A DNA stretch of 64,000 nt from Branchiostoma floridae (Eukaryota; Chordata; Leptocardii; Amphioxiformes; Branchiostomatidae): contig NC_049996.1 of NCBI RefSeq assembly GCF_000003815.2, positions 7,722,857-7,786,856 of the forward strand, given 5' to 3'. Below are positions 1-64,000 of the stretch, piece after piece. Each line of letters opens with the position of its first letter. Within the stretch, counting starts at the first letter, position 1. The notes below the pieces were generated by a model. That model was not told the DNA's origin. It did no database searches and was given only the letters and a program-made list of their open reading frames with translations. The position numbers and the translations under genes are program-made.

Positions 1-522
1 GAACACGTTAAACAAACTCTGGCATTTAAAGACGTTTTTTTCTTCTTTCCTGAGCTAATACTAGGTACTCCGTAGTTGGAACGCCCACCAGATTATTAGT
101 GATTTTTTACATTATGATATTTTTCTTTTCTTCTTGTCTTAAAGTGACATCCATTTCAGATTTGTTTTCATTTTTGTTGACGCTAGAACCGGCTCTGTCG
201 TAGTTGTTCGTATAGAATCTGGCAGCTTGGTTCTGCACTCTGCCCAGTTTATCTTTGTCCTTTTTTTGTATGCGAATCCATATATACAGTTGCGGCATAT
301 CCTAGTTGTCTTTTTAGTGACGTGATTTCATGAAAGTGAGGGATGGTGCCAAGGATTATGATGTGTGCCGTAGTAATTCCTAAATTGCGCTTGATGTCTT
401 CGTTGACTTTTTAACAATGTTATTTGACAGAGACCCGTATTTTACTCCATACGCGTGACAAATTTTGGACCTTCGCTTCTTATACGTTGAAAATAATATT
501 GGAACTAGAGTTCGGCGACCTC

Positions 523-1266
523 ATACCTCCATGAAAATTTAGAGCTTTTGTAAATTTCACGCAAATGACTAAGACATTAACATAATTTATGCATGGTGTT
601 GTTCATCATTGACAATCGTACACATGTCGCAATCATAAAATTCCCATTATTAATCATAAAGTGGTTTTGCAATTTTTACATAAATTATGCAAATAAGTTC
701 CTCATTACCATATTTAGTATCTACTTATATTCCACCTATCATAATTAACATGTGTTACATTTATCAGAAGTCCAGTTATTGAAAACAATGGAATTATACA
801 ATTTCCTCATTAATTATGCAAATTAAGTCCTCATTTGCATAACACGTATATCATTATGAACATCTTTGCCTAAGGTACCCGCATACCTAATATGATGACA
901 ATCCGTTAATCCTTTCTGCAGTTATCCTCTTTGGAATGTCTTGACAAAAATGCCCCTGCAGTTCCTAAATTGAATGTTAGGGGGCTGAAACTTGCTCCAC
1001 TTTGTCATAACACTGAAAGCTATCTACCACCCAAATTTCAAGACCATATAACGTCCAAGACAAGTACCAAGGGGAACCGCTAGGGGGCCCAAAATCTAAT
1101 CATTTCCAGCTTTCATCACACCCTACCAACTCACCAAGTATCAAACCAATCCACCCAGCCGTTCTTGAGTTATCTTGTTTACACACAGACAGACACACAG
1201 ACAGACGCACAGACACATAGACAAACGCGGGGTAAAATATAACCTCCATGAAATTTCATGGAGGTA
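523..1266. mobile_element. Candidate terminal-inverted-repeat element
   Basis: The left end reads ACCTCCATGAAA and the right end TTTCATGGAGGT, about 740 bp apart. The right end is itself palindromic. The interior is AT-rich on the left. On the right it has a degenerate (ACAGACAGACAC)n tract near 1185-1230, preceded by a stretch of the sort common in dispersed invertebrate repeats. No coding capacity is seen. The superfamily cannot be assigned from the ends alone. Confidence 0.4.
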
Positions 1267-2695
1267 AATATAGGAAGAAAAGATTTTCTGGTTGTATACG
1301 AGTTACGGCAGATTTCGCTATTACAATGTAATAACTCAGCTAGCTAGGACACGTGAGACCGTACGCTTCCTTGTCTGTTGTACTACTACTCATTGTTGTT
1401 TACTTTGTGTATCAATAGAAATTCCGTTCCCATGAGGAATGAAAAATCACTAAGGATGATCTCTGAATCATGTCTGTCTCGAAATAACTTTGTGTCTAGA
1501 GAGATAAGAAAATAAACTCGTCACAGCAAGTGTCTTGTGTCGTCATTTAGATGCAGATCGAAGGTGTTTTTCTTTCCCTTTTTTCTAATTTTCATGAACG
1601 CTAATGGAATGTCTTCAAATTTTCTTACCGTATTTTTTTTTTTTTTGGCTGGCTACATAAAGTTACGGTGGCCACTTATGGAAACGCTTGTTTAAGTCAT
1701 AGTCGCACTTGAAGTGCGCACTAGAAATATATGAAAGGTGAACCGTGAACGGTAGTAAGTCGCCCTATCACACTTTTCAAACGACAACCTCACTATACAT
1801 GTAGTTAAATGGTGGACTACACGTCTAACTCTAAGGGCTCCATAGCGTTGCGCTTTTGGAAGATGGACTTGATTCTAATATAAAAGTGTTAGTCGCATTA
1901 ATTACTAAATACTAAACTAACTCAGAAAAGGGCAAATGACGTCCGACATACAAAAATATCACCTGACCATTATGAAAATGAAAACATGTACATTGTATCT
2001 TTGACATGCATACGATTCAAAATAATCAAAATATATTATGCGGATTCACGACCTTTGCCCCATGACCTATGACCTCTTGTGTTTCGGTAGGTAGCGTATT
2101 TCTCTCTTTTACGGCTTTGCTTACGAATTATGCGATACATTGTCATTTATCAATGCTGCCGATGTATCCCCATCAATGCTAAATGCCTTCGCTGGAGTTT
2201 GATACCTCTGGAGTTGATCTATGGCACTGGGGATAAGCACTTTCGGGCTGTAAAAGCTATCCCCGGCCTGGACAGCTAGCGTGCAAGCCCACCCGCGTTC
2301 CCGGTGACTAAAACCGAAATTGGCATTCTCGAAGGGAGTTGAGACAAAGCATCGTACGAGGTATGTTAGACCAAATGTCCAGGGGCTGGCCCGTAGCAGA
2401 AGAGCAGGCCGTTGTGGACCCTGCATGGGAACAGCCTGGACGAATGTCAGGCCTGAACAGGCGAGATAAAACTTAGTAAAAGGGGTTGGTAGAAAGTACG
2501 GTCCAGCCCGGACAGCGGAAAAAGCTCCAGGCCTCGGCTCGGGAGACTGGTGACCAGTCTATCCGGCGCTAAAGAGGGTGACATTCAACCTCTTGCTGAA
2601 TGGCCCTTGATGATGTTGATTTTCATTTTGCAAGACTGTTCTTCATTAAAATTAAATGCCATTTAGACTAAAATGATTTCTCCTTGTGTTGACAG
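1267..2695. other. Upstream flank of the collagen gene; no gene recognised
   Basis: This stretch should contain the signal-peptide exon and promoter of the collagen gene if they lie in the window. I could not identify a convincing start codon plus hydrophobic leader plus donor on the + strand. It holds a poly-T run near 1630 and otherwise non-repetitive AT-rich sequence. The short minus-strand open frame at 2121-2426 has no recognisable domain. Confidence 0.4.
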
Positions 2696-2988
2696 GGGCA
2701 GAGGGAGATGGTTATGATGTGGGCGGCTTCGGAGGAGGACAAGATGTTCTTGATGTGAGTGATAATTAGCTTTTACCACTGCTTCTTTTTTGGTGACGCC
2801 TCAGGGGTGGAAGCTTTTTCCCACATGATTGTGATATTAGTGATTTTGTGAAAGCTGAGTGGTTGTGATGTGTACATGTTTATTTGATGAGATGTATGTT
2901 GTTGTTGTTTGTTTAGTGTTCTGGAGCAGGTCAAGGAGGTCAAGGCTGTGGCTGTGGGTGTATGTGTCCAGCACCCAGAGGGCCACGG
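2696..2988 (+). CDS. N-terminal Gly-rich and 7S-like Cys cluster exons of the collagen gene
   Basis: Exon 2696-2754 enters in phase 1 and encodes a Gly/Asp-rich segment ([11 protein letters not shown]). Exon 2917-2988 encodes 24 residues with a CGCGCMCP cluster followed directly by the first Gly-Pro-Arg triplets. A cysteine cluster just before the helix is what the 7S end of collagen IV looks like. There it forms inter-trimer disulfides. Both exons have good splice sites (gacag/gtgagt and tttag/gtatgt). The assignment as 7S-like is by position and cysteine pattern only. Confidence 0.75.
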
Positions 2989-5900
2989 GTATGTCTGAAT
3001 CTCCTTTTGTCTAATTCTTCTTCAGTGCCCTCAATCTTTAATAGAGAAGATTATTTTGGCACAAGTTTACAACTTTTACATCATGGTGTCAAGTCACACA
3101 AGTCTAGCAAAACAAAAGTGTAGACCATCATTATCTCTTTCTGTCCGCATGCTTATATTATAGATAATGAAAATTATGTTATATTTTCTCTCTTTTCCTG
3201 ATAGAGAACCTTAGAGCCCTCACACACTCAGAGGTCCTTTAGAAGAAAATCATGCCTACTGTCTTCTAAAATGTTATTATGAGCAGTCGCCATTACTTAC
3301 TTTAAAATTCTCTTGAAAAAATAAAGGAATGACATTTTGGTGGGTTGAATTTTCAAAATTTTATGAGGGGAGGGGAGCATAGTACCTCTTTCTTAGACAG
3401 TGTGCCTTCAGCACTTCTTTTAGGCTTCTCTTCCAAGCAAAAGTTTTACCCTGGGCATGTGATATATTGTATTATGATATGCATGATCATCACAATACAA
3501 CATTGAGAAAGATATCTTTGCCCTGATGAAGGCAACAGAGCAGCTGCTAAAACTGTTAATAGAGGAAAAAGACAACATTATAGATGATGGCTATGTACCT
3601 AAATGTATAATCAAAATTGAAGTCTCTTCCAGACCTGATTGCTCAAGTCACATATCACATTATGGAAGTATATGAAATTTTCACATGGTGTTCTTGATTG
3701 TTCACAACTAGGGAGGCCCCGGACCTAGAGGACTGCCCGGTCCAGGAGGCCCAGAGGGAATTCAGGGACCAAAAGGGGACATGGGGATGCCTGGACTCCC
3801 TGGGGACCAGGGGATGAAGGGCCACCAGGTGAGGACATGTTGTCTTTGCATTTTTCTGCAGAAATTCCATCAGAGTCAATTAATTCCAATCTTGCAAAGC
3901 ATGAATTTTTTTTCTTTTTTTTTTTACATGTCGATTATATAGAATACAACACGGTGTATTCCGTATCACCCGAGGTACCAGCCCGACCGCGGGAAGGATC
4001 GCCCGATGGCCGATCCGACCCGCGGGAGGGCTGGGACCGAGGGTGATGCGGAATACACCGTGTTGTATTTTATTCACGTCATACCCACCTGAGAAATGTT
4101 TTGGAGAAAATTTGGTGCCCTCGAACAAACACTGTCACAGCAGCAATGTTCCAACGTCCAAATCAGGTATTCAAATTTTTGACCCAGGCACATTGGCGTG
4201 TGCAGCGTATGTTCGAAGTATTTGATTGAAGCCTGTGTGATAAAACTTCGAAGCCTGTGCTTTTTATCACATGATCTGGAACCCCTGTATCAAACGTTAT
4301 CACGGCCCAAAAAGGACATAATATAAAGTACCTCACTGATGAGATTGATATCTAGATCTTAACTCTTTCTAAGAAATAAGCTCAACATTCTGTCATTTTT
4401 CTCATCTCCACAGGGTTTAAGAGGACCACAAGGCCCCACCGTGAGTACAGTATTACGGATGTTATTTGACAGCATACTGTAATTCACTTTCAATTCTTCT
4501 TGGTACCTAACGGCACTGAACTTTAATCCAACACATTCCAGCATATTCAAAACTGAACCATAAATAAACAAGCCGGCTTTTGCGCATTCCAAAAACTGTT
4601 TAGTGCATTGTTTACTATGTTTCCACGGACATTGCTACACATACAACATGTCTGCCATTTTCTGTGTTGTCGCCAGAAAATAACACTTCAAAGAGAGTGT
4701 AACTGATAGCAAGTCCCTTGGGATTCTATTCCCAGTGGAACTTTAATCCAACACAATAATATAACAAGGCTGTTTATCTATGGATTTCATATTTACAACG
4801 ACAAATTTGCATCAATTGGCAGGCACTTACTCAAGGTTTTAATTGGCAAATCGGCATGTCGGTAAACTGCTGATAGCCGCGATCAAAACACGGCCCCAAA
4901 ATGCATCAACCAGCGGCAAATCCGTTCTGCTGTTCTACTACACAGTTATGACGTTCTATGAAACTTTTCATCCGTTGTTTGGTAAGCAAATGGTGGCAAA
5001 ATACGTTGTTTGTGAATGGCTCCCAAAAAATATACCCGCAAAACACAGTACAAACTCCCTACAGTACGTCCCCCATGTGGGGCTGTTGGTATCGCCAGTG
5101 AGATCCGTCCTACTGACCTTTGGATGTGATCACTTTCAAAAATAGGGGTGAAGGGGCATGCTGAAGCATGATTCAAAATGGCGCGTGTTCGGATTTCCAC
5201 TGAATTTGTGTGACAAAGCCTGGCGCTGTACTTTAAAGAGGGACACTTTAAGGCATGTTGGTTGTGTTGGATGGACAGTTTACTAATATTTCGCTATATT
5301 TACTGTGATGATTAATGTGTAACGTGAGGAAGGAGAGTAGAATTGCTTGAAATTACAATCGCTGCCCTCCTCCCACGGCTTGACTAACAGCATGAAAACA
5401 TACCAGAAGATTGATTGACTTGCCGCTGCAACATGCGATCTTTGTGAGCTCAAACTTACAAGGTTTTAAGTCGTATACCTTACTGGTTTTGTAAAGCACT
5501 CTAAAGAATTTGCATACTGGGGCTAGTTTTTGACTGACAGATGGGTTCTGAAAAGTGTTGGATTAAAGTTGCGTTGGATTAAAGTTCAGTGCCGTTAACT
5601 TTTATGGTCTGAGAAAATTTAACTTGTTCTCAGAACTAAATGTAGTAACTGCATATTGTTGTCAAGTTATGGCAAGATATCAGGTCAGACTGTACTTTGT
5701 TTTGTTTGATTAGTCCACATTTTTATGGAAGACATCTGCGCATGCATTGTTTTTTGCCTGCTCTAAAATAAACAGTAGCCACATGTCACCCAATAGCATC
5801 CCAGGTCAATCTGGATTTTATGCTTGCCAGAGGATCTGTTCTGAAGGGTAAGGGGGCACATGGTCAGGGCAATCTCAATCCAGGTTTAGCTCACTGAAGG

Positions 5901-8900
5901 GCTAGTCTTCCACTGGTTGTCACAGAGATGACAGAGGCTATGGACAGTATTTACAGGTTCATTGTACTGAGAAATGCCCTAGCTAGACAAGCACAACGAA
6001 CAGTGGACCACGGCTTAACGTCCCAACCTAAGGACTGCATCCCTTTTCGGTAGCATGCATATGACAGATGAGAGACACAGCCGGAATAGAACTCACAGTT
6101 TCTAGTTCCAGATGCAGGGCCACTAACCACTGGACTATATACGCACTAGCATTTTTTGCTAAATTTTTCTTCTTTTCACCCTCGCACATTAGTTTGGGGG
6201 CATGTCAATTCCATAGATTTAAGTCAGTATGACCTTATATCAAAATCGTTCCTCAAAAGCTGTAGTCCTGTGTGTACGTTTAAGGCTGATACAAATATGA
6301 TTGTACATAAGCCATTATCTTCCTGTGTCACCTTTAGGGGCCACCTGGGCCAAGTGGACCTGAGGGCCCTGCCGGCCGGCCAGGTGATAAAGGTTTCAAG
6401 GGTGACCAGGGCTTACCTGGCAAGGGTGGGGAGAAAGGACTACGGGTAAGGATTCTTACTTTATTGTGTTTTCTTTTACTTTTACTTTGATTTTTAGTTA
6501 TCATACAAATTACCAATATGAGTTTTATAAATCTGAAATAACCATAAATTTTCATATATTCTATTCTACACTTATATTTCATATATTTCATTATACAATA
6601 TGTGTACACACACAATGTGAAATCGCGTGGCGTAATCAGCAGCGTGTTGGAATCAGGCCCAAGAGGTCCTGAGTTCAAATCCCGCTGTGCCACCAATCTT
6701 GTCCCCTTGGGAAAGGCACTGTACACGACTTTCCCCACTTCCACTCACTCAGGTGAAAATAAGTACCTAGCTTTGGTTAGGGTCGTCCCTTGGATGGAAC
6801 GTTAAATAATGACCGTGCCATAATGATCAACTAATGGGTATTAAATTAAGAAAGAAAGTAATGCTTGAAGGCCAATGATAATGCTAGTATAGCATACTAT
6901 GCTGCAGTAGTTTCTGTATACAAATTTAAGCATTCGTATGAAAGAGAAAAATATCTGGTCCAGTGGATATAGCAAATTTTAGATATCGCCGGGCCATGAC
7001 CAAACTAAGGATAAGCGATCATCCACTGGAAATTGAAGCTGGTAGATATAACCGAACTCCCCCTGATAATAGATTTTGTATATTTTGCGATAAGAGTTTC
7101 ATGTTTGTAGAAAACGAAGTACACTTTGTCCGCTGTACCAAGATCTGCGAAATGCATTCGCTAATGCTACACATATACATTGTAGATAAAGAAATATGCG
7201 CACCTGACGAAGGAAGATCTGTTCAAATACCTTATGTCATCATCTAACTACGACATACTGGAAAAACTCTGTAAGCTCGTCCACGCATGTTTTAAGAAGA
7301 GAAAATTGAAGAAGCATGTAAACTGTAATATATATGTATAGCTTTCCGATTACTTACTACAAAATGTATGTACCAAACTGACTGCATTTAGCCCCAATGG
7401 GGCATGAATATGCAATAAACTTCATTGTCATTGTCATTTTCATTAATTCTCGATATTTGTCCATCCCAGGGAATGCAGGGTCTGCCAGGGATACCAGGAG
7501 AACCGGTAGGACACACACACAACTACATTTTGGCAACACCTCAGGGGCTAGCCCGACAAGTTTATATCATCATCTTTTCATTTGAAAAATTTATCTTCAG
7601 TCCGAAATGTTTAAGCTGAAAAAAAAAATTGTGAACGTCATTCACAGTTTTTTATTAGTGGCAACATTGTATTGGGTGGTACAAAAATGTAGATAACATA
7701 TGGTAGTGAAAATAACTCACTCAGTGATTAAAATCTTGTCAATCTAAATTTCTTGGGAGAAGTTTTGCAGTGCTCAATGCACCATATGCATGAATTGTGA
7801 GGAAAGGAGTTTTGACCATTGACTACAGAAACAACATTGTGTCATAATATTCCTGAAGCACTGGGTATATTAACTGGACTGCACCAAATTGTCCCAGGCA
7901 TTCGCAAAGTACAAATGTAGCACAAACCGGGGAAAACAACTTATCAGCCCATAGTAATTTTTTCATTCTTTGTTCGCTTTTAGGGAATGCTCGGTGAGCA
8001 AGGACCTATGGGTATGCCTAAGTATAACCCAATTGACAAAATGTTCTTTTTCTACATTATAAAACATTATGATTACCATATTTTCAATATGGATATATAA
8101 ACTAATTGCATTATTTTTGCTCCCAACAGGGTCCAAAGGGAGACAAAGGTAATCCTTCAGAATGTTATATTTTTTTGTTTTGATTTTTGTTGGTGCCTTC
8201 TTTCTTCTTCTTTTCTTGTCATGAGCCTATTAGAGCTTAGAACCGCCAGTGACATCAGCATTATTACCTGTTATAGCAATAATATGAACAAATCAACAGC
8301 AAATATGAACAGCTACATGTTTGCAATAGCAAAATCTGTATTGGTAATGACAGTTTTCAGATATATCAAAACCTATGTTAATTATTTAGGAGTTACAGAT
8401 TTGTGATAGCAAAGCCTTTATTGGTTTCGTAAAAGGCAAATTACTGGGAGTGAAACATCCTGCATTTTCAGGAAAATGTCGCTATTTTAGTTAGTTTCTG
8501 TGGTGAGAATTGGTTCAGTTCAGTTTGAATTTATAGAATTCAAATAATATACTAGTGTAGATGTGGAGTTTATGTCCAAAATGTTTTGCTTTCTTTGTTC
8601 ATTTAATCTTCTAATAGCATAATGGGAAGCACCCCCATTGCATACTGTTTCAGTAGCTTTGAGAAACTAGAACGTTATCAGTGTAGTCTAAGGTCAGAGT
8701 CACTGACCTGTCCAACTTGTCTGGATCATCTTTAGTTTTCTTATAGTTTTCTTTGTATATGACTGTGTTGTTATATTCTGTGACTAGGTCATCCAGGATT
8801 GCCAGGTCAACCAGGACAGTCAAGTAAGTAGATAATTATGCAATAATCATAATTTTAGAATTATTACAAATTGTCATAATGGTAATTTTGATAATGAAGA

Positions 8901-11900
8901 ATAAGATTGATTGGTTTGGAAGAATTAGATGTGTCTGGGACCCCAGCATCAGTATAATCAAATATACTCGATGCTACTGCAGCTGTAAATTACTGCTAAG
9001 GCCACACCAATTTAATTTCTTGGTTCACGGATTTTTTCATAAAAAATGTGGAGCGAGAGGGCGAAATAAAAATAAAAATAAAATTGTAAAATGGTTGGGG
9101 GTAAAGGCAACGGCTAATCCAAAACATAAAGAAAAAAAGTTTTCAGCTTTAAAAAGTACAAAAACACTATTTTTGTACAGTAACAGCACCTGTACCCACA
9201 CTTTAAGGAGCTTATAATATAAAGGCCAATTTGCTACACCAGAATGTTGGTCAATGGTTTCAATAATGGTGAAAATTTGCTGAGTAGTAATTTTTATTTT
9301 TATTTTTTTTCCCAAAAAATAGGAGCGAGCGAATCCGTGAACCAAGAAATTAAATTACTGCTAAGTACCATTTAGAAACAGTCATGAACATTTGTCCTTG
9401 ACTTTTGTCATGTTAACCTATATCTATTTGCTTCACAGTCGAGGGTAGACCTGGTCCCCCAGGCCCCCTGGGACCTCGTGGTGACAAAGGTGACTCTGGG
9501 CTGCCGGGCGCGCCGGGACCGTCGGGAATAACTGTCAAGGGAGACCGCGGAGAGCCGGGACAAGGAGGGCTGCCAGGTCATTATAATTACTGGTCATACT
9601 CATGCCTGTAGCTCGGAGATATCACCAAGCACAGTAGGGGCATCTTCACTGGATAGTTTGAAGGAACGCTTGCAGATAGGTGCAAAAGTTAGGTGTGATG
9701 GGTCCTTCGGTGTAATATAACCAGCTGCTGCCGCGCCGCGTGCCTGAGTGTGTTATGCCGAAGTGCGGTTATACCGGCTATATAGATACAGATACAGAAG
9801 CTGGTGTGTTACGCCGAAGGGCAGTTATACCGGCTATATAGATACAGATACAGAAGCTAGTGTGTTACGCCGAAGGGCGGTTATACCGGCTATATAGATA
9901 CAGATATAGAAGCTAGTGTGTTACGCCAAAGGGCGGATATACCAGCTGTATAGATACAGATATAGAAGCTGGTGTGTTACGCCAAAGGGCGGATATACCA
10001 GCTGTATAGATACAGATATAGAAGCTGGTGTGTTACGCCAAAGGGCGGATATACCAGCTATATAGATACAGATCTGATACAAAGTTGTTTGCCTGTACAA
10101 ATGTATAACTCAAGGCGGTCAAAGTCATGCCTGTAGCTAGAAGTTGTTTGGGGTCTCTTTTGAACTTATTTTTAACAAGCAAGCATCGCAAGTGCATTGG
10201 AAGCTCTGTAATTTTGAAAATGCAACTTTCTAAAATGGCATTTCCTGCATTTTTGAGAGGATTTCCAAATAAAATTATGGAGACTGTCGATAACAGTGAA
10301 TTCGACCGAACCCCCTCACCCCTGTATACGGGTGCGTGATACACGATAAAAGTGACAGAACATTACTTTCAATGCAGTAACTAGAGTTTTGCTGTAAGAC
10401 TCACTCATAGTGAAGTAGACCACCATGACAAGTGAGTTTTGCTAGATTGATGTATGTGTTTTGTTTCTAATACAAATTTGATGCATCTTTGTGTTTAAAA
10501 AAAAAAAAAACTTTGTGCAAAATAGATAGAGAATAAAACAAGAAATACTCTCCAAAACTTTAAGCCCAGTAGTCTATAATAAGCTCTACATTTGTCTCCT
10601 TCCCTTCAGGTCAGCAAGGACCTCCAGGACTTCCCGGATTAAGAGGTGAGTGGTTTTTCAGTGGAATTGAAATTTGAAGACAGCATGAAAAGTGCTTAAC
10701 TTCTACATAGTGTGATTCGATGTACAAAGCAGCTGTAAAATGAGCAAAATGTATACTCTGGTTACAGACTGCCAAATGAATTCCATTTGTAAAATAAGAA
10801 GACTGTCAAAACAAAAATGAAGAATCTATTGGTCAGTTCAACCTTTAATTTGAAAAAAAAATTTTTATTTTTGACCATACTTTTCTTCTTCATTCACACA
10901 ATTGCATCAGTTTTGGTGTACCCAAAGGATGTCATCCGTATATTAATCAAATCAGCATGGCATAACTTATTAAAAGTACAGAAATTCAAATTTAATTCTT
11001 CACATTGTGGTTGATTCTATATCATTTACTTCATTTTATCTCATAGGAAATTGTGTCATATGTGCACTGTTATATCATCCTGATGTCATACTATTCTTGT
11101 CCTGTTTGCAGGTCCCCCAGGTGAAGCTGGTCGGGACGGCTTTCCGGGTAAGTTACAGTTACTGTAGTGTTTACTTTTTGATCCAACAGATTTTTTTATA
11201 ACCTTACAGAAAATTGGATTTTCCTTGCTAGTCAGTTTGCAACATCCAAGTCAATTGCAAGTCATAATTTAAAAGCTTTCCTGATTACACATGTAACGTT
11301 ATATGTAATATCAAAATGAATTAGGACATCTTTTAGCTTGCTTGGTGCAAAAATACTGTTAAACATAAATTTATTTGCTTGTGCATCATGTGGGGTAATC
11401 GTTAGACAATTTGGCTCAGAACTACCCTGATGTTGTGCCAGGGAAAGGCAGGGACTTAGAGTGATACCCTCTAGCCAGGCCTTTGGACTCACTGTTAAAA
11501 AGTGTGGAACATTGTTGAGGACAAACGGATTTGGTGCACTAGTAACTGCATTTTTGTGACCAAGAATCTTTTTTCCTGCGCCAATTGCAGGTGTCAAAGG
11601 AGACCGCGGTCTAAACGGGTCCCCAGGGCTGACAGGAGCCCGCGGCCCCCCAGGAGACCCAGGGCAACCAGGTGACTATCATTCCTATGTGTCATCTAGT
11701 ACTGTAAAAACATCTAAGGTTGCGGTAGCAGGAAAAAGGACTTTTCGTGGTGGTTTTAAGTTTGTGGTAGCACCATGCACCATGGTCTCTTACTGCCATG
11801 GAAAAAATGTTCCCGGTGGTTTTAAGTTCGTGGTAACGTGTTCTCTGTGGAAACCGCAAACATAAAACCACTGCGAACATTTACAGTACTCCTTTACTCA

Positions 11901-14900
11901 CATACCCTGTATTATAAAGAACCACACTATGCGTTTGCCATCAAAACCTGTTACAATAACAAAATAAGATATGTGTTCACAGACATTTACCAGTTTTGGT
12001 TTTAAGACATGGGATACCAGGAGCCAAAAAATTCATTTAAAAAAAATCATAATTGGGACAGGTATTGGGACATGAATATCATCATGCAGCACTATATATT
12101 ACTATTATTATTACTATTGAATGATTGTTTCTACTTTTTTTGGCTTGCAGGAATGAAGGGTGACAAAGGAATAGGCATCCCAGGTACAGTACAGCCTCTA
12201 CACATGTTTACGTCTGATTTTGGACCTTTTATATATATGTTCTAATACTTCCGAACTGGAAGATTGGATATCATTTGCAAGGCTTAGCGTGAAATCACTG
12301 CTTACTGTTTGAAATGAAATTCTCAGGTTTTAATCTACTGGGTAACTTCTATCCCATTTTTTGAATTGGGTACTTAGGGATATGATGTCAATGGTATCAA
12401 ACTGCAAGTATTGGCAGTTTGATATTGAAGATATTGCGATTTGAAACCATTGTTTCTTGTCTTATCATCTTTGTTATTGAAAACAACTGATATATGTGAA
12501 CTAGTGCTAGGCCCAGTGTGTCACATAGATGTTGAATGTGTGATTGTCATATGATCTTGGGATAGTCATGCATATATGTCCTGCAAAATGTACATGTGTA
12601 GCTGTCATGTAACATTAAGTCTTACAGCCTTGCAGCTGGTTGGTTCTGTAACAGCCTACCTGAAAATTCAATATCATCACTGTCGTACATGTATGACGAC
12701 CTATACTCAGTCTGTACAACGAGTGTACATGTACATTGTAACTGTGCCAAAGGTAGTGCCTGTATATTAGTTGATGTCAGGCTTTTAGCCAGGCATGCGT
12801 CAACGCGTCATCTGGACGCACTTGTCTTAGAATAACAAGAATTTTGATGCCCCTGGACGCCCTTACACTGGGGGAAAATCGTCTAACAAGCATGAAATTC
12901 CGATTGACCAGGGACGCTACAAGGTCATCTGTGGTCACAGTCTTCTACTGTGACCTCTGGAACAGTATTTTTGCCTCTTGGGATACCCAAGAATGCACTT
13001 TTTAACTTAAAATCATCAAAAACTCTGCACCATGGAAGGTGGATGTCCCCAGACCTTCCCTACAATAGTCACTTACCGCGACTCGCCAATAAGTTTGGAC
13101 TCCCTATTATAAAATCCTAGCTAAAAGCCTGGTTGATGTAGAAGATGACTGTCTGTATTATGTCCTTGCCCTGTAGGTCAGCCTGGTCAGCCCGGCCTCC
13201 CAGGGGAACAGGGGAGACCAGGCTTCCCCGGAAACAAGGGGCACGCAGGCCTGCCTGGACCTGCAGGTAGGGGACAGCTCTTATCAACATCAGGAACAAT
13301 TCACCAGATCTAAGTTCTTTCTTTTTGTCAAAGATTGGAAAATGCAATGTGAAATGTTTCGACATGTAATGTGAAATGTGAGATGCAAGATGAGGTGTAA
13401 TGTTAGATGTGAGGTGTAATGTGAAATGTTGGATGTAATGTGTAATGTAAAATGTCAGGTGAAATGTGAAGTGAGAAGGAAGATGTAAAATGTGAGGTGC
13501 AATATTTGTTAGATGTGAAATCTTACTGGTGTAATGTGTTACATGAGTTGACATGTAAAATGTTAGGTGTAATGTGTAATGCGAAGTATGAAATGTTGTA
13601 TGTGAGGTATAATATGAGGTGCTGTTCCATGCAGGCCCAGCGGGAGCACCAGGGATCGGCAGGAAGGGAGACATTGGACTGCCGGGTCCACCTGGTCTCC
13701 AGGGACCCTCTGGACTGCCAGGTATACTGCTTCTGCTTCTTGTGCTGTGCAGAAGGAGACCTCCATTTACATTGTAGTGTGTATAAATCATGCAGCTTCA
13801 GTTTGCGAATAATTCTTCCTTGACATTGTCAACCCATCCCCTCTTGGGGTGACCACTTGAGTTCTCCAACCTATATTCAGACAGAGTTGTGACCTTTTTA
13901 CTAGTAGGCCAGTTGACATGGGCCGTGACACCTTGAAAAAGATGCGTGAGTCATTTTTGGCCCGGACGTTAAGCTTTCATTCTCCGTTCATAAAATGACT
14001 ACAAAATGTTTTTCACATTAACATTTTAAGTAATCCTCCATTATCTTCTTTATGGCAATATCGTATAGAATAAGTTATCTCATATATGATTCATGTATGA
14101 ACGGTCCTGTAGGTCAGAAAGGAGACCAGGGATATGGACTCCCAGGACCTCCTGGCAAGGCAGGACTCCCAGGTATGTGCAGAAATGTAGCTTTAAAGTG
14201 CTTCTGTTACAAAGGACACTGAGTTACAACAGTTCGTGATTACAAGCAACCATAATGATTGTTTCAATGACAAGTATGTTTGTATACACACTGAGTCTCC
14301 TGATCGATGATATCAAACATCAAATCATACAAATCATTAGTCCTTCATTTCTGGTACTAGGTAGTGATTGAAGTTAATTTCTGACTGTTGACATTGAATT
14401 TTGCTGGTTACATTTTTCGTGTGGACCCGGATGTTGTCCATTTATGGTGGCGTATTCTGCATTGTGTGATTTCTTGGTTGGGTAGCAAGTATGATACAAC
14501 ACAGTGTGTATTCTGCATCACCCTCAGTTCCAGCCCTCCGATAGGTCGGATCACCTTCTGGACTTTTGGTGATCCTATTCACAGTCAGCCTAGTACCTAA
14601 TGCATGGAATGGGAATGATACACCTTGTTGTATTCTATATATTTAGGATATTACATTATCCAGGTTAATCGCACATGTTTGCAACATTCAGAATTAGCAT
14701 GTATCATAAGCTACATGACTGTATTTGTATGTAAGTGACAGAATTTTTGTTTCTATTTACATCAGCTTAGCCGTTTGGTGAATAATCATACTACATGTAC
14801 AATCCACTACATACAGCAGTCATACAGCATTCCTTATTTTGTTTCATCTCTGGCAGGTGCTCCAGGTTTCCCAGGTGTTAAAGGAGACATGGGTAAGGTT

Positions 14901-17900
14901 ATCATATCATAATTGATTGCAAACAAAATACCTTTGATTCTATTTATCGTAAGTCATCTTCAAGGTCAAATCATTTATATCACATTAGATGTCTCAAGTG
15001 CTAAAATATCTCAATTCACACCTATAAAACAGCATTCAAAACTAGACACTATTATTGCAATCTCAAATCTACTAACCCTGGAAATGTAATGCATATGCTT
15101 AACCATACATCTACAACAAAGAATATACTCCATTCTATTGCATTTTAATGTTTTCGTGTTGCATGCACATCATTTATAATGTTCATACTTTTGTTAGTGG
15201 TGTCATCTCATGTTTTGGGTATCATTTTATGTTTGTATACATACTATATGTAAACAAACATTTATATCTGTCAAAAAAACACGACAGGAGAATCTGATGC
15301 ATTATGATGATACTGAAAAACTGTATATTTCTATTTCCAACCGAAGCTGTAGAAAAGGATCTTCTAGTCTATTATATACCTCTGTCCTGTTCACAACAAA
15401 ACTAAATGAAAACTTTTATGTTCCAAACCTGCGCAGGTTTCCCCGGAGAATCAGGTACAAACATGTACCTTATCACCCGTCACAGCCAGACCATACAGGT
15501 GCCAGAGTGCCCGTTGGGTACCAAGAAGATGTGGGAAGGGTACAGTCTGCTACACATGGAGGGCAATGAGAGAGCTCACGGACAGGACTTAGGTAAGTTG
15601 ACTGTAACAGTTATTATCATCTCTATTATGCGTGAGATCACATAGCATAGTGGTTACCAATTGCGAGGAGCATACAATAGCATTAATGGATCAATGTTAA
15701 GAATAATGTGTTTACTATTTGTGGTAAGACATTTTTATCATGTGCGATCAGTATATCTCTACATGAAGTGGGCACTAAAAGTTTGGAATATCAACTTTGC
15801 TATATCATATTTCTGTTATTTCTGCATACATTTCAATGTATTATGTATCAATTATAGAAAGCTTGATGTGTGTAATTTTCTTTCCTATGGTATCAATTTA
15901 TCATGATTGTAAACACAAAACAAGCACACACAAGGCCTGTTCACATGAGTGGGTCATGAAAAAAAAAGTGCCCAAATTTCCCTGCTTCTGTTCAATACCG
16001 CATTGTCCTCAGGCTGATGGTATCGGCGTGTGTTCCGTGAGTTAACAATGATAATGAGTTTGATACCATTGGAAAGAAAATAATTCAAGCTTTTCTATAG
16101 ATTTATTATATGATATATTGAAATAGATGCAGAAACAACAGAAATATAATCAACCAAAGTTAATATTCCAAACTTTTTGTGCTGAGTTTATATGATTCAA
16201 TATTTCCTTCGAAACTGTGATGTTTTAGAATCTAACTTCTGCCCCCCTCCCACCCAGGTATGTCCGGATCATGTCTGCCCAAGTTCAGCCCCATGCCATT
16301 CCTCTTCTGCGATATCAACTTTGTCTGCAACTTTGCCAGCAGAGACGACAAATCCTATTGGCTCTCCACTGTCGCCACCCAGCGGGATCTTCCAGACAAA
16401 CCCCTCAAAGGGAGACGGTAAAAAAAAAAAAATTCATAACTCACAGTTCTACTTACAGTACAGACAGCAAATGGATTTAAAGAGAAAGCTGGCAGTGTCA
16501 AATTGTTGACATGTTAGCTCACAAGTCATGGGTGCTGTGTTAAGTTGAAAACTTCACTGTTTGACTTTTTAAAAAAATAGTAGGAACACAATCATATCAG
16601 CTAGTTCACCATTATCTGTTGGATAACCTTTATCCAAATTCTTTGTAAGGGTTGAGGGATATCAAGTCGACAGATGATGGTTTCAAACTGCAATATTTTG
16701 AAAATAGTACAATTTGAAACTACTGTCCACTGACTTGATATCCCTGAATACCCTTAGCTAGTAGCATCACACTTACGGATATAGGTTACCCCGCGGATTA
16801 AGGTGAACTTACGTCATGTCCAAAGTTCTTTGTCTGTACTGCAATAAGGTTTGATTCGGGTCTTTTAGACCATGTGATATTTTGTGTGACATCACATGGG
16901 CTTCTAATTCAAATGCAGTGTGCATTGCTGTGAGAACTTGAAATACTCAATTGAAGCCCAGAAATTCATGTTCTTATAGTCTTTTGTATGAGGACACAAA
17001 ATCTTCTCAATTTGCACATGCTTCGAAGTTGTATCACACAGGCTTCCACCAAATTATTTGAACATACTCTGAACACGCCAAGTGTAGCGCGGTCAAAAAT
17101 TCAAATACCTGATTTGGACGTTGGAACATTGCTGTTGCAGCAATATTTGCTCGAGAGCACCAAAGTTTCTGAACTTCTGGCGCATTTCTAATCAAAAGAT
17201 GTGTATCTCAGGTTGGCATGATATGAATAAATGTCCCGTCCCCGTCCCTCATGATAATTTTTTGATATAAATAAGCCTTGGTCCCAGCCCTCCCGCGGGT
17301 GATACGGAATATACATCGTGTTGTATTCTACATTGTGTATCAACTTATGATCTGATTGTTCTGCCTCGTTGTTTCCTCAGGATTTTGGACCTGGTGAGTC
17401 GGTGTGTGGTGTGTGAGACCAAGTCCATGGTCATGGCTGTGCACAGTCAGGCTCCGACTATCCCAGACTGCCCCATGGGCTGGATGAACGTATGGACAGG
17501 CTACAGTTTCCTCATGGTAAAGACTTTCACTTTTTTTTAATCCATTTATCACATGTAGTGTGACATTTCAAGTATTCTTCCTGTCTTAGTAGAACAAGAC
17601 ACAAGGAAAAGGTATACATATTGCAATGTTATAGAGAACTTTATTGCACGACAATTGTACATGATACAATATATGGCAACAACTATTACACAAAGTACAA
17701 AATAGAGGTATAGGATAAAGCTTAACAACCTTAGGTTGTTAGGCTGCAGAGCAGTTAGATTCATAACTTTTCTAACTGTGATGTCTTTTCAGTTCAGTTC
17801 AGTTCGTCCTCATATGAGGTGCCACTAATAACTTTTATTTCTACTAAATTCTGTACTCTAGTTATGTGTTGTTGGTATCGATAGGATTATTAAATGATTT

Positions 17901-18753
17901 ACCTATAGATATTCATATGTTATGTTAGCCCTTATTGTTATACTAACTAACTTAAAGTTATTAGTAGCACCTCATATGAGGACGAACTGAACTGAACTGA
18001 AAAGACATCACAGTTAGAAAAGTTATGAATTTATATAATTGCATGCTCTTCAGCCTAACATGCAATGATCATGTTTGCAGTCAAATGGCAATCAGCAGCA
18101 GCTGGTCATAACAGTGAATGACCAGCTTCTGCTTATTGCTACGTGACTGCAGATGTTAACTAGGTTGTTAAGCTTTATCCTATACCTCTATTCTGTACTT
18201 TGTGTAATAGTTGTTGCCATACATTGTATCATGTACAATTGTCGTGCAATATAGTTCTCTATAACATTGCAATATGTATACACTCCCTACGGAAATCATG
18301 CAACCCGTGCATTGGTCCAATAGATTAGTAAAGATTGTATGTTTTCTAGTAGTGGATCGTATGATTTCCGTATGGATCGTATGTTTCCTGATTTTTATCT
18401 TTAGAGATAAAAAATGTAGCTCCATTCTGAAGTTGTCCTTCCTTCTCCCCTCCCAGCACACTGCAGCAGGTGAGGGTTCCGGCCAGGCACTTCACAGCCC
18501 GGGCAGCTGTCTGGAGAAATTCCGCCCAGCGCCTTTCGTGGAATGTCACGGAGCCCAGGGGACCTGTCATTTCTTCGCCAACAAGTTCAGCTTCTGGCTG
18601 GCGTCCATACCCGACTTCTACACCCCCAACCAGAACCCTGCCGCCTACGAAGCCACCAGTGGCTACGTCACAGAGATGCCTAAGGTCGGCTTACAGCTCA
18701 ACGACATAGAAATGAGAATCGGCAGGTGCAGAGTCTGCATGTGGGGGGGATAG
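2696..18753 (+). CDS. Short type IV collagen-like chain (spliced, 5' end not found)
   Basis: Secreted extracellular-matrix collagen whose NC1 domain would trimerise the chains. Exons read on the + strand: 2696-2754, 2917-2988, 3712-3828, 4414-4440, 6338-6445, 7470-7505, then 7984-8011 or 8130-8148, 8788-8823, 9439-9576, 10610-10645, 11112-11147, 11591-11671, 12151-12183, 13177-13266, 13635-13721, 14113-14172, 14857-14892, 15437-15592, 16258-16417, 17381-17516 and 18457-18753 (stop TAG). Each is flanked by AG/GT. Phases are 0 up to 7505, 1 from 8788 to 15592, then 2 and 0. The domain order is a short Gly-rich segment, a cysteine cluster, about 320 residues of Gly-X-Y with several one- or two-residue interruptions, and a full NC1. 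Classical collagen IV has about 1,400 helix residues, so this chain is far shorter, like the spongin short-chain collagen branch. The first visible exon starts in phase 1, so a leader exon lies upstream. Confidence 0.9.
3712..14892 (+). CDS. Gly-X-Y helix exons of the collagen gene
   Basis: Sixteen exons carry uninterrupted frames of Gly-X-Y. Many are multiples of 9 bases (117, 27, 108, 36, 36, 36, 36, 81, 90, 36), as in fibril-type collagens. Others (138, 33, 87, 60) create collagen IV-like imperfections. Visible interruptions are GQS-IEG across the 8823/9439 junction, GITVKG and GQGG in 9439-9576, GIGIPG in 12151-12183, GIGRKG in 13635-13721 and GYGLPG in 14113-14172. An RGD lies in the helix at 9477-9485. 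The donor after 9576 (gtcatt) is weak, but the frame on both sides fits it. Total helix length is about 320 residues. Confidence 0.88.
3943..4069. mobile_element. Palindromic MITE, family A (intact copy)
   Basis: The ends are near-perfect inverted repeats starting AATACAACACGGTGTATTCC. The interior is a GC-rich secondary palindrome with CCGCGGG-type blocks. Related ends occur at 14502-14640 and 17285-17335 in later introns of the same gene, and the sequence right of this copy (4075-4260) also recurs, in inverted order, at about 16990-17180. No coding capacity. Confidence 0.7.
4441..6337. other. Large collagen intron, repeat-derived, no gene
   Basis: Between helix exons. It includes two copies of a short segment (ACTTTAATCCAACACA) at 4521 and 4741, with related sequence in opposite orientation near 5560. 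Short open frames at 4843-5145 and 4946-5200 overlap on opposite strands and show no domain. I see no RNA gene here. Confidence 0.6.
6622..6848 (+). mobile_element. tRNA-derived SINE
   Basis: It begins with a tRNA-like head: a box A-like TGGCGTAATC, then a box B-like GAGTTCAAATCCC at 6670. A conserved core follows (CCTTGGGAAAGGCACT, then a segment ending GTACCTAG). The same core recurs at 48190-48260 and, more diverged, at 31890-31960. The tail is AT-rich. It sits in a collagen intron and has no coding function. Confidence 0.75.
6940..7450 (+). mobile_element. LINE 3' end, 5'-truncated
   Basis: The frame at 6963-7247 encodes a peptide with [16 protein letters not shown], then [10 protein letters not shown], then [10 protein letters not shown]. 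This is the cysteine/histidine motif found at the C-terminus of many non-LTR retrotransposon ORF2 proteins. It ends in a 3' region with AATAAA-like and (CATTGT)n sequence just before the collagen exon at 7470. It is a decayed insertion in an intron. The LINE clade is not certain. Confidence 0.65.
7984..8011 (+). CDS. Collagen helix exon, alternative a
   Basis: 28 nt after a tttag acceptor, encoding GMLGEQGPM plus one base, with donor gtatgc. It enters in phase 0 and leaves in phase 1, exactly like the next candidate exon, 8130-8148. Joined to 8788 it keeps the Gly-X-Y frame. Including both breaks the frame. Confidence 0.6.
8130..8148 (+). CDS. Collagen helix exon, alternative b
   Basis: 19 nt after a caacag acceptor, encoding GPKGDK plus one base, with donor gtaatc. 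Same phases (0 in, 1 out) as 7984-8011. Joined to 8788 it continues as Gly-His-Pro. It is either mutually exclusive with the previous exon, or one of the two is a relic. Confidence 0.55.
9001..9350. mobile_element. Foldback element flanked by a 15-bp direct repeat
   Basis: The inner ends are inverted (AATTTCTTGGTTCACGGA at about 9014 and its complement at about 9332-9350), with A/T-rich inverted tracts inside. The element is flanked by identical 15-bp copies of TAAATTACTGCTAAG at 8986-9000 and 9351-9365, which look like a target-site duplication. It lies in a collagen intron. A duplication this long is unusual for a classical MITE. Confidence 0.65.
9750..10078. repeat. 56-bp tandem repeat array, about 6 copies
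   Basis: GTGTTACGCC-type unit starts fall at 9750, 9806, 9862, 9918, 9974 and 10030, exactly 56 bp apart. The last unit degrades near 10075. Units differ by a few substitutions (GCCGAAGGG versus GCCAAAGGG), showing step-wise spread from right to left or vice versa. Intronic, non-coding. Confidence 0.9.
11698..11890. mobile_element. Short foldback MITE
   Basis: Ends AGTACTGTAAA and TTTACAGTACT, about 190 bp. The interior has internally repeated GGTGGTTTTAAGTTYGTGGTA motifs and a partial palindrome. It begins 27 bp after the exon ending at 11671, so it lies directly behind a splice donor. Confidence 0.55.
12338..12470. mobile_element. Partial copy of 218-bp palindromic MITE (family B)
   Basis: Contains the family's GGGTAACTTCTATCC and TTAGGGATATGATG blocks followed by a palindromic TTTCAAACTGCAA-type core. 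Compare the fuller copies at 16598-16812, 19676-19893 and 20842-21064. Confidence 0.45.
12778..13131. mobile_element. hAT-type non-autonomous element with 8-bp TSD
   Basis: The 354-bp element has 16-bp terminal inverted repeats (CAGGCTTTTAGCCAGG on the left; the right end is its complement with one mismatch). It is flanked on both sides by GTTGATGT (12770-12777 and 13132-13139). An 8-bp target-site duplication with ends starting CAG is the hAT signature. It inserted in the collagen intron 46 bp before the exon at 13177. Confidence 0.8.
13337..13622. repeat. Degenerate ATGTGAAATGT-type low-complexity array
   Basis: Roughly 10-13-bp imperfect repeats rich in ATGTGARRTG and TGTAATGTG, directly before the collagen exon at 13635. 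Its frames are open on the minus strand only because of the repeat composition. Confidence 0.7.
14454..14642. mobile_element. Diverged copy of palindromic MITE family A
   Basis: GATACAACACAGTGTGTATTC near 14500 and ACACCTTGTTGTATTC near 14620 face each other as in the copy at 3943-4069. The GC-rich core is eroded. Intronic. Confidence 0.5.
15437..15592 (+). CDS. NC1 exon 1 of the collagen gene
   Basis: Starts with the last Gly-Phe-Pro-Gly triplets, then enters NC1 with the hallmark TRHSQTI, PECPLGT and [19 protein letters not shown] segments. Enters and leaves in phase 1. It carries the first NC1 cysteine of the first half. The match to the collagen IV family is unambiguous. Confidence 0.95.
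16258..16417 (+). CDS. NC1 exon 2 of the collagen gene
   Basis: Encodes [15 protein letters not shown], then [20 protein letters not shown], which contains three of the six cysteines of NC1 half 1. The segment after YWLST, where vertebrate chains have the methionine used for the sulfilimine cross-link, has no methionine here. Leaves in phase 2, with donor gtaaaa next to a poly-A run. Confidence 0.94.
16598..16812. mobile_element. 218-bp palindromic MITE family B
   Basis: Left end CTAGTTCACC-ATTATC and right end GGATTAAGGTGAACTTAC form an inverted pair. The core is a TTTCAAACTGCAATATT palindrome bounded by GGATATC-type motifs. Intronic. Other copies at 19676 and 20842. Confidence 0.65.
17381..17516 (+). 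CDS. NC1 exon 3 of the collagen gene
   Basis: Enters in phase 2. Encodes [18 protein letters not shown], then [18 protein letters not shown], closing half 1 (two cysteines) and opening half 2. This is the typical inter-half junction of collagen IV NC1. Leaves in phase 0. Confidence 0.95.
17613..18280. mobile_element. Nested foldback element in the last collagen intron
   Basis: The outer arms (17613-17735 and 18159-18280, about 120 bp) are nearly perfect inverted copies. A second inverted pair lies inside (17757-17835 and 17949-18030), carrying CCTCATATGAGG. Only about 130 bp between the inner right arm and outer right arm is unpaired. A diverged copy of the outer arm lies at 54578-54680, so this is a dispersed family. 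No coding capacity. Confidence 0.75.
18457..18753 (+). CDS. NC1 exon 4 and stop of the collagen gene
   Basis: 99 codons including TAG. Encodes [36 protein letters not shown] and SFWLASI, ending with [10 protein letters not shown]. It carries five of the six half-2 cysteines, so the two halves together have 12. Compared with the vertebrate chains, the stretch between SFWLASI and GRCRVC is longer. Confidence 0.95.
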
Positions 18754-19675
18754 TTGTTTACATTTAAACAATCAACAGCTGTGTTTGTCAACACAATTGA
18801 GAGATCACCTTGACGTAACAAGGGTATCAAAACTTTATGGATTGTATCGAAATCCACGTAGCGACAACCGAACACGATACGCAGAAAGAAACGGGCTCAG
18901 TTAGTGTACAAGAGGTCACAGATTGTACAAATTGATCAAGTTATGGTAGGTTTTGCCAATGGTGTTATACTGACACTAGTACTGGTTAAGGTTGTTGATA
19001 AAATTTGGAACATTTGTATTTAAACTTAATGCTATTCCAACCAGGGCTGAGAAAGTTTGCAAGTCCCAGTTGATGATTTTTGTTTCCCAGCTTGTGCTGC
19101 TTATTGTAATATTAATCCATACCGATGAGTGACATTCTTTGATATAAGTAGATATTGTTAATGACAGGAGGTATGGAGTGTAGGTACTCTGATATCCACA
19201 GTGCATCCTTATTGTCACTTATGGTGCTACGTATAGAAATGACACGAGGTGATGTTTTTTACAGGGTAGACATTTTAAGAAATACCATGGGCTACCCTAT
19301 GCCTAAGTTCCACCACAAAACCTCCCCAGTATGGGGTAGCCCAGGGCAGAAGAAATGTCATAGAACACCCTATTATCAGTACGTATAAGCTCATTTTATC
19401 CCCTATCCTGAAAAGTTACACCAGGTAAAAAAAAAAGTGATACCGAACTATATTGACTCAGGCTATTTTGGCTGTAGTAAAAGGTAATTGATTAGCAATA
19501 GATATTTAAGATGCAACATGTACAAGATATTCTTAGAATTTGTAATATTTTATCATTTAATAGGCTATAACTTCTGGAATTTTAAAAGAGTTAGTTTTTC
19601 CTGAAACCCTTCTTTTATTATTGCATATTAATCAAGCAACAATTCCTAACTGTTGTCCAGTACACTAGATGTAGG

Positions 19676-19893
19676 TAACGCTAGTTCACCTTTATTCGCA
19701 TGGTAATCTATATCCGTTGGAACTAAAACAGGATACTTAGGGATATGTAGTTGATGGTCAGTGGTTCAAATTGCATTTTTTTTCAATATAATGCAGTTTG
19801 AGACCACCATTTGTCAACTTGATATCCCGAAATACCCTGGTGTTAAATACAACGGATAAATGCTACCCCGCAAATAAAGATGAACTAGCGTTA
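19676..19893. mobile_element. 218-bp palindromic MITE family B, best copy
   Basis: Ends TAACGCTAGTTCACCTTTAT and its near-complement at 19872-19893. The interior is palindromic around a TTCAAATTGCA/TGCAGTTTGA core. Downstream of the collagen gene. Confidence 0.75.
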
Positions 19894-20841
19894 GAGGGAT
19901 TTTTATTATTGATGCATCTTACTGAGGTAAGACTTATTCTATTTAAGAACAATGGTTTTAAGAATTTGGAATACTTAGTGGTCAAATGTCTTTAACTGGT
20001 GCTATCTAATCTCCAATGTCCTACCTCCATATTAGATACAGGTCTGAGCTCAGGTCATTCACAAGGTAACTTCAACACTGGACTTCTGATTTTTGGTCAG
20101 ACCTTGAAAGTACATCTTTATTCCTGAGAACGTGATATTTGTGATTTGTGAATTAAGAAAAGGTTCATAATGTGGGAAACTCACTAGATGGCAGCATGTT
20201 GGTGGCGAGATATAGCGATTTTGTTGTTGCGGACAAACTGACATAAAACGTATTGCTTAAAAAACCCAGTTTATAATTAGAAAGTGCAGCGTTGTCTGTG
20301 AATTGAAAAATACAATTGAAAATGATTAGAATGCATCAAAAACCAATTTGCAGTGATAAAAGGATGTTCACCTATCATACTTAGTGTAACGTAACATAAC
20401 ATATTATGAAATGTATGGATAACATTCAAACAAGTCTTACAGTAACAGAAATGACCAAAGCAAAAGATGTACCAGATTTTATTTCATTGTGTGTTTTGTA
20501 CCTTGAATACATGACATAGAAGTACAAAAAAACATTTTTGCAGCCATTTGGAGTCTAGTTCTTGGCTAGTTTACACATTTTGCCACTTGCGTTTGTTTTT
20601 TTTGCTATTCAAACAAAAGTGCCATTTCAAGCAAGATTGTGGACTGCACATTGGAGAATTTCATTCACAGCCAGTCACCAACATGCCACTGTTCAGTGAG
20701 AAACCTCCTTGACATTGATACTTTGAAAGATTACTCAAGTCACTTCATCCGTTTGTTTGCAAAACGAAATAAACCTGATAGTACTGTTATGCTGTTGCTT
20801 CTGTGTTAATGGATGAATGTTTAGTTATTCTGTAGGACAGG

Positions 20842-21064
20842 TAACGTTAGTTCACCTTTATCCATAGGGTAACCTATATCCGTTGAATATAAAAATAGGG
20901 TTCTTTGGGATCGTTTAGTCATGGAAGGTAGTTTCACTTTGCAATATTTGAAAATGTTTTTTGACATTTGAAACCCACGCCATTGATCTGAAATCCTCAA
21001 ATACCCAGATTTTTAAAACAACGAATCTAGGTTTAACCCCACGGAAAAAGGTAAACTAGGGTTA
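20842..21064. mobile_element. 218-bp palindromic MITE family B, second downstream copy
   Basis: Ends TAACGTTAGTTCACCTTTAT and GGTAAACTAGGGTTA. Same core architecture as the copy at 19676, with more substitutions. Confidence 0.7.
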
Positions 21065-21626
21065 CTCTGAAGTGTACTGTTGTGTTGCCAAAAGTTTGTC
21101 ACAAGTTGACACGACTATGGAAAATCTTACACAGAAATGGAAAAGTCAGTAACCCCTTTATCTCCATTCAGATTGTCACTCAAAAAGTCTTAAAGAATAA
21201 TGAACAACCACAACAATCATAAGGACTGAATGATAGATCACACAGTCTTTTACATAAATATGGATGTTTCCATGTTATAAGTATAGAGGTAATAAATTCT
21301 CTACATACGTCCCAAATTTCTATGTCTGGTTGCCACTTGCTAGCAACGTTTTCTAGAACAAGCTCCTAACGACTTGAAGGGAGTGACTTAAGAGTGAATA
21401 GCAAGATATGACAGCATACAAAGTACGCAATCTATATGACTATAATTTTCCAGAGCTAGTTTTGATGAATAAATACTTAGAAGAATGCCTATACCACAGA
21501 TAGAGCCAGGTTGATTTGATTACGTGGATGACATCCTCGCACCCGTCAATTTTCATCGGTTTGCAAACTAATATTTTCTACCATACGTGAAATCGTGCAA
21601 ACCAACTGCAAAATCACGTACACCCT

Positions 21627-22440
21627 CTGCACTCAGACGAACAGGCCTGTCCTTGGCGCTAAACACCATAAACACAAATAGTCATGTCTGTCCTTGGTGC
21701 TAAACACGATCTGCACTCAGATGAACAGGCCTGTCATTGGCGCTAAACACCATAAACACAAATAGTCATGTCTGTCCTTGGTGTTGAACACCCTCTGCAC
21801 TCAGACGAACAGGCCTGTCCTTGGCGCTAAACACCATAAACATAAATAGTCATGTCTGTTCTTGGTGCTAAACACCATCTGCACTCAGGTGAACAGGCCT
21901 GTCATTGGCGCTAAACACCATAAAGACAAATAGTCATGTCTGTCCTTGGTGCTAAACACCATCTGCACTCAGGTGAACAGGCCTGTCATTGGCGTTAAAC
22001 ACCATAAGCACAAATGGTCATGTCTGTCCTTGGTTCTGAACACCCTCTGCACTCAGACGAACAGGCCTGTCCTTGGCGATAAACACCATCAATACAAATA
22101 GTCATGTCTGTCCTTGGTGCTGAACACCCACAAAACACAGGCTAATATACCTGTCGTTTGAGCTGAACGTAAGCTACTCACGGCGCACAGGCCTTTCCTT
22201 GATGCTGAACACCGCAAGTAAAAAAATCATGTTCTTTGTGCTTAATGCAATTCAGACACAAATAAACACATGGTGATGAATACCATCCAAACACAGGTGA
22301 ACAGGCCTCTGCAAGGTGCTGAACACCATCTACACATAGGTAAACAGTTCTGTTTCTGGTGCTAAACACCATCTACACTTAGGTTAGTAAATCTATCTCT
22401 GTTGCTTTAACACCACAAACACATCCACACATGTGCTGAA
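21627..22440. repeat. 84-bp tandem repeat array
   Basis: CTGCACTCAG unit starts at 21627, 21711, 21795, 21879, 21963 and 22047 are exactly 84 bp apart. Each unit has two related halves (GGCGCTAAACACCATAAACA and TTGGTGCTAAACACC), so the array grew from an older 40-odd-bp repeat. It degrades to the right, up to about 22440. No coding support. Confidence 0.88.
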
Positions 22441-23150
22441 CATTAGGCGCAGATTACTATATACTGCTCCCAGAAAAATAATTCAGTCAAGGGATGCAGG
22501 AAATTCTCCCATGTAAAATGGTAGCAATGCTTGACGTTTATTACATACAGACTAGATAGACTTCAGTAAAGTGTTTTTAATGTTAGGTCGAGGAATACGA
22601 GGGGAAACTCATAGCGTAATGTAGAATATCAAAACCTTTCAAAGTAAGAGAATTTGTAAATGGTACCTGAATAAAATTACAGTCTGTTGAAATGGTAAAA
22701 CGTATTAATTTTAAAGAACATGAGGGTGACGAAAACTTGACCTTATGTTTAGTTCTGAAACTCCAACATGAGTTTCTAGACTTTTACATTTGCTGGTATC
22801 AAAAGGAGAACGCAAAGTTAGAAAACTGGTTCACCTTTCATGTAGCTGACAAGACGTCCAATGGTCACCTTAGTGATAAAGGTCTTAAAGACACGTGAGA
22901 CGTGTCTGCGGTGATTTATGATCCGAGGAAGTCGGAATCTGCGAGCATGTTCGCATGAGTGCTCCATTCTATAGGAGGTGATCCTCCGGCCTGAGGACAT
23001 CACATTTTTCTTGTGATTTCTGACGGGGAGGCTGACTGGTTGTTGGAAGAGCCACCCCTCGTCCCTAAGTAGACCCACAGTATGTCTGACTCTTTTTCTT
23101 TGGACACTGTCATAGCGTCCACTCACTCACGTAGACACCACCATCCTCCT

Positions 23151-24914
23151 TCATCGGACCTCACCTTCCTTCAACAAGTATACTTCACCATCCTTCATCA
23201 CGTATATCTCATCTTTGTCCAGCACGTATACCTCCCCTTCCTCCATCATAAAATCGTCACTGTCCTCTGGCATGGCGACCTCGCCATTCTCCAGCACATC
23301 GACCTCATCGTCCTCCAGCACGTTGAACTCACCATCCTCCAGCACATTGATGTCATCATCCTCCAGCACGCCAACCTCATCATCCTCCAGCACGTTGACC
23401 TCACCATCCTCCAACACGTTGACCTCATTATCCTTCTGCACATTGACTTCACCATCCTCCAGCACGCTGGCCACACCATCCTCCAGCACGTTGTCGTCAC
23501 CAACCTCCAGCGTGTCGACCTTACCAACCTCCAGTACTTCGACATCACTATCCTCCAACACGACGGCCTCACCATCCTCCAACATGACGGTCTCACTATC
23601 CTCCAACACGACGGCCTCACTATCCTCCAACACGACGGCCTCACCATCCTCCAACACGACGGTCTCACTATCCTCCAACATGACGGCCTCACCATCTTCC
23701 AACACGACGGCCTCACCATCCTCCAACATGACGGCCTCACCATCCTCCAACACGACGGCCTCACCATCCTCCAACATGACGGCCTCACCATCCTCCAACA
23801 CGACGGCCTCATCATCCTCCAACATGACGGCCTCACCATCTTCCAACACGACGGCCTCACCATCCTCCAACATGACGGCCTCACCATCCTCCAACACGAC
23901 GGCCTCACCATCCTCCAACATGACGGCCTCACCATCCTCCAACACGACGGTCTCACTATCCTCCAACACGACGGCCTCATCATCCTCCAACACGACGGCC
24001 TCACCACCCTTCTGTACCACGGCCTCATGATCTTGTAGTTCTGCCGGAGTCTTCGGCTGCTCTTGCACGGCTGTCGTATCAGTTTTTTTAGAAGGAATAA
24101 CTGGATTTGAATAGAATGACACCAAATTTGCTGTATCATCCTACAAAAGTTACAATGTAGCAACTTGTACTACTGACAACAGTTCTGTTTATTCTGTTCT
24201 CTTTATCTGTTTAAAAAATTAACTTTTTCTTTACTCATTTCTAGGGTCCCATAGCCTCACCACCACAAGTTCTTTACGCTGATCGATAATTCCTAGGACA
24301 ATGAACTTTACAAATGTCATCTATGCTTATACGAATTAATGAAAATACGAATTAATGAAAAGTACCAATTTTACTAATTTCCATTATGTGTGTATGTATG
24401 TATGTATCTATCTATCTATATCTATCTATCTATCTATCTATATCTATCTATCTATCTATCTATATATATATATATATATATATATTCATAAGAATTGTAA
24501 AGCTAGTTTCCTAATTCAGAACAATAGTTTTGTTGCCGTTGAATTCAATGCAAATCATTTTCTTTATCATAAACACTTAAGTGCAAAAAGCATGAAGTAA
24601 GCTATTTACATATAAAACATACTGAAAATCCGTCTGTCCATACTTGAATTATTCTACTTTAAAGTCTTATTTAAACGATCTGTCCAAAAGTTGATAACTC
24701 ACGACTTACGCATGTTCAGCATACAATATATCTTAACCGGAAGTTCCGCTGCAGTACTGTATATGTTTGTATTAAGGAGCCCCCAAATACAATCATTGAA
24801 AACTTCTTTATATACCAACCCGTCATTCTCTAGTTGTGCTCTAGTTATCAACAAGGCACCAACACACACACATGCACGCACACGCACGAACTTGCACAAG
24901 CACACATCAACAAA

Positions 24915-24955
<41 letters not shown>

Positions 24956-25556
24956 AAATGCTACCAAAAACATAATAAACGCCTTTTACTTTTGTTCAAT
25001 GTGTCAGTTTTCATTCCCGGGCCGTTAACAGAAACCGACACCTGTAAGAGCGCCTCGTACTTCTTACACCCGCCTTTCTGAGTAGTTTCCAAGCCGTACC
25101 ACCGTTTGTTCGGTAGACCTTCCACTGACTCAAGTCCGGCTGCGACAGAGATGCAGAGTTCACCGATGGTTTTGTCCTTGCACCGTTTCGCCTTTCGCAG
25201 TTTCAGAACCAGTTCCTCTGTTGGTGACCATGGCACGAACTCAGTAGAATGCTCCCAGATTAGTGCATCTGATTTTTTCTTGTCAGTTTCCACCTTTTTC
25301 TTGCCATGACGCATTGTTACCAGATACTTGCCCTGACTCTGGCGACTAACTTTGCCCTCGTGTACCGTAACGTTTAGTTTCGTCTCGCCGCTCTGTCTCT
25401 TACCTCCAGGCCTGAGCAGTGACAGCGCGTGTAGCACAGTAAGATACGCTGAAACTCCCTTGTCTATGATGCCCATTTTACTGAGCGAAGATTGCAAATC
25501 CAGCTTTAGACAAGAAAGTACATGGTTGATACGTGTTTGTATCCTCAACAATATCC
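23151..25556 (-). CDS. C2-like domain fused to an acidic octapeptide-repeat tail (two exons)
   Basis: Exon 1 (25556-25042, start not fixed) has a region resembling a C2 beta-sandwich: LNVTVHEGKV, GKYLVTMRHGKKK, FVPWSPTEELVLKLRKAK, then TIGELCISVAAGLE, ending RWYGLE. The Asp-rich calcium loops of classical C2 domains are not evident. The donor GTGTCG follows CTTACAG in phase 0. Exon 2 begins at 24140 after CTTTTGTAG, also in phase 0, and runs to the stop at 23151. It opens with a short linker (SFYSNPVIPSKKTD), then about 35 tandem octapeptides of the form EAVVLEDG, drifting to EVNVLEDD towards the C-terminus. The tail is strongly acidic. The function is unknown. No leader or transmembrane segment is visible, so it is probably intracellular. 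An upstream exon is likely because no ATG precedes the C2 region in frame. Confidence 0.5.
23270..24020. repeat. 24-bp coding minisatellite
   Basis: CTCACCATCCTCCAACACGA-type 24-bp units in head-to-tail array on the + strand. The period is a multiple of three and the units lack stops, so long frames are open in several phases on both strands. Units alternate CACGA and CATGA in a two-unit higher-order pattern around 23690-23960, suggesting recent 48-bp duplication. Confidence 0.9.
24386..24484. repeat. (TATC)n/(TA)n microsatellite
   Basis: TGTA tetramers pass into TATC tetramers and then pure TA. Confidence 0.95.
24858..24955. repeat. (CA)n microsatellite
   Basis: Interrupted then pure CA dinucleotide run, located in the intron side of the C2-like gene's 3' flank on the minus strand. 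Confidence 0.95.
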
Positions 25557-28500
25557 CTGCGTTATTCTACACTGAGACTGAATGCTATTCTGGAACACTG
25601 CATAACAAACAATTAACTTTTTACCAATTCATTGTCCTTGTAAGTCGAAGATACAATGTTCTAGAACGCGCTTATTTGTTTATAAACAACGAGATTCACC
25701 GTTACGACTTTCTTTAACTTTGTTATTCATAGCAGAAAGTTGGTGGAACTCTGGTACATGGCATTTGGTATGTTTAAAGAGCAAGCTTCCACATCATCAT
25801 CATCCAAGAATGATCAAATTATGATTATCAATGTTGTTTAGTTGCAGTAACACTTTGAGTCGTCCACTTAGCATTTCACACTTTAATCCACTTTTTGTTG
25901 GATGATAGCTAGCCTTTGGCGTTTTTTTTTTATATTTTATTTGATTTATTTGGCTGTATTTATTTGATTTATTTGGCTAGCCGAAGGCTATTATCAAGGG
26001 CTAGCCCTGGTAACAATACAAAATACATTATACAATAGTATACAATATACAACAGTATAAACGATACAGGTAACTTTGACAACAGAGGCGATCCGTGTTT
26101 ACAGCTTGACGAGCAGTCGTACGATCTAGAATGTCAGTCTATGATACAAATAATATTACTCGGTTATCTATATAAGGCTAGTTAGTCAGCGATTAACACG
26201 TTTGAACGCTATAATGTATACGTACTACAGTGCAGATCGTTCAGTAGGAACAGTAGTTGTTGCCATCAATAACTACTATCAGTAATACAATTACTATTAG
26301 GAAACTTTGATATATCTTCAAACTGTGTGCTGAGTTCCAGACCGTTCCTGCGTCCTAAAAGTAAAGCAAAACAAAGGCGAAACAAAGTGTCCATCTTTCA
26401 AGCTTTCCACCAGGGTTAGTTTAGACTGTGTTTGTATTTCCGACGTACTATCTTTTTAGCACAACCAAGGCTGTATGGGTATGTCGGCACCACCGCGTAC
26501 CGTATATCACATCTGCTCAAGTTTGAAAGTGTTTTTGACTATGTTGTTGAGTTTAGTAAAACTTGTATATATCCTTTGCAACAAGAATGCCATCAACTTG
26601 TGAATACATTTTGTCACAGATTACGTGATCTTTCAAATGTTATCAATTTTATTTCGAGCGCACTTAATCTGGTTCAGACGTGGTGTAGTTGTCTGCAGGA
26701 CACTGCTTTGCTTTCACGGATATAGAGCGACCTCTATATGTTCATGGTGGTACTGCAACAAATGTGTACCTAACGTGGCATGTTTACAGACATTCTGGAG
26801 TCTATGTTTTGTTTAGTTATTTCTTTTAAACAATGTCTTCGTATTCCAAAATAGCTAGCAAATCCTTATAAACTACAAGGAAAGTCAACAGATAAATTCT
26901 AGTGTAAAGAACAATCGAAAGGAAGCTAGCGTATATAATATTATATAATTCGTTGTGTAATTGTCTCCAAGGCAACTCTCTTGTTAGTAAGTTTATATTG
27001 GCTGTAATTATAGTGTGCTTCATAATGATTGCTGCGCTTTATCATGACCTGTTATCACTACATGGGTTCGGTCTCAGCCGACGTGGCAGTGGGGACCCCT
27101 AGCTGTTTAGATAACTATTGCAGGAAAAGACAAATCTGCTACAGTACTGATATAGGTTAATAGGGGACGCTTTTGATCGATGTAACGAAGGGTGTCTTTA
27201 AGGTCAGACATCGAAGTTAGGGCTGCCCATTGACAAGCATGTTGAAATACACTGAATGAAGGCTTCAAAAAAGTACTAACCCATAGTTCAATCTTTAAAA
27301 TTCTTCTCCACCAGAAAGTCACTTGGGTCTAGTTTATAAGCATTCAAAGAAAACAGAGGGTTGTTTGGCTCATTCTCGGAGAAAAGCTCGCTCTATGAAA
27401 GAAACCTCACCTTTGACCCATTTTCCCTCCTGATACAACCAGTAGCACCCTATAACTAAAACCTGTCCTTACACCAGCTGAACTGCTGAACTGAACAAAT
27501 TTTGACCCAAACAGGAAAGCTTAGACCCTACCTGTCTCTTCTAACTCAAAAGTCTCCAGATTGGGCAAAAATTTTCAAGGAAAAGAAGGATTTTCAAGGA
27601 TTTTAAGTCACACCCAAATCGTCTTCCCATTTTTTGCCCTCTACCGCGCAACGCAACTCTGACGTCAGCCCTTAAACGTTAATGTATTGATGACCATATC
27701 TCTGTAGTTTTCTGCTACAAGGCGGCTTTATTATCTGGTATCTATCACCATGTTTAATTCGATGTGTATAGGTGTACTCGGCCTCACCAAACAATAAAGA
27801 ACACAACTTAAAAATTTCGGGGCATATGTGCAAACCTTTCATGAATGGATGTCTACCAAATTCCAAATCATTATGATCATTACTTTGAGTGTGACACCCA
27901 GTAACAAAAGGAGAAAAAATTAAGGACAATCGAGCCGCGATCCGAGGTGTGCACGTCAACTTCAGATACCCACTTCTTTCTAGTTTAAACACGAAGGAAT
28001 TCCTCATTAAATATTTTGACATTGCCATATCAGACTTCATCGCATGGGGACATTCCTTGTTATGTTATGTATGTATGATATGTTAGTTATTCTATTGATC
28101 GTCTGCCCTTATCATGTTAAGTGCAAACGTAAAGCATTGTTGTTAGTATCGCTAAGTCACATGTGATGTGCGCCTGTCAAATCAGAGGTTTTTAAACATT
28201 GTAAATTGGTTTTTAATTCAGTGGAATCACTGCGATACCCAATAAAGTCATCTTGTATCTTGTATTGTATCTTGTATCTTGTCTTCCTCACACCTTACCT
28301 ACTGATTTTAATTAGGACGTTAACGGAAAAGCAAAGGTCGTTACATGTGAAATTTGGTCACTGTTAATTGATGAGAGCCTTCAAATAACAATATAAATGT
28401 GACTTTTTTTGTGAGAGGCGAAGATCTTATTCATCACGCCCCGTATGACACGCAAAATCTCTTTTCTCCATCTAAAACGATAACATTTCTCTTTAGTCCT

Positions 28501-29649
28501 TACTAAAGAATTAATATCATGTTGATCTACAAAGAAAATTGTATGGAATAATCCGATCTTCCGATATAATGTAGTGTGAAGGAATGGGGAAACAAACTAA
28601 AATGTGCTTTTATTAACATGCATTTTGTTACGCCCATTCTGCCACATCCAAATTGACATTCGTTTTCCCTTAAAACCTATTCACCTACCAAATATCATCA
28701 AGATCCAGTCGCAGCTATGATGGCGCTGCCATAAACATACAACCAAACAAACGAACTAACAAACAAACAAACAGCACTAAAAACTATTCATCAGCGATGA
28801 TTGGTACACTCGTAGATACGATTCGTTGCCTCCCTTTGATGTTCGATGACGTCCAAGGAAAGTCTAACATGAGTTGCTTCCCTTTGTTGTTCTATGACGT
28901 CACAAAGAACGTCGAACATGACGACCAGTTTTGTTTGGCGTCGTTCGAACGCTCCGAAGTAACGTTCGATTCAACGTGTAAGCACAGGTACAAACACAGG
29001 AGAGTCATCGTCAGTTCTAGGCAGCGATTGTACGAGAATATTCCCATCTTTAACATTACATGAGGATGAAGAAGAGTATTCTGATCTTCAGTAGCAGGTG
29101 TGTTTTGTGTGGAGAAAAATGTACATCTCCATTTGTTGAGTCGAGTCGCGTTTTCCGCCAGGTAAGGACTGTTAGAACGTAACTGCTTTTCGTTTGATGG
29201 ATGTCTCTAGTTTCTAGATCTGTGGGTTTCCTTGTGCCCCTTATTTGTACAATGCTGCGTGGGGTTTCCATGTATTTGTCCAGTTTGGATTTGCTGGTAT
29301 CTACATTTAGTGAGGTCGACTTTCTTTGGGTTCTAACTCATGTTTTTACTTCTATGTGTTTGACGTTAACAACGTGTAACCGGGTAATCAGGCAGAGGTC
29401 AAAAGGGTCAAGAGACCCCGGATGTTCAGTTCCAGTTGAGTTCAGATAAATGGCACACCGTTAGTTAGAGTGTGCACGCTTAGTTAGAGTAGATTACTAG
29501 TAGTTGAGTTACGTCGAGTTACGCGACGAGCTACAGTGCCAGAACATTTTACGAACACGCAACGACAAGGTAAGGCGTTTCCTTGTCATAATTGGCATCT
29601 GAGTAGCGGATAGTAGTTTGCTCCTATGTTTGCTTCTGCTATTCAGAGA

Positions 29650-29689
<40 letters not shown>

Positions 29690-29950
29690 TGTAATAAATC
29701 TCAGAGCTAGAAGCGACTGTGTATAGTATATAATAAACAGGCTAGGGACGGTCTACCGGTCTACATCCTGTCAACAACTTCAAGACAGAGAAAAATGGTG
29801 ACACTTGAGAAATCAAGTTACCGATTAAATTATCGGACAGTAACACCGAATTCAATTCAACGCCTGGTTTAACCAGTTTGGTAGATTAGCGAGGATTCAG
29901 GGTTAGAAGGTGGAGGATTTCTCGATTTAAGTAATGTTGCACCTGGAAGT
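25557..29950. other. Gene-poor repeat-rich interval
   Basis: No supported coding exon. It contains an AT-rich duplicated TTTGATTTATTTGGCTG near 25940-25980, a LINE-like 3' tail (AATAAAGTCATCTTGTATCTTG repeats, 28242-28285), a perfect TGACGTCA at 28897 and a pure (TA)n run at 29657-29686. The minus-strand frame at 27672-28040 (122 residues) shows no domain. Confidence 0.55.
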
Positions 29951-29964
29951 GCTGGGCGTTGGAA

Positions 29965-30515
29965 TAGAAGAGGAGTATTCCGATCTTTAATAGCAGCTGT
30001 GTTATGCGTGGAGAAGAAGAGGAGTATTCCGATCCTCAATAGCAGCTGTGTTATGTGCGGAGAAGAAGAGGAGTATTCCGATCTTCAATAGCGGCTGTGT
30101 TATGTATGGCTCTCCACACCTATCCAGAAAGCAAAGTTACGGTGGCTGGGGCATGCTGTCAGAATGCCAAGACAGCGACTCCCCAGAGTAGTGCTGAGCT
30201 GGTGTCCAGCTGGAAGGAGAAAGAGGGGAGGGCAAGCCATGACGTGGAGGCGAACAGTAGAGCGTGACCAAGCAGAGACGGGATGCACTTGGGAGGGAGT
30301 GCAGAGAGCAGCTTCAGACAGGAAGACTTGAAGAGCGATGACGGCCCGCCTCAGCGAAGTCTGATATGCGGCGAGGATGAGTGAGTGAGTGATGAGTGAG
30401 TGTTATGTATGGAGAAGAAGAGGAGTATTCCGATCTTCATTATCGGTTGTGTTATGTGTGTAAAGAAGAAGAGGAGTATCCCGATCTTCAATAGCTGTGT
30501 TATGTGTGGAGAGTT
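29965..30515. repeat. 49-bp tandem repeat array split by a LINE
   Basis: GAGTATTCCGATC occurs at 29973, 30022, 30071, then at 30423 and (as GAGTATCCCGATC) 30474, i.e. 49-51-bp spacing. A solitary relative lies near 29073. The array is interrupted at 30110 by the insertion described in the next entry. Confidence 0.85.
30110..30400 (+). mobile_element. 5'-truncated LINE insertion with TSD
   Basis: On the + strand it encodes the C-terminal end of a LINE ORF2: LRWLGHAVRMPRQRLPR, then a WCPAGRRKRG segment, then WRRTVERD, ending in a stop shortly before a (GTGA)n tail. It is flanked by TGTTATGTATGG at 30098-30109 and 30401-30412, a clean 12-bp target-site duplication. Because the target is a 49-bp repeat unit, the insertion post-dates the array. 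Confidence 0.8.
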
Positions 30516-31470
30516 AAACTTTGCAAGAGACGTTCATTTATGTCCTCCCTTACTACGGATTCTTATTACTTTGTGACTGGAGGGTAACCTCCAGTAACAG
30601 AGTCTTGTAATCACTTTGTGCGTTGAGTGTTCGCACCTAGATCTCTATGCTCCGTATGCCGCAATCGCATGTGGATTTGCATGTCGTCTGTACTCCGTTG
30701 GGAAATGATGCACGTTATTTTTATTTCGCCGTAGCTGTTTTTATTATGGATGTAAAATTTCAGTTTTCACCCCTACGCCGTCCGGTATAGTGGTTCAGGT
30801 CTCCCTTATGATTGAAACCTAAGCCTTGTGGTAATTTGATACCGTCAAGCAGATGTTGTCCTCGTCGGAATATGCCATCTCGTTCGGGCTTTGCGTTTCC
30901 AGTATTGAGGTTGGTTTGACATAGCATACTGTTAACATTCTGCGCGGTTGATAGTCATATGCATTTTGTTGTTAGATCATGTTTGATCCTTAGTATCTTT
31001 TTTTGTAATAATTTGATAAATCACCCCTATTTCCCTGGTATTGTGGAACAGCTGGCATATATACGATGGGGTTTGACAATTACTTATCTTTAATCTTTAA
31101 GCAGATATTGGGTTATGTTATGTTATGTCCACAGCTGTCATTGACCCACTTTTTAAAGTGGTGTGCGTCTCAAGTATCCATTGTGAAGCTGAGTTGTTGT
31201 TTCCATTTGGTGTCGTTCGATTGAGACGCTGATTTCGCTGTGTTTTGAATTTGGCAGTGATAGGTATGATAGTTTTTAAGTAAGATTTTGGTATAAGCTG
31301 ATGTGATGTGTTCTTTATGCGATATAAACACCGAGTCATACCCCACAGAAAACATCACAACCGACATAAACCATAATCAAGTCACAGAGTATGTTACCAG
31401 CGGTCACTTATTGCATTTGAAATAATTTCTCCGCGAGTTGAACTTCGCCTGTCTAGAATAGAGCTTTGAG

Positions 31471-31807
31471 TAAAGCTAAGGGCACAACCCACCGTACGTG
31501 CAAATAAGTGCTGTCTGCGTGCCAAAACGTGGGCAATCTTTGGGATCCGTAAGTCGTAAGTGCCGCCTGCGTACGAACTCGTCGGGAATCCGACGGATTT
31601 TGGAGCACGCAGGCACGCCGTAGAACTTTACGTACAGGCAAAACTTGGTGTGCCATCGGGCTGCAGATTCGACCCCCGTACTTGCCAGTACGTACGACTT
31701 GCCTGCCCTGTACAGCCTGAAAGTTTTCAGAAATATGTGGCGGACGTGGCCTCCTAAAAACACGTACGAACAAACTGCACGTACGGCGGGTTGTGCCCTT
31801 AGCTTTA
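31471..31807. mobile_element. Foldback MITE
   Basis: Ends TAAAGCTAAGGGCACAACCC and the inverted GGGTTGTGCCCTTAGCTTTA, extending further into GTACGTGCA/TGCACGTAC. The interior is rich in ACGTACG motifs and partially self-complementary. Directly followed by a SINE. Confidence 0.75.
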
Positions 31808-31823
31808 GTTGTATGGCGTTAAC

Positions 31824-32110
31824 GTTGCGTGGCGTAAAGGTAGCGTGTGTGGTTCAGAATCCCGAGGTACTGGTATCGAATCCCGATTTGATCCGACGTT
31901 GTGTCCTTGAGAAAGACACTTCATACAAAGTTTCTCACTTCACACACTCGTGATAACGGGTATCTATCTTCGGTTATTGCCGTCAAATGAATAGGACGCT
32001 AATACAAACGGAGGTCCCATGTTTAAGGATAACCACACCTCAGTGACTTAAATGAACCCACCGCACTTATTGAAAACACTAGATGTCCTACACGGTGTGA
32101 GTGGATCAAG
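31824..32110 (+). mobile_element. tRNA-derived SINE
   Basis: Head with box A-like GTGGCGTAAAGGTAGCG and box B-like GGTATCGAATCCC. The core (CTTGAGAAAGACACTTCATAC) is a diverged version of that in the copies at 6622 and 48108. Ends near CACGGTGTGAGTGG. Confidence 0.7.
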
Positions 32111-32560
32111 TAAATCTGTTAGTATGATGCGGCTTGTACTCTTCAGTACATATTTGGTGTGTAACACCACGAGGTCGTTTACCGGGTGTGCAATACAAAC
32201 AAACTCAATACAATATGCAATACAAATTTTACATGCAACTGACACTTTAATGGCTTTTGATACAGATCTTTTCCCCTTTAAATACCCTATCCTAATTCCA
32301 TCTACTGTCTTTATTATATGTGTCACTACTAGCAATCGGTATCTCAATCATGCAAGTAATATTACACACAGATCAAGGATGATATGCCAAGAAATATGCG
32401 ATTTTGGAAGCTAGATTAAAATGCCATCAGTTTGTAGGAGATTGATACTGAAACAAATTTAAGTATTGAAAAATGTTGATACAATTAATATGAGAGAGAA
32501 TCAAGAGAAAAGCCTTTCAATGTTAAATTTGTTGAAATGAAAAAGTAATAACTCGGTTGA

Positions 32561-32809
32561 NNNNNNNNNNNNNNNNNNNNNNNNNNNNNNNNNNNNNNNN
32601 NNNNNNNNNNNNNNNNNNNNNNNNNNNNNNNNNNNNNNNNNNNNNNNNNNNNNNNNNNNNNNNNNNNNNNNNNNNNNNNNNNNNNNNNNNNNNNNNNNNN
32701 NNNNNNNNNNNNNNNNNNNNNNNNNNNNNNNNNNNNNNNNNNNNNNNNNNNNNNNNNNNNNNNNNNNNNNNNNNNNNNNNNNNNNNNNNNNNNNNNNNNN
32801 NNNNNNNNN
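32561..32809. other. Assembly gap (249 N)
   Basis: Unresolved sequence. Any translation across it is meaningless. Confidence 1.
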
Positions 32810-33661
32810 AGACATCTTGCACATTGTGGTTACTGTTTCACATGGCCTGTTTCCGTCATCTTCGTAATGAAAACATTTACAAATAAAATCATATTAATTT
32901 CCACTGCATCTTGTTTACTATAGTTACACAATCTCTGTTTAACTATTATTCTTATCTTGCAAATATTTGACCTCTTGTCAAAGTCATTATGGTACAAAAA
33001 CAGTTGAAACGTTTTCCTAAAATATTCATGCACTAATTATTACACCATGAACAATGAAGAATTCGAAATAAAAGTCTATTTCTTATTCTTACAACTTAAG
33101 CCATCTAATTATTTCAATGATGCCATATTTATCTATTTACATATCTTATCCTTTGACTCTGTGGCATTTTTAATAACATTTTTTTTTCTTTTGCAAGAGC
33201 CGACAACTTTTTATCGAGTTATTTATCAAACTGGTAAAGCTTTGCAAGGGTGTCATAATCATATTCAAAACAAATTCCATTCTCATAATAGATTGCCCAA
33301 TGTATGATAAGACAGACAATTGTTACAATATTGCACAAACAAAAACTATCATGAGCTTTTCATATCTCTAGTAGTATGTAACATAACCCATATAAAACTC
33401 TGTAGGACAGAGATTACAGCTGACACTAGCATGTATATACTTTCCTTTAAAACATAATTTTCTGGACTTTCACGTATAGCATGATTGCTGTTATTCATGA
33501 CGCTACACTAATTTTTTTGAGAGTGCAAAAATTTAACTGTCATGTACACGATGCCGTACTTTGAACCTGCTAAAATATCGAGCATTAAAGCTCTCCCTCT
33601 TTCTTCTTATAATTAAAGTATGCAATGCATGTGGCTAGATTAGAGCTTGATTTTGATTACG
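32810..33661. other. AT-rich interval, no gene seen
   Basis: No exon, RNA gene or recognisable element. Short frames on both strands lack domains. Confidence 0.5.
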
Positions 33662-33858
33662 TTATAAATCATTGAAACTGATTAGATTTTGAGTGATTCC
33701 CTTTGAAATAGGAAGGTGTACAAGGAATCTTAAAGCTGTTGTTGCTGTCAATGCTGTCTCTAACGGCTCAGCACTAGAGGCAGGCAGCATGGGCAAGGCG
33801 ATGCTGGACAGGGTGTTCTGGGCTGCTGCAGTGGTTCGGGTGGCAGTTGAGGATTGAT
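33662..33858 (-). CDS. Possible terminal exon of the receptor tail
   Basis: After a TTATGTCAG acceptor on the minus strand, an open frame encodes a Thr/Ala/Ser-rich stretch (TTAAAQNTLSSIALPML) and stops at 33662. The composition resembles the receptor tail frame at 34030-34650, and it lies just downstream of it. There is no domain, so this is a weak call. Confidence 0.22.
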
Positions 33859-33949
33859 ACCTGACATAAGTCAAGTCAGTAAGTCAACGGCTCAAACTAG
33901 AAACTAGTCTCTTTTTCATCTATATCCGGAGCGGTTATGGAACCCACTT

Positions 33950-34290
33950 CGTCAGTTCCGCCTGCCACTACTTCAGTTCCGCCTGCCACTACGTCAGTTC
34001 CGCCTGCCATACGTCAATTCCGCCTGCCACTACGTCAGTTTCGCCTGCCAAGCGTCACTTCCGCCTGCCTCTACGTCAGTTCCGCCTGCCACTACGTCGA
34101 TTCCGCCTGCCACTACGTCACTTCCGCCTGCCACTACGTCACTTCCCCCTGCCACTACGTCATTTCCGACTGGCACTTCGTCACTTCCACCTGCCACTAC
34201 GTCAATTCCACCTGCCACTACGTCACTTCCACCTGTCACTACGTCACTTCCGCCTGCCACTACGTCACTTCCGCTTGCAACTGCGTCAGT
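33950..34290. repeat. 21-bp minisatellite
   Basis: About 16 copies of a 21-bp unit (CTTCCGCCTGCCACTACGTCA). On the minus strand 21 nt give a 7-residue repeat (SDVVAGG) in the receptor tail frame. One unit near 34009 has lost bases and shifts the frame. Confidence 0.9.
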
Positions 34291-34650
34291 TCCCCCTGTG
34301 GAGGCAAGCTCGGTGCTTGCAGCGGCGGTTGCTCCGCTGTCCTGTTGAGGCTTGTCCAGATGAGAGCGTGCAGTTTTCTCGACATCAGCTAAAGTTGTCT
34401 TGGGCATTTCTGTAGCACACACTGTGGTCTTCCGATTGCTAACAGTGGCAGTACATCCACTGGCCTTATTTGGACTATCTAGCTGAATGCGTGCTCTGTT
34501 CTCCTCCACATCAGTGAAAGTTGTAAGGGGTATGTCTGCAGAAGAGCTGGTCTCAGACGCCGTTGCGGTGGTCCTGTGCTTCATGGCAGCGGTGCTTGCT
34601 CTATTGTCTTTGTTAGGTTCAGCCAGACCAAAGCGTTCCCTGATCGCCAC
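34030..34650 (-). CDS. Receptor cytoplasmic tail, in a frame shifted from the 7TM exon
   Basis: Overlaps the last 30 bp of the 7TM frame. That frame ends at a TGA (34619-34621) 17 codons after TSKMV, whereas this frame continues smoothly with AIRERFGLAEPNKD. It then has two imperfect repeats (TTFTDVEENRARIQLDSPNK and TTLADVEKTARSHLDKPQQD) and ends in the SDVVAGG minisatellite repeat. The internal repeat and the long open frame argue that it is coding tail. Reaching it requires a one-base slip (assembly error, allele or real mutation) or an unrecognised splice near 34640. Confidence 0.45.
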   Translation of the reverse strand: MAIRERFGLAEPNKDNRASTAAMKHRTTATASETSSSADIPLTTFTDVEENRARIQLDSPNKASGCTATVSNRKTTVCATEMPKTTLADVEKTARSHLDKPQQDSGATAAASTELASTGGTDAVASGSDVVAGGSDVVTGGSDVVAGGIDVVAGGSDEVPVGNDVVAGGSDVVAGGSDVVAGGIDVVAGGTDVEAGGSDAWQAKLT

Positions 34651-36482
34651 CTTCCATTTCTCGCACCATCTTCGATGTTATTGTCAGTATCAGGGCCAGT
34701 AGAAGGCCCTGAGAAGCATTCAGCACAATGAAGATGTACTCGACAGCTCGGCTGTTGACGTAAGGATAGATGAAGCCGAGAATCCAGGTGAACCCCGTCA
34801 GGAAGCAGATACGCAGGTAAACCCAAGCCTTGCTGCTGTTCGAACGTGACTTTGCCTTGTCGGCTATCTCAAATGACTTCCGTATGGCAAGCAAGACAAA
34901 AGTGGCCAAGACAGCATTGACTAGAATGGCGCTGAAGACAGGGACTCCAAAAGCCAGCAGGTTGGCTACCGGATTGCCGATCCAACAGTTCTCTCCGTAC
35001 CCCACACTGACGGAACTGCCGAACTCTACAATCACAGTCACTATGACTATAGGGACCGGCATCAGCCATGTGTACAACAGGTACTGGTACAGCTTCGCTC
35101 TTTCTAAAGCATCACGAAACGTTAGAAAGAGGTCCATGGCAAGCGCGTTCATGGATGTGAAGGCCGTCAACAGAAAGTAGTGAAGAATTATCGCGAACGC
35201 TGCACAAGCCGATCCGAGGGGGACCCTCACACGTACCATAAACAAGACTTCAGCAAACGCCATGCATACCAACATCTGAACCTTCAGCTTTTCTGGGACT
35301 TTCTCCCACCGACCAGATCTTATATTGTGGACTACGTAACCAAACACTGCTACAGCGGACACTATCACAAGACCTAGGGTTAACCAGCCCTGGGTAGCGT
35401 CCCAAGGGTTAGGTATCTGTGTGTAGTTTGAGAAGTACTGAAGAATGCACTCCCCGCAGATCGATGCTGTTGTGTTCAGAATGGCCACATGCTCAGCTGG
35501 GCAGGACACGTTAGAACCCAACAGGAGGACGCTACCATTGGGAAGGACACGGAACTCTTCCGATGTGAACGTCAGAGCGGGTTCGCTGCAGTTTTGTAAG
35601 GGGGTGGTATTGTTTAATGAGCCGTGAGTTCTACGGGAGGACGAGAATAACCTGCATGTGTCTGCAAAAGGATCGTATAAAGTGTCGGAAGGACACTGAT
35701 TGGGACTGTTTCCACCACTCCCATACGAATTAAAGTTGAAGAGATTAGTGAGTGAGAATCTTGAGGGACATGCGTAATATTGAACGCAAGGTTCTTCTCG
35801 GAGTCCACTTAGTTCCGAAAAAGAAGCACACTTAAGGTTTGTGACTACCGTTAGAGAAAGTCCTTCACAAAGAGCACAGTGANNNNNNNNNNNNNNNNNN
35901 NNNNNNNNNNNNNNNNNNNNNNNNNNNNNNNNNNNNNNNNNNNNNNNNNNNNNNNNNNNNNNNNNNNNNNNNNNNNNNNNNNAGTAGGAGATATTACAAC
36001 TCTCTTCTGAAATATCAGCCTGGAAACATCGTCTAGCATGCCGTATGTCTAAAGGGACAAACGCTATCGTTTTCGTTCCAAAGCAATATTCGTCCCTACT
36101 TTCAATGATGCTGTTATATTCTTGGGAACCCCTAGGGATTTGTGGAGACAACTCAAGCATCCCTGTACATTCAACTTGCGACTCCCAAAGAACTGTTTCT
36201 GTTAAAGAAACATTGTTACAAATTGCACAAAATATGTTTCTGTAGGGGATTTTTGAATCGTCCTCCACAGGCATTCTATGGACGAGCTCACTTGGATTAA
36301 AAGGGTCCACTTGTTTTAAACACTTATCCTTTGTGATGTCATCTGTCCATTCATTAGGACAGTCGGCAACCATCCAATAGGACTCTTTGTTTTTGTTACT
36401 CTGGGTGTCAGGAGAAAGGCCAGACACACAGTCCCACTTCAGATGGTGATGGTCAGACGGTGTTTGGGATTCACTGCCTCCT
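34619..36482 (-). CDS. Ectodomain plus seven-transmembrane exon of the receptor
   Basis: One large exon, interrupted by 100 N (35883-35982). The ectodomain has Cys-rich units with CPNEWTDD, RNIFCAICNNVS, a second HCALCEGLS and CPSDTLYDPFADTC. There are many N-X-S/T sites (NIS, NNT, NCS, NGS, NVS, NTT, NYT). Seven hydrophobic helices follow: TM1 GWLTLGLVIVSAVAVFGYVV, TM2 VQMLVCMAFAEVLFMV, TM3 ILHYFLLTAFTSMNALAMDL, TM4 YLLYTWLMPVPIVIVTVIV, ECL2 NCWIGN, TM5 AFGVPVFSAILVNAVL, TM6 YLRICFLTGFTWILGFIY and TM7 YIFIVLNASQGLLLALILTI. These match family B2-type helices. No GPS motif (Cys-Trp pairs with HL/T) precedes TM1, so autoproteolysis is not expected. Confidence 0.88.
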
Positions 36483-39400
36483 CTGTAGCGGATGGAATAA
36501 AGCTTTAATAAATCACAATGCCTCTAATTAAGATGTTATGTTGAAAATTTAAACACGTCCTTTTCATTTTCGTAGATGCTGAGTAAAAGGAACAATTAGA
36601 ATCAGGGATTCTTTGTCGAAAATGAAAATTAGTCCAATTATAACGATGGAGGTTAGACACCCTGATAACAGGAGATGTAGGACAACAGTAACTCATTAGA
36701 CAAAGAAATGGATAGATTGTACTTATCTAGTTGTCTATCAGACACTAAGTAGCTGTTATCTTGCAGGCCAATAACAGCTAAGGAAATCCCTTCACCATGG
36801 ATACTAGTAAACAACATGGTAAACAGCATAGTCCAGTTTTAGCACTTACATAATGTGCAGCATGTAACAAGATTGTTGCACTTTTATTTCAATTCCATTT
36901 GAACAAACTAGACGTTATGCTGTGGACAGAAAGGGGCACAATGAGAAGATTTGTTAGAAAAAAAATCACATTTTTTGTACGTGTAAAACTTTTCTTGTCA
37001 CCGTTGAAATCGGCACTAGCAGATGGATAAATAGTGATGAAGACGTGAAGTTAAAATCGCTGTCAGTTGTTAGCATCAAGGTACATCAAGTCTATGATGT
37101 GGTTGGATGTGAAAAACTCATAGGACTGCTTTTAAGCTGTGATAAGCAATCAAGTATACGAACGGGTTAATTCGTTTCAAAATACCATGTAATGTATTTT
37201 CTGTCTTACTTTCTCTAAGACTTTTCACCACGCACACGGTTTCAAATATATGTTAATCTAATCATCCGATGTTGTTTAATTAGTAGAGTTGTAAGATGTA
37301 TTCTGTATTCTTTCTCTTTTTTTTGTTGCAGTTTATAGTTCACCATAAAAAATTACTGTATTTTTTGTCGTGTCAATAAAGCTTGTCTGATAATAATAGT
37401 ATCTTGAAGGTTTTTCTTGTTACCTAAAGCCCCTGGACTGTCTTTGATATCTTTTATCAGTAATCATATCCCTGTATGTTAGTCTCAATCAATATGATTG
37501 AAATATATATCAATATGGTGAACAGTTGTTGGCCAGCATGAGGTCCGAGTCGATGAGGCTGCTATCGGCCTGATTTTACCAGGCTAGTAGAGGTTTACTT
37601 ACTGAAAGTCTTGGCAGCAGTCACCGAAAAAGCTGCAGTCTTCGTCACAGTAGCAAAGTCGTGATGGGAAAGACTCTGCACAGGTGTAGTCTCCACCGCA
37701 GTCCTGGCCGACAGATCTAGAGCCCGGTGATAAAGGGTCAGAGCCACCGGTGNNNNNNNNNNNNNNNNNNNNNNNNNNNNNNNNNNNNNNNNNNNNNNNN
37801 NNNNNNNNNNNNNNNNNNNNNNNNNNNNNNNNNNNNNNNNNNNNNNNNNNNNAAAAGAAATCGAGGTCCGATCTTAAAAACAATGTTTGTAGTATGTGTG
37901 GGAATAGGTGTTCATCATTTAAATTTTCGTCCTTAGCAACCTCATTTTTCTATTTATTTGACCCCAAAGTTGAACTGGAACTTTAGCAATTATCCCATAG
38001 GAACCAATAGATAAGGTATTATTCCCATCATGCATCACGCCCGATGAATCTGCATGAAGGGACAATATTCAGTTACTGGATTATAAATGGTCCATTCATT
38101 TGTTCATCTGTGATTAATAACATTAATTGTTACACATTTAGCTGATTTTGTGCACATAAAGATGTGGTCTTTTTGAAAATAACACTCTCCTCTGGAGTAG
38201 AGTATGGCTTTAACTAGAGGGTCACATTTTCGTGATTATGCAGAATGTTTCCCAGCGGTTTTAACGGTCACTAGTCTACTGCTAAATTTCCATCGTAGCA
38301 ACTTTTTGATTACACGACTCCACACACACCCTGAGCCAGGGCTCCAGACTAACTTTTTAACTAAGAGCATGGTGCTCCTAACTTGTAAAACTTAGTAGCA
38401 CCAGCAAAAATTTAGGAGCACCACTATGAAAGGTAAAAGCACAAGCAAATGTCTTAAGCCATACAAAGTATTACTCCTATTAATCAATGTTTTTAACCTG
38501 GAATTAAACATTTGGATAGGCATTGATCCTGTTAAAAATGTTTGTTTGTTTGAACCTTTATTCATGAATGCTCATATCGGCCTTTGAGAGGAATAAACAA
38601 AAATAGTAGCAGTTACAGTCATATAGAACTATTGTACTAGTTAAGCATATAACATAGGCTGTACATAGAGCATGCGGTAGATTGATTATTCTGTCCTGTT
38701 CTATTTAAGAACACCTGTCACAACTGACAGCTCTGTTAAGAGAAATAAACAAAAGTAATAGTAGCACTGCAGTAAGTCATGAACCGTCTGTGCTATATAA
38801 CATAGGCTGTACATTGTATGAGAAATAAACCGAAATAAATAATAGTTCATTGTTCTCGCCATGCCTTTTCAGCATTACGGCCCGCTACACTGTGGGCTGG
38901 AAAAACGACGCTGTAAAGAGCCCGCTACGCTGTATTTTCACCCAGCGTAGCAGCAAAAAAAATGGGGAGGAAATTAAAAATACCGTAGTAAAAATACAAA
39001 AGCACGCGCCAAGAACGCGCCTTCGCTGTTTCAGGAAGTTATCAGCTCTATTAAAGGGAGATGTACAGCTGTTTCGCAGCCCCTCCTACCCAGGACCGCC
39101 CTTGCGTTCGCGCGAAATAGGCCTCGCCGCCGCACGTGATCAGGGGATGGGATCCCTCCCCAGAACAGCCAATATGTTTAAGATTTCCCGCGACTTCATC
39201 AAAGGACGCCGGCAATCAAACGCGGCTAGCTGTTGTTAGAGTTTCAAACAGTCATATGTCGTTTCCACAAAATTATTTATTAAACTGTAACATTTAGTCC
39301 CACATGTTTTATAGAGTAGAATCTGACGGGGAACAGCGGTTTCGCCGGGTATTTTTCTTGAAACATGTCCGTGGGGAAATCGTCTGATAGCGAGGCGGCG

Positions 39401-42400
39401 ACGTAGGGATATAAGGCCGTCAACATTAACAACAGTCGCACGGCACGGCGGTGTTTCCGCGATTCATTCCGCCAGCGGGGCGCGCTATCACTCAGCCAGC
39501 CGGCGTGTTGCTTGATTTTTCTAACCGCGGCTTCGTTCAGCAGCCATTACTTTAGGCGTAAGCTTTATTTCTTGCTCATTTTTTTATTGGCGCGCCGTGC
39601 GACCGTCATTTCAAAAATAGTTAAAATTACGGTCGCAATGCGAGCAAATCTAGTCGCAGACCCTCTCCTTCTTGTCGCGGTGCTGATACTGGTGTAGTAA
39701 TATACATTCAACATTAAGCTCTATTTCTTTACCAAAACATGCACATAAATGCAGAATCCCAAAGGTAGGTTTTGGTCGCAAGACGAAAGTATTCTTATAT
39801 TAAATGGATGTTTAAAAAGTAAAAAGGACAAATGAAAAAAAGTTCTCCCGCCTGGGACTCGAACCAGGAAATTACGATCAGATGCCGATGCACTCAGACC
39901 ACTCGGCCACTTACCGCACAACCAAAACCTGGAACTTTATCAGGTATACAAATGTATTGCATAGCTTGAACAGCTAGCGCCCTCAAGCGATCCATTGCTT
40001 CTCTCCAGGCTTCTCGCAGCATGACCGGACGGCTCCCATGCTTGCGGACACCGGCCTCACAGCCTATCTGAGACCGGTATCAAAACCATGCGGCGCAGTG
40101 CAGGTAAAAAGTACGGGGACATCACACCACCTTGTGGGACACCAGATGTCGGCTCCTTCCATGAACTGGCCACGCCGTTGAATACTACCCTCTGACGCCG
40201 ACCGCTGAGGTAGCTGTGGACCCAAGACACCACGGACTGGCCTGGATATCGATCACACGCTGTTGTAGTATGGCATGATTGACTCGATCGAAGGCTTTAG
40301 AGCAAACAAAGCTCTGACCAGGGTTGCCTTCTTAGAATCCAACGCAGTTAGCCAAATTTGTACCATACGCACAAGAGCGATCGTAGTTGAAGAGCACCTC
40401 ATGTACGCGTACTGGTCTTTAATGACGGCGCCTAAGGAAGAGAGAAGTCTCTTCAGGATGCATCGTTCCATCAGCTTAGCCAGCACAGACAGCAGAGAGA
40501 TGGGCCTCATGTCACAAACATCAGTCGCCCCGCGGATTTTGGGACTGCTGCGATGTTGGCTGATTTCTATATGAGGGGCACTGTACCGTCTTCGTACGAG
40601 GCATTGAAGAGGTGAGTTATGATGGGTGCAAGATCTTCAGCGTGTTCTTTAAGGATCCAGCTGGGGAGATCGTCCGGACCACTTGCCTTTCTGGGGTTTA
40701 TGGACTTCAGCAAGGATTTTACTTCTCAAATCGAGCAGAGTTCATGACCACTGGCTCCACGTGGGAGAGGGAACAAGGAGAGTGGCCGGCCCTGGCACCA
40801 AGATTCGGAGAAGTGCTTGTTGGTGCTTTCTGCCACTTCCACAGCAGATAGTCCACCCGTTGTGACAGACCCAGACCTCTCGCACGTTCTTCCAAGCTCC
40901 TTATTGATGCATGACCACCACTTGCTTGGATGTTTGCGCTTCAGGTGTTGAGTGTGGTTGCGATAATGCCAGTTCTTCGCTTGTCGTAAAACAGTCTTCA
41001 CCTTGTTTATGAGGCGTCTCCAAATGGGCGATTTACCATGTCGCCGGAATTCTGTTTGTCGTTTGACGATCGCCCTTTTGACTGTCAGTCATCCAGGTCT
41101 TGTTTTTCTTAGGGACGGTTTTAACACGCATAGGAAAGTGTATTTCGACAATGGCATTGATGGTGGTTGAAAAGGTTGAAAACTTTTTCTCCACGGACAC
41201 AGCTTCACTCACTGCCGTCCACTCCGTCCCGGCTAGGGCTAGTGCAAAGCCAACTTTCCTTGCATTGGTCACCACCCTGCGACATGTCGACCGCATTTGA
41301 CTCTTTCTTCCATAGCAGCTTTGTGCTGTTTTCAGACTGAAGGTCCNNNNNNNNNNNNNNNNNNNNNNNNNNNNNNNNNNNNNNNNNNNNNNNNNNNNNN
41401 NNNNNNNNNNNNNNNNNNNNNNNNNNNNNNNNNNNNNNNNNNNNNNAGAGCAAGCCAGCTGGGCAATTAATTACCCCTGTCACCACTGTGAGCCGGGGTG
41501 AATCACTATATACACTTTAGGGATATGAAGCCAGTGGCTGCACAGATCCACAATAGTAACTGTGACCATCCCTGTCACCTCTATATGGAATTAACCATTA
41601 TAAACACATTAATAAGAATATGTGCCAGGTGCAGGTGTAACAATCGGAAATAAAAATGCAATGGTGAGGTTGCTAGAAAGGTGTAGTTTTGGATCTCACC
41701 GTTTACCATAGGTAGATATATAAGAACACACTAAGATATATATAAGAATAGACATATAAGACCAATGATAGAATAATTTTGCCAAACGTCAAACCATATC
41801 GACCCCACAACACACCATACGCACCATCACAAAACAAAATATTTCATGCAGGTTTGACTTTCCAGAGTCTTGTTATGGTTGTAATAATTTCAGAAATCCA
41901 AGTTTGCCAAGACTAGCCTACTGATAGACAAAGATGGGTGAACGCACTACACGATGAAGCGTGTAAGCCATATTAACGTCACACACCAAAGAAGACAAAA
42001 CAAGCAACATATACCAGACCGACGTCACAGACTATGTTACCTACGGTCACTTGTTTACACTTTCATTTAAATGTGTTAAGAGCCTGTGGTGTGTGAGGAT
42101 GGCTGTGGGGCACCCGGTCTCCTGCCCTGTTCAGATATACGATATATAAACGTGTGTAATAAAGAGCATGTGGTGTGTGGGGATGGCTGTTGGGGGACTG
42201 GGAGTCCCATCTCTGACACACCCGGTCTCCCTTCCTGTGGGTTGGAACATACAATAGTTATAGACCGCTCCCCAAGTCACATACTGGGTTTCAAACGGGT
42301 GTCGCATGCATAGTAATGATCCCCGATTTGTATTTTGGTAGGCATTCATGAAAGCCTCGTTACCAATTCCCCGTCGCACTCGTTTACCCTATCCAGACTG

Positions 42401-45400
42401 GGCTTTTTGGGCCTTCCCTGGCCGGGGGGGGGGGGGGGGGGTTTGGGCCATCCCCAAATTTGCAGGAGAGATTGTACTCATCGAGTTTTATAATTCCTAA
42501 AAAATTTTATATTATTATGACGTAATATGACGTAATTATGACGTCATTAATTCATATTTTTGGCTAATACGGGGAATTCCCATAATACCTAGATATCTCA
42601 CTCAAAAAGTTACCAATAATGGTTTCTTATTAATATTTGAGTGTTATTAGACTTCTGTTGTCAAAAGACGACCCAACGACGTCAAAATGACGTCATAGAA
42701 TGACGTCATCTATAGTTTAGCTATCCGCCATCTTGGATTATCAACCTTAAATTTTTCAAGATACATTTTTTTCAACATATAACGCCAAAACCCCATGGAA
42801 ATGGATTACAAACGTTCACATGAATGTTTTCTGTAAGAATATACCACGTAGTGATGAAATCTGAGTGAAAATAAGCTTGTTATACTTTAAATCATGATAT
42901 TGTCGGCCATCTTGGATTTTGACCAATTACGTCATCTCATTAGCATAGTTTATGAATATTTAATTATACATGTTTAACTAAGATGTGTCAGATATTAAAG
43001 ATATATGAAAAGAAGTTTAGAAAGAAAATCTTAAAATCCCATTGTTTCAACCAAAATTAGTGATTTTTGTAAAATTTGCCTTTCAGAAACCCATTGCCAT
43101 GGCAACACGAAAAATCATAAACTTACCCAATTTGTTTTAAATTGTTGCCAACAATATTTTAGGAAAACTCACCAAGTTTGGTTATTCTAGCACAAGCCGT
43201 TTGAGAGATATAGGAGGTCAAAGTTGGCGCAGGCACAGGTTTGCGATAGTAAAATCTGCCCTGGTTCCATAAAAAAATGCATCTTACTGAAAGGGAAACA
43301 TCCTGCAGTTTCTCGAAAGTGTTACCTGGCAAGCGTCGGAATTTTTTGTTTGTGCTTTCTTGATGTCAAAGTTTTGATTTCGAAGGTTTGGAGGTTCCTA
43401 AACTACCCAGCTAGTCTCACCTGTTAGTCTGCCCTGCGTAACTCCTTCCCTTATCCACTGCGTAGAAGCATCGCGTCGGTGGGGCTGAAATCAAAACAAA
43501 ATGGAGGACGTATGAAAAATAAATTTTTGAACACATACATTTCTACAGTTGCCACGTATATACCAAGCTTACCTGAATGTGCGATCTAAAAAATATTATC
43601 TTAATGTCTGTATCATTCTATGTTAAATTCAGTCTATGAAATCTGATAAATTTATTTCGCTTAACGTGGAAGAGCACAAAATTGATCTAAAGTAGATATG
43701 ACAACAGAGTTTTGTATGGTATCGCAGTTAGGTTGGAAAAGTTACTGAGTGTGTCTATTATGTAGCCCCTACGCTGCAGTCATGGGTCGTAAGCTTCATT
43801 TTATGCGATCGTGTTCTGTTGGAAAAGGTACTAACTAATTAACACGACCAGGTTAAAGATGTGTATCCGTCCTTGGTTCAGGAGGTGAAAGGTGGTGGAA
43901 GGCGTTGGCGAACTTTATTCGTCAACGTTGAAGAATATAAACGTTGAATTTACCGTCACAGGCGAAGACCTCCTCGCAGTACATCCACCTGATGAGCGGG
44001 TTGTTTGTGTAGCACCACGGCCTGTCCTTCCCGTCCGGATTCCGACAGTAGTTCCGCTCCAGCCCTGCCCGTGGGTAGGCCTGGGGAGTGTGGTTATGGG
44101 TATGGGGATACTGAGATGTCCAGAACTGACAGGCGTTGTCCCGGTTTGCACGGCCCCTGTAGGTTGTCCCTCTGTCCCGTAGATAGTAACAGACTGTGGA
44201 CATATAACGTTACATCGTAAATATGTTGCAAAACTCAATTTTTTGCATGCTGTAGGTACAGAAGTATAGGCTAGCTTGATTGTTGCAGTGCACGTTCAAA
44301 TTTTTAACTCCCAAATAAACCGTACGTACCACAGTTCTGCTCGTCACTGTTGTCCCCACAGTCGTTTCTGCCGTCACACCGAGAAAGCTGGTGGAACAGG
44401 GCTCCATTGTCACAGGCAGAGGCCGCTGGAGAACGATAGGGCACTGTTGATCCACCACTTATGCATAACTTATCATTCAACTATCTCTCACTGTCTCTCT
44501 GTCTGTCTCTGTCTTTTTGTCTCTCTGTCTCTCTCTGCCTCTCTGCAGCTGTCTCCCTCTATCTTTGTCTCTCTTTGTCTCTCGCTCTCTCTGTTTCTGT
44601 CTCTCTGTCTCTCTCTCTTTCTCAGAGTGATACAGAATACAAATCTTTATGTGTTGTATGTATTAATTGGAGTGAGCTGGGTGTTAGTGGTTCAATCCTT
44701 GTCCACCATATATACACATCAATACAGAACTAGCGTCTACAAACATTACAGCCAGTTTACTCACAGCAGGACTCGTCGCTGCCATCCAAACAATCCTCCA
44801 CATCGTCACATCTAGCATCTTGTACTTGTACAGGCCGACGACCATAGCAGGGAATGTGAGTAAAGGCACACATTTTTTGTGAATCTATACACTGTCCATT
44901 GCTGCAGACCAGCCTTCCTTGACGCTCGACTCCACTCGGACAGATCTCTTTATCTACATTCAAGGAGAGAAGTCAGAGGATCGGTGACAAGGTCTCTACA
45001 CTACTAATTTACGTAGATTGTAATTTTTAGACATAAGCATTTGCACGAGTTTCATGAAATTTACATTAAGTTTATGAAAAACGTATTCGTAGTTAAAACG
45101 TACGAGGGTAAGGCAACTATCTCACAGAGCTCTGTTTGTTAATTAACTGGTCCAAATTTGTAGCTGACATTGCGTTTACTTTATAATTTCCAAAAAGGTT
45201 CAATTCGCAAAATTTTTTGAATGGACCAGAACTAGTAGTATCGCCAACAAGAGCGGTCACTTCATACTGCACTGGTATCACTACTATTTCAAATAAAGAT
45301 ATTTCGTATTTACGTTGGGAACAAAACATAGAAAATCGAGCAGATTAAAATGGGACTGAGCAGAGCACCTTGGACTAATGCTTGTAGCCTTTCACAGACT

Positions 45401-48400
45401 ACACCTATATATCAGATATTTTGTAAAAATGTTCCTTGTTACCCAACGGATCATTATACCCCCCCCCCCCCGTGGGAGTCTTCATGCTTCATTGAAAATT
45501 TAAAAAAATCTTAAAATCCCGGGTTTTTCTTTGAAAAAAAAACGGGATTTTTTTGGGGGGTCCAAATAAAATCCCGGGTTTTCTTTGAAAAAAAAAACGG
45601 GATTTTTTGGGGGTGCCCAAATAAAATCCCGGGTTTTCTTTTAAAGAAACGGGATTTTTTCGAATACCCTGATAAAATCCCGGGTTTTTTAATTAAAGAA
45701 ACAGGATTTTTTGCTACTAACTTCTAAGGACACTGTCAGATAAACTGTGCCAGACTATATGTTAATAAGAATGGGAAGTTAAGTCATTATCAATGGCACT
45801 GAAAGTAGCAGGCACGTTTTACCTGGGGTACAGACTCGGGTCTATATCAGAACCACTGTACGTTGCGGTTTACATCATGTTGTTGTGACTTCAGTGATTA
45901 ATGAGCAGAATGCTGCTGATGATAATAGTCATAAATTGATGTAAGGAGGGGTCACTACAAGGTGCATTAATGTGAAAATTATGTGAATTTAGTGCAAGAT
46001 TCTATAAAGATGTGATACAATGTGAATCCGGCTAGAAATATGTGAAACCCAAAATGTGATCTCTTTTTAAAATGTGTATGGTCAAATGTTATTATAGGTA
46101 AAACAATGTGACCCTTCCCAAAGTGTGAATCAGTTATGTGAAATTGCACAACCCTAACACTTGACCCCAAAAATGTGAATGTAAAATGTGAAAAAAATGT
46201 AAAGGGATGTGAATGGACTTTACTCCGAAGACTGCACAGAGTCAAATGTGAAATTATGTGAAGTTGAAATCACACTGTCACATAACAGACCAAAATGTGA
46301 TTTAATGTGAAAGTGTGTCACATAATTCAACATTTGCCGGGGTCCAACCTCAGAATATGAATTTATGTGAAAAAAGCTAACCCGCCGTGCATGAGCCTTA
46401 TTTCGCGCCATGCGCTTTTATCAGTCTCAAATAGGCCACATAGAAAGTAGAATTCATAAAGGAAAGAAATGAGAATATCGCCCATAGCCAATAAAGTACG
46501 CACGCGGTTAATATGAAAAATTGTGACTTGCCTGCGATAAAAGATGTAATCCTTTTTAATGACCAAACTACCATTGCCGATTTCTTTTCCAACTAGCGTA
46601 ATAGTTAAGCAGACCGAATTGGAGGCTCATCTCCCGTGGCGCAATGCTCTTCAGAGCAAGCGAGGATGAGTGAGTGAGTGAATGAGTGAGTGAGTGAGTG
46701 AGTGAGTGAGTGAGTGAGTGAGTGAGTGAGTGAGTGAGTGAGTAATAGTTTAGTAGAGAAATAATCTCTAAGCTGATGAGCAGACCCACTCTGTCTCAGC
46801 ATTCCACGGTGTTTGGAAACATTTGGTGTGGTTAGACAACATTTAGCAGCTTCTAAACTCTTTGTCTCCCGCATCTTCCGGCATTGTATCTCAACGCTAA
46901 CATGTGTGCAAGTCACTAAAGCTTACAATATTATACTATATTCATCTACATCTTATGATCTAAGAAAATGTCGTTCTACGGTGTCAACTTCAGAAAATAA
47001 CACACAGGATTCAACACGACACCATTTACATAGCAGATTAGACATGTATGTGTCAAACACTGTCAGTCTTGGTCCACTTCACGTACGGCAGAATATCCCT
47101 CAAGGCTCAAGGTCTCAAAACACAGTTTTTCGCCTATGGCGATTTACATGGTTAAGGATCCCCAAAGTGAGGTGGTTCGACGACTCAAAACCTATAGTAG
47201 GGTGCAGATACAATTTACAAGAATTTATCATGTTGAACTTGAGGGTACAATGTACAAGATATCGGAAAATGAGCATAGATTTGTCTGCTCGTTTTTCTAT
47301 AAAAGCCACTTTGATTTGACCCCCAGCGGAGGTCATGAAACTGCAGCCAACGCACAGGTAACAGTATCAAGGCACAAATTCCCACCAGCCGACGAAGCAA
47401 CGTAATCCAACTTATACAGTATCAGCACCGATGTATTCCTCTACCATTCACCACATTTTCCACCTCGCTGTTGTGCACGGAATAATAATTACGGCCTTTG
47501 CAATTGCAAGTACTGTGAGGGACTATTTTATACCCAAACTACTTTTGGGGACAGGGGTCGCGGATACATACTGTGTTCTGATACCTCTAGGATGATACAC
47601 GGTGCAGCTAGCAAATACCCTTCCGTACCGCCTGCTTCCTGAGATCTTTTAAGAAGCGGGAGTGAGACATAGGCTCAGAGCAAACGAATCAACACTCCTG
47701 ACGAAGGTCGACGGATGTGCGACCGAAAATTCGAGGTGAGCAATTTTTTGTATACTTCAATATGGATTATACCATCGCAACACAGATGAGCTTTCATGCT
47801 AATAAACATGTCATATTTGAAAATAAAGTGTTTCTGACCTGTCTCAGCATACACCTCCACCTCGCACAGTGACAATTCGTCTCGCCGTCCCATCAGCTGT
47901 ATTGACACATAACGACCGGGTATCGGCGGGCTGCAGTACACCACGATAGTCTGCCCATCCTTTGGTGTGTCCGTGTACATCTCTCCGCACTGATCATTCT
48001 GGGCAAAGTCCTCATTCGGGCCGACGCGCACCATGAAGTTCTTCAATCGTTCTCCTGCAAATACAAACATTCATAAATGTAATTGCATCTTTCAACATCT
48101 TTCGGCATCGTGTTGGGCAATCGGTAACGTATTTGACCCAGACCCAAGACGTAACGAGTTCGAAATCGCTGATTTGTTCTAATGTTGTGCCCTTGGGAAA
48201 GGCACTTTACACGACTTTCCTCACTTCACTCAGGTGAAAATGAGTACCTAGCTTCGGTTAGGGCCGTCTTCGGATAAGACGTTAAATGGAAGTCCCGTGT
48301 TCGAGGAGAGCCACACCTATAGCACGTTAAAGATCCCACTACACTTCTCGAAAATAGTAGGGGTCCTTCCCGGTGTGATCGGTTAAAAACTACAGTCCAA

Positions 48401-49115
48401 AGGCCGCATCTGGGGCAATTACTGTCGTATTGAAGTCACCTGAGTGGCGCCTAATGGCAGCTTGCCCCAAACCCTTGCGATTTACCCCCGCGCCTATTGT
48501 AAGCTCCTCGCAAATCAACCCTGGCTGTGAAGAGAGAGTAGTCGGCCCACACAATAACATAACAATAACACAAAAAAAATCTACAAAATGTAACCCATTT
48601 GCGTCTTTCAAGAGCACGCTGAATAAGTATTTAACCTAGCCTTTTAAAAGCACACTAAACCTCTGTAGAGAGGTATTTACTTATTCTCACTTGGTTTAAA
48701 TTCCTATCAAATCAACATCAACGTCATCTTATTCACAGAGTCATGAAGATTTATCTGTGCCCAGTGCTCTTCGAAATTTGAACTGCTTCTCAAATTCGTT
48801 TATGGTAATTACAATAATGTAGTTCTGTAGAAATCCACCATTATTGCGTGGAATAAGATAAGATTAAGATGAATATAAACTTACCACAGCAGTCGCCCCT
48901 GTTTAGAATGCTGATCCGCTTTATTGCGTAGGTACGTGACAAATCCACCTTCCACCATGGTTGATATTCATTTTTGGTGTGAGTGCACGCTTTTCCTGTG
49001 CCAATGTCCGTCGCTCTGGAACCATCAACAGCCTTTCCGGCACCCAAGGCTTCCCCCAGGTAAACATAGTCGGAACTCTGGGTTGCTGTCTTACCAATAG
49101 CCAGGTTGCCTTTCC
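34619..49115 (-). CDS. Chimeric 7TM receptor: F-type lectin-LDLa-LDLa-kringle-SMB-7TM
   Basis: Predicted cell-surface G-protein-coupled receptor of the adhesion/secretin/methuselah-like group with a mosaic ectodomain. Minus-strand exons: 49115-48885 and 48054-47839 (lectin), 44953-44765 and 44425-44330 (LDLa), 44193-43954 (kringle), a gap-truncated exon ending 37603 (somatomedin B), and 36482-34619 (ectodomain and seven helices). The first five exons are all phase 1 in and 1 out, the classic shuffling phase, and every split codon completes sensibly. The SMB-7TM junction is phase 2 on both sides. The join between kringle and SMB cannot be checked because of the N runs at 37753-37852 and 41347-41446. 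The signal-peptide exon was not found. Two neighbouring genes remain possible, but the same strand, order and phases favour one. Confidence 0.68.
35883..35982. other. Assembly gap (100 N) inside the receptor exon
   Basis: The frame is the same on both sides if the true gap length is kept modulo three. A 100-base placeholder gives no information about real length. Confidence 1.
36483..37602. other. Intron between SMB and 7TM exons; no gene
   Basis: AT-rich, with no recognisable element. Contains AATAAA-like and poly-T tracts. Confidence 0.6.
37603..37752 (-). CDS. Somatomedin B domain exon of the receptor
   Basis: Encodes GQDCGGDYTCAESFPSRLCY, then CDEDCSFFGDCCQDF. This is the eight-Cys SMB knot with its diagnostic CYCDEDC and GDCC signature. 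SMB domains are small disulfide knots that bind proteins such as PAI-1 in vitronectin. Donor CA|GTAAGT in phase 2, matching the acceptor of the next exon (36482). The exon's 5' part is lost in the adjacent gap. Confidence 0.88.
37753..37852. other. Assembly gap (100 N)
   Basis: Hides the 5' boundary of the SMB exon and possibly another module. Confidence 1.
37853..39842. other. Intron/intergenic DNA with a CpG-rich patch
   Basis: Duplicated ATAACATAGGCTGTACAT segments (38647, 38798) belong to an unclassified repeat. Between about 38850 and 39620 the sequence is CpG-rich relative to its surroundings (GCGCGCCG, CGCGAAATAG, GGCGGCGACG). The 129-residue frame at 38850-39239 lacks a domain. The patch could be a promoter or the terminal part of a transposon. 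Confidence 0.4.
39843..39919 (-). tRNA. tRNA-like sequence, probably pseudogene or SINE head
   Basis: On the minus strand: D-arm-like GTGGCCGAGTGGTCTGAG with box A, and T-arm GGTTCGAGTCCCAGG with a perfect box B. The acceptor ends do not pair, and the anticodon stem (GCATC versus GATCG) is broken, so no anticodon can be assigned. The arrangement is that of a decayed tRNA of the Leu/Ser-like D-arm type, or a tRNA-derived SINE. Confidence 0.4.
39990..41346 (-). pseudogene. Decayed LINE reverse transcriptase
   Basis: Read on the minus strand across three frames. An upstream linker includes NAIVEIHFPMRVKTVPKKNK, then WWSCINKELG, then RT motifs MRPISLLSVLAKLMERCILK, KDQYAYM and, in another frame, AFDRVNHAIL. 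These follow the order of non-LTR RT blocks. The catalytic YADD block is not seen, so the copy is truncated as well as frameshifted. It sits in the presumed kringle-SMB intron, and its 5' part is cut by the gap at 41347. Confidence 0.7.
41347..41446. other. Assembly gap (100 N)
   Basis: Lies within or next to the LINE relic. Confidence 1.
42063..42254 (-). pseudogene. Two kringle-exon relics
   Basis: On the minus strand, after an ACCCACAG acceptor, a peptide with RVCQRWDSQSPNSHPHTP is a near-perfect match to the middle of a kringle. About 80 bp further, GDRVPHSHPHTPQAL repeats the end of it. Neither has the remaining cysteines. They lie on the 3' side of the intact kringle exon (43954-44193), on the same strand, and look like tandem partial duplications. 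Confidence 0.55.
42424..42441. repeat. Poly-G run
   Basis: Eighteen consecutive G. The length is likely unreliable in assembly. Confidence 0.95.
42460..43953. other. Intronic repeat DNA with clustered ACGTCA motifs; no gene
   Basis: TGACGTAA and TGACGTCA-type motifs occur about seven times between 42518 and 42712. Two GCCATCTTGGAT segments (42727, 42906) suggest an internally repeated dispersed element. No domain in any frame. Confidence 0.45.
43954..44193 (-). CDS. Kringle domain exon of the receptor
   Basis: About 80 residues with the six kringle cysteines and hallmarks: CYYLRDRGTTYRGRANRD, NACQFW, NYCRNPDG, RPWCYTNN, RWMYCEE and FAC. Phase 1 in and out, acceptor CCACAG, donor GTAAAT. Kringles are binding modules of proteases and receptors. 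The Asp of the NPDG motif is present. The loop before ACQFW lacks the usual Thr/Ser-rich TxSG and is slightly short. Confidence 0.92.
44330..44425 (-). CDS. LDL receptor class A module 2 (four-Cys variant)
   Basis: Encodes ACDNGALFHQLSRCDGRN, then DCGDNSDEQNC. The calcium-binding acidic cluster (CDGRNDCGDNSDE) is intact, but only four cysteines are present, so one disulfide of a canonical six-Cys LDLa is missing. Phase 1 in and out. Confidence 0.88.
44461..44632. repeat. (CTCTCTGTCTGT)n microsatellite
   Basis: CT/CTGT-rich tract in the short intron between the two LDLa exons. It produces spurious Leu/Ser/Cys-rich frames on the + strand. Confidence 0.95.
44765..44953 (-). CDS. LDL receptor class A module 1 with an insertion
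   Basis: Encodes ICPSG, RLVCSNGQCIDSQKMC, then an insert with PCYGRRPVQVQ, then ARCDDVEDCLDGSDESC. The C-terminal calcium site (DCLDGSDE) is intact. Eight cysteines are present instead of six. The extra pair lies around the insert in the middle of the fold. Phase 1 in and out. The split codon with the lectin exon gives Asp. Confidence 0.85.
45350..45855 (+). repeat. Left arm of a distant inverted repeat, with CCCGGG hairpin array
   Basis: About 500 bp that recurs inverted at 55986-56460. Contains a C run (45461) and four to five imperfect units of AAAATCCCGGGTTTTCTTT followed by AAACGGGATTTTTT, each unit self-complementary. High similarity of the two arms points to recent origin. See the matching right arm. 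Confidence 0.8.
45952..46375. repeat. ATGTGAA-rich low-complexity repeat
   Basis: Dense AATGTGAAATTATGTGAA-type words. The first 75 bp (CACTACAAGGTGCATTAATG onwards) recur inverted at 53040-53125. Intronic to the receptor model. Confidence 0.7.
46655..46743. repeat. (GTGA)n tail, probably LINE 3' end
   Basis: GCGAGGATGAGTGAGTGAGT matches the end of the LINE at 30110-30400 (GCGAGGATGAGTGAGTGAGT), so this is likely a second, heavily 5'-truncated copy of that family. Confidence 0.7.
46744..47838. other. Receptor intron, no further feature
   Basis: No exon or recognised element between the (GTGA)n tail and the second lectin exon. Confidence 0.5.
47839..48054 (-). CDS. F-type lectin domain, C-terminal exon
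   Basis: Continues the lectin fold: GERLKNFMVRVGPNEDFAQN, QCGEMYTDTPKDGQTIVVYC, PIPGRYVSIQLMGRRDELSL, CEVEVYAETG. The GRYVSIQL and LCEVEVY strands are the conserved end of the fucolectin/F5-8C-like family. Enters in phase 1 after TTTGCAG and completes the motif residue R of the fucose site. Leaves in phase 1. Confidence 0.92.
48108..48392 (+). mobile_element. tRNA-derived SINE
   Basis: Head TGGGCAATCGGTAACG (box A) and GAGTTCGAAATC (box B), core CCTTGGGAAAGGCACTTTAC to GTACCTAGCTTCGG, then GTTAAATGGAAGTCC. It is the best-preserved core of the three copies in this window. It lies in the intron between the two lectin exons. Confidence 0.78.
48885..49115 (-). CDS. F-type lectin domain, N-terminal exon
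   Basis: Encodes KGNLAIGKTATQSSDYVYLG, AGKAVDGSRATD, CTHTKNEYQPWWKVDLSR, then ISILNRGDCCG. The F-type lectin fucose signature H-X26-R-X-D-X4-R/K is present exactly: His of CTHT, 26 residues, Arg-Gly-Asp, then CCGE and Arg (the last from the next exon). The family binds L-fucose on glycans with a bound calcium. Phase 1 in and out. An upstream exon carrying the signal peptide must exist but was not found. Confidence 0.92.
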
Positions 49116-49239
49116 CTGCAAATGAGCCGTAGTGGAAAGTAAACAACTGCGATGTTTCGGATGATTTTCTTTACGCCGGGTCAAGCAGAATGAACGACCA
49201 TTAGAAAGGCCGACATTTGTTTGAGAGCAAGTACATCAT

Positions 49240-49785
49240 ATTTCAGCCATCTCCCTCCCTATGCAATAATAGACTGTTCCAAAAGCACCCATGTTCGAAA
49301 ATGAAACACTTCTGCTTAAAATGACTTCTACTAAACACACTTTAGCCCAAAAATGAATCTTAAAAAATTCCCTCCGTGCAAGAATGGACTCTTCTAATGC
49401 ACCCCATGTAATAAGGTAAAATAGACCAGTCAAAAAACTCTTACGCTAAAAAATGGAATTTTGAATCATCACCCGTTCAAAACTGAATTTGAAAAAAAAA
49501 AAACCCCTCCGTGCAATGATAGACTCTCCCTGTGATATCCCTATGTAAAAAAAAACTTCCGCTAAAATAAGACTTTGACATAATCACCTAAGTCCAAAAA
49601 TGAATTCGTAAAAATGCCCCCTGCGTGTAAGAATCAAATCTAACAGCGCACCCCATTTGAATTGCAAAATAGACCAGTCCAGAAATACTCCCACTGAAAT
49701 AACAGCCTTTTGTATAAGCAACCCAGTCCAAAATTGAATTTTTTTTAAAAGTCCCCCGTGCATAAATGGACTTTTCCAGATTACA
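49240..49785. repeat. Degenerate 120-135-bp tandem repeat
   Basis: Four to five loose units, each starting near CCCTCCGTGCAAGAATGGACTC and ending in CCAAAAATGAATT plus an A-run (starts near 49250, 49370, 49503, 49617, 49755). Related words occur inverted near 52890-52990. Confidence 0.65.
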
Positions 49786-49950
49786 TCAGCCTCGCTGATT
49801 GGCTTCCGAATCCTCCTCATGTTTTTGATTCAGGCTAGATCATTGGCTGTCTTTGATTAATTTATAGACATGTCCAGGCCTAGCACCTGAAAGAGAAGGT
49901 CGTTGACCTCTGGCCAATTTGAAAATGACCCCAAAATATTTTGAGCGTGA

Positions 49951-51760
49951 AAGAAATTTGGCGTAGATAGGCATTAGATAGTTGGTAAAATGATCCAAGT
50001 AAAATGTTTTGCATAAACTACTTTAAAATGCTTAATTTCAGCACTTTTCTGAGGAGAAATTGGTTTTCTTTCGGCCTCCTGCCGTGAACTCCAGTGACCC
50101 CACACACCTGCGGCAGCCTGGGCTTTTGCGAGTTAATTGAATTTAATCGGGCCAGCCAATCAGCGCGAGGAAGGCGAATGCTAATTAATATTCATGAGCT
50201 GGCTTCAAATGCCGTATATACAGACAGAAACACATGCATATTACAGCCTTACAGTGGCCATACATGTGTGTGTCACCCTTTGCCCGGTTTAAAATTGTAG
50301 TTTGCGAGGATTTGGAGTTCAAACAGGGTCATTTGAGCGGTAGCGGATGTTAGAATACAAGTCTTTGTCGTTGAATTAATCAACATTCCGCATGGTAATA
50401 TCAATCAATTTCGGCATAGTTGACTTTGGTAGGGTTAGTTGAGACAATCGAGTAATTGTATTTTGGCGGAAAACGCGGGAAAATTTTCCAGTGTGCGTTT
50501 TTTTCATATCTGCCTCTTAAATGATTTTATTGATATGTAAAGGTCATCTTTTGACCAAAACGGCCCATTGTACCTACCTGGTATTACAATGGAATGACCT
50601 GAAATTTGGCGTAGATAGGCATTAGATAGTTGGTAAAATGATCCAAGTAAAATGTTTTGCATAGACTACTTTAAAATGCTTAATTTCAGCACGTTTCTGA
50701 GGAGAAATTGGTTTTCTTTCGGCCTCCTGCCGTGAACTCCAGTGACCCCACACACCTGCGGCAGCCTGGGCTTTTGCGAGTTAATTGAATTTAATGGGGC
50801 CAGCCAATCAGCGCAAGGAAGGCGAATGCTAATTAATATTCATGAGCTGGCTTCAAATGCCGTATATACAGACAGAAACACATGCATATTACAGCCTTAC
50901 AGTGGCCATACATGTGTGTGTCACCCTTTGCCCGGTTTAAAATTGTAGTTTGCGAGGATTTGGAGTTCAAACAGGGTCATTTGAGCGGTAGCGGATGTTA
51001 GAATACAAGTCTTTGTCGTTGAATTAATCAACATTCCGCATGGTAATATCAATCAATTTCGGCATAGTTGACTTTGGTAGGGTTAGTTGAGACAATCGAG
51101 TAATTGTTACTTGGCGGAAAATGCGGGAAAATTTTCCAGTTTGCGTTTTTTTCATATCTGCCTCTTAAATGATTTTATTGGTGTTTAAAGGTTATCTTTA
51201 GACCAAAACGGCCCATTGTACCTGGTATTAAAATGGAATGACCTGAAATTTGGCGTAGATAGGCATTAGATAGTTGGTAAAATGATCCAAGTAAAATGTT
51301 TTGCATAAACTACTTTAGAATGCTTAATTTCAGCACTTTTCTGAGGAGAAATTGGTTTTCTTTCGGCCTCCTGCCGTGAACTCCAGTGACCCCACACACC
51401 TGCGGCGGCCTGGGCTTTGGCGAGTTAATTGAATTTAATGGGGCCAGCCAATCAGCGCGAGGAAGGCGAATGCTAATTAACATTCATGAGCTGGCTTCCA
51501 ATGCCGTATATACAGACAGAAACACATGCAAATTACAGCCTTACAGTGGCCATACATGTGTGTGTCACCCTTTGCCCGGTTTAAAATTGTAGTTTGCGAG
51601 GATTTGGAGTTCAGACAGGGTCATTTGAGCGGTAGCGAACGATACGCATGCATTGAACGTTAGAATACAAGTCTTTGACGTTGAATTAATCAACATTCCG
51701 CATGGTGATATCAATCATTTTCGGCAGAGTTAACTTTGGTAGGGTTAGTTGATACATTTG
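49951..51760. repeat. Three tandem units of about 645 bp with promoter-like elements
   Basis: GGCGTAGATAGGCATTAGA occurs at 49960, 50608 and 51252 (periods 648 and 644). Copies are nearly identical for over 600 bp. Each has CCAAT in CAGCCAATCAGCG (50156, 50804, 51448), a GCTAATTAATATTCATGAG or similar segment, and GTATATA (50214, 50862, 51506), always about 58 bp after CCAAT. The short frame after GTGACCCCACACACC is open in all three but starts without ATG and has no domain. These could be duplicated promoters, small-RNA units or a satellite seed. Confidence 0.8.
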
Positions 51761-53320
51761 AGGAAATGTTACTTAGCAGATAACGCTGGAAAATTGGCCA
51801 GTTTGCGTTTAATTTTGATACGTAGGTTTGGCAGTGGCGAAATTGATTATTTTCTCATCAATATTTCTCGTCATAATTATTTAAACTGTAAATCTAAACA
51901 ATTGGCTTACATGTGTAATTTTTGTATGAATAAAGATCAGTGGGTACTAGAATTATGTGTAACTTATTGCTCTTTGTCAATAGATCAGCATTTTTCTATA
52001 GTAGCCATATGTCTATAGTGGCAACATTTCTCTCACTGTACTGGAAAGAAAAGTGATGTATTTTTTCCCGAGCAAAAATGTAGGTACTTCTAGTGTTGTT
52101 GTTTTTTATTATTTTACCTTTGTACATTAAAATTGTAAGTAACTTTAAACTGCCTGAGTTTTAGCCCAATAAAACACTCCCAGTGCCAGGGTATCACCAC
52201 TGACCCCCGAAAAGAAACCCTCGAACAAGGTAGAAACTCCTATCCTCCGGGTCTCGCACGCTACGAGCAGGAAATTATAACACTAACACAACAAGATTAC
52301 GCCCGATGGCTGTTGCATACAAAGTAAAACAATTTAACAGTGGTATGCAGGAGAATATACATAACAAAGAAGGAAATAAAATATATAGATAAAGCCACAT
52401 CAAGTTAAGTTGTTGGTCCTGGAATTTTTCAGAAAAGAAATGAAGCGAAAGACCGGTAAATTCTTTTAAAAATTCGAGACATCTCCAGTTCATACAATGG
52501 TTCATGCAAAACAAGAAAAAGATTTAAGTTTTCAACTTGAAAAAACAAACACTCCTACTTCACAGTACCAGCACCTGCTTGATAATTATTAAAACGCATT
52601 CCATACTTGAATAAAAGAAAAGTTCACTGCAATAATAAATGTATCCACATCACCAGGAGCTGATAACAGTACTTAGACGTAATAATTGTACTGGAAATTG
52701 TTGAATGGCTTCATGTAATGTCCTGATGAAAATCTTCTGAATAGAAGATGCGGTGTTTTTATTTCACTTTCGGAAAAATAGGAGCTGCCGCGATTCTAAA
52801 AAAACAATTAGTTATGCATCTGTCTTGACCTGGAATCAATTCACAATATTAGTTCTCTTTTTGGGATAACTTACAGTCAAAATGTTCCATTATTGCGCAG
52901 GGGTGACTTGGAACAGTCCAATGTTGCGTGGAAATGGGTATGGCTGAAATATGCTGTATTTGCACCCAAGCAAATGTCGGCCTTTTTAGTTATGTGTTAA
53001 CTTATGTGATAAAATGTAATGCTGTTGAACCTCAAAATGGTTCACATTATATCACATTTTCTTGGAATCTTGCAACAGATTCACATAATTTTCACATTTA
53101 TGCACCTTGTAGTGGGTGCAGATGTGTGATTATCATTGTGAAAAGGTAGACGAAGTAATGTTTGAACTTAAAGAAAGTACAGAAAACGTGTCTTGATTCA
53201 TATTCTTATGTGCAAAATATGTGACACACTCCTGGTCTGTATCAACAAGTTCTTGTGCTGAAACTGTGTTCCACACACACACGCACGCACGTCGTAGAAT
53301 AGGTAACTGCAACTAGGTAA
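51761..53320. other. No gene seen; dispersed repeat fragments
   Basis: Includes the inverted partner (53040-53125) of the repeat at 45952 and a segment related to 49200-49270. Otherwise AT-rich unique sequence. Confidence 0.5.
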
Positions 53321-53536
53321 CTACCCGTAAAGGCGCAGTCACATAGGTCCTGCGATTGTTGTATGATTTTGATGCCATGAGATTTTCAAGCAGGTTGTGC
53401 AAGAACAAACCACCGACATGGATCAAAAACAGCATTTTGTGTACCAAGACAGTTGATACGTACATTTTTGTCCGGCCAAATACCTTTAGTTAGCGATCGT
53501 ACAGCGATCGCACGAGCTATATGTGACCGCGCCTTA

Positions 53537-54352
53537 TACCCGCCTCACATTAGGCGCGATTCGATCGGAAGACTAGTTTACGAGCTCTAAATGACATTTT
53601 CGTGAGTAAGACGTCCGGTGTTCTCACGATCATCTTGCGATTTTTAGGTATCGCCGGCAATTTTCAGGAGTCTTACGACGGTCGCGGTGCAGCGAAACAT
53701 GTTATTAACATAAGCGATAAGTCGCAGGAGATCTCCGAGATCGCAGAGCTCGTTACCGAGTCGCAGATCGTGCGTGCAAATCGTGCGTACCTCGCAAGGG
53801 TATCGGCCAATAGTCTTGCGTCAATCCAACGATTGAAGACCGATAGGCGAGCACAGACATAGTTATTAATCATCGAACGCAAATCGAATGGCGAACGCCC
53901 GTTAGTCGGGCGACGTTCGGGTGGCGTTCATCCGACTTCCGATTGTTTACAAATATTGAATTTCTGGGAATGTGAGGGTGATTCTAACATTGTGGCCCCT
54001 GTGGCAGTATGTAGGCTGGCTTTGTGACACACTTTCCTTTCTTGTGTCATTTCCATTATGCCCGCACATTCCATTCATTGGTTACAAAGATTCCGACAAC
54101 AAAATGAGCAACATTTATTGATCTCTTGCCTTTTTTGAGGAAAGTTTTGTATTTCCTTGTCCGCGTGCAAGAGGTCATGGGAGTTTCATTATCATAGATT
54201 TATTCACCGTCGATCGCACGAGGTTCGCCTATATGTGAGGGGAACAGGTTTTGGGCGAAAGATACGCAAGACCATCTTAAGATCTTAAAATCAGCCGACC
54301 TTCCTGCGATCGCGAAGTACGTCCGAAGATCGTATATAATGTGAGGCGGGTA
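53537..54352. mobile_element. 816-bp terminal-inverted-repeat element
   Basis: Perfect 16-bp ends TACCCGCCTCACATTA and TAATGTGAGGCGGGTA, flanked by TTA on both sides (or TA if the ends start at CCCGCC). The interior is rich in CGATCG and TCGCG motifs. The 86-residue frame inside (53602-53862) has no domain, so it is non-autonomous. A 3-bp TTA duplication would suit a PIF/Harbinger origin, but that is inference. Confidence 0.72.
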
Positions 54353-55150
54353 TTAATACGAGACCTGACGTATGTTTGTTCTACGACGTCTCTGCAAATA
54401 AGTAAATGAACTATAAACTTGTCATCATTCAGCCTAGTTGGTCATAATCTCTTGCCCGCGAAACAGTGTACAAAGACTATGAAATTGCAAGACACAGCTG
54501 ATACAATTAATTGTTATATTTCTTTATTCGTTTTCAATCTTGCAATCTCTGTGTGGACAAATATGTCACATTGGCCGTAGAAGAACTTTATTGCACGACA
54601 GTTGTACACGGTACAATGCATGGCAACAATTATTACACCATGGCAACAATTATAAGTACAAAATAGAGGTCATCATCATCGGTCGACGTGCTTACACACG
54701 ACGGGGTTATACCGCCCCTTACGGAGTCACATACCATTTCGTATGGCTAGTTACAAGATGTGCCAGGTGAATCATGTAAATCACTGTGTTGCTGATACGA
54801 GACAGAGGTTCGCCAGGCCTCCATCCTTGTGATTTGCAGTGAATCACCAACTCCAGACAGCAGGATTTGCACCATCGCACACCGCACGTTCGGTGGGTTC
54901 AAGTGCGCGGGGTGTTGCTCTCCCTAAACACAGGACCTTCATTTCACGCTCTATCTGAGGGACAGCTGTAGCCGAAGCTAGACCATAGCTAAACCCATAC
55001 AGTCCTACATTTTCACGATTACCAAGAAGCGAGAAGAAGCCGAACTTCTTTGTTTGACTAGATCTGTGATACTTTTATGCATATACATATGTTTTTTTGT
55101 CTTGTTGTGACCTGTACTTAGCTCTGTTGGGCAAAAATGTACAATAAAGG
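54353..55150. other. Fragments of dispersed repeats
   Basis: 54578-54680 copies the outer arm of the foldback at 17613-18280. About 54950-55175 looks like a non-LTR element 3' end, ending AATAAAGGTCTTTATTCATTC. Confidence 0.55.
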
Positions 55151-55985
55151 TCTTTATTCATTCATTCAATAACTGAATGTGGGGCGAAGGCACACTTTTT
55201 AATCACGTAACGTGTGACATACCATCAAGCAGCGACGCGTTTTGCTGAGTATAATGGAGTGTATCGATATTGCATGATGTGATGGTTTCAGTTTTCCCTG
55301 ATATTGTCGATATTGACGAAAAGGGAAAATATGTCAGTCGCAACTGCCAAAGTCGCAACCAGAGAACCGCGCGCCCCGTACAGGTGATGCAGACAATTGT
55401 TTGATCGCTTCATGCACGTGAGTTTATAATTGGATCAAATCTAAGCTCTCGTCGGTCTTGGGTCAGTTTACCATAATCGTAATAACCATGGGGACAACTC
55501 GAACATAAAGGCAGGCTCTATGAGTCGGAAATATATATGATATAATGCTTATGGTATGATTTTTGTATGATGGCATCTTTTTGTTGATAGCATATCAGGA
55601 TACGATCTTCGAAAGAGCCTGACACGTAGAGCCGGCAAGCAGGCCGAGAAAATCATACCAGTACTCACGCTTGATCTGAACTTTTCGTGTAATATTCTTG
55701 TTGTCATGGTCTCTTTTAATCTATTTTTACACTTAAAGATATTATAGGAAGGTATTCTACAGCTAAGTCCACATTTTGTTGGTTAATCAAAGAAGCACAA
55801 AAGCGGCCAGGCGGCTATTCAAAAGAGACACAATTGAAAAATCGTACGACGCTGGAAAAATTTCGAACATCATCCGATGCGTTGCGATGGCTAAATTTGC
55901 TTACGGTTTTGCTGCGATTTACTGCGCTCATCGTACGATATGCGGAATATACCATCGCAAGAAATCATATTCTGCTCTATATTCG

Positions 55986-56460
55986 GGTTCTGATATAGAC
56001 CAGAGTCTGTAACCCAGGTAAAACGTGCCTGCTACCTTCAGTGTCATTGATAATGACTCAACTTCCAATTCTTAACATATAGTCTGACACAGTTTATCTG
56101 ACAGTGTCCTTAGAAGTTAATAGCAAAAAATCCTGTTTCTTTAATTAAAAAACCCGGGATTTTATCAGGGTATTCGAAAAAATCCCGTTTTTTTAAAAGA
56201 AAACCCGGGATTTTATTTGGGCACCCCCAAAAAACCCCGTTTTTTTTAAAAGAAAACCCAGGGATTTTTTTTAAAACCCGGACAAAAAAAACGGGATAAA
56301 TCCCGGGATTTTTTCTATTTTCAATGAAGCATAAAGACTCCCACTGGGGGATATAATGATCCGTTGGGTAACAAGAAACATTTTTACAAAATATTCGATA
56401 TATAGGTGTAGTTTGTGAAAGGCTACAAGCATTAGTCCCAAGTGCTCTGCTCAGTCCCAT
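55986..56460 (-). repeat. Right arm of the distant inverted repeat
   Basis: Inverted copy of 45350-45855, including the CCCGGG hairpin units and the flanking GGATCATTATA and GACTGAGCAGAGCAC segments. The arms enclose about 10 kb that includes both lectin exons. Confidence 0.8.
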
Positions 56461-56753
56461 CCCGGGCGTAAACCTATGTGTAAGGTTGACCGGTCGCCTG
56501 CAAATTAAAGAAAATTGGCGAAAAATTCGCAAAGTTGCCGCAATATTAAATGTGTCGGCGACGCAGATTTCCGTTTCGTAAACCGTCGTTGCCATCGAGA
56601 ACAGTCGATGCCATATTTTAGAACGCTCGTTGCCTTTTCAACGGACGATGCCATTTCCGAGCGAGTACTCGTGACGTGTTCGTGAAGTTTCCGTAACTTC
56701 TCGGAACATTTCTTAGAATTGTGGGCAATCGCATTTCTGGAAGACATGCAAAC

Positions 56754-56888
56754 ATGGCGTCAGAAGACCAATCACGTGTTGCAGAACTTCAGGCTGCAGA
56801 ACTTGCTGTTCCGTTGACGGGATCAGAAGCGCAACCAAAGTCCGTCAAGAAACCATCAGGATGGAACGGCTTTTACAACTCAGTTGCG
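56754..56888 (+). CDS. Candidate first coding exon of an unidentified gene
   Basis: ATG in a fair context (AACATGG), 45 codons (MASEDQSRVAELQAAELAVP ... KPSGWNGFYNSVA) and then a strong donor GTGAGT in phase 0. The preceding 250 bp are CpG-containing and non-repetitive, as for a promoter/5' UTR. The peptide is Ala/Glu-rich, then basic, and has no recognised domain. No downstream exon could be assigned. Confidence 0.4.
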
Positions 56889-57419
56889 GTGAGTCAACTT
56901 GCACCATAGGCGGTAGGCCATCGAGTTTTTGTTGAAATCAGTATTAGTTTGCTGTAATAAAAATCTGACTCCAAGGAAAGATTCCCTAGAATCGTACACT
57001 TATTACACACACGGTGTACTCGGTCCACGGAAAGATTGCCGAGAATCGTACACTTACACACACTGGGTACTCTGTCCACGGATAACGATAATTGCTACAA
57101 TGAGGATTTGATTAGATGAGTATCTGTTACAGTGTGTACAAACTTATTTCAAATACAAAAATGTATTTCATTTCACTTCCTAAATATTTTTAAAGTATTG
57201 GAAGGGGTTGACACATAAACAATATTAATTGCATTATTTGTGTGCAGAAAAATGTGACCACATGCTATTAATAGTCTAATAAAATGTTGGAACATGGCAT
57301 GAGCGGGCTCCTCTTCTGAGTACAGAAAGGAAATGTTTTCTAACATTTAGTTATGACGTAGAAAATTTCAATTGTAAAATGTACCTTTATTAACATCGAC
57401 AAACAAATTGTTTTTCTCT

Positions 57420-58395
57420 TCTTAATAAATGACGACAATACAGGTAAGTAAGGTGTGTTTCCTTTTATAACAGGCCAGGTAAGACGCCGTAGAGGTAAAT
57501 AAGGTGTGTTTCCTTTTATAGCAGACCAGGTAAGACACCGTACAGGTGAGTAAGGTGTGTTTCCTTGACTACAGACTAGGTAAGACACCGTACAGGTGAG
57601 TAACGTGTATTTACTTTGATTACAGACCAGGTAATACACCGTACAGGTGAGTAACGTGTATTTCCTTCGGTTACATACCAGGTAAGACACCGCACAGGTG
57701 AGTAAGGTGTGTTTCCTTTGCCTATAGACCAGATAGTGTATGATGCAGGTGAATAAGGCGTCTTTCCTTTGCCTATAGACCATATAGGCCATTAAACAGG
57801 TGAGTAAGGCGTCTTTCCTTTGCCTATAGACCAGATAGGGTATTATACAGGTGAGTAAGGTGCCTTTCCTTTGCCTATAGACCAGATAGGGTATTATGCA
57901 GGTGAGTAAAGTGTCTTTCCTTTGCCTATAGACCAGATAGGGTATTGTACAGGTGAGTAAAGCAACTTTCCTTTGCCTATAGACCAGATAGGGTATTATA
58001 CACTTAGCTTACCTGTACAATACCCTACATGGTCTATCTGCAAAGGAAAGACACCTTACTTGCCTGTATAATGCCCTATCTGGTCTATAGGCAAAGGAAA
58101 GACACCTAACTCACCTGTATAATGGCCTATCTGGCATATAGGCAAAGGAAAGTTGCTTTACTCACCCTATCTGGTCTATATGCACAGGAAAGACGCATTA
58201 CTCACCTGTATAATGCCCTATCTTGTCTATAGGCAAAGGAAACACACCTTACTTATCTGTATAATTCCCTATCTGGTATATAGGCGAAGGAAAGACACCT
58301 AACTTACCTTTATAATGCACTATCTGGTCTATAGGCAAAGGAAAGTTGCTTTACTCACCTATATGATACCCTATCTGGTCTATAGGCAAAGGTAG
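57420..58395. repeat. 51-bp tandem array folded into a large palindrome
   Basis: Left half: 51-bp units with CCTATAG at 57721, 57772, 57823 and 57874 and further copies, older units from 57440. Right half (58008-58395): the same unit in reverse orientation. The centre of symmetry is near 58005. Each + strand unit on the left contains TTTCCTTTGCCTATAG and CAGGTGAGTAAG. The minus-strand frame through the left half is open because 51 is a multiple of three. Confidence 0.88.
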
Positions 58396-58429
58396 ATTTA
58401 GGTGTCGTTGCGCGACGGCTGATATTTTT

Positions 58430-58660
58430 GTGGATATAGTGGGCATTCGCTAAAAAGACATTTTGCTGGGCGTTCGCTAAAAAGACCATCGAGAATCGAA
58501 AACTTTGATTTATGTCACTTCGGTTCCATGGATTGACTTGAAACTCAGGATTAATACATGGGAGCACAACGTGGACATATTCCAAGCAAAATAAATGAGA
58601 TTCGTGCAGCGCGGACTTCTCTAGAGTGGGCGTTTGTGGGCATTCGCTAAAAAGACCATG
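58430..58660. repeat. Short repeat GGGCATTCGCTAAAAAGAC, three copies
   Basis: Copies at about 58439, 58469 and 58639, the last immediately upstream of the zinc-finger frame. Spacing is irregular. Confidence 0.6.
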
Positions 58661-58747
58661 CGATTCAAGTGCAACCACTGTGACAAGACATTTCCTCAGA
58701 AAAGAAATCTATTAAGACACCAGCAGAAATCCCACAACATCAACTGA
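58658..58747 (+). CDS. Single C2H2 zinc-finger open frame
   Basis: ATG followed by FKCNHCDKTFPQKRNLLRHQ and KSH: a perfect Cys-X2-Cys-X12-His-X4-His finger, ending in TGA after 29 codons. In the +1 frame the sequence goes on as a Leu-heptad peptide (LIARLEQQVESLTGIL) before a stop. Finger plus coiled coil in adjacent frames suggests the end of a larger gene or transposon protein with a one-base lesion. It lies directly next to the palindromic array. Confidence 0.45.
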   Translation: MRFKCNHCDKTFPQKRNLLRHQQKSHNIN

Positions 58748-58859
58748 TCGCAAGGTTGGAACAACAGGTTGAATCTCTCACTGGGATACTTGCCCATATG
58801 CCTTTTCACCAAAAGTTTTTACTGTGTCTGCACTGTTATTATATTTGAAAGTTTGTAAG

Positions 58860-60492
58860 TAAATGGTTGTCATTATGTTGGGTTTATTTCACAGAAACTT
58901 AAGATACAATTTACAGACACAGGAAAACAATCTAGTAGTAGTAATAGTACCAGTCATTATTTGATTAATCTACATTCAAATATGTTATTGCCTCAGTGGG
59001 GCTGGTTTACTCGATAAATGTTCATTGTGATTTTTACCTTTGGCAATTGTAAGATTTTTGAGCGTGAAAAGAATTAGAGTACTTAAGTTATTTTTAAAGG
59101 GCTAATATTTCACCCGTACACATCTATCAAGCTAGGAAGGAGATGTTTGGTAGTGTTATAAACAAGAACGAAGATTTAGAACATCATATAGCAAGCTTTA
59201 AAAGGTAGCCAATTTTGAGATTGAAAAAGGTCTATACTCTTCTGTTCATTTTATCTAGAGCCACTGAAGTACAAATGAAACCTGGCCATTCATATTCCTG
59301 TACTGTACATGTTTTATTTTGATCAACCACTGTCTTGTATTTCCTGATTTATGCATAAGCTATGTACAGTGAATATATGTACCATTGTACCATGAACATG
59401 TAAGTTACAAAGTAATGGATCACTATGGAATATGCAAAGAAAATTCCTTACACTTTACATACAAGGCAGAATGTTTAATAACACTCCTTTTCAACAGCAG
59501 TTAATGATGAAAGGATTTCTACTCCTCCATTACAAACTATACTATTCACAAGTGCAACACAATACATCTTTCAAGCAAATAAAAGTAACCTGATCTATGA
59601 CAAAGTTCTCTGCCTGAGTATCTCATCTTCTTAAATACATATGGACAGATAGAACTTGAGCCACATCACAAGCACGTCTGATCATTATGTAAGAAGCATG
59701 TAAAGTACAGAAAGTAAAGATAATATATACATAGCGTGCAGAGAGAGGGAGAAGGCTTGTACAAACCCTCCTCTTAACAAAGACTGAAATAATTGAAACA
59801 GGAAACAAAGGACAACAAGTCATAGATATAGATAAGTCCCAACTAAATGGTTAACGACAAGAAAATATAGCAACTAAATTGTACCATAAATGAAGCTATC
59901 CAATAGTATGTTAACATCAAATACAGTACAATAATGGTATTCAAGTCTCGAATTACAATAATGTAAAACGCCTTTTCAGTCACAATCCTTATCTATTCTA
60001 ACACTGAGGGGACTAAACAGATATAACAACTGTAGTAAACAATTTCATACATATTGCTGCATTCCTTTTACAAAAAAATCCACAACTTGCATTAGTGATT
60101 ATCATTGCCTTACAATATTTGAAGGTCAGTGGCCCAAATTGGCTTCTTTGTGAACACAATACCATGTTGCATTGTTGAAAAAGTAAAATTACAATTGTTT
60201 TCAAGCCTATAGCTCAGGTACTTCAGTACAAAACTTTACAAACATAGTTACCAAGAAACAGACAAAAATACATATTACCCTGGTAACACCACAGAAATGA
60301 CCCATGGTGGGAGCATTTCAGTACTAGCCTACTACATTAGGAGAACATGCAAGCTAATAAAGTAAAAAGTAAGGTCTATTTTGATCCAACCAGTCATATT
60401 TCCATAGCATCATTGCTGGACTTAGAAATATGTAAGGGCATTTCTTATCCCATCTTTTTGCTACATGCCAATTATAGTTTTTACTACTTCTT
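58860..60492. other. No gene seen
   Basis: AT-rich single-copy-looking DNA between the zinc finger and the transposase relic. Short frames on both strands have no domains. Confidence 0.5.
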
Positions 60493-63487
60493 TCAAGAAG
60501 AATCTGTTCTTCTTTTCTCCCATTGTATATGTCTTGTTTTTGATTTCACTACATGAGACCCTGACTTTTTGCTGGTGTTTGTGTTTGACTTCACAGCTTT
60601 AGCCAAACTGTGGGAACGCTTACATTTCTTACGAGGTACTTCTAAGCTTGGTTGTGCTGACTGTAGTTTTGCAGGCCTTCCTTTTGGGACTGCCCGGTGG
60701 CTGCCATTTTCACACTTCCTTTTTCTATTTGGCTGGACTCTGGATTTTATTCCGACACCTGTTTTCTTCAACTCATAAGACCCAAAATTGTGCAGTGCTT
60801 TTACAAGATTTGCATGCATTGTTGAAGGCCCAGCAAGACTTGTGACTCGCTTTGAAAACTTGATAATTGCTGTAGCTAGATTTGTATCATTGGTTGATTT
60901 CAGTTTCTCTGTAATCTGCTCACATGCCATATGTAGCAAATTTGATGCCGTGTCAATACATGCATCAGGTTCCCGCTCTTCACAGACCTGCTCCTCGACC
61001 TCTGTCTCAACCTCTGTCTCACCCATTGCTGTTGGGAGCTCATTATCCACATGATTTAACAACACTTTGGTCAACAGTTCGCAAATCATTGTAATACGAC
61101 AGCGGCAACGCTTTCCCAATTGCAATCTTAGCCAGTTTCTGTCTCTCTTCTGCATTAGTGACAGAGACAAAATCAATACAATGTACCTTCTTAGCTGCCC
61201 ATAATATATACTGATGCTTGCAGAGAGTGCCATCTTTTCCAATGGTGCAGCTGCAAACTCCCACTGTCATGTCTACTGTGTGGCTGGAACAAAAAAGGGA
61301 CATAAGTTATACAGATACAATAAAATCCCAAACCCAAAAATCTTAACTCCAAAAGCAAGTTCTTTTGTAAACAGATTACAGTAATAATATACTAATATAA
61401 CTACACATTCAAAATTTGATTTTGTAAAATTGCAGTGCAGGTTAAGAACATTGAGACGATTCTACAATGTAACTGAATAGTGTACAGCCCCTCTCCCTTT
61501 CACACACACATTCAAACCCTTAATTAGCAAATATGATAAATAACATGTATGCAACAATGAATACACCTGGACATCTTGAATATCAAATATCATTAAGCCA
61601 TGGTCTATTCTGGACGGAAGAAAAGGAAGTTACAAAAGCTGCAAAACCATGAAGTAATATAAACACAGATCTGTAGTACCTTTGTACTAGATTAGACGCA
61701 CTTGCAATCCGGAACACATTGTTCTCGAACTGCTCCACAGATGAGATGTAGGCAGTCTGCTCCTCTTGTGAAGGGACCCGGAATCCTGTCCCTCCATCTT
61801 TACCTGCTCCCATAAAGCGCCGATTGTAGGTTACATCAAAGCTCCCGTCTTCTAGTGACAGCAACTTTGTCTTGTAGTGATCTTCTAAGTCTGCTGTAAT
61901 CTTCTCTACAAGATCCACTACATTGTACTCCTTAACTCTTCTTAAGACAGTGTCCTTCAAAACAAGAAATTGTGCTTCTACAAAATTATTTGTCTGATTA
62001 CCTCTCACAAGTAGGTTACCTCCAAAGCAGAGGGCAAATGCCTCTTTCTTCTTACACAGACCTGACACATATGTGGTGAAGTTGCAATACAGTTTACATT
62101 TGCTATCCTGAAACAAGTCTGCACAACATTTATGAAATGTCTCTTCGGCATACAGGCACGTCTTGAACAGACTTAACAAGTGCGGTCGATCCTCCTGTCT
62201 TATGTTGTTTCTCTTGTCATGGAGCCATCTCCATACTTGCTGGAGAATATGAAATGTGCATAGTAACAGAGTTGCCCTTGGCCATTCTTGGCTAAGAGCA
62301 TTACGCTATTCATTGCAGTTATCTGTCAGTATGACACTCGGACCAACTTCTGGTCCATTGCCATAAAAGGCATCAGGTGGCAACAATGACTAAAGTGCCT
62401 GAAAACCTTCACACAGGGTACTCTCTTTCTCATCACTTGTTATTACAATACCTAATGGTAGTGCGCCAGCCACATGGTAGGTGCACAACATGAATACCTT
62501 TAAGTTATGTTCTTCTGTATTTGAAGTGGCATCAACAAACACAAGTTCAGCTGACTGAGGAACTTCCCTACGGACTCTCTTCATTAACGGTGTTACAAGT
62601 GCGATTATCAGAGGCTTGCTGTCACCCTCATAGATCTGGCACTTTATGCTTGCCTCTGGATTTTCTTCTTTATATGAATCGAGTCTTTCTTTCAGCTTGA
62701 CAAACATTTGACTGTCTTTTCCTCCATACCTTTCCCTCCCAAACTGTTCATACAAATAATTGAAGTCTCTCTTCCTGGGCATGATGGAGCGGTCTGCCTT
62801 TTGTCGGTGAAAGGTGATCTCATCCATACAGTCACTTTTGAGGTCGCTCAAAAACTGCTGTCTAGCAGTAGATGGTGTCAGACCAGACTCAAAAAGCTTA
62901 TAGACTTTGTCTATTGTTTCCTCTGACAAATCTTTGAAGTTGGAGGCTTCCAACGTGCCAACTGAGTGATTGTGCTGACTGTGAATGTCGATGGTAGTGA
63001 CATTTTCTTTTGAGATCTTCATCACTAACTGGAATGGGCAGTTTGTATTCTTAACCCTAGCCGTAGGGTCAATGCCAAGTCTGCGCTGAGGGTCTTTGCT
63101 TGGACTCCACTGTCTTGTGTTGTGTTGACAACGGTAGTAAGTCCGCAGGAAAAAGCCAGACGTCTCACCCTTGACTGTCCCCTTCCTCAGGCAAGTGTTG
63201 GTTATGGCTCCATATTCAAGTAACCAGTCATTGTAGTTGTCAGTAGTCAGGTCTGGTGTTTCGACACTTGCATCAAACCCAGAGGAGGTGCCCCGGAGAC
63301 TTGTTATCTTGTAACGGCAATCCTCTGGTAAAGTTTCAAGGAATGCTTTCTCATCAACTTCACTTGAATCCTGAAGCTTTTTCAAGTCATTCATCTCCTC
63401 AATCGATGATCTTATGAGATCAGCATATGATTCTCGGGCTGGGTCTGGTCTTCCTTCAGCCACCCCAACGTGCTTGGCCTCCTTTGC
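60493..63487 (-). pseudogene. MULE-type transposase with SWIM zinc finger, interrupted
   Basis: Minus-strand exon from 63487 (after TTTGCAG): an N-terminal FAR1/FLYWCH-like zinc-binding region (TYYRCQHNTRQW, NTNCPFQLVMKI, IDIHSQHNHS), then the MULE core with ELVFVDATSN (first Asp), GPSVILTDNCNE (second Asp), TLLLCTFHILQQVWRWL (CxxH) and NQTNNFVEAQF. Donor at 61679 (AAAG|GTAC). Exon 2 from 61283 in matching phase 2 has the SWIM motif GVCSCTIGKDGTLCKHQY. Two TAG codons interrupt the single frame (62390-62392 and 62306-62308). Near 61040-61110 the frame must change to reach the acidic then basic C-terminal segment (KGRPAKLQ, KSHVVK region) ending at 60493. Otherwise 3 kb is open, so it is a recently inactivated DNA transposon, or a host copy with readthrough. 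Confidence 0.75.
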
Positions 63488-64000
63488 CTGCAAACTGAAG
63501 AAGGGTAAACAAAATAATGTTTATCACAAATGAGCATGGAATCCTCTTTCATAAGACTTGACTTACATAAGATTGTATATGATTGTAATGCCATGTACGG
63601 TAGGTGAGAAGTTTTATATAGGGCTATAATTCTTTTAGGTCTGAGACACATGAAAAGAAAAGCCAGGTGTTAATGCAGTTGGGAGTCCGTCAAAGTCTGC
63701 TAGAACAGAAGATTCACAGAACAAAACTTTGCCGAAAGTCAACTGCATGTTTGAATGACAATAATGTCTGCATACTTTGTGTTTGTTTCCAGCCCCACAT
63801 GCAGCATTCGAATTCAAAATTATTCTCAAAATGGGCTGTTCCAAAAAGTGTGGTGGGGTGGAAGAGGTTCAAATTCAGGTTTTGTCCCTGCCCCGGTTCC
63901 AATCAGTTCCAATCCAGAATCCCTAAGTTCCTAGAAAAATTGACCGATCTCTCCCTAATTCCACAATTTTGTCACATCTAACCTAGCTTCAAATACACCT
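63488..64000. other. Upstream side of the transposase relic
   Basis: An upstream exon of the transposase may lie here or beyond the window. The minus-strand frame at 63635-63844 has several cysteines but no domain I recognise. Confidence 0.35.

Follow-up and report, generated by a model that had tools for sequence, protein, structure and literature searches.

F-type lectin exons within a CACTA-type transposon at an amphioxus kringle/somatomedin B receptor locus

The receptor gene and its paralogs

The stretch of Branchiostoma floridae DNA analysed here, referred to as the window, comprises 64,000 nucleotides and carries on its minus strand a series of exons whose Pfam matches are, in order, an F-type lectin, two LDLa modules, a kringle, a somatomedin B (SMB) domain and a 7tm_2 seven-transmembrane (7TM) domain (Table 1). 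An earlier note, made from the letters alone, had proposed these domains, their order and their phases, all of which are borne out by Pfam, the exon borders and a reading of the phases. Its LDLa modules need amending: both have Pfam matches (0.0016, under the cut-off, and 6e-8), but the first exon is a fusion of two that are separate in the paralog L042. The kringle is matched at 8.8e-22, SMB at 1.1e-5 and 7tm_2 at 3.7e-19. Exons 49115-48885, 48054-47839, 44953-44765, 44443-44330 and 44193-43954 are bordered by AG/GT, are multiples of 3 in length and all read as phase 1-1; the junction from SMB to 7TM is phase 2 by our reading of the sequence.

Table 1. Features of the locus, in window coordinates
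Feature	Position	Strand	Remarks
CACTA-type (Pack-TIR) DNA transposon, 7,162 bp	45953..53114	.	carries F-lectin exons; absent from L050/L051
TIRs of the 7,162-bp element	45953-46026 / 53114-53041	.	73-bp inverted repeats, 88% identical
Target-site duplication GGT, left copy	45950..45952	.	single GGT at L050 empty site
Target-site duplication GGT, right copy	53115..53117	.	single GGT at L050 empty site
11.1-kb insertion relative to paralogs L042, L045	45333..56458	.	lies between the LDLa0 and LDLa1 exons of these paralogs
Stretch common to other F-lectin loci, inside element	45955..49937	.	lectin exons and flanking introns, without signal-peptide exon
F-type lectin exon 1	48885..49115	-	phase 1-1; Pfam, alignment, C3 copy, borders
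F-type lectin exon 2	47839..48054	-	phase 1-1; one synonymous difference from C3 copy
LDLa exon	44765..44953	-	Pfam; fusion of two LDLa exons
LDLa exon	44330..44443	-	Pfam, exon borders
Kringle 1 exon	43954..44193	-	Pfam, exon borders, kringle survey
Assembly gap	37753..37852	-	probably conceals about 2.8 kb, kringle 2 exon included
Somatomedin B exon	37603..37752	-	5' end inside gap; phase-2 donor
Ectodomain and 7TM exon	34619..36482	-	contains gap 35883-35982; early stop after TM7 from one extra base

At 22 of the 30 7TM loci, the window counted among them, a kringle precedes the 7TM on its own strand (of 35 7TM rows, 30 were used, the other 5 being further pieces of loci already counted; of 150 kringle rows, the best of 512 candidates, 49 were kept and 101 set aside on inspection). 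The window is moreover collinear with L042 through LDLa, kringle, kringle and SMB. These data therefore do not support a gene break separating kringle from SMB, and favour the earlier note's single gene in this part. Kringle and SMB exons stand 5' of 7tm_2 on one strand, for SMB in the window and at the two paralog loci checked, and the window receptor belongs to the amphioxus LDLa-kringle-kringle-SMB-7tm_2 family, a type that the earlier note treated as known. The nearest solved 7TM by sequence is ADGRL3; the GPS, which with GAIN marks Adhesion GPCRs (class B2), gave no match at E<=1 in six of six paralog 7TM exons. At L044, Tandem Repeats Finder with periods up to 500 returned no row; repeats are visible there as recurring long frames.

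Two assembly gaps probably conceal kringle and LDLa exons. As assembled, the window lacks the second kringle, which is found within 4 kb of 22 of the 30 7TM loci; L039 has its kringle 2 within about 2.85 kb at the place matching gap 37753-37852, where the window's own copy probably lies. Neither an LDLa0 exon nor a signal-peptide exon of the receptor family was found within the window. The latter is likely to be situated 7.6 kb past the window end: in the C18 cluster each minus-strand receptor has a signal-peptide exon of its own, in order, at 7794462, 7825827 and 7869799. A further exon, LDLa0', would fall together with a kringle and the connection to the signal peptide in a run of 3,155 N at C18:7786857-7790011, as modelled on the tandem locus described below.

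The 7TM reading frame is cut early by one extra base relative to five of five aligned paralogs, which shifts the C-tail. This shortened tail, the fused LDLa exons and the kringle 2 missing from the assembly could be taken as signs that this receptor copy as a whole is a pseudogene in decay, in which case inclusion of the lectin would be irrelevant. We consider this rather unlikely, given that the 7TM stretch is open (dN/dS 0.22-0.56 against 18 paralogs), that its private changes, five nonsynonymous and four synonymous, are within the range of five close paralogs, and that kringle 2 is probably inside a gap.

The F-type lectin exons

Lectin exon 1 is matched in Pfam as F5/F8-type (1.8e-12) and exon 2 weakly (0.032, under the cut-off); a fucolectin exon can thus score as F5/F8 type C. 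Once joined, the two exons match over their length the F-type lectin FBP32 (3cqo, 5.7e-47) and 1k12 (1.1e-23), which we take to be eel agglutinin. RGDCCGER and VDGS align to 1k12, and putative fucose (H...RxDx4R) and calcium (h2DGx) motifs align to both structures. The spacing from H to R in the fucose motif is 26 residues in the window and in 1k12, compared with the X24 printed in section 8 of PMC5712786.

Both exons are intact and run in the same direction as the receptor, in phase 1-1, and the frame is kept with or without the pair: with LDLa0' borrowed from the tandem locus, it runs free of stops over 366 aa including the lectin and 217 aa excluding it. The sequence is shared with other F-lectin loci. 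From 45955 to 49220 the alignment with C3 has 3,289 columns, 62 mismatches (1.9%) and 45 gap columns, and the match to the 5' intron of C3, C7 and C10 extends to about 49937 (the script for the borders of exon 1 missed C14). A signal-peptide exon of the lectin gene was not found within the window.

Among the 30 7TM loci the lectin was found at that of the window: the 60 kb of same-strand sequence preceding each of the other 29 gave none among the best 150 of 489 lectin candidates, all 150 of which were scored (C141 and C343 end before 60 kb). On these scored candidates we reject an old family of F-lectin GPCRs.

The transposon, its empty site and its other copies

The lectin exons lie inside a transposon whose termini read CACTACAAGG…CCTTGTAGTG, with CACTACAAGGTGCAT at both ends, so that its inverted repeats begin with CACTA. 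The element is flanked by a 3-bp duplication, a length used as a criterion for CACTA-type elements in the text of PMC8978399: GGT in the window, with an empty site, and TAG in a copy on C10. Subterminal repeats are likewise present, the motif TCACAT/ATGTGA, picked by eye, occurring 18 times in the left 500 bp and 5 times in the right, against a mean of 0.63 per 500 bp. With the two lectin exons, host coding sequence lies between the ends of a single element, as in Pack-TIR transposons, and C3 holds a second carrier.

At the tandem locus L050/L051, which lacks the element, window position 45952 joins 53114, and identity with L050 up to the two junctions is 99.1% and 98.3%. The tandem locus is only partly collinear with the window, with inverted stretches near 56.6 and 57.3 kb and an extra 4.2 kb missing from the window, and it differs by 3.3% over 35983-37739. 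The 7,162-bp insertion is young, and may be a rare allele. It is nested in an 11.1-kb insertion flanked by inverted repeats of about 0.5 kb (45350-45854 / 56460-55986), for which no clean target duplication was seen; this repeat family was found genome-wide (best 40 of 143 candidates scored). The 0.5-kb repeats as direct carrier of the lectin are ruled out, L050 lacking the nested element.

The earlier note had read the lectin as a regular part of the receptor. That it is an old, selected component of an established fucose-sensing GPCR agrees with the domain order, the phases and the binding-site residues, but the 29 loci at which no lectin was found and the empty tandem site, which already contradicts an old origin, render it most improbable. 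The lectin as an established domain is hence unsupported. Nor do these data favour a segmental duplication or misassembly that placed an unrelated F-lectin gene beside the receptor. Assembly gaps are close by and the region is 97-99% identical to other loci; both junctions, however, lie within the stretch from 41447 to 64000, which contains no N, the inverted repeats, duplication and empty site are exact to the base, and the lectin gene's signal-peptide exon was not found in the window, so that we rate this as very unlikely. Simple juxtaposition of two genes is rejected in view of the same inverted repeats, duplication and empty site.

The element is multicopy. A genome-wide search for its ends gave 40 matches among the best 40 of 50 candidates, with at least 8 inverted pairs 7.7-18.2 kb apart. 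The copy on C10 (9,133 bp) is independent, with the same termini, the same first ten bases and a duplication of its own; no long transposase-like frame was seen in this one full copy inspected (frames of at least 120 aa). The C3 element, with ends at C3:1025575 and 1039227, shares its lectin exons with the window, contains a signal-peptide exon and interrupts an EGF exon; its right end is 2 nt short and the duplication is unreadable there. C3 as a plain donor gene is ruled out, its lectin also lying between both element ends.

Spliced cassette or passenger

Very probably, then, a CACTA-type transposon with a captured F-lectin piece inserted into an intron of an SMB/kringle-type receptor, making the lectin potentially a spliced cassette. 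Observed directly are the element with both ends, its 3-bp duplication, the empty site, two intact phase-1 lectin exons and, on C3, a second element bearing the same exons. The transposon would have captured part of an F-type lectin gene and then entered a receptor intron that already held the older repeat insertion, the lectin lying in the sense direction. A transcript would start with signal peptide-LDLa0-LDLa1-LDLa2-LDLa3-[kringle-LDLa0' in the gap past the window] and continue with F-lectin-LDLa-LDLa-kringle-[kringle in gap]-SMB-7TM. In it the two lectin exons would act as a cassette, included or skipped with the frame unbroken. Where included, it would add a fucose-binding module to a receptor otherwise unchanged in ectodomain and 7TM, which may then sense fucose and signal through a G protein, as the earlier note envisaged.

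Because orientation, phase and splice sites fit, splicing of the lectin exons into the receptor mRNA is a fair prospect on sequence grounds, if somewhat doubtful. The chances are even that they are silent passengers of an intronic transposon, never or only negligibly spliced in: the insertion is young and was seen once among the 30 loci, the exon 2 donor, GTCAGA, is in our judgement weaker than consensus, and in the text of the animal survey 30% or more of profiled Pack-TIRs are transcribed as chimeras (PMC8277862), hence many need not be. Against this stand the sense orientation, the AG/GT sites, the fitting phase and the absence of stops. With lectin exons delivered by a young insertion, the 'lectin receptor' looks like recent exon shuffling and not like an established receptor.

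Known systems

Both the receptor type and Pack-TIR elements of animals have been described before. The amphioxus expansion of SMB/kringle Adhesion GPCRs comprises ten genes with LDLa, kringle and SMB on 7tm_2, as in the window (Nordstrom et al. 2008, PMC2246102); the figure key lists 'DS, discoidin', whereas the available text does not name an F-type lectin. Mth/Mthl receptors include a 7tm_2 receptor of B. floridae with an SMB ectodomain but, as described, have no lectin, kringle or LDLa, and the likeness is one of domain description, not of 7TM kinship (de Mendoza et al. 2016, PMC4768249). The earlier note regarded an F-type lectin on a GPCR as new. In itself, the presence of a lectin-like domain on 7TM receptors has precedent: latrophilins bear one of the rhamnose-binding-lectin type on 7tm_2 (PMC3269628), albeit of another lectin fold family and in an architecture of OLF, HormR and GPS. 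For delivery of a lectin domain in phase into a GPCR intron, no report was found in the literature searched.

Animal Pack-TIRs are TIR DNA transposons bearing pieces of host genes, the multicopy ones having transposed and some being chimeric with neighbouring genes (Tan et al. 2021, PMC8277862). Their median duplicated piece is 224 bp, in contrast to two whole domain exons in phase in a receptor intron, and the main text contains neither 'Branchiostoma' nor 'lancelet'. Plant Pack-CACTA elements share the CACTACAA termini and captured coding DNA, but the text describes them from plants, with CACTA duplications of 5 nt in rice and maize (Gisby & Catoni 2022, PMC8903248). F-type lectins, of which B. 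floridae has more than 70 sequence clusters, resemble the window's in sequence, binding motifs and multidomain contexts (Vasta et al. 2017, PMC5712786); 'gpcr' is absent from the main text of that review. Lancelet genes with presence-absence variation among animals combine a fucolectin domain with two C-type lectin domains, CUB and APEC (PMC12373286), yet these dispensable genes are described as encoding secreted APEC proteins, and 'gpcr' is absent from that text too.

Significance

A bolder and, in our estimation, unlikely scenario is that a multicopy CACTA-type transposon now delivers a phase 1-1 F-lectin cassette to lancelet cell-surface genes, here as an expressed, very young, probably polymorphic fucose-binding GPCR and elsewhere by entry into an EGF/C-type-lectin gene. 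Exon shuffling is reported to be faster in lancelets than in any other metazoans, with a phase 1-1 bias and an association with transposon fragments (PMC4284660), whereas gene-prediction errors have been blamed instead in a text that discusses apparently unique 7tm_2 architectures (PMC4967905). The locus offers a base-exact before-and-after pair, complete with both ends of the element, its duplication, the empty site, exons in phase and another carrier, at which this annotation dispute over lancelet exon shuffling becomes directly testable.

Receptor architecture and family

The earlier note had placed an F-type lectin, two LDLa modules, a kringle, an SMB domain and a 7TM in that order on the minus strand. 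Pfam confirms the domains (the lectin as F5/F8-type, the 7TM as 7tm_2) and their order, although lectin exon 2 and the first of the LDLa exons score below the cut-offs. Its phases also stand: AG/GT borders flank the exons of the lectin, the LDLa modules and the kringle, whose lengths are divisible by three and which read as phase 1-1. The window occupies C18:7722857-7786856 of a genome of 513 Mb in 431 contigs. When this genome was searched with the 7TM part, 35 rows came back, reduced to 30 loci. A kringle-1 exon (74-100% identity) lies within 12 kb upstream on the same strand at 22 of the 30, and a second kringle within 4 kb, likewise upstream and on the same strand, at 22; both are present at 21 loci, and the window alone has kringle 1 without kringle 2. 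The position of the absent kringle coincides with the window gap 37753-37852. Kringle 2 and SMB are present in the paralog L039, and in the paralog L042 three LDLa exons, two kringles and SMB are collinear with the 7TM. Compared with 18 paralogs the 7TM part is stop-free (dN/dS 0.22-0.56), and GPS gave no match at E<=1 in six paralog exons. The family matches the amphioxus SMB/kringle Adhesion expansion as outlined in PMC2246102; PMC4768249 treats B. floridae Mth/Mthl receptors that carry SMB. Several paralog receptor tails contain a repeated GGTDVVA-like minisatellite. Judging from its sequence, the stretch shared with L039 (Table) shows that receptor loci were duplicated in tandem very recently, LINE-like stretch included.

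Table. Features of the window and of related loci (window positions unless a contig is named)
Feature	Position	Strand	Detail
Type IV collagen gene	3712-18750	+	Two C4 domain matches (3.2e-16, 2.3e-19); weak collagen-repeat match (4.6e-5, below cut-off)
Runs of N	32561-32809, 35883-35982, 37753-37852, 41347-41446		
Extra base directly after TM7	34619-34677	-	Window receptor ends ~20 aa beyond this base; base absent from 5/5 aligned paralogs
Stretch shared with L039	37853-41342		99.4% identity across 3.5 kb; weak reverse transcriptase match inside (RVT_1 0.004, below cut-off)
11.1-kb insertion	45333-56458		
~0.5-kb inverted repeats	45350-45854, 55986-56460		Genome-wide pairs 18-28 kb apart; also short elements with outer 83 bp in common
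CACTA-type element	45953-53114		7,162 bp
F-type lectin exons	48885-49115, 47839-48054	-	
Direct copies of ~648-bp unit	49953-51810		About three, inside the element, where the C3 copy has a signal-peptide exon
Long open frames	60496-63520	-	By eye transposase-like with SWIM-like zinc finger; Pfam none
Signal-peptide exons	C18: 7794462, 7825827, 7869799		
Ends of C3 element	C3: 1025575, 1039227		
Same-family element end	C7, L049: 1776-1856		~144 bp before signal-peptide stretch of F-lectin locus in tandem cluster

A transposon with lectin exons as cargo

Among the 30 receptor loci, the window is the sole one in which a same-strand F-lectin lies up to 60 kb upstream (150 of 489 lectin candidates scored). 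The lectin exons lie in 11.1 kb that the paralogs L042 and L045 are without; in these the site falls between exons LDLa0 and LDLa1. The insertion is bounded by ~0.5-kb inverted repeats, which belong to a family that occurs genome-wide. Part of it is also present in the tandem receptor locus L050/L051, with 99.1% identity over 44928-45952 and 98.3% over 53114-55271, and there position 45952 is joined straight to 53114. The 7,162 bp absent from the tandem locus start with CACTACAAGG, end with CCTTGTAGTG and have 73-bp inverted repeats at 88%; GGT stands on either side of them, and L050 has a single GGT. According to PMC8978399, CACTA elements carry the CACTA motif and subterminal repeats and are flanked by a 3-bp duplication. 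In the window element, short TCACAT-type motifs number 18 in the leftmost 500 bp and 5 in the rightmost 500 bp (average 0.63). The genome holds at least 40 ends of this family (the best 40 of 50 candidates), among which are eight inverted pairs 7.7-18.2 kb apart; the copy on contig C10 measures 9,133 bp and has its own duplication, TAG. The single copy inspected for a transposase showed none.

Divergence between the window and the tandem locus is 0.6-1.7% around the insertion and over 58391-63997, and 3.3% over 35983-37739. The insertion thus postdates the split of the two, unless it was cleanly lost from the tandem locus. In the Chinese lancelet, SNP divergence between alleles amounts to 4.39% (PMC4284660), and lancelet genes with presence-absence variation include fucolectin-bearing ones (PMC12373286); the lectin-carrying insertion may well be polymorphic.

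A second carrier and the lectin module

A second CACTA-type element, on contig C3, has the same lectin exons between its two ends, alongside a signal-peptide exon. Aligned over 3,289 columns, the window and C3 lectin stretches show 62 mismatches and 45 columns with gaps; the window element is without the signal peptide and has 3 kb of other sequence in its place. The C3 element includes ~8.7 kb of repeated sequence, in which no repeat unit of 500 bp or less was found, and 2 nt are missing from its right end; a duplication is not readable there. It splits an apparent EGF exon (by eye), the next exon being EGF by Pfam, and C-type-lectin exons, beside EGF exons, also adjoin it.

Related lectin exons adjoin PAN and C-type lectin domains on C10, F5/8C on C7, C-type lectin and F5/8C on C14, and trefoil on C5. 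Lectin exon 1 has borders of the same kind on C3, C7, C10 and C5 (the border script missed C14). We read the F-lectin as a putative shuffled two-exon module, and the exons adjoining it elsewhere as candidate gene partners; the F-lectin locus in the C7 tandem cluster was perhaps the source of the capture. The literature compared for CACTA or Pack-CACTA exon shuffling in amphioxus or animals was PMC8277862, PMC8903248, PMC8978399 and PMC8616336.

Gene model and possible function

In the C18 cluster there is one family signal-peptide exon per minus-strand receptor, in order, and the exon at 7794462, in L045, is therefore taken as the probable first exon of the window receptor. The tandem locus spans the stretch of N that follows the window (its position 15774 matches window 63997, and its position 18704 matches L045 3169) and contains a kringle and an LDLa0 exon in between. 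It is incompletely collinear with the window, the counterparts of 56553-56764 and 57091-57445 being inverted and 4.2 kb being extra. With this LDLa0 exon placed first, the predicted frame through lectin, LDLa, LDLa and kringle is open for 366 aa, and for 217 aa when the lectin is omitted. Of the animal Pack-TIRs profiled in PMC8277862, 30% or more occur in chimeric transcripts. Lancelet domain fusions can arise as prediction errors (PMC4967905, section 12), a caution that applies to the lectin-receptor too, pending RNA. Splicing of the lectin exons into the receptor mRNA is a real possibility, at slightly less than even chances.

When joined, the two lectin exons give matches to FBP32 (5.7e-47) and 1k12 (1.1e-23), with RGDCCGER and VDGS aligned. 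Between the H and R of the motif there are 26 residues in both the window lectin and 1k12, compared with the X24 printed in the definitions of PMC5712786 (section 8). In the open literature, matches for an F-type lectin or fucolectin together with a GPCR were latrophilin's rhamnose-type domain and separate human lectin tables. The lectin would be expected to bind fucose, and such binding would presumably alter signalling by the receptor.
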